From: Tetraselmis striata
Taxonomy: Eukaryota; Chlorophyta; Chlorodendrophyceae; Chlorodendrales; Chlorodendraceae
Reading direction: 5' to 3'
DNA length: 64,000 nt
NCBI GenBank assembly: GCA_006384855.1
Contig: VCJN01002299.1
Span: 62,001 to 126,000, forward strand
In this document: in pieces, positions 1 through 64,000 of the stretch
Numbering within the stretch: the stretch's first letter is position 1
Layout of the letters: each line of letters opens with the position of its first letter
The notes under the pieces: generated by a model
Seen by the model: only the letters and a program-made list of their open reading frames with translations
Databases searched by the model: none
What the model was told of the DNA's origin: nothing
Made by a program: the position numbers and the translations under genes

Positions 1-150
1 GCGGCATACGACGAGCGGCATGGGCTACTAGTTCAAGGTTACACCACATCGAGCCCGCATAGTGCACAAAGCGATTCGATGCCATGTGGCGTGCTGCAGC
101 CTTCTCACGGATTTTACCCTTCTCCATGTCATTCATCGGCGTGTAGTAGT
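1..150 (+). repeat. 3' part of the tRNA-headed repeat, cut by window edge
   Basis: Bases 1-150 match the distal part of the repeat at 3,757-4,470, for example the shared stretch around the GCGGCATACGACGAGCGGCA start, the GAGCCCGCAT segment and the AAGCGATTCGATG segment. The same block occurs inverted near 38,560-38,730. The head of this copy would lie left of the window. No reading frame here looks coding. Confidence 0.7.
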
Positions 151-1020
151 GGAACGAGAATTGCGTTACGTGTTTTTTGTTTATATCGCGTTACATTTTT
201 TAATCAATAGCGGATACTCATACGTAGCGACCATATCGTACGACGTATGCACTTCACTTATATGGTATTCTCATACGTAGCGACGATGTACGTACGATGT
301 TCGTGTACGATGTTCGACGACGACGACGATGTACGATGTTCGTACGATATATGAACTTCACTTGTATGCTATTCTTATAAGCCGTGCTGCCTCCTTGGGT
401 AGGGCCCCACACCCATTTTCTTTTGGGTTTATTGACATGTTTGCTTGGCCACCAACTTCGTAAACTGAAATTGAAATTGAAGTTGATTACGACTTCTAGT
501 CTGCTGCATCCACTCGCTCAGACTGAGCTATTCTTAGGACCTGCTATCTTTAACTACAGTGGGGAACACATAGTGTTATCACAGCTCAAGCTATCGGCCA
601 TCCTCCTATGTTTCCTAGCCGCCCCTCCTCCATCCAGTGGACTATAGCTAAGACAGCAGCGCCCCCCTGCTGTCCGTACTTAAGTTAGACCCATCCCATC
701 CAGAGCTCATCATGCACGCTATGGCAGCCAAAGGCGTCCCGCCTGCTGCTACTAAGGTGTGATGGGAGAGGGGAGCTAACCAGAATATTTGCATGGTGCT
801 CAGTATTTATGTACCGCTGAGCCGACTAGCTTGTTGAGGTGGGGGCTGCAATGCCCTCCATCTCCGGTATTTTTGGCAAAGTATACTGCGTTTAATGGCA
901 TGATGACTTCATCGTTTGGTGCATGTAGTACCAAGCCCGCGGGTCGGGCGATACTCTGTCTGTAATACTTGCGGGGAAACGTACATGTAAATTCGAAAAC
1001 ATGCATTCCGGGCATATCTG
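151..1020. other. Intergenic stretch, no gene seen
   Basis: AT-balanced sequence with no frame of coding character. It contains short direct repeats of a TACGATGTTCG motif with a GAC-triplet run at 285-345. Nothing else is recognisable. Confidence 0.5.
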
Positions 1021-1858
1021 CTTAAAAACGTGCGTAGTTCTTGGGTTGAGGTGCTGAGAGTCGCGGGCGTGCGTCCGACTTGGGGCTGGGCGCCTTGCCT
1101 GCGGAGAGTATCATCAGACGGTCCACCTGCGGTTGCACGGAGGTCGTCCGGCGCGGGGGGGCGACGGAGGCGGTGGGCCTCTGCCGCGAGCTGGGCCAGG
1201 CGGGACGCATGGGCTGGTGTCCTGAATCTGGAGGTATGCTCTGAGGCCTCTCTTGTCGCGGTGGGGGCGTGGGCTGCGGCCGGTGGAGCCGGCTCGGGGT
1301 GCGGGGCTGGATCGACGCTTGTCGCCGGCTGATCGACTTCCGGTGGCCGGTCGTCGCCGTCCATCTCCGTGTCTTCAGGGGCTGCCGCGGCCGGGGGGTT
1401 GTGGGCCCCCTTGTAGCTGGCTAGTTGGTGGTGCACTGGCGGGAGCTCCCGGGGGAGCTGCCGTGGTGCCTTGCCGGCTGGTCGGTTGTAGTCGGCGCCG
1501 GTTGGTGAATAGTCGCCATGCTCTCGCGCCCATGTACGTGCATGATACTGGCTGCGACGCGTTTCGCGTCGGATCGCGAGTTAGTGGTGAGCCCAGCTCT
1601 GCTCACCCCTGCCGGAGCGGCGGCAGCCGGCATAGGGGCGCGTCGGGTCACCGCCCGGACGTCGTGATGAGTTGATATGTATACCCCGAGCTTGGGGCCG
1701 AGAGTATGGCTCGGGTTCAAAAACATACGGCTACGGCGAAGGTCGACCCCCGTCGCACGGTTGCGGGTCGCCAGATCGTTGAATAGCAGGGCAACTTGTG
1801 TGGCACAGTCGGTTCTAGGGGGAATATCGATTGGGGGCTGTCGGGGCTGGCGGCTCAA
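909..1858 (-). pseudogene. Degenerate proline/alanine-rich coding remnant, unknown
   Basis: Two overlapping minus-strand frames (about 1,421-1,858 and 909-1,436) are GC-rich and rich in Pro, Ala and Arg. They could be the remains of a gag-like or low-complexity protein, but no domain is recognisable and the frame changes near 1,430. The plus strand is equally open because of GC content, so coding status is doubtful. It adjoins the tandem duplication at 1,885-2,340. Confidence 0.2.
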
Positions 1859-1884
1859 AACGCGGAGGAGACGCCGGACAGCGG

Positions 1885-2340
1885 ATGGGAGTCGATTGCC
1901 AGTTAATGTTTTCGCGGCAAGGGTTGTTGGGATCTTGGGGGTTGGGCTCTGCCGCTGCGCGGCGCATCGATAGTGGCGCCGACCGCGGCCTCCTGTTGCT
2001 CCTCAGATATATTGATGTCCATGTTGGCTGTAGTGATGGTCTCCTGTGGAGCTTGCTCTTCACGCCTCTGTAGGCGCTAGCCGGCAGTTGGCATGGGGCG
2101 GGGAATAGGTGGAAGTTGGGTGCCTGCGATTGTTTTTGCAGCGATGGCTGTTCGGATTTTGGGGGGTTGGGTCATGCCGCCGCGCGGCGCATCGAGAGTG
2201 GCGCCGACCCCGGCCTTTTGTGCTCATCGGGTTTGTTATTGATGTCCATGGTGGGTGTAGTGATGGTCTTTTGTGGAGCTTGCTCTTCACGCCTTTGTTG
2301 GCGCTGGCCGGGAGTTGGCCTGGTGGTGGGTCGTCCGGTC
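1885..2340. repeat. Tandem duplication, two diverged copies of about 224 bp
   Basis: The block starting about 1,885 recurs about 224 bases downstream with many substitutions. Shared landmarks are the GGGGGTTGGG segment, the GCGGCGCATCGA segment followed by GTGGCGCCGACC, and GTGGAGCTTGCTCTTCACGCC. Read on the minus strand, both copies keep related amino-acid patterns (SKLHxRPSL), so the duplication may have arisen inside a coding sequence that has since decayed. Confidence 0.75.
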
Positions 2341-2344
2341 GTCG

Positions 2345-3755
2345 GGCTGTACACCGTTTCACAGGAGTACGCTATCATCACTAGTAGAGCCGCGCCGGCT
2401 CGGCCGGATTTAGTACATACGCAGTACTTCGCCCGGTGTTAAGGGCCGGCTGGAAAGCTAGAAGTCCCAACTTCGCAGTCTGTAGTTGCTATAATGTATT
2501 TGGGCTTTAGATTTTCGGCCTCATGCGCGTGTCCCATCAATTTATCTCGCATATGTGTTCGGACATGCTTGTGTTAGGACGGTTCGAGGGTGCGCGCCCG
2601 TCTTGTTATCTTGTATGTAGGGTTCGACGTCGCTTGGCACCAGTTTTCAATACACACTACGGCTCGATGCCAAGTTTTCAAGTTGAGCCAACAAGAGACC
2701 AACATAATATGTCGCCCCCTTCGGTAGCATACATATTTGTAAACATATGGCAATAACGCTTACTTGCCACACCCATTGTCATGTATAAATAACATTGAAT
2801 CGCGGGAGGGTATCGAAATAGTATAAATTAGTGTTTATGTTTAGTGCCTCGTGTTTATGTTCAGTGTTCTGTTTTGTAGCTCGAACATACACATATTTGC
2901 CATGTTTTGCTTTGCCATGCGCGCTCCCCATAGCCTTTGCTCGTCGCACCGCGCCTAGCTCATAGTTGGGCAGAGCTCTCAATGCTCCGCGTATACTTTG
3001 CTTATTGGGTAGTGACGCCATGCCCACGCACCCGCGCTTTCCGAGAACATTCGCCATAGCAATGCACGCCTCGAACGGCGCGGCGGTAGTGCGATTTCAT
3101 TCGACTGTTACATGGGTGCGCTAAGCAAGAGCAAGTACGGGTGTTGTGGCAAGAAGGGCTCACGGATTGCACTGCAATTTCGTTTCATCGCGGGGCGCCG
3201 TGCGCTCGTACATTCTGATTCGCATGCATTGCGATTGTCGCTGCCAAACAGCCAAATAACCAAACATATTCACATGCATGTGTATGCAACTGCTCGCGCC
3301 ATTCGCCACACACCGCGCCGTATATGATATGCCCGGCTTATATGTAAGCTTCATGAGCTGTGCGGCACATGCGGCTCGTGATGGTTAATGAATATTCATT
3401 AATGCGTGTTCAAGCCGGCGAGTCGAGCGGTTGCTTGTGTATCGTATCGTTTACTCGCGTCGGTGGGGCGCTACATCCAAGCGCAACTATGAAACCAATC
3501 ATGAAAAGAGATGTGAAAATACCCTAGAGTCACTAGAACGCAAAGATTTCGGGCGTGTCTTTACCAAACGTACTTGCGCCGCACCTCTCGTCGAACTATG
3601 TCAACAAGGCTCCGAAACCATAAGATCGGCAGATCCTCCCACCGCAGTCCGCAAAATGACATGAACACTCTACACTTGCATACGATTAATACTGCACCGC
3701 GCGGTAGAGGCCGCACCGCCGATTGGGATGAGATATAAGTTTACAAACGTGGGTA
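2345..3755. other. Intergenic stretch, no gene seen
   Basis: AT-richer sequence with only short spurious frames. No domain, RNA gene or terminal repeat was recognised. Confidence 0.45.
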
Positions 3756-3756
3756 T

Positions 3757-4470
3757 CTGGTGCTTTCCCGCCTACATACGGTGGATAGGGGCGAGTGTAT
3801 GACACTTGCCTCGTGCGCAACGGGCGCAGGTTCGAATCATGCCAGTGACCATGACGCCCCGACGCGCACGCGTCGCGCACACCGCTCGCCCGCCGCCTAA
3901 TAAGTCCGAAGGCGGCGGCGACGGGCGGCGTGCGGCGGCTGCGGAGCGAGTAGAAGTAGAGACCGCGGGACTACTCGCAGCCGCGCCGCCTTACCCATTG
4001 GCGCCTATGTTGCACAACATGAAATTTAACTTATTTCAGTCCGTACGAGCAAAATAATGCTTGGCAAGTCCGCACATTAGCAACCTACTATTATGCCACA
4101 TTGACGCCCCAACGGCGTGCGAGGGCACGGGCTCGTGGTGTAAAAGAGGCACCACACATACCTACATGTTTTATAAATAGGGCATGTAAATAACCCTAAC
4201 GGACCCTAGTTTTGCACTACGTGCGCTTCATGTAACGCGGCGGGCCATCTCGCATACAAACGATTCGCCAACACCTTTGTCGTTTGCGTTTTTAGCACAT
4301 GCCACCGCATCCATGCGGCATACGACGAGCGGCATGGGCTGCTAGGTCGATGGTGCACCATATCGAGCCCGCATCCTGCACGAAGCGATTCGATGACATG
4401 TGGATCTTGACACGGGTTTTTACCCTTGTCCCTGTTATTTTGCGGCATGTAGTACGACTAGCGGCTAGTC
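3757..4470 (+). repeat. tRNA-headed long SINE-like repeat
   Basis: A dispersed repeat of about 0.7 kb whose first part (about 3,780-3,850) resembles a tRNA. It has an A-box-like GGATAGGGGCGAG region, an anticodon-arm-like CTTGCCTCGTGCGCAAC segment and a perfect B-box GGTTCGAATC. The predicted seven-base loop would place CGT at the anticodon, as in tRNA-Thr, but the acceptor stem does not close, so it is not a functional tRNA. A second copy lies inverted at 38,560-39,212 and a third fragment at 1-150. The long non-tRNA body has no open frame, consistent with a non-autonomous RNA polymerase III-type retroelement. Confidence 0.65.
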
Positions 4471-4489
4471 ATGGGCGGCTGCGGTCGTG

Positions 4490-4625
4490 AGTTCTCCGAT
4501 TTGGATGCGGATGTGATCTGATGCGGGCCGCTTTTGAGCGGCTTGTAGCGACCTATTCATCTCCTGTAGGGCTGCTTTTAGCGGTGGATTTGTTACTGTC
4601 CTTTTGTAGTTCACACGAGCAGTAT
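4490..4625 (+). repeat. 3'-tail fragment of the reverse-transcriptase element
   Basis: The segment containing GCGGGCCGCTTTTGAGCGGC followed by GGATTTGTTACTG and a TTTTGTAGTTCACAC end matches the 3' tail of the element at 24,600-24,750 and, inverted, at about 56,500-56,700. It is a 5'-truncated insertion as is usual for target-primed retroelements. Confidence 0.5.
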
Positions 4626-4699
4626 CTCGATAGTACAAATACCTGGCATGCTGGCTGTACAAGTACGAGTCCCGGTAGTTCACAGCAAAAAGGTTGCGC

Positions 4700-5990
4700 T
4701 AGCGTTCAGCTGAAGTCGGTAGTAGATTCTGAGACTTCAGTTCAGGCTGAGCTGAGTTCAGGGACTGCAGGCGAAATTAAGGTCAAATATATTCAGACTA
4801 TACTTCAGCCTGAGTTCAGTTCAGACTAAGTGACTGAACGGAATTCAGCGCCTGAACTTCAGCCTGAAACTGCATGCACTAAAGCATACCGCAGCTATAA
4901 CTTGCATAATCAGTAGTGACGGGCAAGTGATGTTGAGGCAGAATAGCGATACATTGTCAACACCATTATTGGCAATATGAATGTATGGAACAAAATAACA
5001 AAACGCGGTTTTTAAGGATCTCTTGCCTCCCAAATTTGCGACATGCTACCACTACAGTATTGTTAAGGGGCATCCGGGCGTGTAGTTTGCTGCTACTTCA
5101 TCAAGTTATTATTGTCACTCGGACAGTTTCTTGGATTTGATTGTCGCTCTATAGATGAGTCGCTAGGATATGTACAATTACGGGTGTACCTCACTGTCAC
5201 ATGCTTAATATATCCACTTGAGTTGGGTGTACGGTGGAATTCTAGTCAGTTTTGTAAGAATTAGATCGAGCTGCGTTCGCCACGATTTTTTCTGTGGTGG
5301 GACTCAGTCCGAGCACTCCATGCCAATTTTTGATATTCTTCGGTTCAGGCGGAACTGGATTCAGTTCATCCTAAAAGGCATACCGCCATGATGCCTGGAC
5401 TCAGGTGACTTTAGCGCAACCCGGGTACACACCACTAAAACGAGGAGTGTTAGCGGCTTTATTTTTCGCCCCCGGGATAGAACTAGCAAAAATGAAACCC
5501 TTATTCCCACGGGTGAAACCCCTATCACCCTCCTAAGGGGTTTGTGACAATAATACGAGTACAATTTACTACAAGTTATATATAGTACGAGTGCGATGTG
5601 TACGAGTACTAGTGCGATGTGTACCTGAGGCTACGAGTATATGTGCGATATAATGTGGCCGTGTGGCTAGCGTTATTGTGACAAACAACTTGTATCATTT
5701 GTTGCTTTGATCTGAAAAACATCAGCGCGCCGTCTCTTGTCTCTGCACCACCACAGTTCACCACCACATGTGTTTCGTGTCTCTTACCGTTGTCGGAGGC
5801 TGTCTCATGACGAGAGTGAAAGAACAGCGCGTCGTCGTATAGCGCGGCTTGGGATGTAATATACACCGTAGTCTCATGCTACCCGTATGTATAGTCGCAC
5901 ATTATTAGGCGCTAGTCGTAAGGAATAGCGGTGTGAATTGCCATTCGAACGCAAGTGACATATCCATCGCGAGAAGCATTCGTACTAGGA
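4700..5990. other. CTTCAG-rich stretch and non-coding sequence
   Basis: From about 4,705 to 4,880 the sequence is built from irregular repeats of CTGAGTTCAG and CTTCAG motifs, which recur near 5,340-5,370. The remainder to about 5,990 holds only short frames with no recognisable product. Confidence 0.4.
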
Positions 5991-6026
5991 GATCACCACA
6001 AGCGGCCGCGCAGTGTGAGGAGATTC

Positions 6027-6524
6027 TCACGATATATGTACTACCCTCTCGCTCGTTGTGTGCTGCCATCCACGGACCCTCCATCCGCGCTTTTGATAGA
6101 GCCCCGCTATCAAGAGTTGCCTATCTCGTTCCCTAGTTACAAATAAAGCGCAGAGTCCACGGATCGTTCCCAGTTTTGTGCATGAATGATATTCCCTGAG
6201 CGGAGCCTTGATGGCCAACTCTACGAAACATATCATGTCGCGGATCGCCGCGGTCGGCTCCTCGCCTGCGGGTGTTAGCTCGTAGGTCGCCATCGGCGTC
6301 TCGAGTTTCGCAGCCGGCTTGGGCTTGTGCTTCCGGCCGGAGCCCGGCTTGCGTGCGTCTGTTGGCGGGTGGAGCACTACGGGTGGTGGTGAGGGGGGAG
6401 AGGGTGGGGGTTCGCGCATGGCACGTCGTGTATATGGCACCGGCGGGCACTTGCCGGCCACCATGCGGGGCTTGGCGTAGGCGGGATTCACCAGCTCAGG
6501 TCCGTGTACAGTGGTACAGGGCAC
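6027..6524 (-). CDS. Hypothetical proline-rich ORF, 165 aa
   Basis: An uninterrupted minus-strand frame starts just outside the inverted-end element at 6,507. Residues about 35-70 are Pro- and Lys-rich. The middle (YELTPAGEEP, then ICFVELAIKAPL) has a more globular look. No family is recognised. It could be a chance frame in GC-rich sequence or a piece of a gag-like protein. No splice sites or polyadenylation signal were tied to it. Confidence 0.2.
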   Translation of the reverse strand: MPCTTVHGPELVNPAYAKPRMVAGKCPPVPYTRRAMREPPPSPPSPPPVVLHPPTDARKPGSGRKHKPKPAAKLETPMATYELTPAGEEPTAAIRDMICFVELAIKAPLREYHSCTKLGTIRGLCALFVTRERDRQLLIAGLYQKRGWRVRGWQHTTSERVVHIS

Positions 6525-6570
6525 ATTTTTGAGTCAAAACGGTCAAATTCCTGGACTCAAAAATGTGCCC
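6519..6570. repeat. Perfect 17-bp inverted repeat at element tip
   Basis: GGGCACATTTTTGAGTC at 6,519-6,535 is followed, after 18 bases, by its exact reverse complement at 6,554-6,570. The right end of the element carries a degenerate version. It could fold into a hairpin or serve as a paired recombinase-binding site. Confidence 0.9.
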
Positions 6571-6945
6571 CCCCACGTGATCGCTTAGGCTGGGATATGT
6601 ACCCTATTTTTCGGTCACATTTCAGGTGCAATGCAATACTATACGAGAGTACTAACAATGGCACATCGGCGTGTCCTCTTCGCGCCCTCAATCGCGTAAA
6701 GTACTATCCGCCTCACCTTGGAAGATTGCGGACGCGAGGGCGTGGCGACTGGCGCTTCAAGCCTGGAAATCGAGCCTCGCTCGCTCAGAAGGCGCCCCGG
6801 GCCTACGAGTCTATCGCCGACCTCAGAGATTGTGTTCGTCGCAACGAGATGCTACCTCTGAACCCTGCTGACAGCGACGCGGCTTTGGGGCGAGATGTCG
6901 GCGCAGGCGGCGGTGCGGGCTTCGCGTCCCGAGATGAGGGCTCCT

Positions 6946-7432
6946 TAGGCGGAGTTGCGGGTCGGGGAGGCGGAGATGCGGCACCGCCACATAAGATGTG
7001 GCCCTGCGACTCCCACCAGCGGCACCCGAAGGCGCCTGACGGCTTGACGTCGCTTCGCGTTTCGACTTAGGCGCCTGCAAGGGGTCGTCGTCCTCCAACT
7101 CTTTCGCCATCTTAAAGGAGGAGTCGGCCCACGCTTCTTGGAATGCTTCTTGCGCATCTTAATGGGCGACAAGCTGCTGCTCTTGCCTCCATAGGCGGAG
7201 ATGCGGGTCGGGGAGGCGGAGATGCGGCACCGCCACGGGAAGATGTGGCCCTGCGACTCCCACCAGCGGCACCCGAAGGCGCCTGACGACTTGACGTGGC
7301 TTCGCGCTTCGGCTTAGGCGCCTGGAAGGGTCGTCGTCCTCCAACTCTATCGCCATCTTGAAGGAGGACTCGGCCCGCGCTTCTTGGAATGCTTCTTGCG
7401 CAGCTTAATGGGCGACAAGCTGCTCTTGCCTT
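6946..7432. repeat. Tandem duplication, two copies of 246 bp
   Basis: The block beginning TAGGCGGAG at 6,946 is repeated from 7,192 with about 90 percent identity by eye, including GGTCGGGGAGGCGGAGATGC and the GAATGCTTCTTGCGCA end. Minus-strand frames through both copies read as Arg- and Pro-rich peptides with no recognised domain. Confidence 0.85.
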
Positions 7433-7789
7433 CCGTGCTCAACGCACCGTGCGGGCGCTTCATCGCACTCGAAGGTTGAGGCTCACTCGGCGGCTTGACA
7501 GTCTCCGAGGGACCAAGCCTGCTCGGGGGAGGGGCGGAGCTGCTCGAAGCTCTATCAAGAGACCTGCTGCAGCGCCGTTTTGGGAGCCATCTCCGCCGGA
7601 CCCCGGTGGCGGTGGTTGAGATGCGGGCTTAGAGGACCCGCCAGCCTGACGCGGCGCCGCTACGACCTGGTAGTAGCGGTCGTCGACCAAGACGGTGGGG
7701 GGTAAAGAGCCGGCTCGGCAACCTTCCAGTATGAGGATTTTTATGACAAAAAGGGGATTTAATTGCCCATATGCTTTACAATACAAAAC

Positions 7790-9330
7790 AGATTGCACCG
7801 CAGTACCGCTAATACATGATATTTGCTGCCGGCACGCCGCAGATTGCTGCAGCGCTGCACCGCAGATGCTGCCTTAAGGCATGCTTTAATTGCCTAGATG
7901 GCTGCAAACCATTTCGTATGCGGGGTTGCATGGCATAGAAGGGATGTGAACACGAACCTGCTTGACGATACTATTCAGATTGCAAGGCAGTAGGGCTAAT
8001 GCCTGATATGTGCTGGCGGCACGCCGCAGATTGCTGCAGCGCTGCACCGCAGATTGCTGCGGCGCTGCACCGCAGATGCTGCCTTTAGGCATGCTTTAAT
8101 CGTCTAGATGGCTGCAAACCATTTAGTATGCGGGGCTGCATGGCATGAAAGGGATGTGAACATGCACCGGCTTGACGATACTATGCAGTTTGCAAGGCAG
8201 TAGGGCTAATACCTGATATGTGCTGGCGGCACGCCGCAGATTGCTGCAGCGCTGCACCGCAGATGCTGCCTTAAGGCATGTTTTAATTGCCTGGATGGCT
8301 GCAAACCATTTCGTATGCGGGGCTGCATGGCATAGAAGGGATGTGAACACGCACCGGCTTGACGATACTATACGGATTGCAAGACAGTAGGGCTAATACT
8401 TGATATTTGTTGGCGGCTCGCCGCAGATTGCTGCAGCGCTGCACCGCACATGCTGCCTTTGAGCATGCTTTGATTGTCTAGATGGCTGCAAACCATTTAT
8501 TATTATGCGGGGCTGCATGGCATAGAAGAGGTATGAACACGCACCTGCTTGACGATACTATACGGACTGCAAGGCCGTAGGGCTAATACTTGATATTTGC
8601 TCGCGGCACGCCGCAGATTGCTGCAGCGCTGCACCGCAGATGCTGCCTTTAGGCATGCTTTAATTGCATGCTTTAGTTGCCTGGACGGCTGCAAACCATT
8701 CATAAGTACGCGGGGCTGCATTGCATGAAAGGGATGTGAACACTCACCGGCTTGACGATACTATGCAGATTGCAAGGCAGTCGGGCTAATACCTGATAAT
8801 TGCTGGCGGCACCCCGCAGATTGCTGCAGCGCTGCACCGCAGATGCTGCCTTTAGGCATGCTGCAAACCACCGCAGATTGCTGCAGCCATTTGCCTAGAC
8901 GGCTGCAAACCATTTCGTATGCGGGGCTGCATGGCATGAAAGGGATGTGAACATGCACCGGCTTGAGGATACTATGCAGTTTGCAAGGCAGTAGGGCTAA
9001 TTCCTGATATGTGCTGGCGGCACGCCGCAGATTGCTGCAGCGCTGCACCGCAGATGCTGCCTTAAGGCATGCTTTAATTGCCTAGATGGCTGCAAACCAT
9101 TTCGTATGCGGGGCTGCATGGCATAGAAGGGATGTGAACACGCACCGGCTTGACGATACTATACGGATTGCAAGGCAATACCGACGTGATATTTGTTGGC
9201 GGCACGCCGCAGATTGCTGCAGCGCTGCACCGCAGATGCTGCCTTTAAGCATGATTGCACCGCAGTCCGCAGACGGCTGCACCGCAGATGGCTGCAAACC
9301 ATGTAGTATGCGGGGCTGCATGAATCACCA
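7790..9330. repeat. Satellite array, about 7-8 units of 185-215 bp
   Basis: A unit containing GCTGGCGGCACGCCGCAG, the segment ATTGCTGCAGCGCTGCACCG, GATGCTGCCTTxAGGCATGC, GGCTGCAAACCATTT, GCGGGGCTGCATGGCAT and CTTGACGATACTAT recurs in head-to-tail order. The last motif occurs near 7,961, 8,171, 8,358, 8,551, 8,752, 8,964 and 9,151. Units differ by small indels and by extra copies of the internal CCGCAGATTGCTGCAG sub-repeat. Many short minus-strand frames in this region are by-products of the repeat. Confidence 0.9.
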
Positions 9331-9334
9331 ACAT

Positions 9335-9495
9335 GCGCCGGCCGCCACGCGTTGGCGCCGCGCTGCGCCGCCCGCCGCGCGTTGGCGCCGCGCTGCCCCG
9401 GCCGCCGCGCGTTGGCGCCCCGCTGCGCCGGCCGCCGCGCGATGGCGCCCCGCTGCCCCGGCCGCGGCGCGTTGGCGCCCCACTGCCCCGGCCGC
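9335..9495. repeat. 30-bp GC-rich minisatellite, about 5 units
   Basis: The unit GCCGCGCGTTGGCGCCCCGC plus CGCTGCCCCGGCC-like filler repeats every 30 bases directly after the satellite array. Because 30 is a multiple of three, every frame on both strands is open and reads as a ten-residue Ala/Arg/Pro repeat, so the open frames here are not evidence of a gene. Confidence 0.9.
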
Positions 9496-9662
9496 GCTAG
9501 CAAAGGAAGTGCGGTTTGTGAAATCGACGGACAGGAGTCGATTCAACTCTTATCTGCGGTTGAGAATGATTTGTTATGATCGTTGACTATGATTAATGAG
9601 GTATTGTCCAGGGAGCTATGGCAGCGAATTTCAAGCCGCATGAATCCCTTGTCACGGACCAG

Positions 9663-10935
9663 ACACGAACCCACGTTGCTTGCCGAGGTGCTCCGAGAGA
9701 TGCGCCCTTAAAGTCGCCGAATCTCTTCCGACGACCAACCACAAGGCGCGTCCGTTGGTGTCGGGGTTTCTTGGGTGCTTTGACGCGATGAGAAGTACAC
9801 GACCCGCTGTCAACGGGCTGTCGAGGTAGTCCATTCGCGGGCGGGGCCCTTGCGTCAAGTAGGTGCTCGGAATCTGCACACGATAGATTTCCGCCTTGGA
9901 GGCCGCCAGCAGCTATAGGAGCAAATTCAGGTGAGTGAACCAAGGCGACATGACAACGACAAAGGGCTCCTTGCACAGGGCAGCGTTACAAGAGATAGGG
10001 GAGACAGTAAACGGGTTTGCACACGAGAGATGCGGGCGTTCACCTGCCCCCACCGCGGAGATGCGCGTAATCCCACCCTTCACGGTCAATTCGATCTCTC
10101 CACCCTCCGCATCTCTTGCTCGCCAGTCGTACCAGCGGTAGCCTCAGCGGTGCCACCGCTGCTTTGACGTCCGCGAGGACGTACCCGTCGTCCCCAATGT
10201 GGGCCTCCGGGTTCCAGTGCCGCATCTCTCGCCGCCGCCATGGTTCTCGCCGTCTCGCATACACGAACCCACGTTGCTTGCCGAGGCGCTCCGAGAGATG
10301 CGCCCTTAAAGTCGCCGAATCTCTTCCGACGCACAACCACAAGGCGCGTCCGTTGGTGTCGGGGTTTCTTGGGTGCTTTGACGCGATGAGAAGTACACGA
10401 CCCGCTTTCAACATACTGTGGAGGTAGTTCATTTGCGGGCGGGGCCCTGCCCTTGCGTCAAGTAGGTGCTCGGAATCTGCACGCGATAGATTTCCGCCTT
10501 GTAGGCCGCCAGCAGCGGTAGGAGCAAATTCAGGTTAGTGAACCAAGGCGACGTGACAACGACAAAGGTGTCCTTGCACATGGCAGCGTTACAAGAGGTA
10601 GGAGCGACAGTAAACGGGTTTGTACGCGAGAGATGCGAGCGCTCATATGCCCCCACCGCGGAGATGCGCGTAATCCCACCCTCTACCTTTAGATTCTCTC
10701 CACCCTCCGCATCTCTTGCTCGTCAGTCGTGCCAGCGGTGGCCTCAGCCACCGCTGCTTTGACGTCCGGGAGGACGTACCCGTCGTCCCCAATGTGGGCC
10801 TCTGGGTTCCAGTGCCGCATCTCTCGCCGCCGCCATGGTTCTCGCTGTCTCGCATACACGAACCCACGTTGCTTGCCGAGGCGCTCCGAGAGATGCGCCC
10901 TTAAGTCGCCGAATCTCGTCCGACGACCAACTTTA
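9663..10935. repeat. Tandem duplication of about 597 bp, two units plus partial third
   Basis: ACACGAACCCACGTTGCTTG begins units at 9,663, 10,261 and 10,856. The first two are complete and more than 90 percent identical by eye; the third breaks off near 10,935. The minus strand encodes a conserved peptide pattern in each unit (see the coding-remnant entry), so this looks like duplication of an exon-sized coding module. Confidence 0.9.
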
Positions 10936-11016
10936 AGGCGTCGACAATTGTCACATCTCGCCCCCTCCTGACGGTAGTGAGTGGCGCGCAGCTATTGAGA
11001 AAGATGATGAGGAGAA

Positions 11017-11075
11017 GCCCCCCCCCCCTCCACCCCCCCCCCCCCCCCCCACCCTCCACCCCCCCCCCCCCCCGC
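11017..11075 (+). repeat. Poly-C tracts
   Basis: A run of C interrupted by a few A and T bases. It sits on the strand opposite to the coding remnant of this region, unlike the sense-strand C runs of the host gene introns. Confidence 0.9.
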
Positions 11076-12559
11076 CACGCCGTCGACATTGGCAGGACCC
11101 GAGCCGCAGTCCGGGTCTCCCATGACGAGGGCTTTTGCCGGGCCATTTTACCATGACGATATTCGCATCTGCCGGTCAGCTTCTTGGACATACTCGTTGC
11201 AAATCCCCCGCAGCTCGTTGTACACAAGCCGGTGGTCTTCAGAGGCCAAGAAGGCCCGCATGTTCACCGTGCTCTCGTCCCTGCCCCTCCTTTGCAGTCT
11301 GAGGTCATCGGGTACTGCGGATCGTGCATGAGGTGTTAGAGGTCGTTGGCAGACAAGGACGAAAACACGACACGGGTGGGAAACGGGGCGGGTGTCACCA
11401 CTCATGTCGAGATGCGCGACGGCGAGATGCGCTTAACGCAGCCCACGGCGCCCTTGATGAGAGATGCGAGCGAAGATGCGAGTCCGCGTACCGTTGGAGT
11501 CGCTCCTGGGAGAGGGTCCAAAGGTGGCACACCTTGAGGCTTGGGGGGTCAGGCTGAGGCTCGCCGTGAGGCGAAGGCTGCGAATCTCCGGCCCCGGGCC
11601 ATAGCGGTCCGCTTCCATGTTGCCCACCGCCCGGCTGAAGGGGCCTCATGGGCTGAGTCGTGGGTATTGGCGCCGGAGACGCCCTCCTGCCGGAACGCAA
11701 GTGCATCTGCGGAGAATCTTGCGCCATGGGGGTCACTAGCAGTGTGTCGAGAGCCCTGCTCGTTGGGTCAAAGCCAAGTGCAGCCGCAGATGTCCCCGCC
11801 ACGCATAGGACTATGCAAGCGGGCAAATGTGCGTTTAGCTCTGCGAGGACGGTCTGCCATGCTTTTGTGCACCGAGAAGCGTTAAGATGCCTCAAAGAAT
11901 ATACAAGCGCGAGGGAGCTTGCGAGGGGTAGATGAGTGGGAAGCACAGTGGCGGCGTAGCATTCGAGGCCAAAAGAAACGGTTAGCGTGGAAGGGTAGCG
12001 ACGCATCTCGTCAAAGGGCGGTGGACAGGCGTGTAGTACATAGTGCAGGTTCATTTCACTGAATAGTACCTCGTACAGTGTTGGCAAGAAAAGGAATGTG
12101 TCAAAAGCCAGTTTCACAGTACATTCGTACAGTGTTAGGCGTAACTCAAATTTGCACCCCCCAAAAGGGGTACAATATTGAGTTAAGGGGGGTGCAATTT
12201 TGAGTCCAGAAATGTGCCCATTTTGACTCAAGAATCGCCCTTTTTCCCGTGTACAGTACTGCCGCAAATTGGCATGCGCGGTCGTCTTGGTCCGTCGACC
12301 GTGGGATGGGGCAGCAGCGGGAGTATGGGGTGGGGGTTGCCGTGTTCGTCGCTTCGTGGGGGAGGGGGGGGGGGGGTCGGTTGCGGCCGGGGGGCAGGAG
12401 AGCTTTGTTGTCCGACCGTGGCCGGCTCAACGTCATTGTTGACCTCTAGCTTGCGGACGGTTGCCATGGGCTTCCTCGATGCGTATTGGACCCAAGATAT
12501 CACCCGCCAATAGTATCCGCAGTACCGGCGTTGACGCCGGGGTCGCACGTAGCTCCAGG

Positions 12560-13930
12560 GACTAGAACTGCACCTGGCTAGCCCCGCTCGCTACCCTCTG
12601 AAGCCATGTCGTCGGGTCGCGCTTGCACCGCTTTGACATCGCCCTCCCCGCGCAATTCGCCTATCTCCCGCTACCTAGCCGCAGCACGCGGCGCTACGCC
12701 GCTGTTTTTCACGCTGCGCCGCGATTGGCCCGCCGCTCCCGCGCTGCCATGTCACCGCCCTGTCCCTGTAGGTGGGTCAAAGCAAGTCGTCGTATAGCGT
12801 AGTAATATCGGCTTGCTATGTTCATACTGCAATCCATGTCCTCCTACCCGTATGTCATGATATGTAGTAGTCATCGCTGCAAAGCCGCCCCAGTAAGGAT
12901 TGCTGGTGTGAATTACAAAAAGGCCAATATTAACAAATCCATCGAAAGCAGCACCCGTTATTGGTACACCGAGATATCAACACTACATACATACAAGCCG
13001 CTTGGAAATATATTTAAGAATAAAGTAGGCGGCCCGCAACCCGCTCATCACGAGGCTGATGAATGGATGATGATAAAGTAGTTCCAGTGTAGAAAAGACA
13101 TCGGATGAATTATTTTACTGGCTCAAAATATGGGCCGTACCTGTTACCAACGCTAGGTTCTCAGGTATATTTTACAGCCAGCCTCACCACATCATTTAAA
13201 TTTTGTGGCATCACGAGCGCGCAAACCCCGAGCAAAACTGAGCTTTCAGCTGTGCGGTATGTTGTACGAGCACTTTAATTTCTCTAGCATGCAACAAGTC
13301 TCATAGATATAGCGCAAGAGGTAGCGCTATACTATAAGGATTATTGACTGTTGGCGTGCATTAGAAAGGCTAGATCCAGTGCTAAAAGCAGTGCATTTAA
13401 AAGAACAGATCAACTGCTAAAAGCAATACAACCTCCCTCCACATGATTCCCGTGCGCCATGGCCCTTAAACATGCCGCTGATCCGAGTTTACGAAAGTAG
13501 GGCCCCTGATCATAGGGTTTCTGACCGGAACATTAAACCTGGAATGGCGCACATTTATGTTCGGCTTTATCACCATAGGGTTTAAGCAATCCATTTGGCC
13601 TTGACAAGTGTCCTACATGAGTTGCGCTGACGCCACATTGAGCGATAATTTCCAGTACGGCAAATAATACCAACAACAACTGGGGTGGTGCCCCGCGCAC
13701 GTGCCGCCGCCGCGCCGCGCATGTTTAGTAGACAATTGCATGGTGGGATGGCCATGGATGGGTCGTGAGGAAGCAACATGTCGGCAGAGGCTAGGGCATT
13801 ATGGGGTGGGGTGAGGCATAACAGTGGCTTGCCCATGTGCGCACGATGTGGCGCGATAATACCATCGCCATGGCAGTCCCGCCTTGTGGTGCAGCTCTAA
13901 ATCCCGCGGTATCGCTTAGTGCTTGCGAGG
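12560..13930. other. Intergenic stretch, no gene seen
   Basis: Contains one copy of the dispersed GGTGTGAATTACAAAAAGG motif at about 12,908. No coding frame of note. Confidence 0.4.
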
Positions 13931-13934
13931 GAAT

Positions 13935-14060
13935 GTCTAAAAATAAATACATGAAGTAACTTGACAGTTGAATCAGCGATGCGTCGATTTTCCAGAAAAT
14001 TTTAATAGAACGGGTTCCATATCACTGGCCTACAGTTCCATGAATTGCATTGCCAGCGCT
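13935..14060. repeat. End module alpha, copy 1
   Basis: The block from ACATGAAGTAACTTGACAG through CAGCGATGCGTCGATTTTCC to CAGCGCTTTGAAGTACC recurs as its reverse complement at 60,735-60,865. Its CAGCGATGCGTCGATTTTCC core is also close to the inverted core of module beta (17,541-17,563), so alpha and beta look like the two ends of one inverted-repeat unit. Confidence 0.7.
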
Positions 14061-14608
14061 TTGAAGTACCAGCAGCGAGCGTTTGCATTGCCAGCGCTTT
14101 GAAGTACCAGTTTTTTTCCATTACCAGCAGCGAGTAGCGAGTACTAGTACGAGTACCAGCAGTTCTGGGGAACTGCCCTTTTTGTAATTCACACCAGTAC
14201 CAGCAGTACCAGCATGGTACTGCAGTTTCAAAGTTGAGTCTGGTTTTGCCAAAAAGGTTGCGCAGGCTGTTTTACACGGTCAAGAGCCGAAATTGGCATG
14301 ATGGTTTAGCGAAAGCGTGGAGGGAAAACGGAGTCAAGGGGGCGCTGCGTGGAACGCAGCGAAAACTGGAAGATGGCAAGCTCAGCTGTTCTGGCTGCTT
14401 TTATGTCTACTCGTGCTGCACCCAAAAAGGGCGCAACAACAGATGCATAGTTCCCGTACCACTGAGCAGCACTTGTAGCTAAAAAGCGGTTAGGTCAAGG
14501 GAGGAAACCCCATAAACTAGTTCAGATCATTTCAAAGTTGAGTCTGGTTTTGCCAGTCTTGAGCGAACGGAGAGAGCGGTGATTTGACGGAGAAGAGGTA
14601 GCGCCAAG

Positions 14609-16200
14609 TCATGAAGGAGGCACTGGGAAGGCCACCGCTGCGGAGTCCTGTTGGACTTGGAAATGGCGTAGGGGGGCGATGTGTCCAAAGAAGAACCATG
14701 CGCCAGGTGAAGGAAGAACGTTGGTGTCGATGTAGTCCAGAACGGCGTCAAAGTTAGTGGCCCAACCGCCTTGGTAGCGAATGTGGGACAATGGCACCCC
14801 GATGGCGTTCGCTGCAGAGGCTGCGCCCTTGCGAAGACTGTGCGAGGTCCAGGAGGTGCCAACGGGGGGGGGGGCAGCGTTGACTAGACGGACGGCTGTG
14901 GACGGCCGTCTGACATTGTAGCCGCAGTCCAAGGTTTTGACTGCTCATCCGAACTGACAGCCCAGAAGTTTGACACAGCCAAGCCAGCAGTAACAAGGGG
15001 AACTGACTGCACGTGCTCGAGGAAGTGGTGTAGGAGACGTGCCACTCGGGGGTGCTCTGACACTAAGAGGAGAAGTACGCGTAGGTCGTCGGGTCCCCGT
15101 CGACCAGCGCGACCCTTCTCTCGGTAAACTTGCAGGGTGATGTTGTAGGCGTCGACATGCACGTCTTGCACTCGACAGGACACGCCAGTAAGGCCCCCGG
15201 CAAAGAACATAACGTTGACAACCGAGGCCAGGAGGGCTCGGAAGTCGTGGTGGTACTCTGGGTAGGGAGCAGACACAATCAGCTCGGCTTTTGTGACGAA
15301 GCGATAAGCTACACCCGCAGGCAGAGGGACACGCAAAGGGGCAGCGTCCAGTCGGCGCTTGCGCAGCATCAGCCCACGCCTTGCTGAAGTCAGGTGTAGG
15401 TTGTCCTTAGCGATTGGGTCGAGGTTGTGCAGCTCGAAGAAGGTGTTGATTGCAGACAGATAAGGCTGCAGCGACTTGGCTGCGATGTGTCCTCGCTCGC
15501 CGATCCAAGCAACATACCGCACGACAGTGGCAGTAGTCGCCTCCAGCGGGCTGATGTTCTCGGAGTCGTGGCAGAACTCCGCGAATTGAGACATCCGGCC
15601 GGCGTAGCTCTTGAGTGTCTGAGCGCTGAGGGAGCCGGAGAGTAGGTCGAGCGTCCGTTGGTCCAGCTCGTCTGAGCCGAACGCGTCCTGCAGCCGGGAT
15701 CGCAATGAAGCAGCCCAGGGAGCGACAGCTTCGGGCTCGTCAATCACGTAAGTGCGTCGTTTTACTGACAGAGTTCCACTGGTACGACTACTGTTCGCAA
15801 AGTACTCGGCAGCAGCGGTTAGGTTCCCGGCGGTTGGCCGGTAGCTGCTGGACGGGTTTGCAGTAGCATCGGTACGGGTCTGCGGGGCTAGGTTCAGGTA
15901 AGAGGGCCGCCCCGCGCGCCCTTCGCGCTCGTAGCGCCTGTCACGCGCGTAACGTACCCGCGCGAAACTTGGTCGTTGCGAACCAGTTGTAACACGTAGT
16001 GTAACAACTGACGGACGCAGAGATGGGGTAAAGAAAGCGGCTGGTTGCGCCGCCATGTGCAGGTGTGCGGATGGTTGAGCCACACGCGGCTGTAGCTGTA
16101 GGAAGCGCCGCACCGAGGAAGGTCTAAAGGAAGTCTGTAAGGTGGGGGGGGGGGGGGTCAGGTCCTGACACATGGCGCTCATCCCGCCGTTGAGCTGCAA
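14609..16200 (-). pseudogene. Tyrosine recombinase, frameshifted
   Basis: The main frame (14,884-16,200) carries an N-terminal SAM-like DNA-binding region (SAQTLKSYAGRMSQFAEFC) and the start of the catalytic domain. A second frame (14,609-14,932) continues with SHSLRKGAASAANAIGVPL, giving the HxxR box, then RYQGGW and LDYID with the catalytic Tyr. The two halves overlap in different frames near 14,920, so a frameshift breaks the gene. The usual first catalytic Arg (expected in an LLR-type motif) appears replaced in FAGGLTGVSCR, which would also disable the enzyme. The family is phage-integrase-like recombinases of DIRS/Ngaro elements. Confidence 0.75.
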
Positions 16201-16943
16201 GGGTGCGTCTTGCGGCGGTCACCGAAAGGTAGCCTCGCAAAGCTCCAGCAGCTCCGACGAAAGTGTTGGGCGCGCACGTCCAGAACACCTTGGTCACCCT
16301 GCACACGCTTGATCTCATTTAGCCTCCGCAGGAAGGCCAAACGAAACCGAAACGCCCTGTCGATGGCCTCGGCGTGGTTCCGAGCTCTCGCGAGGTAGGG
16401 GGTGAAGTCCTGGTTGGTGGCAGGGACGTAGGGCAGCAGCTCGTCGAGAGCCACGGAAAGCGCGGCCATGTGGGCCCCGAAACACGACATCCACAAATAC
16501 TCCTCCTGGGCCGGCAGACGCCGGTCATCCTGCTTGAGGTACTCGTTCGTTAGGTCGGTGCTCAGGGGAAAGAGTCCAAGCACTCGGCTGACCGGTCGAA
16601 CCTCGTAACCAGACTCTGCTCTCTGCAGTAGTTCTGGCACCGCGAGGTAGTCATCCTCAGCACTCACGGATTTTGCTCCGACATGGCCGCTCTGGCTAGC
16701 TCTAGCAAGTCGGGGCGCTCTGCGGCTCCCCCGCTGCCTGTCGCTCGGCTGTCCCGCGACGCGCTGCCCGAAGCCGGAGCCATGTGCCCCTTCTCCATCA
16801 ACAACGCGCTCACGAGCCGTCAATTGAGCTACAGCTGTAGCTAGCGCTCGCACATCTGCTTGCAGCGACTCCAACGTCGGCTCCGCGACGGGTTCTTCTC
16901 CATCTGGCATGGTAACGCACGGACGTACGGACGAGAATATCAC
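16179..16943 (-). CDS. Gag-like protein of the recombinase element, 254 aa
   Basis: A single open frame occupies the 5' part of the element. Residues about 25-50 (LESLQADVRALATAVAQL) look like a short coiled coil. Residues about 85-250 have a helical, charged composition, and no zinc knuckle is present. Position upstream of the recombinase and the coiled-coil start are what one expects of a structural (gag) protein in DIRS-order elements; that function is inferred from position. Its 3' end overlaps the start of the recombinase frame by about 20 bases. Confidence 0.5.
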   Translation of the reverse strand: MIFSSVRPCVTMPDGEEPVAEPTLESLQADVRALATAVAQLTARERVVDGEGAHGSGFGQRVAGQPSDRQRGSRRAPRLARASQSGHVGAKSVSAEDDYLAVPELLQRAESGYEVRPVSRVLGLFPLSTDLTNEYLKQDDRRLPAQEEYLWMSCFGAHMAALSVALDELLPYVPATNQDFTPYLARARNHAEAIDRAFRFRLAFLRRLNEIKRVQGDQGVLDVRAQHFRRSCWSFARLPFGDRRKTHPCSSTAG

Positions 16944-17339
16944 ACTCGGGTGGCGAGCCGGGTGTGGTCTTGAACAACCTGGGGTGACCTTGCTCGCAAC
17001 TGGTTACGAGACCGTTTTTACATCGCTGCGTGGAACGCAGCGAAAACTGGAAGATGGCAAGCTCAGCTGTTCTGGCTGCTTTTATGTCTACTCGTGCTGC
17101 ACCTAACAAGGGCGCAACAACAGATGCATAGTTCCCGTACCACTGAGCAGCACTTGTAGCTAAAAAGCGGTTAGGTCAAGGGAGGAAACCCCATAAACTA
17201 GTTTAGATCATCCCAGCAGCGAGTAGCGAGTACCAGTATAAGGATTACCAGCAGCGAGCGTTCGCATTGCCAGCGCTTTGAGTAGTCGCTACCAGAGTTT
17301 TTTTTCCATTACCAGCAGCGAGTTAGCGAGTACCAGTAC

Positions 17340-17563
17340 CAGTACCTCCCAACCGTCAGATCGTAATCGGAAGGCTGTGTAATTAAGGACCGTGGGCGGG
17401 CGGGTGGGCGGGTGCTGGGTGGGTGGGTGGATTATAGTACGTAGTAGTACATTCCAGTAGATAAGCGCTTTAGTCATGCACCTAAATATAGGCCCGATCC
17501 GCTGCACATGCGGGTACCCGTACGGCAATAAAGCTCACCGCCGGAAAATCGACGCTTCGCTGG
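17340..17563. repeat. End module beta, copy 1
   Basis: The segment from CCTCCCAACCGTCAGATCG to GGAAAATCGACGCTTCGCTG matches 56,317-56,515 as its reverse complement, with shared AAGCGCTTTAGTCATGCACC and GGGTACCCGTACGG segments. Together with module alpha at 13,935 it brackets the recombinase element. Confidence 0.7.
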
Positions 17564-17862
17564 ATAATACCACTAAAATATGCGCAAGCATGGCTACAGT
17601 TTCCCAAGTAGCAGCACGCACGGTTGTCCGAGGGAGTCATTTAAGCACTTTTTCGAGTTTTATAAAAGATATGTCGAACACTGACGTATGGGACGGCGTG
17701 TGGACGTGTGGTAGCCACATTGGCGTGAAACGTTACGCAATTGTGGATCTCGGAACCTGGTGCGCGGTGGCGTGATATCGTGTTATTGCGTGTACTAGTA
17801 CGGACTACTCTTACTTGGCACGGACTACTCCTACTTGGCAGCACGTGCCCCCCTTGATCGAT

Positions 17863-18110
17863 GCTCACGGCCGCCATGCCGGATCCCCTTTTTCAGAATA
17901 TCACTATTTCCACGCTCCAACGAGCATCGGCGCATTAAGGTGCCCGCCATTGCCGTGCCAAGTAAGAGCAGTGCGTACTAGTACACGCAACACAGTATCA
18001 AGCAACACAAAATAATAATAACACAATATCACAATGCTCACGGCCGCCATGCCGGATCCCCTTTTTCGTAATATCATTATTTCCACGCTTCAACGAGCCT
18101 CGACGCATAC
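17863..18110. repeat. Pair of about 85-bp direct repeats
   Basis: ATGCTCACGGCCGCCATGCC followed by GGATCCCC and TTCCACGCT occurs at 17,863 and at 18,032 with few differences. No coding content is seen around them. Confidence 0.8.
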
Positions 18111-20940
18111 ACATGCACGGCATTGCCGTGCCAACATGCTCACGGTGGCGCGCTAGAAGCATGCGGCCATGCACCACCATACAAGTATAGAAAAGCTTTG
18201 CCCTACCACAAGTAGAAGTTGACGAGAGCCCTCTCCCGCTTGCGCATGCAACAATCACGACAACATTTTGTCCATGTTTTTGCCCGTAATAAACGAACGG
18301 AATCGACATGTAGGGCTTGGTCCACACCGTGAAGACCGCTTGCTAATTCTAATGCCCTATGCGCATGGTGGATAATTATCATACCAAGGGTGACGTGGTA
18401 TGAGGAGGGCAGTGGTGTCCAATATCTGTCTTTGTGTGTACATACATGAGTGGCGCAATTTGTGGGTATGAAGCGCGCTAGTTCCAAAGTCTCTATTGTT
18501 GCCGAAATGGAAGTGTTGACGGCAACCGCATGGCAATATCGGGTGTATCGCGCTATCGCGGCATTTCCCCCAATAACCCGTACGACCCCTAAGTAACATG
18601 GGTGCACACGCGCACGGTCTCATTGTAGCCGCGTATGGGCAGGTTGATCAGATATGTCAATCGAACTTGTAAGCCCCATACATATTTATATGAATGGGGA
18701 TGTAGGTCATAGAGTTTGTCCATCACGCAAGCCGATTCTTCATAAATAAGGATTACTTTTCGCGAGTCATTACAACAAGGATTAGTTATTGCTGTATATC
18801 TTCGTCATTGATACCGCGCCGCGCTCGGCGATGACGCGATCCGGATCCGCTGTGTATGGAAATTATGATTACGGATCCGCTGTGTATCGTGTATAGTAGT
18901 AGTACTACGTACTACGAATTATATAGTAGCGGGCGCGGAAGTTCACGTATGGTACTCGCGTACTGATGATGTAGCCCGTGTGGTGGCGCATGCGCGAACT
19001 ATACTACGACTACGAGCAAATAGTAGCACTTTGCCTTCGCCCGACTCTACAGGGTTTTTAGTTTTTAGGGATTAAGGTTTTATATAGGGTTTGCTCAGTT
19101 GCTGAAGGTAGCGAGCTGGAGGATTGGCATGCGAGCTGCTAGTACGTGGCCGTCCTAATAAGTAGTCCGCCGACCGGCAACGAAGGGCTCGCGGGCGATG
19201 GCGGGCAGCCCACACTGAATAAACCTGGTAGTACCGGTAACTTGACCGGTGATAGCCACCAACAGACCGTGCGGGTTGCACTACAAAGACAATTGAATTG
19301 TTGAAACCCCCCTTAAGCGTGTTTAGAACATTTCAGACACGCAATCGAGACAGTCTGGTTTCGCCAGTGACATGCAGTTCGATTACCGGTTGAAATCACC
19401 GCCCGGCAGACTATACGGGTTGCACTAGGACGTTCAAATATCGCCTTCTGCTGCTAGCTCATGTAAATATAACTAGGACGCTCAAATTGTTGGGAAACCC
19501 AATAAACAGACTTACATAGCATATTTAACCAAACTCATCACTAGAAGCATGTACGCATGGCTTTGCGTAAATGGACCGCTGCCTAACCGGCCGTCGTAGA
19601 CGCTGCAAGGGTTTCACGGTTGCCAGTCATGCCGGGGGCGAAAAAAATAGGCACCGTCCCCGCTCACCCGTACATGTACAGTACATCATTAGCACATAAA
19701 GTCCCCGCCCTCGTAAGTCTTGCCGTATATACGTTTGCCCGTATCACCACGTCAACACCGGCGGCCCCGACCGCCGAGTGGTACAGTGGCACATTTTTAT
19801 GATATACGTAACTTAAACTATTCATCAACGGCTGAAGATGTTACAGGTGGCGGAGGGGGGCATGCCGCCTTGTTATGCTCGCGATTCCGCTCTGCGCAGG
19901 TTCAAATCATCCCGGGCCCCTCGGTAGAAATATAACCGATGGGGTTAGGGGGGGGGGGGGGGTGGGGGGGCGATGCAAAAAAAATTAGGATCTCCTACAC
20001 ATCATAACATAGTGGCTTACAGCGCGACCCACATTCCGATAAAAAGGTGATGTAATCGCCCTGCGCGGGCCGATTTTCCTCGCGTAGGGCCCCGCTAGGC
20101 GCAACCCAATAGCAGAATATATGGGAGCGGATTCATGGCCAGCCCTACCACATACCCTGGACGATGCCCTAGCAAGTGACCATATGGACTTACCCGCTGA
20201 CTCGGGGGTTGCACCCTTGCGCAGTACGGGATGAAGCCCGGCTCTACCAAGGGCGCATTGAATGCGGACATCGACTGTAGTTGGGCTGGTTTTGGAGCAT
20301 GCCTTAATTGCAGTATTGGCTGTTTGATTGCCAGTAGCGGGAACTTGTCACTTGCTTGCATGCCGACGGCGGGGAGAGCGCGCATTTATGAATGTGTTCC
20401 GCGATGGTAGAGGTAACTCTTGGCGTGCAGCCGGACACATTTTGGAACGCATATACGTGCTATATAAGAATTCGCGCCCTCGTGATATTGGGTTATCAAG
20501 TTTTTTTCTAACCATGAACAATGCATTTGACACGCACACGTACCGCTTATACAACGAGAGCTCAACAAACGCCACTTAGGGCTGCCCCCACGCATGATAT
20601 GCCATGTTCACGTATGGCACATGGAAGGGCGCGGCCGGAAACGAAGGCGAGGGCTGATAATGAGTTAATCTACAATTGATGCTTGACAAGGGGGCAAGAC
20701 TTTTGTGGGCAGGTGTGGATCGCGCTCGTATAGTCATAGTATAGTCATATATCGACAAATATCGTACAATCGGCGGAGCGATATGTCACGACGACTACTA
20801 AAACCTTGCCCCCCGCGCCCCCCGCATGCTTGACGCCCGTACGTAGTAGTTCTTTGCCTTTGATGCCCGACTCTACCCCGTGTAACCAAATAACCCATCA
20901 CTACTACCATGTACATGTATACTACTATCGGCTTTCGTAG
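18111..20940. other. Intergenic stretch, no gene seen
   Basis: Holds a lone end resembling the 6.5-kb element (GGTACAGTGGCACATTTTT at about 19,777), a G run at 19,948-19,965, and one copy of the short GGGTTTCAC..GCCAGTC repeat near 19,610. No frame looks coding. Confidence 0.4.
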
Positions 20941-20942
20941 AC

Positions 20943-21402
20943 CATGCCAACAACTCTCGGCTTCAGAATGAGTTGTGCGTTCTCCCTATCACATCTAGGG
21001 AACGGATCTGGTTCAACAAGCTCGACGCGGTGTCGGACATGTGGACGGCGGCCATCCCCACCGCACGGATGGTCATGACTTCGCATGAGTTGCGGGAGGT
21101 CGCTGCCGGTACTTCTTTCTGCCTAGCCCATTTTGCCCTCGACAGAGCACAACCCTGTCACTGTCGACCTCTATGGCGGCGACGCCCTCATGAACCTCCC
21201 GGCACCTAGAGACGCTCACTGACGTGTACGACACGACACTATCGCAGACGCCTTCCTTGATCAAATGAATGTGTTCACGAAGTGGGTATAATCGTTGTGC
21301 GCCGGGAGGTGGATGACTTGTTCCAGCAGGCAGCCAATGCCTCTTGGCCACACCGTACCCATGTATGAACTCAATCAAGGACCTGTTGCCGGACGTAGAG
21401 CT
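20943..21402 (+). pseudogene. Fragment of the reverse-transcriptase element (left part)
   Basis: The plus strand matches the reverse complement of 57,260-57,744, for example GGAACGGATCTGGTTCAAC, ATGAGTTGCGGGAGGTCGC and GCCGGACGTAGAGCTC. It is 5' truncated, full of frame breaks, and stops at a C run at 21,402 where the piggyBac-type element begins. Confidence 0.75.
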
Positions 21403-21426
21403 CCCCCCCCCCCCCCCCCCCGCTAT

Positions 21427-24058
21427 GATTGTCTATTTGTGCGAGAGGTCACATGTGACCTCTAACACATGATACAGGTCACATGTGACCTCTACCAATT
21501 TTGGCTATTTACTTTTGGACTAGATGGCATGATGCCTTAGACAGCTGCATAAACCTGCTCTAATGTCTCGCCCCGACCTCAGAAAATTTACAGTGCAACG
21601 ATCCGCGGGCATACGGCACCGCGGCACCCGCCGGTAGATGGGGTTGATGTCGCATGTCAACCGTCTGCACACCGTGCAAACCGCACATCTCGGCCACCCG
21701 CCATGCGAGCAGAACACCACCCCTACGTGGTTAGAGGCGCGGAGGTGGTGGCACACGCCACCGCCTTCGACGAGGACAATACACACGCGTGGTCTAGGGC
21801 CACTTTCGGTGAGGATTGGGCCACCGTCACGCTCAATGGCGTCGTCCGAACGGTATCCGGTACGGTTGCGGTAGTGCGCTGGGAGGATGGCGACGAGGAC
21901 ACCTGCACATTCGACGCGATGGAGCTGCGCGGCGAGACCCTCCGAGCTGCCCAGGCCAGTCTAGCCCAGCCCCGTAGCCCCAGTAGGCGTGGCGGAACGG
22001 GCGGCGAGGCCGGCGGTGGCGCTTCTAGCGGCGCTGAAGGTGGCGCGGCCTCGTCCGAGGACGAGCCGCTGTTTAACTACGCGGCCCGCGGCCGCGCGCC
22101 CGGCGCTGATCCATCCCCCTCACCGGCCCGCAGCAGCCCATCGCCTGCCGCCAGCGACGACTCCCACGACAGCACCGCGTCAGCAGGTAGCGACAGCGAC
22201 AGCGACACGTCCCCGCCACGGGCGGGGGCGGGCCGTGGCTCGACTGCTGGTGGGCGCGCATGTGACCGCGATGGCGTCGCTGCGCGCGGCCGAGGGGGGC
22301 GTGGCAGCCGTGGCAGCCGTGGCAGCCGTGGCCGCGGCCGTGGCCGCTCAGCCGCTCCCCTCACAACTGAGGTGGGCGAGCACATCGTGGAGGACACCGA
22401 CTCCGAGGTGGAGGAGGAGGCTGAGGCCGACGCAGACAGCCCAGTGCGCGAGGAGTGTGGCGATATTTTAAAGATTGGCGCGCAAGTATGGAAAAAAAAC
22501 CATGGCCGCAGCATAGACCCCTTCCTCACAAACGGGCGTCAGCAGGCCGCCGCCTTAAAGCTCCACGGCCACACCGAAAAGCCGGTGCTGGACTACTTCT
22601 CGGCTTGCTTCCCCGCAGGCTTGGTGGAGGACATCGCGGCCAGCATGACTCGGCGCGGCCGTGAGCTGGGCTATGGCGCTCTTTGGGAGGTAACTTCCGG
22701 GGCAAGCAGCCCATGTCATTGCTGGGCACCGCCGGCACCTCTAACATGGGGGATGCTATGCAACGTGCATACAGTGTGTTGAAGGCTGACGGCTCGTTTG
22801 AAGTGCGGAAACTCATCCTTGAACAATGGGACATCCACAGCACCTACCGCCGCAACTTCAATGCTGTGGATATGCACAACTCAAAGCGCCAAGGCCCAGC
22901 CTGCTTTGAGGATTCGTGGAAAACACACCGTTGGTGGGTGCGTGACTTTCAAATGCTTGTTGGCATGATCGAGATCAACGCATTCCTGTGCTGGCGGCGT
23001 TTCAAGCCTGGGGAGCGGCATTGCAGTCCGGATCTCTTCCGCCGCCGGCTGGTACACCAGATGATGTACCATCCTATCCTGATGCGAGAGATAGGTGAGA
23101 AACAAGCCCTCCGCTCCATGCAACCCCGTAATGAGCACTACTTGATCAAGAACCCTGTCTCCAAGAGTGTGACGAAGAATAGCAAGGGGCGGTGCCAGCG
23201 TAGAGTTTGTAGGTTCTGCGACAGAAAGACAGGGTACCACTGTGCATGCACGCCATGGGTAGAGGGGATGGGGCAAGAAATGGTCATGTTCATTTGCGGT
23301 CCAAAGCAGGACCGGGAATGCTTCCGCAAGCACACTGGTGGGCACAAACCCGTCAACAAGCGCAGTGCTGCCCTTAGAAACCATTGGGAACAATTCAAGC
23401 GCCCACGGGGTGAGCTTGACACAACGGCTTAGCAGCGTGGGCTAGTGGAAGCGCGGGTTGGTGGCGCACAACCATCATTAACATATCTATTGTGTAATGG
23501 ATTGCTCACACATTTGCATGCATCAAATGTAGTATTTCCCAATATCATTTGGGTCATTGCAAATGTGCCACAACCACAGCCACAACATGTTGGTATTTTT
23601 CCGGCATATGGTTTGGTGTCACATAGCCGCTGAAGTTGGATATAGATACAGGTCACATGTGACCTCTACCAATGCCTTGCAATGCTACCACTACACTAAG
23701 CTTTTTTTGCCCCGTGCTGATTTATGTTGTATGACAAAGGGTTTACTACATTGCAAACCCGTGTGGTGCACATGAGACACAAAAGCAAGATGAATATTGG
23801 GTATGGGGCGGAATGAGGTGTGACACCCGCGATGATCGGCCCCGGCGCCTTGCTACCCCCCGGGTAAGCAAGGTGCGCAACACCCCAAAACCTTTCCCGA
23901 TGGTGTTCAACCTCCCACCATAGTCAGAACAACCTCAAACTCTAAACATATTATAAGCTGCATTGATTTTGAGCTGATTGGCATGTCGTGATGTGCCGTG
24001 GAAATTTGGTACGGTACGGGTCACATGTGACCTCTACCTGGGTCAAATAGACAATGAT
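21427..24058 (+). mobile_element. piggyBac-type DNA transposon, internally deleted
   Basis: Inverted ends read ATTGTCTATTTG on the left (about 21,427) and CAAATAGACAAT on the right (about 24,044-24,055). The 16-bp palindrome AGGTCACATGTGACCT or a one-base variant lies just inside the ends (21,449, 21,477, 23,652, 24,019). The element splits a reverse-transcriptase element fragment: homology stops at 21,402 and resumes at 24,056 (GATACCCGGAGCTTCAAG). A TTAA target duplication expected for piggyBac is not visible, perhaps because the left flank has been replaced by a C run. Confidence 0.7.
21703..23432 (+). pseudogene. piggyBac-like transposase (DDE_Tnp_1_7), central part missing
   Basis: The first frame (21,703-22,782) has an acidic, Ser-rich N-terminal region, an RG-repeat (RGRGGRGSRGSRGSRGRGRG) and the start of the transposase domain (FLTNGRQQ..VLDYFSACFP). 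The second (22,683-23,432) carries the end of the catalytic core (NAVDMHNSKRQGP, DFQMLVGMIEINAFLCWRRF) and the C-terminal cysteine-rich domain (CRFCDRKTGYHCACTPW). The frames meet with a shift near 22,690-22,780 and the middle of the core, with the first two catalytic Asp residues, is absent. The VD of the third catalytic site remains. This copy cannot transpose on its own. Confidence 0.8.
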
Positions 24059-24760
24059 ACCCGGAGCTTCAAGTCCACGCTGTTGGAGTTCAATACTATG
24101 TGGTAAATGGTCAAGTACGCTGAGGTGCCCCGGGGCCACGGCTGTGGATCGGTTTGAGCGCTCCCTGTTCGGCTACATACATACAACGGGGGTTGGCTGT
24201 GCGGGATGCGGCGTGCTAGCGCAACACGGAGCCCGGACAGTGAGGCCCTCTTCGAGACATCTTGGATAAGTCGGAGTACACGGGCATGGTCGTTGGCACA
24301 ATGGGTGAGGTGAGCAAGGGGTTGCGCCGCACTGTCCGCGGTGTCGCATGCCCGGCCGTGGATCGGGGTGCCCTCTCATCGCGGGGCACTCGGTGCACCA
24401 CCCATGCTCACTAGAAGTCCATATACTCGCAAGATTTCCTCGGGGTCCTGAGCTTGGTGGCGACTCGAGAGCGTGTTGCTTGCTGCCTCATCGGACGGCA
24501 CAGATTCATCCGCCATCCCGTTGCCGAAGATGCACAACACGTCCGTTGCTCACCCTCGCACACTCTTGCACTCGTGGCCCGGACTCTGAACCGTGCGCGC
24601 ATCACTCATCCACCCCGCCTCGTGCGGGACGCGGGCCGCTTTTGGGCGGCTTGCTGTTTTGATCTTTTAGTACTGCTCTTAGGGTTTTGCTATGCTGATC
24701 ATTTTCGTAGGGTTGTGGATTTGTTACTGGCCATTTTGTAATTAACACCACGTAATCCTT
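24045..24760 (+). pseudogene. Fragment of the reverse-transcriptase element (right part and 3' tail)
   Basis: Matches the reverse complement of about 56,510-57,240, including GGCTGTGGATCGGTTTGAGC, GAGTACACGGGCATGGTC and the tail with GCGGGCCGCTTTTGGGCGGC and TTTTGTAATTAACACCA. With 20,943-21,402 it is one element interrupted by the piggyBac-type insertion. Confidence 0.75.
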
Positions 24761-25083
24761 ACAGTAATTCTAGCGCAGCCAGCATGTTGCATCGCGCGGG
24801 GCTGCGCCCGGCACTGGCATGCGGGCCGGCCAGCCCGCCACCAGGCAGGCCGAGCGCGCTCTGCTAGCGCACTGCCAGGAGGTATTGATATACATCAGCG
24901 CCTACCCGGGCGATAGCCGCCCGCACCCGCGCACCGGCCTCAACTGTCACCAGGCTCCAGGTCTTACGGGCGCGATATCGTTCCGACTCGAGTGGCGGCC
25001 GCGAGGGGTCCACCGTGCCGGCGGCCCCGCGTCGTCGGGGCTTGGGCGGGGGTGCGGCGGCGGCGGCCGGCCCCTCGCGCGCG

Positions 25084-26513
25084 ATGTCGGCCAAGGGCTC
25101 GCCAGCCGGGAAGCATGCCGCCGCGCTCGGGCGCTCCGCCTCGACGCCGGCGTCACCGGCCGAGAAGATGGGGCGGCCGCAGCGGCATCAGTTGATAGTG
25201 CAGGACATGGTGTTCGCGCTCCGGCTTGGCACCCACGACGAACGGGTACCACTCCCCCCCCCCCCCCCCCCCCCCCCCAGGCCGCCTTATCACTCTTATT
25301 CGCCAACCACTCAGAATATCTTGCAATGGGAATATGGCTGAGATGAGTTTCAACTCACGAAAGACGGATAAAGGGCACATTGAAGGGTCTACATAGCCGC
25401 CCAAGTTTCTGCAACAGACATTCTGCTGCCCGCGCCTGGGCATGGGCCTTTCGGGGGCAACCCGCCGCACATGCATGCGTCACTAAGCTGGGTGGAGGCT
25501 TGGCGTGGGGGCAGACTTGGGAGTCTCACGGGGGGAATGCAAACCTATCCACACACTCCCCGCTTTGATGTACAGACACGGTGTGGCCCATCTGAGATAC
25601 GGATACGCACACACATGCTCGTGGCTGCGCAGGTGGAGGCGGCGGTGGTGCTCGGCGGGCTAGCGACGCTGAGCGACGGCCATAGAATGCGCATCATGCA
25701 GGCCGGCGCGCTGGATGCGCTGCTCGAGTGCACAGACATCTTCCAGGACTTTGTGGTGAGAGGCTGCTCCGCGCCGATGCCCCCCCCCCCCCCCCCCGCC
25801 CCCCTTTACTGCCCCTACCTTCCCCCCTTGTCCGCTGAGTCCTCCCCTTCCTGGTGCCGTGCTCAGCTGCCGCGGTACGCGCTGCGAACTCTGGCGGACC
25901 TGAGCGTCAACGAGAGCGTGCGGCAGGAGGTGAAGAACCGCGGCGGGCTGCCCAAGCTGGTGGACGTGGCGCGGCGGCTGGTGCTGAGCATCGAGCAGAT
26001 GCCGGCGCTGCTGGAGAACGAGCAGGTTCCGCTGGTGGCGCAGGCCATCACGGCCGCGCTGTCCGCACAGTCCAACAACGACAGCTCCAAGGTCATCATC
26101 CGCGAGATGCAGGGCATTGAGCTCCTCATCTCCGCCCTCAAGCTGTTCACCTCCAGCGAGGAGGTGCGACCGCCCCCCACCTACCCCACCCGCTGCCTCA
26201 CCATAGGCACTAGCTCAGCCACTGATGCCGTCTTTGAGCGCGCGGCATGCCCCGGGCGTCCGCAGGTGCAGCTGGAGGTATGCACCGCGCTGGCTAACAT
26301 GTCGCTGGATCCCGCCTCTCGCGCCAAGATCACGGGCGCAAAGGGCGTGGAGGCCATCTGCGTCGTCCTGCAGGACGGCCCGCCCTCCAAGGTGCGCTGG
26401 CCCCAGTGCTCTCTGCAGCCCTTGCTCCACACCCAAGGCAATGCGCATCCATGCCAACATTCACCATCCGATGCCCACCAGCCGCCATCACAGCCGCATG
26501 CCAGGACTGCGGA

Positions 26514-26544
<31 letters not shown>

Positions 26545-29500
26545 CCCAGTGGCCAGTGCATGGCGAGTGTCGGCATGAGGAGGATATCGGCGCGAGGCAG
26601 GGGCCAGTAGGGCGGTGGGTTGCACGCGGCGCCTCAACTTCCCTTCACCCGCCCGCTTCCCTCAGGTGGTGCTGTCCTCGATGCGGGCGCTGGCACACGT
26701 GTCGCGCATCGACCAGGCGGCGGAGAGCTTCACGGCGGAGCAGATCGAGGCGGTCGTGCGCTGCATGACAGACCGCCCGGACCGCGAGGTCAACATGTGG
26801 GCGGCGCAGGTGCTGTCCAACCTGGCCGCGCACAAGCCGGCGAGGCCGCTGATCGAGAAGTGCGGTGGCACCAAGGCGCTGTGCGCTCTGCTGGGTGAGA
26901 CCTGCACACCACAGACTTGCTGCATCCCCCCCCCCCCCCCCCCCCCCCCGGGGCTATCCCATGCCGCTCCCACCCTTTCATTGCTATACGAGCAGTCCTC
27001 AGGGCGTTGTATCTCTCGCAATATGCGTTAAGGGCTTACCTGTTTTCCCACCTGGGATGCCGTGAGGCCCTCAAACCACCAAGAGCTCCGCGTGAGATTG
27101 GTCTCTCTCTCTCTCTCTCTCTCTCCCCCTCCCCCCCTTGCGGTGCGTCTTCTTTGCTCACCGCAGTGTCATGCGACTGGGCGGGGCTACCAGCAATGCC
27201 GTGACAACGCTCTGGGTTTGCCATACAGCATTCCGATGAAGAGGGGGTTAGGTAGGTTGATGGTACAACCCCTGGAGACTACGCCCTCAATAACCCGGCA
27301 CGATGCTGCAACACGGTCCCTTGATTTCCTGACCCGCCAGCATAGTGCAGCAACGGTATCGAATGCCCGCTGATGGGCCCCGTCTCGTCATTGGCGCACT
27401 CGCAGTGGCGGGCAATGGGACGCTCAAGCGCTCCACCAGCTGGGTCGTCACCGCGCTGAGCCGCCTCGTCAGCAACGCGGCCACAAAGATCACGATCCAG
27501 AAGGAGCAGGCCGTCAAGCCGGCGGTCTGGCTGCTCGGCAACATCATGAGCAACATGGGCAACGCCGCCATCCCGGAGGTGCTGCACCTGCTGAGCGCCA
27601 TGTGCGCCATCGAGGCATGCCAGGTGGAAATCCACGACACGCACGGCACGCAGGTAGGACCCCCCCCCCCCCCCCCTTTACCGCCTCACCCCCTCCCCTC
27701 TGCTGCCATCGCGATGCGACATCGCCATTGCCGCTTTTTTGCCATTTGGCTATTCCAACTCGCTGTGGCGGTTGTCATTCCTGTTTCTGTGAGGCAGTGC
27801 CCCCCCCCCCCCCCCCCCCCTCTCATACTCCCCATGGCCATTGCCATGGCAAGTGTATAGCACTGTACTTGATGCTGCTAGTCCCGCATGCCAAATTGTC
27901 AACGCTCTGGTCACTTCTCCGTTTCCCTGACAGTGCGTGCTCATTGACACGGCTCATAGCCCGTGATCATTTCCTGCTAGGGCGGGTGTGGCGCCGACTG
28001 ACAAACTGGCTGACTGTCAAGCGAGTCGCCCCGTCTTCGCGCATCCGCCAACATGCGCCCTGTTCCAGATTGCACTTGCCATACACATCACCATCTCCCT
28101 GTTATTTGCTCCTGTAGTTTGGTAAAAGGTGGTTACAATGCACAATGACACGCGTGGCCTCCACGCCGCCGCAGCGTCTGCTGTGCTGGGCCGGCTTCCA
28201 TGGCATAGGGGTGATGACTCGGCGTCTGCTGGTTGGCGGGCAACGAGCGCTCTCGCGGCCGTTGAAATAGTGCTGTGTTTCTTGGCGGGCGCTCTGTTAC
28301 TACAGTTGATGATCAGCCTGGCGGGCAGCACCTTCCCCAAGCTGATGAAGAGCGCGCTGTACACGCTCTCCATGCTGGCGGACTACCCGGAGGTGCGGAA
28401 GACCATCAGCGCGGATCAGTCCACCATGACGGTGCTGTTCAGCCACATGCAGAACAACGCGGATGTCTGCTCACTGGCGGCCGCCATCATCGCCAAATGC
28501 ACCAAGTCGGCGGTGAGCATGCGCATGAACTGCCGCCCAATACGAGGCCCACCTCCTGTTTACAGCCACGAACACTGACCGCATGGTTATGAGCGGTGAT
28601 GGAAGAGGAGGGTTTGGAATCAAGTTTCAATAATATGTATTTAGGGTATTTTTAGGGTTTTACCTGTCACCCCCCCCCCCCCCCCCTCTCCCCCCCAATC
28701 CTCTTTCCACAAAAGAAAAGTGAGAAGAAATTGTAAACGGCACAGACTCGCTGCCGGTTGCAGCATGCGTGACTGACGTGCGGGACGGGGATGTGCGGCG
28801 TCCTCGGCCACCAGGACTGCGCGGAGCGTCTGGCGACGGAGGAGGTAATGTCCGTCATCTTCAACATCACTACCTACGGCTTGGACGACAAGACGGCGGC
28901 CTGGGCGGCCAACTCCATCCTGAACATGTGCGTCAAGCTGGGGGACCGCCTGGTGGAGAAGTGCCCAGGTGCCCCCCCCCCCCCCCCCCTCGCGCGTTTT
29001 GCTGGGCATACGGCACCCGAGCCACCACCATCGCGTGCCAAATTTATCGAAGGGCACATTGATAGTTGATGGTCTTGTCATCCTGATTCAAGACGGACTG
29101 TTGATTTGGCACGCGCGTCCAATAGCACATGTACGAGATGCCTCTAGATACAAAACAGTCGCAGCATACAAGTAAATGCTACGTGTGATCAGCAGGTAAT
29201 TACGGGCGGATTACACAGTCCATACTTGCAGCATGTGTGTGCCTACTCATCACCAACTCGCTGCGCGTGCAACGTTGGGTTCCTGTGTGTGCATGCAGAA
29301 ATGTATGGGAATTCTGTATCAACACAACACATTAAATACAAGACATGAGCTCTTAACAGTCTTTTCAATGGTAGAGCTACCGATGTGGAGTATCACCTTC
29401 TATGTTGTGCAGTGGGAGCACATCTATAGTACATAAGTTGCTGACGGTGTTTCCATTGGAATCGCGAATTTCCTGCTGGTGCGCTCAAGCGTGCTCGGAT

Positions 29501-32500
29501 GCTAATTGACGCCCCCCTGCGTGACCCTGGTCTAGGGTTAAGAAGGGTGCGCACAGTGCCGCTGCCTTTGCCGCGACGAAACTGTGCGCTAATCCGATCC
29601 CCCCGGTCCGCCTCGCAGGTGTGGTGGTGAACATCATGAGCACCCTGGTGAAGGACACCAGCAACGACGTGCGCGTCTGGCTGATGGGCGCGCTGGCAGA
29701 GCTGTCGCAGAACGACAACTGCGCCAGCGCCATTGTGGACATGAGCGGCATAACGCTCATGGCGCAGTACATCTCCACCTCCACCGACGGCCAGGTGCGT
29801 GCGGGCCCCCGCAGCCATCAGCCTCACCCTTTTTCTCCAATGAGCGGGGGTCAACCGCTCGCTTAAATTGCTCCACGGGCGCTGATTCCTCCCTCGTTTG
29901 CCATCGAAGCCGACCACGCGCGTGCCCAAGTACTGGCGGAGCACCGCCGCCAGGGAAGTTGACGTTGTCGTTCAACTGGGCGTCGCTGCACTCGAATTCA
30001 GCACCAGAGCCCACCGCTTCCCCTGTGTAGAGGAGAATACTATGAGCGGGTCATCATATAAGAAACACAATTGCAAGGATCTACGGGTGCTGACGCGGTA
30101 CTAAGAACACTACGACTAGGAACCTGGCCTGCCTGCCAGAGATCACATGTAGACGGAACTATAACGAGTGTTGTTATAGGTTGCATGCAAGACCAATTGA
30201 GGGTTATAATAAGAGATCGTGCAGGTGCGTTGGCACCCGTATATGTCACGGGGGCTGTAGCCAGGACCCCATATCTGATAGACCAGGCGATGCCCATGAG
30301 CCATCCTGACTAAGGTCGGTTTACTGGCTGGGCGCGCTTGACGCCAGTTGGCGCTGGTGTTTCTTTTCCATTGCCCAGTGAAATTGCGCTTTCTTTCCGG
30401 CGCGCCCCGTGGAGAATGGGACTGGCGGGGGCTGACGTTTCTTTTCTCCCCGCCCGCCCGTGCGCGCAGTGCATTGAGATGGCGGCCAAGGTGCTGCGGA
30501 ACCTGGCCGCCAAGGGCGACCCGCGCGGCGAGTTCAACAGTCAGGGGGCCATCCGCCCGATGGTCAACCTGCTGCGCCTGAGCCAGGAGAACAACGACCT
30601 GGAGAACACGCGCAACGTGGTCACCTGCATGGAGCACCTCTCTGAGAGCCCCGACAACGGCTGCGCGCTACGGTGTGCCGCCGCCGCCAGATGCTCCCCC
30701 CCCTCTCCCCCCCCCTTCCCCTCATGCCGCTCGCTGTCTGCCCGCCGATGCAAGGCGTGGGACTGCCGTTACGCGCTGCCATCCGACTGAGTAGCCGCCC
30801 CGTGGCTGTCTCTGCGCAGGCAATCCGGAGCCATTCCATTGCTGGTGTACTTGCTGGGCAACCAGGTGCACACTCGCCGCATGGATGCATCCCCCTAGGC
30901 AGCAACCCTGAAGCCCCTGCCGCCCATCCAGCTCGGTTGCTGCCATGCTTCGTCGTGCCCAAATTTGATATTTCATTGCCACGTACATACGGACGCCGGC
31001 CTACAACAACAACAACAACAATAGTAATAGTAATAATGATAATAATTGTAAATTATATATATATTTATTTAATAATAGTGTTAATAGTTATAATAATCAT
31101 AATGATAATCCTCATCACAAGCCTCGCATTGGGCTTGCGTGCAACCGATAAGTACATTCACTGATAAAGATCTGCTATGACTCCGTCAACATTTGACCTC
31201 TGACAGGCAGGGCAGGTTCCTATTCGCAGTGCTCTTGAATTTTTGAATTAAAGTTTTTTCCTGTGCGGGGGGTCAAAATCGTTATTATCCGCGGACCGTT
31301 TGTGTTTGTACGATATAATTGAATTGAACAGTCACAATCAAGCTGAATTGGCGCTCCTCAACTGCAAGTCCGCGCAGCTGCGCTCGAGTCCCTCCGGCCA
31401 TCGGCACACATACCTCGCAACGCCCCCTAAAAAGTATTCACAAGAAAGCGCCCTCCCTTTGCCCACATCATCCCTAACAAATACATAACCAACATGCTAC
31501 GAAGCTACATAGGTGCCATCGGGCACCCCCCCGAAAGCCTATTTTTACCAGTTTCTTATTAGTGTGTCGGCGCCTGTACGGGAATACAATGAGTTTGCCA
31601 AAATCTCAAGCCATGCAGGAGGGGGGGGACTGTTTAAAACCCGGCAGTCTCCATGTTGGCCCCACAAGCAGTGGCGCCGCCTGCGCTGTGTGACGCTGAC
31701 ACTGCCCTCTGTCGTCACGCTGGGTCGGCGGCGCCCGCTCAGGTGGGAGCGGCGTTCGTGGACCTCGAGTCCGAGGCGGCCGCCACACTGGCGCACCTTG
31801 CGCAGCACGACCCTGGCTCGCTCAACATCATCCGCCAAGCGGGCGCCGTGCCCAAGCTGCTGGCCATGCTGTCCATCGCCAACCACGGCATCAACGCGTA
31901 CAACATTCCCACGGCGGTGACCAAAGCCGTGGAGGTGCCCCCCCCCCCCCCCCCCCCACCGCTCGCGCCCACCCAGCTGTCTTACGCGCAATACATTACA
32001 ACACACAATGCAATGGCTGTACATCGATTATAATTGTGGTGCAAAGACAGTCTTGATGTGTAGAATTATTGTGCCATTGCTCAGACTGATTGCTGCCACG
32101 AGCGGATTGCCTCGAGGCTGTTTGCTTTCTTATTTTATTATGGATGAAATGGATGTGGCGTCTTACCTTCAGTTAAACAATGAGCACAATGGAATGTTCA
32201 TTGCGGGATTAGGTTGGGTTAGAATAGATTGAATTGGATTGGATGCAATGCGAGTGGATGCTATTGGATTGTCTTGGATGTGACGGGATGCGGTTGGAAT
32301 GAGCTGTGTTGTATTAGATCGGACTAGAACAGATTGGATTAGGATCATAGATTAGATTGCATTGGATTAGATTAGATTAGATTAGATTAGATTAGATTAG
32401 ATTAGATTAGAGTAGATTGGATGCGATGGGATTGGTTTGAGCTGTGTTATATTAGATTGAATTGGATTGGATTATTTTGGATTTAGTTTGATGTGATGCG

Positions 32501-35173
32501 ATACGATTGGATTGACCTACTTCGGAGATACATTTCTACTCCTGGGTATGGGCCGCCTTCCGCCGCCTCGCCCTCCATCCCCCCCTCCCCCTCCCCCCAG
32601 CTTCATCTTGCCGCCGCACGGAAGAAGTCCCGGCCGCTGCCCCGCCGCGGGGCCGCCCTTCCGCAACAACCTGACAGACATGGGTCCTCCGCTTGGCGCT
32701 GCCCTGTGACAGTGCCTGCGGGCTGTGTGCGAGGACAACGACCTCAACCGCAAGGCGGTGCTCAACTCCTCAAACTTTTACGCCGTGGAGGCGCTGCGGA
32801 TGCGGGAGCTGGTGCGCACCCGCGTTGCTTCATCCCATGCCCCCCCCCCCCCCCCCCGGGGCTAAAAGCCCGTATTTGTTGCGCGTGCACCATCTTGCGT
32901 TGCTGCAGTCCTTGCGTTTGGGGGGAGGAGGGGGGGGGGGGGGGGGGGGCAGTGTTTACAGCGCCTCCTGCTTCTACAAATACCTCCTCCCCCCCTCAGC
33001 CGCCTTGACGAATGTCGGCGGAACACAGATGGCCTGGCTTGCATTGGTACGCGAGTAGCCCGCCTGCAGTAAGGATTACACCTTAATCATAGCCGCTGTC
33101 ACCACGCTGCCTGTAATGATTACGATCTCGGCCTCATGGGGTTTTGGGTTGCGACACATATCACCTGACCCCCCTACCCTGCCGACCGCCCCCCCCCCCC
33201 CTTTCCCCGCCCATGTCCCCGCTCCCTTTCTCCTCCCGGACCCTCCCCCCCGTTCGTACTTGCAGGAGCTGCAGTCCACAATAATCAGCGACACGGTGGC
33301 GCCGCTCCTGGAGGCACTACGCCTCAACCAGGACTGGCTGAAGGACACGCCCCGGCCCTTGCCGCGGCGGCGCAACACCAAAAACTTCATTGCGCGGCCC
33401 GAGAGCGACAGCCCCGACCACGCGCCCGTGGGCAACGGCAGCGTCATGCAGGACACGTCGGATCGCGGTGTGCGAGGCTGCGGGCCGCCCGTGGGTGGGC
33501 CCCCCCTGGGAGGCCCGCCGCTGGGCGGCGCGGCGAAGAAGGAGGTGTCATGGAAGAGCGGCCAGATGGCGGCCGCCGCGGAGGCGTCGGTCTATGATGA
33601 GGAGCCGGTGGAGAAAAAGATTGTCTTCACCAACACGTTTTCCACGCGCAGTCCGGTGCCCCCGGCCAGCGGCCCCATCGCGGCGCTGCTGCAGGAGCTG
33701 GGCAAACCGCCGCCAAATGACAGCAACCAGAATGGGGGCGGGCAGGGGTGAGCGCTTGCCTCCCCCCCCCCCCCCCCCCTTCCCTCTTTGCACCCTCCCC
33801 CCCCCCCCCCCCCCCTTAGCTTCTCGCCCTCCCCTTTCAACTTCCCCCGTGCCGCGCATTGTCATGTCTAGTAGGTGCCATGTAGTGTTTGGCCGTGTCG
33901 TGTCGAGTCGTGTCCCGGGATTGGGCATGTGTTCATCCGGCTCTATTCTGTTCTTGTGGTCCCATGGCAAGCGGTCAAGTGCTGTGTCCCCCATGTGCTT
34001 ACGCATACTGCATGCATATCAACGCTAATCTTTTTCCGTGTTTGGTCACTGCATGTTTCGTCCGAGCATGAGGCATGTGGAAGTGCGTGTTTTGCTCTAC
34101 CCTGCTGTGTGATATCATGCAGTGCCGTGCAGCGCCATGCTTTCACAAGTGCATGTCCTCTCATGTCGTACCGTACCGTTTCAAGGCGTGGCATGTCAGC
34201 CGTGCCCAGTCGAGTCGTGTCGTGTCGTATCAGCTGGTCTCGTCCCGTGCCATGTCGTGTCATCTCGTCCCATGACGCGGCATGCCGTGTCGTCTAATGT
34301 CATGCTGTGTCGGTGCCGTGTCATGTCGTGTCGTGCGATGTCATGTCATGTTGTCTTGTCTCTTGTCATGGCATGTCGCGCTATGCTGTGTCGCATCATA
34401 CCGTCTCGCCTGGTCCCATGTCATGTCGTGTGATGTCAAATCATGGCGTGGCGTGTCATGTCTCGTCTCGTCCCGTGTCATGTCATGCCGCAACGTGTCA
34501 TGTCATGATGTGTCATTTCATGTCAAGGTGTGTCATGTCATGTCATGGCGCATCGTGTCATGGCATGTCAAGATGGGTAATATTATGTCGTGTAGCACCG
34601 TTATATGCACTTGGAACACCTATTTTTGGTTTTGTCTGTGTCGTGTTATGCCATCTTCTGCCACACAGAGCCCCTGGCCTGTGACCCATGGGCGAGACTC
34701 CAACCCACACGTGATGGAGGAGATGACCACCCACTAAGCCCATTTTCTTTTTCGAAAGCTCACCGGAACCGTGCTAGCTGCATGCCTTCCAATTGGGTGC
34801 GCTGACGGGCCTGTTCCGCATGGCGTTGTGCAGGCGGAAACCCACGCGAGTCGACTCCTTCCCGGTGCTGGATGATGCTGCAGGTGCGGTCAAGCTGTCA
34901 CGAGGGCGGCGTGCGGTCAAGGGGGCTGGGTGTGCCTGCCTGGATCGCCGATTATTCGTTTGCCGGCACTATTGAGAAGTGCCGCCTGTAGTCATTCACT
35001 TTTTTCTTCTCCAGCTGCACATGATGGGGACTGACAAAGCCCGCTACTTACCACGCGCAGATGAGCGGGCGTACTCCAACTCGTATGCAACCACAGAGGC
35101 ACGGTCCGAGACCTCCCAGGCCAGCCTGGACTATTTTCTGGCGCAGCAGTGCGCGCAAAACTTGTTAGATTAG
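25084..35173 (+). CDS. Armadillo-repeat protein, 16 exons, 968 aa
   Basis: Exons: 25,084-25,245; 25,633-25,755; 25,867-26,163; 26,266-26,391; 26,666-26,894; 27,406-27,653; 28,306-28,512; 28,815-28,968; 29,619-29,794; 30,470-30,672; 30,820-30,865; 31,743-31,934; 32,713-32,811; 33,266-33,747; 34,834-34,883; 35,061-35,173. All use GT-AG and phases close to 968 residues. Residues about 35-750 are tandem armadillo repeats (LRTLADLSVNES, VCTALANMSLDP, LSNLAAHKP, VLRNLAAKG, ATLAHLAQHDP), an alpha-solenoid that binds partner proteins. Residues 755-914 form a basic, Pro-rich low-complexity tail. The specific partner is unknown; I do not recognise a named orthologue. Start is the first in-frame ATG of an exon splicing in phase. 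The last two exons are less sure: if the donor at 33,748 is skipped, a TGA at 33,749-33,751 ends the protein after exon 14. Confidence 0.8.
32220..32520 (+). repeat. GGATT/ATTAG pentanucleotide repeat in intron
   Basis: Intron 12 of the armadillo gene contains about 300 bases of imperfect five-base repeats (GGATT and variants) with a pure ATTAG run at about 32,350-32,410. Confidence 0.9.
33860..34600 (+). repeat. Degenerate CATGTCGTG repeat in intron
   Basis: Intron 14 of the armadillo gene contains roughly 700 bases built of five-base steps such as GTCAT, GTCGT and GTGTC. It keeps a strong five-base rhythm but few perfect units. Open frames on the plus strand here (Cys, Val, Met, Ser-rich) are by-products. 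Confidence 0.8.
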
Positions 35174-35361
35174 CGACCCCCCTTCCCCCACCGCCCCCTC
35201 CTCCCCAGCAAGGTGTCTGCCCGCACGCTACGCCAGCCATGTAGACATATCAGAATGTGGTTTCTGCCCCGATGGCCCCGCGCCCTTCTCCTCCCCCCTC
35301 CCGCCTCCCCGTCGCCTCTGTATTCCCCTGTTGCTGCCTTTGCCAGTCCGCCCTAATACAT

Positions 35362-35366
35362 TGTAA
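35362..35366 (+). promoter_or_regulatory. TGTAA polyadenylation signal of the armadillo gene
   Basis: TGTAA lies 189 bases after the stop codon. This pentamer is the usual green-algal poly(A) signal. Confidence 0.4.
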
Positions 35367-35373
35367 GTTGTGC

Positions 35374-37390
35374 CGTATGGTGGGAGTGGTGCGACAGCGT
35401 TTCACTGTGTTGTACACGCACCCCGCTCATTTTGACATGGCAAAACGCTGATGACCGGTGGCTGAGCGTTACCACCTCCGGCAACATCCGTCATTGGATA
35501 TTCAATAGTATATGTTTATTGTTGCTATACACCAAATCTTGGGCAGATGGCTTGAATCAGGATGTAGGCCTGCTGCTGCCGTGACACGCGCATATTCAGG
35601 CTCGCGTAGTGCGCCTTGCTATATACTGTTGCTTTCAGTGCTACCTGGTACTGACGGGCCGCGGAACACGTTATCCGATTATGTGCATGGCCCACATGGC
35701 CACAAGAAACTGTACTGGATCAGCCACGACGACTGCTGAAGTGCTGATGATATGATCCAAAACAATTGCCGCTGCGGCCCGTGGTCATGCATGGGTAAAT
35801 TTATTTTTTGGGCATCACAGCGCATTAGTAGTAGCGCGGTAGGCCTAGCGCCCTTGCTATATAAGACGTGGTGCATGTGTGCGCTTGCTGAAGCGAACCG
35901 TGTTGGAATAAACCGGCACAGCACATCTTCCATGACGATCATCGATTCGGGTAGCAAGAATGAATGACAGATGTGGCATGCTGTAAACAAATAGTAGTAT
36001 ATTCACTACACTATTACATATGCTGACAAATGCAATTACCGCGTATATTAATGACAACCATCATAGGCTGGTGGCGGACTCGGACTCGCAACTCGGTATA
36101 TTCGTAGTCAATTGCTATAATCATTAACTCGCATGATATCAGTATTTTATTGTATATCTACGTATTGTTATTCTCATCTCGTGCTACCTATACACTGGTC
36201 CACATTGATTCCCATTTTGCCTGCAGCCCAGCCTCCATATTTTGCGCAAGTACACTGTTCCAATATTGCACGTACATTCACTACCTGCATGCCCACATAT
36301 CACATAGAATCGAATCACTGCGACATCAGCAGATCCGCCTGAGGTGCAGCAGCACCTACAACTACGCAGTTGCTTTGTACCGCATAGCGTTGAATCGTTG
36401 TCGGTATTATTATTGTATGTACTTGATGCTCGCAAGCAATCGCATGAGACAAGGTTTCCGGCGGCGGTTCAGCATGCGGTATGGGAATGATATGACGAAT
36501 ATAAATCCATGGGAACGAATATATTCATGGGAATACATGGGTATCAATAGGAATGGATGACAGGAATATAAATACATACATATATATATATACATACATA
36601 CATGTGTACATATGAATATATTTTTATATATACATATGGGGAAGAATCCACGGCTGAGTCAGCATGTGCAGGGCGGCCTGATGCTGTGCATCATTTGGCG
36701 CAGTTCATCAACGAAACCCAGCAGCACAGTACATTGTGCGACCGCTCGAGAGTACAGAATGGGCCCCTAACAAATGTTGCTATAGTTGCATGTCATGTTT
36801 TCCAACGACAGATTAATTATCACATCTTTACCGGTAAAGGCGTTTTTTATTTTGGCATATCTTTATGATTACATGGGGTTCCACAGCACCAGCCCGAGGG
36901 AGCAAAATGACACACGCCACATATCTTCAGAGATGCTAGGCGTGTAGCAGGCAGTCGGATATTAGGGTTTTAGGTTTAGTAAAAAAACCCCATTGACTAC
37001 CCATACTACACAGACAGACGTATTCTCGGATTCTCGGTTGGCTCGAACATGTCAGCCCGATGGGCTTTGAATGTCTGCGCTGTCGCACGGTAATTTGTCA
37101 TCATGGGTGCCTCACAAGCGCCCTACAGGGGCAGCTGGCGGCTAGCCCCGATGTGGCGATGGCCGCGGGCGGGTCAAAAGGCCCTCTGTGCAAAATATTT
37201 GGCATTGATGCCACATGGCAAACAATAGCGACTGGCCGCATTGCCCGGCACGAAGCGCCGGAACACGACAACTTCAAAGGAGAGCTGGTGAAGAGCCGAC
37301 GCAGCCCTGAAGACCCGCAATTCTGTGTACGTACGGTAGCCCCATCCCATAGCACTGGATCCCGCCCCATTTTCCCGCCTAGGATCCGTT
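35374..37390. other. Convergent intergenic region, no gene seen
   Basis: Lies between the 3' ends of the armadillo gene and the NSE2-like gene. It includes an AT microsatellite at about 36,565-36,640 and telomere-like TTAGGGTTTTAGGTTTAG at about 36,962. No coding frame of note. Confidence 0.5.
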
Positions 37391-37395
37391 TTCCT

Positions 37396-37400
37396 TTACA
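37396..37400 (-). promoter_or_regulatory. TGTAA polyadenylation signal of the NSE2-like gene
   Basis: On the minus strand TGTAA lies 94 bases after the stop codon. Confidence 0.5.
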
Positions 37401-37493
37401 TGGCCCATTGTCCGTGATGCATTTCTTGGTAGGGCGTGTGTATCACCGACTGGGCGGCTTCCCCATTGTGGGCCCCTCGATGGGGCCCCGGCC

Positions 37494-40400
37494 TCACTCG
37501 ATCTCCACGGCGTCCGACTCCGCGCGCTTCACCTGCGGCCGCGACTTGAGCACTTTCTGCTTGCGGATCACGCGGCGCGCCGGCTTGAGCTGCGCGGCCG
37601 TGATGAAGTAGGAGGCGCCTGCGGTGGTGTGGGGCAAACGTCAGGGTGTTGCTCGTGCCAAGGTTTTCAAGGTCAGAGCTATTCAACGTTATACTAGGGT
37701 TTCGAACCCTATATGATAAACCCGGTTACCAGGGGCAGCCCTGCCTCAGGGCCACTGGCAACGTAGGATAATTATCAGGGTGTTTAAAGCTCTTGGCGGT
37801 GTGGCATGCAATTTCAGGGTTTCGAAAGAACCTAGGTCCTGCACCTGCAATCATCACTTGTCAGGGTACTGTTTTTTTTTTAGTATTTTGGCTTTCGGAG
37901 GACTAATGCCAAGGTGTTGCCCTTCCAAGGTGCTGCCTTTCCATACACACCCTTGGGGCTCGGGCACGTCGTTTTAGGGTTTCAGAGCGCCCGGAGGTAA
38001 ACCTCTAATTATAAAGCCTCCGCGTACCTCTGGCACTTTGCTTCAAGTTGTTGCCACTGCTACCATAAGAGGGTCGGAGGATGAGTATGAGGAGGAGGGA
38101 GGGGGGGGGGGACGGGGGGGGGGGGGGATAGGGGGGGCATTGCCTGCGATGGGGGAGGGAACGGGCTGGCCGCCTCGCCCCTTGCTGGCGATGTACGCCA
38201 TGATGGGCTGCTTCTCGTACACGTAGCCGCTCTGGTCCTCCACCGGCTCCAGCAGCTCCAGCACCTGCGGGCCGCCAAAACAGTGACTCAGTCGCAGGCA
38301 GTGAAACCCTACGGAACCCATTCAACGGCATGGCATCCTAATGTATGCATCCTAATGTCGACCTTGTCCCACTGCCACCGCTGCCACCGCCGCCAGGACG
38401 CTGTGGTCCGGCGGCGGAGGAACATTGACGTCCGGACTCGAACAATACATAGGTAAAAGAGGCAGCCATCTGAAAGTCCCTAGCTTGGCCGAGACTCCGA
38501 AGTGTGCACCCAGGACTTGGGCTGCGGCATCCCGTACAGTACAGCGTTGTTCTACGCGTGCCGGCGCGGTCACCTACTACAGGCCGCAAAATAACAGGGA
38601 CAACGGTACAAATCCGTGCGAAGGCTGCCCGCCACATGGCATCGAATCGCTTCCTGCAGTTTGCGGGCTTGGCATGGTGCACCCTCGAACTAGTAGCCCA
38701 TGCCCATCGTCGCATGGATGCGGTGGCGCGTGCTAGCGAAAAACGCTAATGGGAGTGGTGTTGGCGAATCGTTTGCATGTGAGACGGCTCGCCGCGTTAC
38801 ATCAAACGCACACAGTGTACACCCAGGGTCCGTTGGGTTATTTATATGCACCACATTTATACAGCATGTAGGTCTGTGTGGTGCCTCTCGTGCGTCACGA
38901 GCCCGTGCCCTCGCAGATCGCTGGGGCTCCAAAGTGGCGTAACATTCGGTTGCTAGTGTCCGCACGCGGCGGGTATTTTGCTTGTACGTTAAAATTAGTG
39001 CACGAAACATAGAAGGCGGCGCGGCTGCAAGTATCCGGGTCTCTACCTCTGCTCGACCCGAAGGACTTGGGCAGCGCGCGATCGGTGCGCGCAACGTGTG
39101 CGCGTGTGCGCGTCATGGTCACGGGCAGGATTCGAACCTGTCGCCCGTTGCGCACGAGGCAAGTGTCTTACACTCGCCCCTACCTGTAGGCGGGATAACG
39201 CCACATACCCACATTTTCTAGTATCTTTTTTTTCTGTTTATATCCTCTCCCAATTGGTGCGGCCTCTGCCACGCGCCGCAGTAGCAATTGTTTGCGAGTA
39301 CAGAGCGTCGGTGTGATTTTGTGGACTGTAGTATAAGAACGCCGCGAATACCGGTAGGAAAACTGCGCTACCTGCCAGAGGTCAACGGTAGACTAAACTA
39401 TAGCAGCGAGACTGCAGCAAATGTTGCTGTAGGTTACCCGCAAGCGCACTGAGAGGCCTATGATAGGGGCTCTCACACGCGAGTCTGCACCCGCAAGTCG
39501 CAACTGCTCTGTAGGGGCGGGGCGGGGAAGATGGAGGAATAGGGAGACAAGGGGGGGGGGGGGGGGGGGGGCTCTCACCGGCCTGAGGGTCAGCGGGCAG
39601 GCCTGGTTGACGGACACCTCGTTGCTGTCGTCGGCCATGACAAGATCGGCGTCGGGGTCCTCCTCACCGCCGTTGGGGTCCACCACCGCCCGCAGCTCGC
39701 GATCAAAGCGCACCATGTGCTCGCTGGTGCTGGGGTCGAACCTGGTCAATGGAGGAGGGGAAGGGGGCAATGAGTCAACGCACGCAGCAGACAGGAACTC
39801 TCCGGGGTCCGTACCGCTCTTGCATTCGCTGCACCCATTCGTGTGGGAGCAATGTGACAAGTCCGATGTCTGCATACGGTACAATTAAATACGGTCCGCA
39901 AGCCCCTAAAAATGTGAATTGTTTTGCACCTTTGGGTCGGAATATTCGTGTTGTATTCAAGCCCTGTTCTGACCGATTTCTCCGTTTTAATACTTTCTTT
40001 GCTCTGCACAGGGGGTCAGAAACGTTGTTTATCCGCACACAGTTTGTGTTTGTACGGTATGCCACGGTTACGGGAACGATGTGTGCCTGAGATTTTTAAA
40101 GGGCGGGTACAGGAACGATACCGCACTGCCGGGTGGAAAGCGCTGTGCTTCTGAGGCGCATGTTGTCTCGATTGTTACCTTGGCTTTGCGAGCCATCCGT
40201 GCCCAAGGCGCGACGCTCGCCACACGGCAGCGTGATATCGCATATATACCCGGCGTAACCCCAGATACACATTGTGCGTGTACTCGGAAAAACCCCTAAA
40301 ACTTTAAACTACCCCCCCCCCCCCCCCCCGGAGACTTCAACTGTAGGTTTCATTGTGGATCGATGCAGCGATCTACAGATCCTCAAATCGGGAACACCAA

Positions 40401-42355
40401 GCTCCGAAACCAGTGCGACACTCTAGCTGAGGAGGGTAGTTCAATCAATCTTGCTTTCTCGTCTCTGCACTTCCCGATCGCGCACTGCACCACCCACCCG
40501 ACTGACCAAATGACTCCCTAAGGCAGAAGTGCCGCGGCGAGCGCATACGTACAGTACTTTCTGGGCTGCGGCAACTTGGATAAGCGTCCCTGCGGTGAGG
40601 GTTGACCGGATGTAGCGACTTGACAGTGGTGACAAGCTGCAAAGAGGGCTACGCCATTTACCCACTCGGGAGGCGGGTAATCAGTGGCGCCCGTCCAACC
40701 CCCTGCAGCTCTATGTAAGCACTCCCTAACCCCCTCCCCCCCCCCCCACTCTCTCTCTCCCCCGCCCTCTCCCTCTGTGACAAGCTGTCCTGAGATAGGC
40801 TTCCCGGGAATTCCACCAATAATTGCGCCTTGTCCCGAGGGCATCTAAGGTTTATGTTTATGGCCAATGCCAAACCCTACTTCGTAAACCCCTCAAAGAC
40901 CCTTGATTTTGGGTGGGTGGGGGGGGGGGGGGGGGGGGAACAGCGCTCACCCAGAAGCGGCCAGCATCTCCTCCCGCATGCGTGCCAGCTCCGCCTCAAA
41001 GTTGGTGGCCACCACTACCTCGCCGCTATTGACAGCCGGGGCCACGTAGGCCGAGGCCAGCTGGCGCAGCGCGCTCGCCTGCGCGCCCAGCTCCGCGTCG
41101 ATGCGCAGCATCTCCTCCACCGCGGCGCGCACCGCCGCCACGTTATCCTTCTGCCCGGGTGAGGCCGCGAGGTACTTGGCGCTCTCGATGAAATTGGTGT
41201 CAAAGTCGCTCATCTGCGAGAGATAGGGGCATCGCGGCCGACAGTGCTTCCCACCTTTAACAACCCCGCGCCAACTACTCGCGAGCGCCCCTCTTGGCTA
41301 CCAACGCTCAAGGCCACTCCCTCCCGTTCTCTCTGTTGCGCTATTTCTCATGGATTGCAGCAGCGCCGACTGGCTCGCGGGCCGCAATGAGGCCCAGTCT
41401 GAGGTGCTCACATGATGTCAGCAAGCCCCCGCTACACAGTGATGCCTTTCCACCTTGTAGGTACATGGCGTAAGACAGCCCCCCCTTGCGGCACCCTCAC
41501 ATTCCAAACTGCCGCTCTACCATTGACCCCCCCCAAAAAAACAGACACACACAATACACACCTTGTTATCTCCCTCCATCTCTCTCTCATGCTTTTTTAT
41601 CCCATCCCTCATACCCTGTCGCCGCACACTGGTTGTCGCTGTTGTCTTGCCGCCGTGTAGGCAAAATGCAGTCCAAATTGCCCCCGGTGTCTGCCGCCCT
41701 CTCTCTCTCACATGCTATCCCTTTCATGGGTCGTAGCCGTACGCCAGTTGACTCGCTTATAGCAAACGGGCGCAGCCTGATTTCACCCTCACCCGAATAA
41801 GAAGTGGATGAAGGGCGCATCTGCCTAGCGGGTGATTGTATACAGCGCAGTGGCAGTGGCAATGTGTGGGGCTACCAACATGACGCTGACACGCTGACAG
41901 CTGCACCAGAGACTGCCCTCGTCATGCATCCTCGTTGGAGGGGCACGGACCGTATCCAAACCCTATCCACCTCACATGCAGTTGCGTATAAACGTAGGCA
42001 CATTACTGAAGCATTCGTCGAGGAGGCGCCCAGGTGCCGGTAGGGCGATAGCGATAGCCGTGGCAGCAGCCTCGCTGGCGGGCCCGAGGCGGCGCACGCA
42101 GCCGGCATGGCATGAATATCCGCCCAGCCCCGCTTCCTTACATATCACACGACTAAGCACACATTTCCGACTCCCGCCCGCGTGTGCTCTCGCGGGGGGC
42201 AGGGGCGGCAAGGGAGGGGATATGAGGGGGGCGACATCGTCGCGGCGGTGCTGGTGGTGGTGGCTACTCGCCTGCATGGTTCTGAGCTGCTCCACGCGCG
42301 ACGCGCCGTTGTCCGCGATGTGGCGAAGCGTGTTTGTATCCATCGAGGTCGCCAT
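37494..42355 (-). CDS. NSE2/MMS21-like SMC5/6 SUMO ligase subunit, 251 aa
   Basis: Minus-strand exons: 42,272-42,355; 40,951-41,213; 39,579-39,741; 38,144-38,264; 37,494-37,618. They close to 251 residues, close to human NSE2 (247). The N-terminal two thirds is helical, as in family members that dock on SMC5. The C-terminal SP-RING-like region begins with ACPLTLRP (162-170), then DQSGYVYEK, SPIAGASYFITAAQL and a basic tail. In NSE2 this domain positions the SUMO-loaded E2 and acts in DNA repair. All four expected zinc ligands are replaced here (Ser182, Tyr184, Ser207, Ala212). Two introns begin with GC (42,271 and 38,143). The second exon starts with an ATG directly after an acceptor, so the true start is the upstream exon with CGCCATGG context. 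A U-box protein is the main alternative. Confidence 0.7.
38560..39212 (-). repeat. tRNA-headed long repeat, inverted copy inside NSE2 intron
   Basis: Reverse complement of the 3,757-4,470 repeat. The tRNA-like head is at about 39,118-39,186 (B box GGTTCGAATCC, anticodon-loop-like CTCGTGC) and the tail reaches about 38,560. It lies in the third intron of the NSE2-like gene in the same orientation as that gene. Confidence 0.7.
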
Positions 42356-42393
42356 GGCGAGCCCGCTTGTGTAGGTGGCGGGGTGGGGTCCGA

Positions 42394-42396
42394 GAG

Positions 42397-42424
<28 letters not shown>
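42394..42424 (-). repeat. Poly-C (sense) tract just upstream of the NSE2 start
   Basis: About 30 uninterrupted G bases on the plus strand, that is C on the sense strand, end about 40 bases before the ATG at 42,355. The position suggests either a 5'-UTR intron of the same poly-C type seen in this gene or a core promoter feature. Confidence 0.6.
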
Positions 42425-42427
<3 letters not shown>

Positions 42428-42429
42428 GA

Positions 42430-43391
42430 TTCTCGATTTCTCGGACGACGATCCGAGAAGACGGCCCTCGGGCTGTCGTGGCGCTGTGCGGGTGTGCGGC
42501 CGTAAGACACGCGCCGTGCAAGCGACGACTCGGTGCGCTTCGTGAGGGTTAAAGACGGGAGCGAGGAGGTTTTCAGAGGGCGTCGTGAGAGGTGGTGCTG
42601 GCCTTGAGTTGTAGCGAGTGCGCGACCAGTCGTCTCCGTCTATCGCGACACTTCGAACCTCGCGGCGCACAAATTCAAAGCTGCGCCCGCTGATGCTCCA
42701 AGCAGGCGGGTTTCACTTCTGCCAGTCCTGTCCCGGGGGCGGGAAAAATGTCGGCGTGTTCTCGACGACTACCCCCAAAAAACAAAATATAGTCGCTATA
42801 GCCACATGAGCTAGCTGCAAAAGGCGATCAGGAAGCCACCCGAAGAGGAAATACAAAACGTCCACAACAGCAATTGCGCGGTGGACTATACCAACATGAA
42901 TGCATAACTTTCAATTTTCAAATATAACTGCTGCAGCCGCCTGCTGTAATCCTTATGTACTGTAAACTAGCGACTACGGGTACCCGTACTTCTGAAAAGA
43001 AAACCTATTGTCCACCACCGGTCGTACGGGTACTAACGACAACCCGTACAGTGGTTGGTACTGGTACTACCTACTTACACGTACCGTGATACTCATAATG
43101 TACTACCGGCGGGCTCAATATCAAAATAAATTATGTAAAAGTACAAGAATCAGTTTCGCGCCGCTCAATGTAGCAGTCGCTAGTCGCTATCCTGAGCAGC
43201 TGCGCGCCCGCTAGCGACTAAGGATTAGTCGCTATATGCTGAGGATCATTATCATCATGCACATCGGCGCGCCGGCTGCCCAAATCAATTGGCACTCTCT
43301 CGTCGTCGATCCGACCCATCGCCAGCCAGACCAAGACAACGATCGCCTGCTTTGCTGCTATACCTTCCCAAACGCTTGCGGCCTGCTAGTG
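42430..43391. promoter_or_regulatory. Divergent intergenic region between NSE2-like and plastid genes
   Basis: About 1 kb separates the two divergently transcribed starts and must contain both promoters. It contains a copy of a short dispersed repeat (GGGTTTCACTTCTGCCAGTC near 42,708) and several GGGTACCCGT-type motifs near 42,970-43,050. No clear TATA or initiator was identified. Confidence 0.4.
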
Positions 43392-45139
43392 ATGGCTCTC
43401 GCCGCGTGTGCTGCAGCTACTGGGGCCACCGCCACCTTCCAGACCGGCCGCATCGGAGTAACCCCCCCCCCCCCCCCCCCCCCACACACACACACATACC
43501 GCCCCGCCCCGCCTGCTACCCGTACTGCACTAAATGTTGCCGTAGTACGGACATAGATTATGACAGGATAAGGAAGTCGCAATTTGTTAAATCTATCGAT
43601 GTACCGCAGATGCCAGTAGGGATTAAAATGCGCCACATCGGATAAGGTGGCGGGGAAAAATGAAATTGCGGTCAGATTTTGATGTAGATGTGCTGCGAGT
43701 GACCGAATATTAACGCCCCAGACCCCCCTTTTCCTTGCAGCTGGCTGCCTCGCTGCGAGCTAGCAGCCCCAGCTGCCCCAAGCCGTCGCTGCGCCTGTCG
43801 CACCGCGGTCAGCTCTGCGCCAACCCGCTGCGAGCGGCGTCGCGCCACGTTGGTGCTGCTCGTCCTGCCGCACGGGTTGCCGGCTCCCGGAGCGCTGTGA
43901 TGGCGTCCGCAGCGGTCACTCCCGCCATCATCGTCGGCAAGGGGCGTGTGGGGCAGGCCCTGCTGGACATGGGCGCCGGTGAGGACGTTATTCTCGGTCG
44001 TGGGGAGGCGATCGCCGGACCTGAGGGTCCCATCATCGTCTGCACTCGCAACAACGACCTCCAAGGTAGCCCCCTTCCGCCCTATCCCATCCTCAATATA
44101 TGTGTGTGGTGGTGGGGGGGCGGGGGTGGGGGGGGGGGGGGGGAGAGCCGCGCCAAAGGATTCAGCACTGCCACGAAGTGGCACAGGCGCTGACCATGGG
44201 CTTGATTTCTTGTCCGTGCGGGAAGGCGTCGTGGACGCCACTCCTGCGGAACGCCGGGAGGATCTAGTCTTCATCCAGAACGTGAGCGCCGAATGCTAGG
44301 CACTGCTCCCACCTACAGTAATGCCATGGATGGTCGCACATCGGGGTGACTTGTGCAGGCTCCCTGTTGGCGCATTCTACCTTCTGCAATCAGTGCATGG
44401 TAGTGCCTGCAACCTCAGCCTGTGCAGGTGATGGTGTTGTTCTCCGTCCGCGCAGCATCCTGCAGATGCACTTCTGCAACATTACATGGTGAAGACATAC
44501 GCCCATTCTGAGTGCAATTGGGCGCACCCCTGCTGATGGCTGGTCTGCTGGGCGCACCCCCACCCACAGGGCATGCTGCAGCCCTGGCTGGACGCCGCCG
44601 GGCTGGGCGACAACACGCAGGTGCTGGTGTTCTTTGCGGTGGCCAAGCTAGGCGACAAGCCCATGGACGGCAAGACAGACGTCAACCCAGAGGGCCTCAC
44701 CGCCGCGTACGGTAAGCACGCGCAAAACGTGGCGGACCGCCTGGCGTGCGACGGGCTATCCTGCAAGGTGCTTGACCAGGAAGAGTTCAAGAAGGCCATG
44801 CTGGAGAAGCTTATCTGGATCTCCGCTTTCATGCTGGTTGGCGCGAAGCACGGCGGCACCGTCGGTGACGTCGAGGCGAAGCATACGGCTGATGTCACCG
44901 CTCTGATCAACGAGCTGGCGGCCGCAGGTGCGGCTGAGCTAAACGTCACCCTGGACGATGGCGTGGTGGACCGCCTCAATGCGTATGCCCGCACGGTTGC
45001 GCATTTCCCGACGGCGGTGAAGGAGTTTGAGTGGCGCAACGGCTGGTTCTACGCCATCTCGGAGCGGGCGCTGCAGGCGGGCAAGGACGACCCCTGCCCC
45101 ATGCACACCGCTTGGCTGAAGGAAGTGGGCGCTATCTAA
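43392..45139 (+). CDS. Conserved plastid-targeted Rossmann-fold protein, 338 aa
   Basis: Exons: 43,392-43,457; 43,741-44,065; 44,226-44,281; 44,570-45,139, all GT-AG with phases closing. Residues 1 to about 75 are Ala/Ser/Arg-rich and poor in acidic residues, typical of a green-lineage chloroplast transit peptide. Then comes a beta strand with GKGRVG (88-93, a GxGxxG dinucleotide-binding loop), then ICTRN-type and LVFIQNGMLQPWLD motifs, a catalytic-like block (EKLIWISAFMLVGAKHGG) and a C-terminal helical part with HFPTAVKEFEWRNGWF. It resembles a protein widely conserved in plants and algae with a ketopantoate-reductase-like fold; the substrate is not known to me. It is divergent from the NSE2-like gene. 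Start is the first ATG of the exon that splices in phase. Confidence 0.8.
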
Positions 45140-45168
45140 GCAACAGCGGCAGAATCCCAAAAGCGGCA

Positions 45169-45173
45169 TGTAA
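45169..45173 (+). promoter_or_regulatory. TGTAA polyadenylation signal of the plastid-protein gene
   Basis: TGTAA lies 29 bases after the stop codon, immediately before a C run at 45,179-45,204. Confidence 0.5.
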
Positions 45174-45209
45174 GCATGCCCCCCCCCCCCCCCCCCCCCC
45201 CCCCACCTT

Positions 45210-47760
45210 TCCCTGCCGTCAGCCGCTCGGCTAGACGTACTATTTGCCGCCTGTTGGCTGTACGCCGAACTTTGAGAGATCGTCCTATCCCTTCCCAGCC
45301 CCCTTCCCGTTCCCACTTGGCCCTCGGCCTGCGGATGATGCACATTCCCCCCAGCAACACCACATGTCTGCTGCATGCTTGACGCAAGTTGGCTACGCAG
45401 CTCGCGGTGTTATATGTCCAGCATGTGCATGGCACGCACCTGATGAGGCGACAGTGGTATCCCCATGGATTCGGGATACTCGCCTTGTGTGCACCATCGC
45501 ATACCTGCTGGGCAAGGGGGGCTCATCTTGGAGTATATATGACTGTTGTAGGAACTGCTAAGACACCCACTGAGCATAAAGGGGAGGAAGCGCGGGGGTT
45601 GGGGAGTCAGATGCCCTTCGTAAGAAGAGTCTGTGCAGGATCATGAGCTGTACCTGGAGAGTCAATCATGGTTTCAACATCGATCATCTGGCACATGTTA
45701 TGGTCTCGAGAAAGGGAGCTGCCGGGGTAATTGCGGAAGTCTACCACTTGAATGAAGCGGTTGCCCAGGCTTGTGAAAGGTCAGCCCGGTTATACCAGCC
45801 GAGTGGGGTGATTGGCCACGGCAGGATAACGTGTCATCACTCGATCATCACGTCACGAGTACTCGCAGCGCACCGGATGTTCCGGGTGTCTCTATCAGTC
45901 TCTATCTGCAACCTTGCACCCGAACCGCCCCACCGCCTTTACTGCCTCCTTCCCGGAGAACCGGGCTGGCTCGCCCACTGCTAGAATATTTTACTATTCA
46001 TTTATTCAAGCATGTCTATATAAAGTGGCATATCCTACAATCCATATTGAAATTTGTATTTCATTTTATGCATGCTGGGGGCTACAGCTGCATAGCCAGT
46101 CAGGATGCGGTTCTATCGCCCCTCAGCCGCCGTCCTTTCTACGACTGCGCCTATATTTAACTCCCTGCTGATATATTCGACAGGTCTCTCTCTTCGTCTT
46201 TGGAACAATTGAAACAAGGCAGGGTCTCAGATATGCTGAAACGTGGCTTTCCGCCGGATGGTGGGGCGTGCCGCGCGCTAAACTACGTGCTTTATTTGTG
46301 GAATTATGTAGCAATACATATTCATCCGCGAAACGATGATCCAAGCGCAACGAGTAAGTAAGAAAAAAATTATGCGTAGCGACTATATATATTCGCTATT
46401 TCACTGCTGCTGACGACGACGACGATAAAATAAAAATTCGCTGCTTTGCTATTACGAGAAATACGAGCGGTGTGAATTACAAACAGACCAGTAGTTAACG
46501 CCCCCGCAAAAAGCTGCCATACTAAACGACAACACCATAGCCGAGAACTGCTGGTAGTATCCCGTCGCGTCGCCTACCCAGGGCTTTCCGTAACTGGATT
46601 GCTGCGTGCCTAAACGGCCGTTGTAGAGACGCTGCAAGGGTTTCACTGGTGCCAGTCCTGTCCCGGGGACGGGGAAAAACCAAAAAAAGTACCCCGATGA
46701 GCCGCAGGCGGTAGTCGCGCATCGCGCGCCCGCTCCATCGCCCCGCGCTGTCCGTCGCTGTCCGTCGCGCCTCAAAACAAAGACATAATGTACGGTACGA
46801 TGGCGGACACTACTCTGCGCGGACACTACGACGACTAAGGATCCTCTTGGGATTTTGGATCGTAGAGTATCGTCAGGGTTTCTGCGGGGACACCGTGTCG
46901 GGGACACTTGAGTGCCTGTATGCTGCGGCGGAACAGCAACAGCGACGGAGCACCTGGCCACCACGGCACGGACGTCGCGAGCGAGTCAGCGGCGCTCGGT
47001 GCTCGCGAGACGCGACAGCGGTACCTTTAAGACGGACGCGCGGCACCGGCGGACAGCCACAACCCTCGCCTGACCTTCACGAACGACGCTTCTACCGCGG
47101 CCTGACGAGACATTGCCGGCGGATCGGGCTCGGCCTGTAAACATATTACGTCAGAACAACCCGACTCCGAAGAGTACGTCAACTCGGGGAGTCCGGGACG
47201 TGTCCGAGCGCCCAGAAGACGACCGCCAGCCAGTATCCATTCCGCGGACTTCGAACCTGCATCCTTGAATCGGAGGACTCCACCGTATTGCCATGGTGCG
47301 ACTACAGCGAAAGTCCGCTCGGAAGGCCTCAGCCGGTGAGCGAATCGAGCCCGCCGCTCTTCGTGAGCACAACAAATATGCCCCGCCACCTTGTCAGACT
47401 GCCATGCAGCAACTAGTTCGTAGGTGTACTAGTGCTGGAGGTTGCCTCCGGAAAGAAAAATTCTTTGCGAGGGCTCGCTCGATATCGTTGTCGTTCTCGA
47501 CTCGGTCCCAGCAGTAACAAGCAATGAATAAGCAACGTCTCATTTGCCGGTATATGGCAAAGTCGCACGTCTCGTCACTGCTGCTATATTAGTCGAGTAA
47601 GAACAGCAGCTCGGGGCTACACGCTACACCGATACACAATTGTAGCGCTGATGGCGTCGAAGTACCAATCATAAGCTACCCACAAAAGCCTCGACGTCTT
47701 GTCCACTTCATAACATTGCCACAATTGCGTGCCATGAAGAAGTAGTACGATCCTCCTGCA
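45210..47760. other. Intergenic region upstream of BiP, no gene seen
   Basis: Contains a copy of the GGGTTTCACTGGTGCCAGTC repeat near 46,635, the GGTGTGAATTACAAA motif near 46,468 and a weak tRNA-like block near 47,215-47,290 (minus strand, GGTTCGAAGTCC). Closest to the BiP start are a TATATT at about 47,585 and CCAAT at 47,665. Confidence 0.4.
47665..47684 (+). promoter_or_regulatory. Possible ER-stress-response-like element
   Basis: CCAAT at 47,665 is followed after ten bases by CCACA. The classical animal ER stress element is CCAAT, nine bases, CCACG, so spacing and last base are both off by one. It lies about 95 bases before the BiP ATG. The match may be chance. Confidence 0.15.
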
Positions 47761-47763
47761 TGT

Positions 47764-49965
47764 ATGCATGCATATGTGCCACGTGTGCGTGCAACGCGTG
47801 TGGCCGCGTTTTTGATGAGATATGCACTTACGCAGTGGTGTTTTGCTTACCTGTTGGAAGGCTGCGCGGCAGCGGCACTCGCGCTCGCTCTGCTGCTGGC
47901 CGCCCTGTTGGTGTTTGCTGCATGCGCCGCTGATGATGGATCGACGAGCCCGACCGACTCGGCCGTCTCCGGCACCGTGATCGGCATCGATCTTGGGACC
48001 ACATATTCGTGTGTCGCCGTCTACAAGAACGGGCGCGTGGAGGTGATCGCTAACGACCAGGGCAACCGGATCACGCCCTCTTACGTCGCTTTCACGGATG
48101 CCGAACGCCTGATCGGCGAGGCTGCCAAGAACCAGGCGACGAGCAACCCGGAGGGCACGGTGTACGACGTCAAGCGGCTCATCGGGCGCCGGTACGCTGA
48201 CAAGGAGGTGCAACGCGACCGCAAGCTCGTCTCGTACAACATCGTCGACCGTGATGGGAAGCCCAACGTGCGGGTGTCGGTCAAGGGCGAGGCAAAGACG
48301 TTTTCGCCCGAGGAAGTCAGCGCCATGGTGCTGGGCAAGATGAAGGCCACCGCGGAGGCGTACCTGGGCAAGCCAGTCAAGCACGCCGTCGTCACGGTAC
48401 CCGCGTACTTTAACGACGCGCAGCGGCAGGCCACCAAGGACGCGGGCGTGATCGCCGGCCTCTCCGTGGAGCGCATCATCAACGAGCCCACCGCCGCGGC
48501 ACTCGCGTACGGCCTGGATCAAAAGGGTCCCGAGAAGAACATCCTGGTCTTTGACCTCGGCGGCGGTACCTTCGACGTTTCGGTGCTGACCATCGAAGAC
48601 GGCGTGTTCGAGGTGCTTTCCACCAGCGGCGACACCCACCTGGGCGGCGAAGACTTTGACCAGCGCGTGATGGAGTACCTGATCAAGCTGGTGAAGAAGA
48701 AGCACGGCAAGGACGTGAGCAGCGACGCGCGCGCCAAGCAGAAGCTGAGACGCGAGGCGGAGCGCGTCAAGCGCGCGCTGTCGACCCAGCACCAGACCCG
48801 CGTGGAGATCGAGTCGCTCGCAGAGGGCGTCGATCTGTCGGAACCTCTCACCCGCGCTCGTTTCGAGGAGCTCAACGCTGATTTGTTCAAGAAAACCATG
48901 GGACCGGTCAAGCAGGTACACCAATTATGAGCACGGACGCCCAGTGCATGCGTTGAGTTTATGCGACTCGGTGAACGCGCGTGGTCGTAGTGGGGAGGAT
49001 CCCACTTATACAGCAGCGAAATGACAGTGCTTATCGCTGCACAGGCGCTAGCGGGTGCAAAGCTGAAAAAGTCGGACATCGACGAGATCGTGCTTGTCGG
49101 CGGCTCGACGCGCATCCCGAAAGTGCAGCAGCTGTTGAAAGAGTTTTTCGACGGCAAGGAGCCCAGCCAGGGGGTCAACCCAGACGAAGCGGTGGCGTAC
49201 GGTGCGGCGGTGCAGGGCGGCATCCTGTCGGGCGAGGGCGGCGAGGACGTGAGCGGCGTCATCTTGCTGGACGTCGCGCCGCTTACGCTGGGCATCGAGA
49301 CGGTTGGCGGCGTGATGGCGAAGCTCATCCCGCGCGACACCACCATCCCCACCAAGCGCTCGCAGGTCTTCACCACCAACCAGGACCAGCAGTCCACGGT
49401 CTCCATCCAGGTCTTTGAGGGCGAGCGCGCCATGACCAAGGACAACCACCCGCTGGGCAAGTTCGACCTCCAGGGGATCCCCCCAGCCCCGCGTGGCGTG
49501 CCCCAGATCGAAGTGACCTTCGAGGTGGATGCAAACGGCATCTTGAGCGTCAGCGCGGAGGACAAGGGCAGTGGGAAGAGGGAGAAGATCACCATCACCA
49601 ACGACAAGGGGCGCTTCAGCAAGGAAGAGATCGAGCGCATGGTGGCGGAGGCTGAGGAGTACGCGGAGGAGGATCGGATGGCGAAGGAGCGCATCGACGC
49701 GCGCAACACGCTGGAGACGTACTGCTACAGCACGCGGAGCCGCATGGAGGACGAGGACATGAAGCTGGGCAAGGGTGACAGGGAAGCGGCAGCTGAAGCG
49801 GTGAGCGAGACGCTGGAGTGGATGGAGGACAACCCGGAGGCAGAGGCGGAGGAGTATAGCGAGAAGCTCCGCGAGCTGCAAGACATATGCGGTCCCATCC
49901 TGGCGCAGGGGCAGCCGGGGGAGGATGACAACGGCGACGATCTGGGAGACCTCGACGAGCTGTAG
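47764..49965 (+). CDS. BIP: ER-lumenal Hsp70 chaperone (BiP/GRP78 type), 690 aa
   Basis: Two exons, 47,764-48,915 and 49,045-49,965, joined by a 129-base GT-AG intron in phase 0. ATP-driven folding of secretory proteins in the ER lumen. The N-terminal about 55 residues include a long hydrophobic stretch ([16 protein letters not shown]) that fits a signal peptide; a second in-frame ATG at 47,815 would give a shorter leader. The nucleotide-binding domain has IDLGTTYSC (75-83), the [11 protein letters not shown] block, [10 protein letters not shown] (about 264-273) and, after the intron, [13 protein letters not shown]. The interdomain linker is [10 protein letters not shown] (about 459). The substrate-binding domain and helical lid follow. 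The acidic C-terminus ends LDEL instead of the usual HDEL or KDEL. The family assignment is certain and the ER location is likely. Confidence 0.95.
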
Positions 49966-50059
49966 GCAGGGCGGTGCTGGAAAGCGCGCTTGGCAGCTCA
50001 CGAATAACCCTGCAAGCGTTTCAGTCTGTGGCGGCACAACCGGCGGCATCAGGTTGCTG

Positions 50060-50064
50060 TGTAA
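50060..50064 (+). promoter_or_regulatory. TGTAA polyadenylation signal of BiP
   Basis: TGTAA lies 94 bases after the stop codon. Confidence 0.5.
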
Positions 50065-50069
50065 GGATT

Positions 50070-51020
50070 AATCCAGTTTCTTAGTCAGTCTCCTTGCAAG
50101 ATTAGGAAAGATGGATTTCGGCATCGCCAGGCAGGGGCCCACGCTGCCGCTGTGGCACTTCAGGAATCGAACGTAAACTATCTAATAGACAAACGAACGG
50201 TGTGTGATGCATGTAGATATATGTACAGTATAAGCACGGGTGCACGCAAACCTACAGCAACCCTGACTATAAGCCAAAAACTGGGCTTGAGTGCACCCTC
50301 TGCAAATACTCGCTATAGTTCCACTATGGTTTCGTTTCCTTTGGCAGGCAGGGCGGGTTCTTGTTGGCGGCGTTCTTACATCAACGTCCGCACCGGTATT
50401 TATATAATGTGCGGAATGTATTATGATAATTGTCGGTATAAATTTGTTACGGGGTTGCACTCGTCGCTGATAAAGCTACAGGGTGAGGCGCTGTTGCAGG
50501 GCTGCCATGGCCGGCAGGTGAGCAACTTTTCTCGTGAGACTGCGCCAAGGGATGCACTGGAGGGAGCACAAGCGGATATGTACGCACATATATGCATGTA
50601 TGCACCCCCGAGGCGGCGTAGCAGTATGGCACGTCGCATTGGCCTCCCTCTGCTTGCTGTTGCAACAAACTGTGAGGTGGAGAGTCTCCTAAAGCAGAGG
50701 CCTGGTGATACTACAGAGACGCTCAGAATATGCGCTACCCGCATACTTACACAGGGCCATGCCGCGCAGAACAACAACTCCCTGTGTGTACGACAACCTC
50801 ATGCACCACTTGTTGCACCGCTGCATCTCAGTTTTTTTGCATTGCCTATATGGTATCACAGAATCAGTTCCGTAAATAGAGAAGAATAAATTATGTCCTG
50901 GTGTGCACCGCCACTTCGCACTTCTGCGGCGGGACTTTACTCTCATTAGTTTTTCTACTAGGTATGGCGACCAATGTCCTAACATCCTCAGCTGGCGAAG
51001 CAAGACACACCCATCGCATA
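50070..51020. other. Convergent intergenic region, no gene seen
   Basis: Separates the 3' ends of BiP and the KEN-domain fragment. No frame of coding character was found. Confidence 0.4.
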
Positions 51021-51025
51021 CTACT

Positions 51026-52023
51026 TCACCGGTGGCACTCAGGTGCCTCGGCTGCCGCATCTTGCGTGGCGCTGCACTGAACCGCGGTACCGCCCCCCTG
51101 CAGTAGAGGCATCCCCTTGCCACAGCTGGCCCATTGCCGCTCCGCCAGATACGGCTCCACTACGCGGGGCGCTGCGCCGCACGCCCACCGCCACACAGTA
51201 GGGAACAGCCGCGGAAATTGGGCGTGAAAATACGCGTGGACCGCCGGCTTGCCCTTCCCGCCCAGATCGGCCAAAGCCCTCCACGGCCGCTGGTGCGCAT
51301 GGTACCGCGTGTTCTACAGCAGCTGCGGCACCGAGTCCCCACACAGCATGCTGTGCGGCGGCCGCTGCAGCCCATCTTCGGCGGCGCCGTCCACCGCCTC
51401 CGTCCAGCCGCTGCCACCTCTTTCCGCAGCCAATGCAACCGCCTTCGATACCAGTATGCACGGCCTTCACCAGCCAAAGGTCCCAACAATCCACCACGGG
51501 CTATACAGCGCGGTGGTACGAGCACTGCGACAAAAAAACTGCGCCCTATCATGAAAGGTCAATGTTTACGGAACTACAGCGGAACTACATTGAATGTTTT
51601 TGCACGTTGCTTGAAAGTTGCACGCAAGCCCACTTTGCGTCTTGGAATAAGAGTTTTAATGGGTGCGTTGGCACCCGCACGCACCCTTGTCTGAGCGCCT
51701 CCATTCCCGCATGTGCAAAGGTGCCGATCGCACGCTTGCGGCACTGTCAAAAGGCTACACCACGACAGACTTGGCATGCAAGTACATGGCAGTGCATTGC
51801 AAATGGAATGCAAGTGCAAGTACATGGCAGCTGGGCAGCACTCAGCATCCTCACCTATCACGAACGAGCCGCGGGCGCCGTGCAGCAGGTAGCGCAGCCC
51901 GCCGCGACCCTTCCCCGCCGGCAAGTGGCACAGCCGAGACAGGCTGCCCAGCCGCTGCTCTGGGCCCCACCACGCAGGGTGAGCCAGCACCGCCTCCATG
52001 TGGGGCCGCGCCTTCGGGTCCGC
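51026..52023 (-). pseudogene. IRE1-type KEN ribonuclease domain, 3' exons, in-frame stop
   Basis: Two minus-strand exons encode the end of an IRE1-like kinase/ribonuclease. The first (52,023-51,855, CAG acceptor, GT donor) reads ADPKARPHMEAVLAHPAWW then GPEQRL, the end of the kinase fold entering the KEN domain. The second (about 51,417-51,026) contains GDSVPQLL, then NTRYHAHQRPW, then VHAYFHAQFPRLFPTVWRWA and VVEPYL, matching the KEN core and its YFxxRFPxLL helix, and ends at a TGA. A TAG at 51,314-51,316 falls in frame exactly where the family has the conserved Arg-rich turn before Asn. The kinase and lumenal sensor exons were not found upstream, where minus-strand retroelements begin. Most likely a pseudogene or a 3' fragment. 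IRE1 senses ER misfolding with BiP as regulator. Confidence 0.6.
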
Positions 52024-52036
52024 CTGCCGCCGGTGT

Positions 52037-52039
52037 CAC

Positions 52040-52080
<41 letters not shown>
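52037..52080 (+). repeat. CA dinucleotide microsatellite
   Basis: About 20 CA units, abutting the acceptor of the KEN-domain exon in the presumed intron. Confidence 0.95.
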
Positions 52081-52081
<1 letters not shown>

Positions 52082-52084
52082 TCT

Positions 52085-52520
52085 GTTGTTTTATTCCACC
52101 AATGCAGACCAACATCTGATAGGGGATGGCACCCAGGGTCACTGTATTATTTTAAGACATCATTATCTTATTGAAATAGAGTCTCCCAATGCCGGTACTC
52201 AAGCACAATGTCAGATGCCTGAAGGGGAGGGCGTAATCCTAGGTACAAGGGCGTCCACATACAGCATGTGTAGGCAACTCATGGCATTTGTGTTCAGCTG
52301 TCCTAAGCTGCCAGAGAGGAATCATCAGAACACGCCAATGCAAGTATGTGTGCAACTGTGCATTCGCGGGTGCTGGTGCACATGACATACAGAATTAGCT
52401 ATAAAAAACGCGCACTACCCTTTGCCGATGTGGCAGTGTGGAACAGGTAGGTACCCGCGGGGTAGGAATGGAGTCGTTAGTACTTTTCAGTATAGGGGTC
52501 CAAGATTTCCCTAGGTCAGA
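52085..52520. other. Presumed intron sequence, no gene seen
   Basis: AT-richer sequence between the KEN exon and the next retroelement, with no coding frame recognised. Confidence 0.4.
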
Positions 52521-52523
52521 AGA

Positions 52524-53195
52524 TCAGCGGGGCAAAATGATTATAGCACGAGTGTCATAAGGTGATTCCGGGCGTTGAGACTCAAAATGTTCGAGAATTG
52601 GCAATACTGATTCGTCGTACGGTGGATTTATTAGTGCAGTATGACGAATTGCTGAAGTGGAGGTAAAGGGTTTATCCTTAGAACGGTACTCAGGGCAAAC
52701 AGCGTCAAACGCTGAGGCACAACAAGCGTCCAGAGTTATGGGACCATATTCAGAGTTTAGTCGAGACATTTCAGTTTTATCAAAACGAATGGAGTCAGGT
52801 GGGCAGGCAGTTGGTCGGTCAATATTCTTTTTAGCCTGCCGTTGTTTAGCGTACTGGCGTTGACGGAACAGGCGAATAGCAGAACGTTTCTCAGTACGAG
52901 ACAAGCCCTCGGTTGAATTGTCCGCAGGGATGGCAAAGTCAGCGGCAGGACCTACGAATTTACTCGCCGGTGAGCGCCACTGGTTCGTACGACTCGGTGG
53001 CAATACCGAGGAGGCCTCAGCGTGCGCATCAGCCACTAGGGCGGCGGTAGCTGGGCTATTCTCGTCCGGATGCAGTGCCATTGGAGATCGGGCCTCAAGA
53101 GGTCGGGGGATAACACGGCGGAGCTGGGACAAATTCGATTGAATTAAAATTCGAACGCCTGACGGCATACTCCGCCCCAACCCGTCATTGGTCAT
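52524..53195 (-). CDS. Retroelement ORF with adenine-methyltransferase-like domain
   Basis: A 223-residue minus-strand frame. Residues about 1-120 are basic and low-complexity (RLFRQRQYAKQRQAKKN). The C-terminal about 100 residues resemble phage N6-adenine methyltransferases (Dam-like): ITLDACCASAFDAVCPEY, then INPPYDESVLPILEHF with the NPPY catalytic motif, and IIILPR. Such domains are known in some DIRS-order and other retroelements. The frame ends with a stop directly after the domain core, so it may be truncated. It follows a gag with a zinc knuckle on the same strand, overlapping by about 10 bases in another frame. Confidence 0.55.
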   Translation of the reverse strand: MTNDGLGRSMPSGVRILIQSNLSQLRRVIPRPLEARSPMALHPDENSPATAALVADAHAEASSVLPPSRTNQWRSPASKFVGPAADFAIPADNSTEGLSRTEKRSAIRLFRQRQYAKQRQAKKNIDRPTACPPDSIRFDKTEMSRLNSEYGPITLDACCASAFDAVCPEYRSKDKPFTSTSAIRHTALINPPYDESVLPILEHFESQRPESPYDTRAIIILPR

Positions 53196-54083
53196 TCAGG
53201 TTCATGGCCTTTAGACCCTTAGAGGTTTTGGTGGCAGCCACTTTAGTTTGCCAAGCCTTTTTGTCAGCGAGGCTAGTCTCAGGGCAGACCATAATAGAAT
53301 GGCCTGCTTTACCACAGCCAGAGCAGATTCCAGTATAACGGCCATATCCATCCAAGCCGGGAATCGGCCTAGTGCATGAGCCAAAGGCCGTTGGCACGGC
53401 GCTTGGCAACAGCAGCCATAGCGGCGAACTCGGCGTCGACAGCTTCGAGGTGGCGACGAAGGGTGTCCAGGGTTGTTAGCTCCTCGCGGGCGACCATCGC
53501 TGCTGCCTCCACGCGGGCGTTGGTCTGCTCCGGGAGCTGAGACAAGATGAGTCCAACCATAGCAGATTCGTTGGGGCGGTCCGCCTCGGGGAGCAGCTGG
53601 AAGGCTCGGACGATCTTGGACGCAAGATCGACCGAGTTGCGCGCCACAGACGGGTTGATGGGGGCGATCTTGAGGTTCTTGACACGCTTGTGGACGAGGG
53701 AGTTAGAGGTCGCGCAGCCGTGCAGTTTCTTGATAAGCTTGCTCCTGAAGTCGGAAGATTCGGCGCAGTAGGTAGCAAGGGTGATGCCGGTGGTCACTTC
53801 ACGGTCGACAGAAGTCGGGGAGTCGATGAGGGCACGGTAGAGGACTCCGGTCTCGTTGTCGGAGTCGAACTCGCGGAGCAGCCATGCTCAGAGCAGGGGT
53901 CCAGTAGAGGCCGTGGACAGTTTCGGCAATGGTAGAAAGGAAGCGGTTGAGAGCAGACAGGTCACGACGGTCAGAGATGCGTCAATCGACAGGGATGTCG
54001 TTGGCAGGGGCGCGAATAGCGAACTTGGAGAGCTCAGCTTGGACAACACGAGAGACCGGGTCGATATCCATAGGTTGAGTCAT
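53185..54083 (-). pseudogene. Retroelement gag with CCHC zinc knuckle, broken
   Basis: Read from an ATG at 54,083 the protein begins MTQPMDIDPVSRVVQ. It is interrupted by a TGA at 53,982-53,984, changes frame near 53,880, continues as a helical gag-like part (53,369-53,797, YCAESSDFRSKLIKKLHGC) and changes frame again near 53,390 into a segment with CSGCGKAGHSIMVC, a CX2CX4HX4C zinc knuckle that binds nucleic acid. The order gag, knuckle, methyltransferase-like ORF suggests one retroelement. No long terminal repeat or reverse transcriptase was found next to it. Confidence 0.65.
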
Positions 54084-54149
54084 GGTAGAAGGTTGAGCAG
54101 GGAGAGCGGTAGATAGCTAGGCTGCGGGTTGATACGGGCATAAGCTGAG

Positions 54150-54180
54150 AAGCGCGAGGGGGGGGGGGGGGGGGGGGGGG
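54150..54180. repeat. Poly-G tract (plus strand)
   Basis: About 22 G bases just upstream of the gag remnant on its own strand. Confidence 0.9.
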
Positions 54181-54635
54181 CGACCAAGACTCGCGAAACC
54201 AATGTGAGGTACAATGTTGCCCTAATGCAATTAGAGGCAAGAAGGCAAAAGTTGTGAGGAAACAGTATCGAAATGTTACAAGATCATCAGCTGGTTCCGC
54301 TATTTATGTGTCCCTACTATGGTTAGAGATGGCAGGCCCTAAGAGCAACTCAGTCTGGGCGGTTGAGAGCAGCAGACTAGCATGTTGTCGTCAATTTCAA
54401 TTTGCTAAGGGACTTCATATCGTATATGAGCAGATGAGTAGTACAGGTTTGAGAATATATAGATATACGAGCATGCATGTGTTTACTAGTATTGTGGGTA
54501 TGAGTATACAAGGAGGGTTACAGTGGTAACCTTATTCGCCAACGGTCGTTGTAGCGGTCCCGGCTACATGTAAAGCTTACTGCGTAATGCATTCTCTCCC
54601 TGACGGCCCGGCTATCGCCGACGCGGCACGCTCCA

Positions 54636-56125
54636 ATGGCGCGCGGGAAGGACGAACGAGGAGGTGGAGGCCGGGTCCGCGGTACCTCAGCTAGAGGCCG
54701 GGGGATGGGGAAAGGGACTAGTGTTGCTTCCGCGCAATTTCGCGCACCCGCGCCCGCGGGCAGCCGCACCGCCAAGCGCCGAACCGACTCCACTCGCGCC
54801 CCAGCCGACCCCCCCCCCCCCCCCCCCCCCCGTTTTTTTGACGAGGCCTCGACGCCTGCTTAAACAACTAAAACCCCCTCGGCAGTTGTCGATTCCTCCA
54901 GCAAGCTTGAATCAGACGACGATCATGACCCCTTCGACTATGGTGGATCTAAAGATCTGCAACCGGCGGGCGGGCTCGACTTCGAAATGCCTGAGAGCGA
55001 CGGCGATAAGGAAGATGGGGAGGAAGAGCAAGGATTGCTGCTCGATTATGACGAGGGTGAAGAAGAGGAGCCGGAGACTGGTGCCTTCCCTGGCGCCGAG
55101 TCGTCCCCGGCGAAAACTTCCTGCCCTATCGGAGAATCGGCGAACACATCCGAGGTGGAGGCGACGCAAGTGGTGCATGATCCGAACAAGATGGTGCTAG
55201 AGCTCCCTGAGAAATGCCCATTTCAGCTGCCTCCTCTCGAGAAGTGGACGGGCCCGCCGATACCAGCGGCAACCGGCACATCCGAAGATCGATGGAGCAA
55301 GCCGAAACGATTCACGCTTTCACCGCCATCGGCGGGGTGTGGAAAATTATACCAAATTCTCACAGCCGCCAGGATCTCACCCTCAAGGTGAACCCTTGGG
55401 ACGTCATTGCGTATATATACAACCACCCATCCTTCAAGCCTTGCGTACCAAACTGCCTTGTCGAACAGAGCAAGGCAGAGCAGCACCCAGCTTTAAGGTC
55501 ACCCTGGCTGATGTTGTCCGGACTGCTAGCCCAACAGTGTTTGACGCTATGCGATCAGCTTGTACGCTCAAGTTGCAGTGGAATCTCGTCAAGAAGGATA
55601 TCACTCGATGGGCGCTAACTACAAGCAATCTGAGTCCTACAATCCGGACAAGGGAGACTACTCCCTGTCGCCAGCAAGCAAGAGCAAGAGGAAAGACAAA
55701 GGCATGTGGTACGTGTGGCTGTTGCTGAGCGCCGAGAACCTGGCGGACGCCGTGGCGATGACTTTTGCGGAGGCGGAGGTGGCTGCATAAGTCGGCATGC
55801 CATGTATGGGCGACGCCTGCATGTATGCAAGGCAGCAAACACACAACATATGTAATGTAATTTATGAATGACGCATTCCTAACTAATCATAGTGTGTGTG
55901 CGCGCCACATGTACCGTGAGGTACCGTCAACGTGCTGGAGGATGCAAAGGAGGCCATTGGGAAGAAGAGGATAGAGGTTGAGCAGCAACCGCGGCCGCTA
56001 ACATCCGGCAGAAGCGATGAGGCAATCGAAGAGGAGCAGGAAATGGTAAGTGTTGTCACCAAAGCAGAGGCCTCTTTCCATCGCTCTATCTATCCAACAC
56101 ATAGGGCCCGACAGCAATGTTGATG
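54636..56125 (+). pseudogene. Degenerate coding region of unknown family
   Basis: Several plus-strand frames alternate: 54,636-54,863 (Arg/Gly then poly-Pro), 54,987-55,391 (very acidic, EDGEEEQGLLLDYDEGEEEE), 55,214-55,618 (VNPWDVIAYIYNHPSFKPCV) and 55,560-55,790 (YNPDKGDYSLSPASKSKRKD, MWYVWLLL). The last part at 55,932-56,123 reads EDAKEAIGKKRIEVEQQPR. The pieces look like one protein broken by frameshifts or short introns. No domain is recognised. Surrounded by mobile DNA, it may be transposon-encoded. Confidence 0.35.
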
Positions 56126-56316
56126 TCTAGCGCGCCCACATAGGAATGATCCCAAACCAACGAAGTGTTACGTTCACTGAATATGCTGTCCAAAAATGAC
56201 GACCCTTATATCAAGAGCATTGCCGATGGCTATTTGCTGAAGGCGCTCTAAAATATGCAAAAGCAATATGGTGTTGCTGGTAACTCAGATGCCCTCTGAA
56301 TAATGTAATTCAGCGA

Positions 56317-56515
56317 AGCGTCGATTTTTCGGCGGTGAGCTTTCTTTCCGTACGGGTACCCGTATAGTGCGGATCGGGCCTATAGGTGCATGACTAAAGC
56401 GCTTATCTACTGGCATGTACTACTAAGTACTATAATCCATCCGCCCGCCCACCCACGGTTCTTAATTACACCGCCGTCCGATTACGATCTCACGGTTGGG
56501 AGGTACTGGTGTGAA
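56317..56515. repeat. End module beta, copy 2
   Basis: Reverse complement of 17,340-17,563. It starts CAGCGAAGCGTCGATTTTTC and includes GTACGGGTACCCGTATAGTG and CTTATCTACTGGCATGTACT. Confidence 0.7.
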
Positions 56516-56700
56516 ATACAAAAAGGCAGTTCCCTAGAACTGCTGGTGTGAATTACAAAACGGGCAGTTCCCCAGAATTAGAAAATCAACACAGCATACA
56601 GTACTGGTGTGAATTACAAAAAGGGCAGTTCCCCATAATTAGAAAATCAACACAGCAAGGCCCCTAAAAGCGGCCCGCATCCCGCATAAGGCGGGATGGA
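56500..56700 (-). repeat. 3' tail of the RT element with three tandem end motifs
   Basis: Three consecutive units of about 60 bases carry ACTGGTGTGAATTACAAAAA followed by GGGCAGTTCCCC. Read on the minus strand this is the terminal tail of the element, preceded by a potential hairpin (ATCCCGC, loop, GCGGGAT near 56,677-56,697). The same tail ends the copies at 24,750 and 4,620. Confidence 0.65.
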
Positions 56701-56833
56701 TAGTGATGCGCACACGGTTCAGAGTCCGGGCCATGCGTGCACGTGTGTGTGTGGGTGATCCTCGGACGTGCTGTGCAGCTTCAGCAACGGGATGGCAGAC
56801 GAATCTGCGCCGTCTGATGAGGCAGCGAGCGCG

Positions 56834-59800
56834 CTATCGAGCGGCCACCAAGCTCAGGACCCCGATAAAATCTCTTGCGAGCAAGGCCTCCTTGTGGGCC
56901 CGGGTGATGCACCGAGTGCCCCGCGATGAGAGGGCACCCCGATCCGCAGCCAAGCATGCGATACCACGCACTGTGCGGCGCACCCCCTTGCTCACGTCAC
57001 CCACTGTGCCGAAGACCATGCCCGTGTACTCCGACATATTTAGGATGTCTCGAAGAGGACCCTTCTGTCCGGGCTCCGTGCTGTGCCACGCCGCATCCCG
57101 CGCAGCCAGCCCCCGTTGTATGTCGCCTAACAGGGAGCGCTCAAACCGATCCACAGCCGTGGCCCGGGGCACTGCAGTGTACTTGACACCGTACCGAATA
57201 GTCTTGAACTCTAGCAGCGTGGACTTCAAGCTCCGGGGATCAGAACTCCCGGTCACGACGTTGAACGCCGGAAGGGAGAGCTCTGCGTCCGGCACTAGGT
57301 CCTTGAGTTCATCCCTGGGCACGGTGTTGCCGAGAGGCACTGCCTGCTAGAACAAGTCATCCACCTCCCGCCGTACCGCGATACCTAGGTCGTGAACACA
57401 GTGATCGCGGAAGGCATCTGCGATAGCGTCGTGCTGTACACGCCAGTGAGCGTCTCTAGCGCCGGGAGGTTCATGAGCGCGTCGCCGTATAGGTCAATAG
57501 TGACGGGGTTGTGCTCCGTCGAGGGCAGAATGATCTGGCTCCCAACCACCGGGGCCAAGCACAGGCTAGGCGGAAGGAAGTACCCGGCAGCGACCTCCCG
57601 CAGCTCATGCGGAGTCATGGCTATCCGCGCGGTGGGGATGGCCATTGTCCACATGCCTGACGCCGCGTCGAGCTGGTTGAACAAGATCCGTTCCCTACAT
57701 GTGGCAGGGAGAGCGCACACCTCATTTCGAAGCCGAGCGTTGTTGGCCTGGTCTAGAAATGCCGTCAGCTCCTTTTGCGAGCCCGACGCAGCCTCCACCT
57801 CCCGCTCCATCTGGCTACTGCTGGCCATCTTGGCGACGGCCCCACGCCTCGCGCATCTCCGCGGCATAGCTGTCCGACCCATGAGCATCGTTGAGGAAGT
57901 GGGCATGCTGGCGGGCGGAAGAAGTTGCGTTGAAGCTGCCTCGGCCAAGTACGGACCCGAGCTGTGGGTCGAAGAAACCAGGGGTGGGGGTGTTGGTGCC
58001 GGAGTTCCTAGTCATGAACCTTGGAAGGATGGCATTCATGCAGCCGATAAAGGCGGCATCACGAACGGTAGCCATGCGGCGGATGCCAGCTCCCTTCAAC
58101 CGAGTGGGGAGGTGAAGCCTGCTGCGCGCCCTGGCCACTGCATCCTCGCTCAAGGTAGCCGCCTCCGCTGCCATGGGGTCGGGGTCGTGCAAAAGCTCCG
58201 CCAAGAAATCGGTGACCACCGGATTGGTTGCGGTGCCGTACGTTGAGGGATCAAAAGAGACCCCTAGCACCCGTTTGACCGCCGCGAGGATGGTGGCGTC
58301 CACCGCCTCCGCAAAGGCCTCCACCTCGGACGGAAGACAATTGCGGAGCCAATACCCCGCCTTGTGTTGCATGGAATGCTTGAGCAGGGCCCATGCGTGG
58401 TGATGCAAGGCGTGGGTGTACCGACGGCTGGGCTTGGCAGATAGAAGCTTGCTCAGGCTAGCGTCCACCTCCTCTCGTAGCTCCTCCGCCTTGCAGCGCA
58501 TGTACGCTTGCACATACTCTGGCGATCCGAGCGGCACGTTGAGGACCGTGATGCCGTGATGGCCATCTAGCTCGGGCCACTCGATGTCGGCCGGAGCCTC
58601 ACGCCGCACGGCCTCCATGTCTGCGTTGTACGCATGCATCTTGTCGAAGCGCACCTCAAGCCCCACGGACGCCTAACTTGATGGACGTGCGGAAGGCGTG
58701 AAGAGCCGGCCAAACATGCTCCGGAAGGCCCACCAAAAATCCATCGTCGGCGTTGAAGCCCCGTCATTGACCTCTAATGTGGTATCACACTGCTGCACCT
58801 CGGGGTGAATCGCGACGCAAAAGGAAGTCGTGGCCAAAGGTGCGCCCCGTTGCACGTCGTCCTCCGACCGCAGAGGAGCTGAGCGGTCGTCCACGACCAG
58901 ATACGAATCCGTGGAGAGGGAGGCTAGGAGCGCAGGGATGACAGGGTGTAGTGGAAAGCAATCGATGTGGCGTTGGATGATGGTGCGGCGCCATGCCTCG
59001 TTGTAAGCGTTGCGAAGGTCTGTGTGGACGATGACGGCACGTGGGCCAAGCTTCTCCGCGATGAGCCGGACGCCGTGGATGAGCATAGAGTCGCCCGGGG
59101 GAATGCCAACGCCGAGCTGAGATGGAGCGAGCACCGACACGTATGCCTCCTTCATGTTGTCCACCACTGCCCGCTCCGCTGCGCGTCGCTCCGCCTCCCC
59201 GACTGCCAGAGGCCGCACGTCCGGGGCCCTCCCTTCGCCTAGCTTCTTGACGGGTGCCACGAGCCTAGCAGAGGCGAAGAGCCGGTTGAACCACCCGGGC
59301 AAGCGACCTTGGAGGTACATGGAGGCAATCTCCGACATGGCGCGGACTGCCGCAGGCCCCGACCCCAAGGCGTATTCGCCCACCAAGCAGCGGAGATACT
59401 CGTTGCGCATGCCTGAGGGCCCCGCCGCCACGTGCTGCTTGACCTGCTGGTACGGCACGCGCATGTCCACCGTCAGGGCGGCCTCGTCCACCGGAATGTC
59501 ATACGCGGCGTATGGGATCGGGTGGCTACGGGACGGGTGCTTGTCGCGCAGCTGGGCGAGGATGTCAGGATCGGACAAGTCGCCCATACCCTTGGAAGAC
59601 AGTCGGCCCGCCGCTCGGGAGAGCTCTCCGTCCTCCACCAACGCCACAACGGTATCCGCGGTGCCCACGAGCAGCGCCGCAAAGAGATCGGCGTCCGTTC
59701 GACGCTGGCGGGCGTGTCCGGTGTAGAACGCCTCAGTGCGCGCGTCGTCCCATGCGCGCACGAGTTCGGTCATGCGCCTCTCCGCGAAAGCGCGGAAGCG

Positions 59801-60409
59801 CCACGCCAAGGCTTGTAGCCGCCGCCGCCCGCCTCGGCTCGGGGCCCTAAGCAACAATTGCTGCAGCAGGTACTTCCACTTCAACGCCCTATCCAACACC
59901 ACGGGGTCACCGGCCTCCACCGCCGCCACCACCCGCTCATTCACGCAGTGTTGTGCCTCCGCCCACGCTTCTTGAAAGTCAATAGGCACCGCCGTCTCCT
60001 GGACATCTCCGCCGGCATGTGCACCATGTCCACGTCGGAGAGGTGGTCCACCGCACCCCACCCCACCCCGTCGCCGGCTAGAGATGGGCGAGTAGGGGGG
60101 GGGGGGGGGGGGGGGCGGATACCGAACCCGTGAGGCCTGGCTACCGGGGTGGCCGGCCGGTGCACCCACCTCTGGCGGCGTGGGGGCAACAACCGGGGGC
60201 GCTGCGACGCCTCGAAACGCAGCGACGGACGGCAATGCGGGCGACGGTAGCACTGACGATTGTCCAGCTCCACCGGCGTGGCGCGCCCCCCGACGGCGGT
60301 GCCGCTCGGCCAGCACGGTGCGCACCTTGGCTAGCCACGCGGCGGCGACCTCAGTGAAAGCCACCACGTCGGCCGGGTGGTGCCTGATGCGGGCGGGTTG
60401 GAGCGACAT
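56834..60409 (-). pseudogene. Reverse-transcriptase element polyprotein, frameshifted
   Basis: Starts at 60,409. Residues about 60-145 are a Pro-rich region, then a helical part. The RT domain follows with AGPSGMRNEYLRCL, VKKLGEGRAPDVRPLAVGEA, QLGVGIPPGDSM, HTDLRNAYNEAW and QRGAPLATTSFCVAIHPEV. This matches a non-LTR-type RT family common in algae and oomycetes. The expected YxDDG active-site box reads LEVNDGA, so the first catalytic Asp of the pair is Asn. The frame shifts near 58,670, 57,830 and 57,350. The later frames (57,815-58,666; 57,385-57,948; 56,834-57,340) continue the family's C-terminal part, conserved in the second copy at 20,943-24,760. Inactive copy. Confidence 0.75.
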
Positions 60410-60734
60410 GGCTGCGGCGTCAATCCTCGGCGCCCACGCGGCGCCCGCGGCGACGCCAGCGACTGAAAGCGCGTCGGCGACTTTCCAAGCCGCTGCCGGC
60501 GCTACGCCCCGCCGCGCCGGCCCGCTGTCGTGTTGCCTACCAGTACCAGCATATAGTACTGGTATTGGTACTCGCTACTCGCTGTTGGTAATGGAAAAAA
60601 AATGGTACTCGCTAGTCGTCACAAGCGCTTATCTGCTGACATGTACCACTAAGTACTATAATCCGTGGAGCCGCCGGTCGAAACACTGATGCGCCAGATG
60701 ACTTCTATACTATACAAGCCACACGCGAGTTCCT

Positions 60735-60865
60735 AGTCGCTACTTCAAAGCGCTGGCAATGCAATTCATGGAACTGTAGGCCAGTGATATAGAACCCGTT
60801 CCTTTAGAATTTTCTGAAAAATCGACGCATCGCTGATTCAACTGTCAAGTTACTTCATACATTTA
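60735..60865. repeat. End module alpha, copy 2
   Basis: Reverse complement of 13,935-14,060. Ends ATCGACGCATCGCTG then ATTCAACTGTCAAGTTAC. With module beta at 56,317 it brackets the RT element. Confidence 0.7.
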
Positions 60866-61009
60866 TGTTTGCTGATGCTGTATGATTGTTTGCGATGACG
60901 TGTTTGGTTGTTGCTGCTGCTTGCTATACGGCTACTGATAATTGTTGCTGCGGTGTATATGTATAGGATAAACAATGCATTGCACTTCACATAATCATAT
61001 CACACACCA

Positions 61010-61770
61010 TCAAAATATGAACTTTGATGAGATACTGATCCTATTGATGCCCCTTTCACGCAAGCTATCTAGCAACCACTGTCGTTGTAACGGTGGCGAG
61101 CATGCCACATCCTTCAGCTCGGCTTTAAAGCCAAATTTAAAGCCAAATTTGGTCATGTCGTTGAATAAACCTTCGGGCTCGTCGCATGGCTGCTCATCGG
61201 ACATGTCAAAGGTTGTGCCACGAAAGCGACTGGAGCTGCCATCCAAGAATCTCTGATGACGACGCATACTCTCCCCCACTGTGTTGGCATCAAACCCATC
61301 TTGATCATCTATGTTCATGTTGTGCATGATCATGGTAGCCAGCACCATTTGATTGAAAAGCGAGAGCGCAATACCAGATGGGCAGTGGAACACTCCCCAA
61401 CGCTTCTTCCAGACTCCAACGGCGCGCTCAATGGTGATGCGGCAGCGGCTCAAGTAGAAATTGAACGCAGTTTCAGACTCAGAAAGATTCACACCAGGGA
61501 GTGGAGTCACAATCTGCATGCTGGTCTTGTACGCATCATCACATGCCAACCAACAGTGTTGTTGGGACAAAGGGTGAGTGTGCAAATAGCGCGACATGCC
61601 AAGAGTCTCCCATGCCAAGGCATCATTAGTGTTGCCGGTTGTCTTCGCTGCCGCTCATCGACACCGCAGGCGTGCATCGCGCATGGCTTGAAATACCACA
61701 GCGAAGCAGGACTTGCAGTTTCTCATGTCATTGGTGTTTTCAGCCTCACCGTAACGATGCAACTCGACGG
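61010..61770 (-). pseudogene. Harbinger-type (DDE_4) transposase remnant
   Basis: The minus strand encodes FQAMRDARLRCR, a TGA at 61,655-61,657, then TTGNTNDALAWETLGMS, LACDDAYKTSMQIVTPLPG and TIERAVGVWKKRWGVFHCP, with the three acidic catalytic positions (Asp in RDARL, Asp in DDAY, Glu in IERAVG) in the spacing of HARBI1-like transposases. The frame then runs to a stop at 61,010. The N-terminal part is not recognisable upstream. With the internal stop and missing start it is a non-functional fragment. No partner Myb-like protein or terminal repeat was found. Confidence 0.75.
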
Positions 61771-61954
61771 GTAAAACTATGCCATCGACTTAGCCTGCGC
61801 ACCCGGACATTGTGCGTCTCTCCGCTGAGCTCCCAGAACTCCTTGGCCATGGCGTCCCCGACTTCTCAGAGTCATTGAGTGGGGTGTTGATCCATTTGTC
61901 TTGGGAGTGCTTCAGCAACGGCTTGATGACAAGGGCGACGGAGAGCTGCACTGC

Positions 61955-63305
61955 CTAAGGAGCCACTCTGTGCAGGTCCGCTATGTCGAGGTAGTGCCCA
62001 CCGGCGAAGTTGCGGAGAGCCATCAATAGCCGCAACTCTACGGAAATCACTCCACCGCTGCCACGCCCGCCTATACTGCGGGGTCTGATAGTGTTCCCGG
62101 TATGGGTATGGGGTATGGGGTCTGATAGTGTTCCCGGGGCCACCCTGTCCTGACCCGAACCATACTATCCATGTATAAAGTTTTAATGAAGGTAAGCATA
62201 TGACCCATACCTCCTATGACTTGTAGTTTTAGGAATAAAAGCTCATGAGGCACGGTGTCATATCTTCATAAAGTCAATAAAACCCGTGTACGTGGGTAGA
62301 CTTGCCGCTTGGCGAGGAGCCGCGATATCTAACAAGCTGGCGACTTGCATGGGGCCCTCCTCATTCCGCATAAAACCCGCTTGCCAACGGCGGATTATCC
62401 CTTTAGCTTGGCAGACGTCTTGCCAGCGCTGGGCAATGACGGTCATAAGGAGTTTCATAGCAGCACCCATAATCGAAATACCCCTATAATTGTCCATAAC
62501 GGCCGCGTCGCCTTTCGTGGGCACCGATACTATGGCCGAGCTACGCCACTGCTGGGGGATATATATAGTTCTTAGTCAATATCCCGTTAATTAAGGTCAG
62601 CAATGCCTTGCCAGAATGGCTATTTGGGGCGTATATCGCCAATTTTAAAGCCTCCGCAGTAATCCCATCCTGCCCCTGGGCCTTCTTATTTTTAAAGGTC
62701 ATAAGAGCCTTGACTAGTTCCTCCCGTGTTAGTTGCCCATAAATCCCGTTTAGTGCGGGGGCAATGGGTGGCGATGTACCATGGCGGCGTTCCCACGCCG
62801 CACGGTATATCGCAACCCGTTGTGCTAGGGGGTGGGGGTCACGCATATCAGCTCCCGATAGTGCCGCGCCCAACACGAATTGATTTCGCCCGGTTCGGTA
62901 TGAAGTACCCCCGATACCGGATCGCTGAACTGGCTGGTCGTTTGCGCCCTCGAATGAACCATGCCCCTTGCGGAGAGAGCGCGCCCACTTACAGAACTCC
63001 CGTCTCCCACCACCCTTCTTAAAATCCTGAACCGCTTTTTGCACGGCCCGCTCCCTCTGGCGGCGGCGGTTATTACGTACTAGTGTCCGGGCCCTAAGCC
63101 GTGCAGCAACATAATGTGCCGACGCTAGAGCGGCATCCCGAAAGCCCCTAGTCTCACGGCACGCCATAAAGGCCATGCGCCGACGATTAATCGCACCTAG
63201 GATAGACCGTTGCAGCGGCGGCCCTAGGGCTTGGTAACACCTGGGCTTGGTAAAAGCCCCTACTAACCCCACGCGCCGCCGACCATATTGCCTGGATAAA
63301 GTGGT
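61955..63305 (-). pseudogene. LINE reverse transcriptase, truncated and frameshifted
   Basis: The frame 62,541-63,272 ends with the RT entry motif KKAQGQDGITAEALKLAI. After a shift near 62,545 the frame 62,258-62,524 continues PTKGDAAVMDNYRGISIMG and AGFMRNEEGPMQVASLLDI. Homology resumes in a third frame at about 62,150-62,253 (PHELLFLKLQVIGG, IKTLYMDSMVRVRTG). The YxDD catalytic box is missing: the sequence gives way at about 62,140 to two direct copies of GGGGTCTGATAGTGTTCCC (about 62,078 and 62,116). Order with the endonuclease at 63,318-63,960 identifies a non-LTR element whose 5' end lies beyond the window. Confidence 0.8.
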
Positions 63306-63317
63306 CGGCGCCGGTGT

Positions 63318-63960
63318 CTAGGGATCCCCCCCTCCCGAGGGCCCGCCGTCTACAGGCGGGTCATCTAGAGGGATGAGCACCGCGAACGGATTAGCGGTGA
63401 CAAAATCGTGGAACGGCTTCGACCATTCAGAGGGAGAGTCACCGTGGGCCGGTTTGGGAATGGACCTTGCAGACAAGCGTTCATGCAGGGGAGGTGGACA
63501 AGTATCCTCACGGATGGCGCCCACGGGGAAAGAAGACAAGACATGGAAGTGATCGGAGGTGTCCCAAGAGTAGTCCACCCATGCCGAGGGCGAGAGAGGG
63601 GGGGGGGGGGTATGGTGGGAGGCCATGCGATGGAGTGGTCGAGAACGCGGCAGCTGCCCCTCCGACAAATACTTCGTTCGCGCGCCACTGCATCCCGCGA
63701 TCACACGGGCTTACCGCCGGGAAGGCACCGCCACCGCCTCAGTAGAGCCGTGAACTCCCTTTCATCCATGTTCCAATCTCCCCCCACCACGATCATATCC
63801 CTCGGATAACTCGTACGAAGCCGCGCCGACTCTTCGCGCAGGCGGTTCCCCTGTGAGCCGGTGGGCAAATAGGCCGAGATAAATATATAGTGGCCGCGGA
63901 GTCACTGCAACCTCCCCCCACAAGGACACAGGTCCAACATGGGTGGGGCGCGCCGACAGG
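63318..63960 (-). pseudogene. LINE apurinic-type endonuclease, 3' part, broken
   Basis: Read leftward from the window edge, IFISAYLPTGSQGNRL and MIVVGGDWNMDEREFTALLR (plus coordinates about 63,740-63,890) match the exonuclease-endonuclease-phosphatase fold of LINE endonucleases, with the conserved GDWN. A stop follows near 63,705 and the rest is spread over two frames. It belongs with the RT remnant at 61,955-63,305. Confidence 0.7.
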
Positions 63961-64000
63961 TGAGGGCGTCATGCTTATGCATCCTTATTCATTATTGATT

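Follow-up and report, generated by a model that had tools for sequence, protein, structure and literature searches.

Sense-strand poly-C runs are enriched just downstream of 5' splice sites in the green alga Tetraselmis striata

Long runs of C occur just downstream of 5' splice sites in Tetraselmis striata. We analysed a 64,000-nt stretch of contig VCJN01002299.1 (the window), in which four genes were modelled by hand. Sense runs of at least eight C started within 40 nt of the donor in 13 of 23 introns. When each run was placed at random within its own intron, 1.8 such introns were expected and none of 20,000 draws reached 13. For runs of at least 12 C, the count was 12 of 23 against 1.3 expected. 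The position of C runs immediately 3' of donors, proposed in an initial annotation of this DNA, was thus borne out. The C bias at donors is real, lies on the gene's own strand and spans about the first 30–50 nt of the intron.

The introns belong to an armadillo-repeat gene (15), an NSE2-like gene (4), a plastid-type gene (3) and a BiP gene (1). Coordinates are listed in Table 1. In our hand models, a 968-aa frame stays open over all GT-AG junctions of the armadillo gene, and the NSE2-like and plastid-type genes have open frames of 251 and 338 aa, respectively. Two NSE2-like introns have GC donors (42271 and 38143, minus strand). In a Pfam scan the armadillo product matched PF24768 (2.3e-29). 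The NSE2-like product matched zf-Nse weakly (E 0.01, below cut-off), and the plastid-type gene gave weak matches only (ApbA_C, E 0.063, below cut-off); the name "plastid-type reductase-like" is taken from the initial annotation. Scanning the window against Rfam and for tRNAs gave no hits. Nothing resembling the armadillo-gene segment was found among phage records, and a search of this one assembly returned no second full-length copy.

Donor-side runs had been reported for ten of the 15 armadillo introns. This figure holds for runs of at least six C; with at least eight, it is nine. The ten runs start at intron positions 9, 25, 10 (a C6), 32, 7, 4, 24, 4, 29 and 15. The sense C runs described for three NSE2-like introns and the first plastid-type intron were recovered, and the donor coordinates given for them are exact. 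They start at positions 13, 8 and 17 in three of the four NSE2-like introns and at position 5 in one of three plastid-type introns. An additional C7 lies at position 7 of NSE2-like intron 4, ahead of the C14. Orientation flips with the gene, as had been claimed: the minus-strand NSE2-like gene also carries C on its sense strand. The BiP gene, absent from the initial annotation, has no donor-side C run in its single intron.

Table 1. Genes, donors and homopolymer runs in the window. Run offsets are positions within the intron; C and G runs are given on the sense strand.
Feature	Position	Strand	Remarks
Armadillo-repeat (ARMC5-like) gene	25084..35174	+	16 exons, 15 introns
Armadillo donors 1-8	25246, 25756, 26164, 26392, 26895, 27654, 28513, 28969	+	
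Armadillo donors 9-15	29795, 30673, 30866, 31935, 32812, 33748, 34884	+	
C25, armadillo intron 1	25254..25278	+	position 9
C18, armadillo intron 2	25780..25797	+	position 25
G23, armadillo intron 4	26517..26539	+	position 126
C24, armadillo intron 5	26926..26949	+	position 32
C17, armadillo intron 6	27660..27676	+	position 7
C18, armadillo intron 8	28972..28989	+	position 4
C8 + C9, armadillo intron 10	30696..30715	+	position 24; interrupted
C20, armadillo intron 12	31938..31957	+	position 4
C18, armadillo intron 13	32840..32857	+	position 29
G20, armadillo intron 13	32930..32949	+	position 119
C18 + C19, armadillo intron 14	33762..33815	+	positions 15 and 50
NSE2-like gene	37494..42355	-	5 exons, 4 introns
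NSE2-like donors of introns 2, 3, 4	40950, 39578, 38143	-	
C20, NSE2-like intron 2	40919..40938	-	position 13
C21, NSE2-like intron 3	39551..39571	-	position 8
C14 + C11, NSE2-like intron 4	38101..38127	-	positions 17 and 33
C26 outside introns	42399..42424	-	43 nt 5' of NSE2-like ATG; no clear donor ahead by eye
Plastid-type reductase-like gene	43392..45139	+	4 exons, 3 introns
C22, plastid-type gene intron 1	43462..43483	+	position 5
C26 outside introns	45179..45204	+	39 nt 3' of plastid-type gene stop codon
BiP/HSP70 gene intron	48916..49044	+	counter-example, without C run

Introners are known in green algae. The C run could be the terminus of a mobile element that makes introns, and so be present from the birth of the intron. 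The genes are intron-rich and the runs cluster in two neighbouring genes, as this would predict. All-against-all comparison of the 23 introns, with runs masked, gave no more than short, weak similarity and a small number of repeat fragments, 50–110 nt long, in mid-intron. None of these fragments adjoined the donor runs, and run offsets covered 4–32 nt. The earlier suggestion that a C-ended element was inserted is therefore not supported. Introners would, like the C runs, link one motif to many introns, but the intron starts seen here share no sequence. We rejected this origin as barely credible.

Poly-G is also present in the window, away from donors as had been noted. No sense run of at least eight G fell within 60 nt of a donor in the 23 introns; the seven such runs start at intron positions 63, 119, 126, 204, 622, 738 and 756. 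Mid-intron sense C runs are also found at 27800 and 28670, and another (33189-33201) lies 64 nt before an acceptor.

Genome-wide, we counted words behind the 8-mer CAGGTGMG, a sequence proxy for donors. C12 occurred 444 times at 0–25 nt, 178 times at 45–70 nt and 198 times at 300–325 nt. The corresponding counts for G12 were 130 at 0–25 nt and 143 at 300–325 nt. By these word counts, both predictions made from the window hold: C runs are enriched near donors across the genome, and sense C and G runs are unequal there. Since G12 is hardly depleted near the 8-mer, C has been gained rather than G avoided, and we rejected avoidance of G as the cause. The 8-mer was adopted after inspection of 5-mer results that we judged too weak. 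GTGAG was followed by C14 2205 times, and its anagram GAGTG 1277 times. GTGAG was followed by G14 2441 times, which exceeds the C14 count and is, on its face, unfavourable to a C bias. The G14 matches listed include GT/G-rich stretches as well as repeated occurrences of GTGAGCGGTGAAGG-G(n). An acceptor-side count (CCTGCR followed by G12, 1084 genome-wide) lacks a matched control and was unused.

Introns outside the window were predicted in 200 kb, comprising the first 40–60 kb of four contigs of the same 224-Mb genome. The contigs were picked from a listing of GTGAG to C14 matches, so this sample is not random. Gene models came from our own exon-chain script, which predicts them from sequence. 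Applied to the window, the script made 24 calls in one setting, of which 16 matched one of the 23 hand donors. In the conservative setting, on which the main count rests, 15 of the 23 were recovered from 27 calls. The main count covers six of 13 predicted genes, with 66 introns. Parts or the whole of nine of the 13 genes, plus one extra exon, were scanned against Pfam. Five of the six genes kept scored above the Pfam cut-off and the sixth, a 2OG oxygenase, scored 26.3 against 27. Of the seven excluded, four were unscanned and judged by eye to be antisense or mobile-element artefacts, and two were scanned without a match. The seventh (on contig C21) has a HET domain that passes its cut-off (26.9 against 22.5) and belonged in the main count, from which it was left out. 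A run of 21 C lies at position 12 in one of its five predicted introns, and it has no donor-near G run.

Donor-side runs of at least eight C were found in 10 of the 66 introns, against 3.2 with random placement, and none of 4,000 draws matched this. For G, the count was 3 of 66 against 2.1. All 110 introns of the sample gave 12 for C (3.7 at random) and 3 for G (2.8 at random), and other whole-sample settings gave donor-side C in 8–12 of 77–135 introns. Some subsets speak against the bias. In the 35 introns with a full donor model and a strong exon on either flank, C and G runs of at least eight were equal at 2 each, and at run length 6 there were 3 C and 6 G. With a strong upstream exon (43 introns), the counts were 3 C and 2 G, and 4 C and 6 G at length 6. 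In the same 200 kb, none of 27 CAGGTGMG words had C12 within 25 nt and one had G12. There, a k-mer analysis of the DNA preceding C runs, free of gene models, gave no clear donor signal, which argues against a strong universal effect. Donor C runs are less universal than the window implies, at 10 of 66 introns elsewhere against 13 of 23. The window is an extreme locus, especially its ARMC5-like and NSE2-like genes.

In the 89 introns of both sets, runs of at least eight C started at densities of 12.4, 5.6, 6.7 and 5.6 per kb in successive 10-nt bins to 40 nt. Further in, densities were 0.56 (40–60 nt), 0 (60–80 nt), 0.59 (80–120 nt) and 0.94 per kb (120–200 nt). G runs had no donor-side density peak in these introns. 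On the acceptor side, six C runs ended no more than 40 nt from the splice site (1.1 and 2.3 per kb). None of the six was in the window, where 15 runs started within 40 nt of donors. In a separate count on predicted introns elsewhere, the 3–20 and 20–40 nt intervals held 6 and 3 C runs on the donor side and 1 and 3 on the acceptor side.

We also considered RNA structure, in which the C run would pair with a G run of the same intron or hold the donor unfolded. Armadillo intron 13, with C18 at position 29 and G20 at 119, has the required partners. Sense runs of at least eight G occur in only 2 of 13 donor-C introns in the window and 1 of 10 elsewhere, where 14 of 56 introns without a donor C run have one. 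The pairing raised in the initial annotation is not supported by these counts and we rejected the C:G hairpin. Over 13 introns, donor accessibility was predicted at a mean of 0.297 when the C run was present, 0.304 when it was G instead and 0.307 without a run. Replacement of the run by A, U or random bases gave 0.332, 0.295 and 0.284, and no comparison reached p 0.3. Donor unfolding was rejected, the folding prediction showing no effect. Overall, we consider either role, pairing or unfolding, very improbable; an i-motif or G-quadruplex, also raised in the initial annotation, would be a separate possibility.

The intron start is C-rich on the sense strand across roughly the first 60 nt, in a GC-rich genome. 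With runs of at least eight masked, C-over-G skew at intron positions 6–60 was 0.30 in the window and 0.12 elsewhere (95% 0.045–0.19), and about 0 in the interior. T was not raised. Hence, the long runs look like expansions within a C-rich zone. In 264 kb examined, G:C homopolymers of at least 10 were common and equally long A or T runs nearly absent, so C tracts in the zone tend to expand. The 200-kb sample held 128 such G:C runs, long, uninterrupted and not confined to genes, as expected of microsatellites. Most C runs have no link to a donor.

Our most likely reading is that the donor-side runs are a putative C-rich splicing aid which slippage of the repeat has extended. We tentatively favour, at a little under an even chance, a zone that serves as a C-rich intronic splicing enhancer, is bound by protein and tolerates or favours expansion. 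The zone would act at the RNA level. A poly-C-binding protein (hnRNP K / PCBP-like, with KH domains) or another U1-associated protein would bind it and steady U1 on the donor; expansion of runs there would then be tolerated or favoured. The tracts lie within the intron near the donor (13/23 in the window, 10/66 elsewhere) and follow the orientation of the gene, as RNA-level action expects (444 C12, 130 G12). The suggestion that C runs could act as enhancers near U1 sites fits the pattern and has vertebrate precedent. Compensation by an enhancer would predict weaker donors, and donors with a C run had a slightly poorer U1 match (5.78 against 6.26 of 9, p 0.028). This difference is fragile, with p 0.056 once runs overlapping +4..+6 were removed. 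At -3..-1, p was 0.029 in the window and 0.63 elsewhere. That most introns have no donor-side run also counts against an enhancer, as do the C runs that end before acceptors, the lack of C12 behind CAGGTGMG in the 200-kb sample and the 5-mer counts.

In human SMN2 intron 7, according to PMC8789036, poly-C inserted after position 10 raised exon inclusion, and more C raised it further. In the same study, poly-C at P15 was repressive unless the preceding context was altered, contrary to an enhancer. PMC2481429 describes C-rich motifs that enhance splicing from within human GC-rich introns, and cites an action of hnRNP K through a C-rich motif close to a 5' splice site in chicken. Among 686 mammalian PCBP-enhanced exons in PMC4797308, a C-rich motif lies upstream of 644 and downstream of 353, and solely downstream of 42. 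This mostly upstream location would count against the enhancer reading.

Neutral expansion explains the data nearly as well, and we regard it as a serious possibility of somewhat less than even chance. Here, C-rich intron 5' ends would supply C4–C7 seeds, slippage would lengthen some and the run would be inert. The C-richness would stem from a loose base preference or a transcription-linked base bias. Consistent with this, G:C runs are everywhere, and by a plain word test few are donor-linked (7 of 128 have GTGAG in the preceding 40 nt, against 4.5 expected). In 85 predicted introns elsewhere, C4–5 seeds were about four times denser near donors (12.5 against 3 per kb). As runs and short seeds are similarly enriched there, selection on the run itself is not needed. 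However, within the nearest 20 nt the window's acceptor side is richer in C4–5 seeds than its donor side (20 against 8 per kb), yet no run of at least eight C ends within 40 nt of its acceptors. Outside the window this contrast between the two sides is weak. Neutral expansion also leaves the window excess unexplained (13/23 against 10/66, p 2.3e-4; 8/24 against 9/104 with a single common predictor).

An effect at the DNA level is improbable in our judgement. The template-strand G run could pause RNA polymerase II just after the donor, aiding co-transcriptional U1 capture by kinetic coupling, or position nucleosomes at exon ends. The strict strandedness of the runs and their restriction to the first 30–50 nt fit, as do sense C runs that flank genes outside introns (42399, 45179). 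However, a stalling G structure would require long runs, and the masked zone is C-rich without them.

The putative enhancer and vertebrate hnRNP K / PCBP-type elements share sense C tracts that lie no more than tens of nt from the donor. Unlike those, the algal runs are mostly uninterrupted homopolymers of about 14–30 nt, enriched genome-wide and more so on the donor side than at acceptors. In other systems, U-rich tracts bound by TIA-1/Nam8 adjoin U1. These are pyrimidine tracts in the same position, but the algal tract is C and T is not raised. G-run intronic enhancers occur downstream of vertebrate 5' splice sites. They too are homopolymer-like tracts just within introns of GC-rich genes, but of the opposite base, and algal sense G has no donor enrichment (130 near, 143 far). 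G-rich enhancers are a topic of PMC2481429. G:C mononucleotide microsatellites are similarly long, uninterrupted and abundant, but the donor runs are biased in place and strand.

The openly accessible literature that we searched yielded no description of algal poly-C runs at splice donors. If functional, the runs would be a splicing signal built from a highly mutable repeat, genome-wide and sharply placed at donors, and a direct test bed for repeat length setting splicing efficiency. It is conceivable, though doubtful, that a G:C microsatellite has been co-opted genome-wide as a length-tunable 5' splice site enhancer. With fast-mutating C runs beside U1 sites, slippage would then let splicing efficiency evolve separately in each intron, and some genes, as in the window, would carry a tunable run in most introns. 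If neutral, the runs would be a clean case of base composition near the 5' ends of introns directing the sites of microsatellite growth, and would still mislead gene finders and short-read assembly in practice. As a separate observation, eight IMG/VR stretches contain GGTGAG..C14.

Exon models were made for the armadillo, NSE2-like and plastid-type genes, plus one intron of the adjacent BiP gene. The armadillo gene is ARMC5-like and matches PF24768. The NSE2-like gene has only a weak zf-Nse match and the plastid-type gene only weak matches. Frames are open through the joined exons in all three models. All 23 introns end AG; donors are GT in 21 and GC in two, the latter both among the four NSE2-like introns (see table). 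On one other contig, C4, a predicted intron also has a GC donor (AG/GCGAGC), followed by C29. Modelling bore out the donor and run coordinates of the initial annotation, and its claim that C-run orientation follows the gene strand. In 13 of the 23 introns, a sense-strand run of 8 or more C (C≥8) begins no more than 40 nt from the donor. Random placement of each run within its own intron predicts 1.8, and 13 was reached in none of 20,000 draws. For C≥12, there are 12 such introns against 1.3 expected. Sense G≥8 was found within 60 nt of the donor in none of the 23. Sense C runs additional to those originally listed are tabulated.

Features of the window (a slash marks the exon–intron boundary)
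Feature	Position	Strand	Comment
GC donor, NSE2-like intron	42271	-	CAG/GCGAGT
GC donor, NSE2-like intron	38143	-	CAG/GCAATG
Sense C runs	27800 and 28670		mid-intron
Sense C run	33189-33201		acceptor 64 nt downstream
Sense C26	42399-42424		43 nt 5' of NSE2-like ATG
Sense C26	45179-45204		39 nt past plastid-type stop; preceded by donor-like GTAAGC
Armadillo intron 5 interior	~27030-27131		contains (CT)n tract; ~35 other genomic matches, 77-88% identity
NSE2-like intron 3 repeat	38575-39328		71-81% identity to copies at 3645-4454 and 5-149 (left part of window)
tRNA-like region	39112-39190		by eye; no tRNA called by ARAGORN
Tyrosine-recombinase N-terminal domain ORF	14884-16215	-	domain match, PF02899
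188-nt direct repeats	14343 and 17024		98% identical; flank the ORF

We then sampled 200 kb from four other contigs, not randomly drawn, calling introns with an exon-chain predictor. At +4 to +6 its donor model was trained only on ten hand-modelled donors without a C run. Hence, the predictor leans against the effect. Six genes were used, encoding LRR, MMS19, elongation-factor-type GTPase, 6-phosphogluconolactonase, topoisomerase VI B and 2OG oxygenase proteins; five passed the Pfam cut-off and the last fell slightly below. Ten of their 66 introns have a C≥8 run at 40 nt or less from the donor, against 3.2 expected (0 of 4000 draws). For G≥8 the count is 3 against 2.1. Across all 110 sample introns, the figures are 12 for C (3.7 expected) and 3 for G (2.8 expected), and some predictor subsets have no excess of C over G. 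The donor bias thus replicates outside the window, at 11-15% of introns compared with 57% within it. The window is an extreme locus (13/23 versus 10/66, Fisher p 2.3e-4, for sets differing in annotation quality). A single predictor applied to both gives 8/24 and 9/104.

Word counts were made across the whole 224-Mb assembly, using forward counts with each anchor appearing once in place lists. In this assembly the window corresponds to C1853:62001-126000. The donor word CAGGTGMG is followed by C12 at 444 places within 25 nt, compared with 178 at 45-70 nt and 198 at 300-325 nt. For G12, the counts are 130 within 25 nt and 143 at 300-325 nt. A rough estimate from 27 occurrences in 200 kb gives ~15,100 words per strand and ~150 chance pairings; 8 of those 27 are predicted donors, so the words are not all donors, and none of the 27 has C12 within 25 nt. 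The effect therefore involves sense-strand C and is lost by ~50 nt into the intron. By these word counts, enrichment near donors is genome-wide and sense C and G runs there are unequal, the two points on which the initial annotation had proposed to test its claim. Since G12 is hardly depleted near donors, the pattern is a gain of C, and depletion of G can be rejected as its cause. The shorter word GTGAG precedes C14 at 2205 places, not above G14 (2441), and more than the anagram control GAGTG (1277). Among the matches listed, GTGAG-G14 places include one recurring sequence and GT/G-rich DNA; the longer word was adopted afterwards for this reason. Most C runs lie away from donors: the 200 kb contains 128 homopolymers of at least 10 C or G, and GTGAG lies within 40 nt upstream of only 7 of them (4.5 expected). 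C runs ending within 40 nt of the acceptor number 6 in 89 introns, none in the window. We conclude that the donor pattern is genuine, extends across the genome and is tightly confined in position, and that outside the window it involves only a minority of introns.

Intron 5' ends are C-rich even after masking of every run of at least 8 nt. At intron positions 6-60 the skew of C over G is 0.30 for window introns and, for introns elsewhere, 0.12 (95% 0.045-0.19), compared with ~0 in the interior; acceptor-side values are 0.10 and 0.015, respectively. Between the first 20 nt and 100-150 nt, C content falls from 43% to 21% in window introns and from 37% to 27.5% elsewhere. T is not raised in this zone; hence, the enrichment is of C, not of pyrimidines generally. 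Seeds of C4-5 are also denser close to donors. In each of the four sampled stretches and in the window, homopolymers of at least 10 nt number 23 to 42 for C or G and at most one for A or T (none in the 200-kb sample, one T run in the window). In the simplest anatomy, G:C slippage within a C-rich 5' zone would lengthen tracts to long poly-C. Neutral expansion of this kind may be the whole explanation, a possibility we rank close behind the enhancer reading that follows. Sense G runs in the 89 introns have a possible small peak at 60-80 nt, just past the C zone (4 G, 0 C; too few to judge).

Our tentatively favoured reading is that the donor-side tract acts as a C-rich intronic enhancer, helping U1 to recognise the donor. 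Run-bearing donors match U1 less well (5.78/9 versus 6.26/9, p 0.028), a hint of compensation that fades when overlapping runs are removed (p 0.056). Vertebrate C-rich intronic enhancers also adjoin 5' splice sites. PMC8789036 describes poly-C in SMN2 intron 7: after position 10 it increased exon 7 inclusion in a length-dependent manner, and at position 15 it was repressive until the preceding context was altered. PMC2481429 reports C-rich enhancer motifs in human GC-rich introns, and cites hnRNP K acting at a chicken 5' splice site. Human PCBP-enhanced exons differ, according to PMC4797308: the motif is mainly upstream (644/686; downstream 353, downstream-only 42), unlike the donor-side bias of the alga. 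The proposed mechanism has vertebrate precedent, and a splicing role in the alga is a candidate function. Our search of the available literature found no report of donor poly-C runs in an alga.

Other readings fared worse. Intron starts in the 23 window introns share no sequence of a kind that would point to a common mobile origin, and the C-ended insertion element originally suggested is not supported. Pairing of C and G runs within an intron, also proposed then, is not supported, given the scarcity of partner G runs (2/13 donor-C introns in the window, 1/10 elsewhere). Modelled folding of 13 donors revealed no significant change in accessibility attributable to the run.

The armadillo intron 5 interior is a dispersed short repeat. 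The recombinase ORF and its flanking direct repeats are assigned to mobile-element DNA. PF00504 (chlorophyll a/b-binding proteins) has 63 matches in the assembly, which indicates a photosynthetic, alga-like eukaryote. Genes of this family form near-equal-score pairs across contigs C476/C1576, C1057/C2075, C553/C2374 and C970/C1672. Hence, the assembly may contain duplicated haplotypes which, if present, could allow run lengths to be compared.
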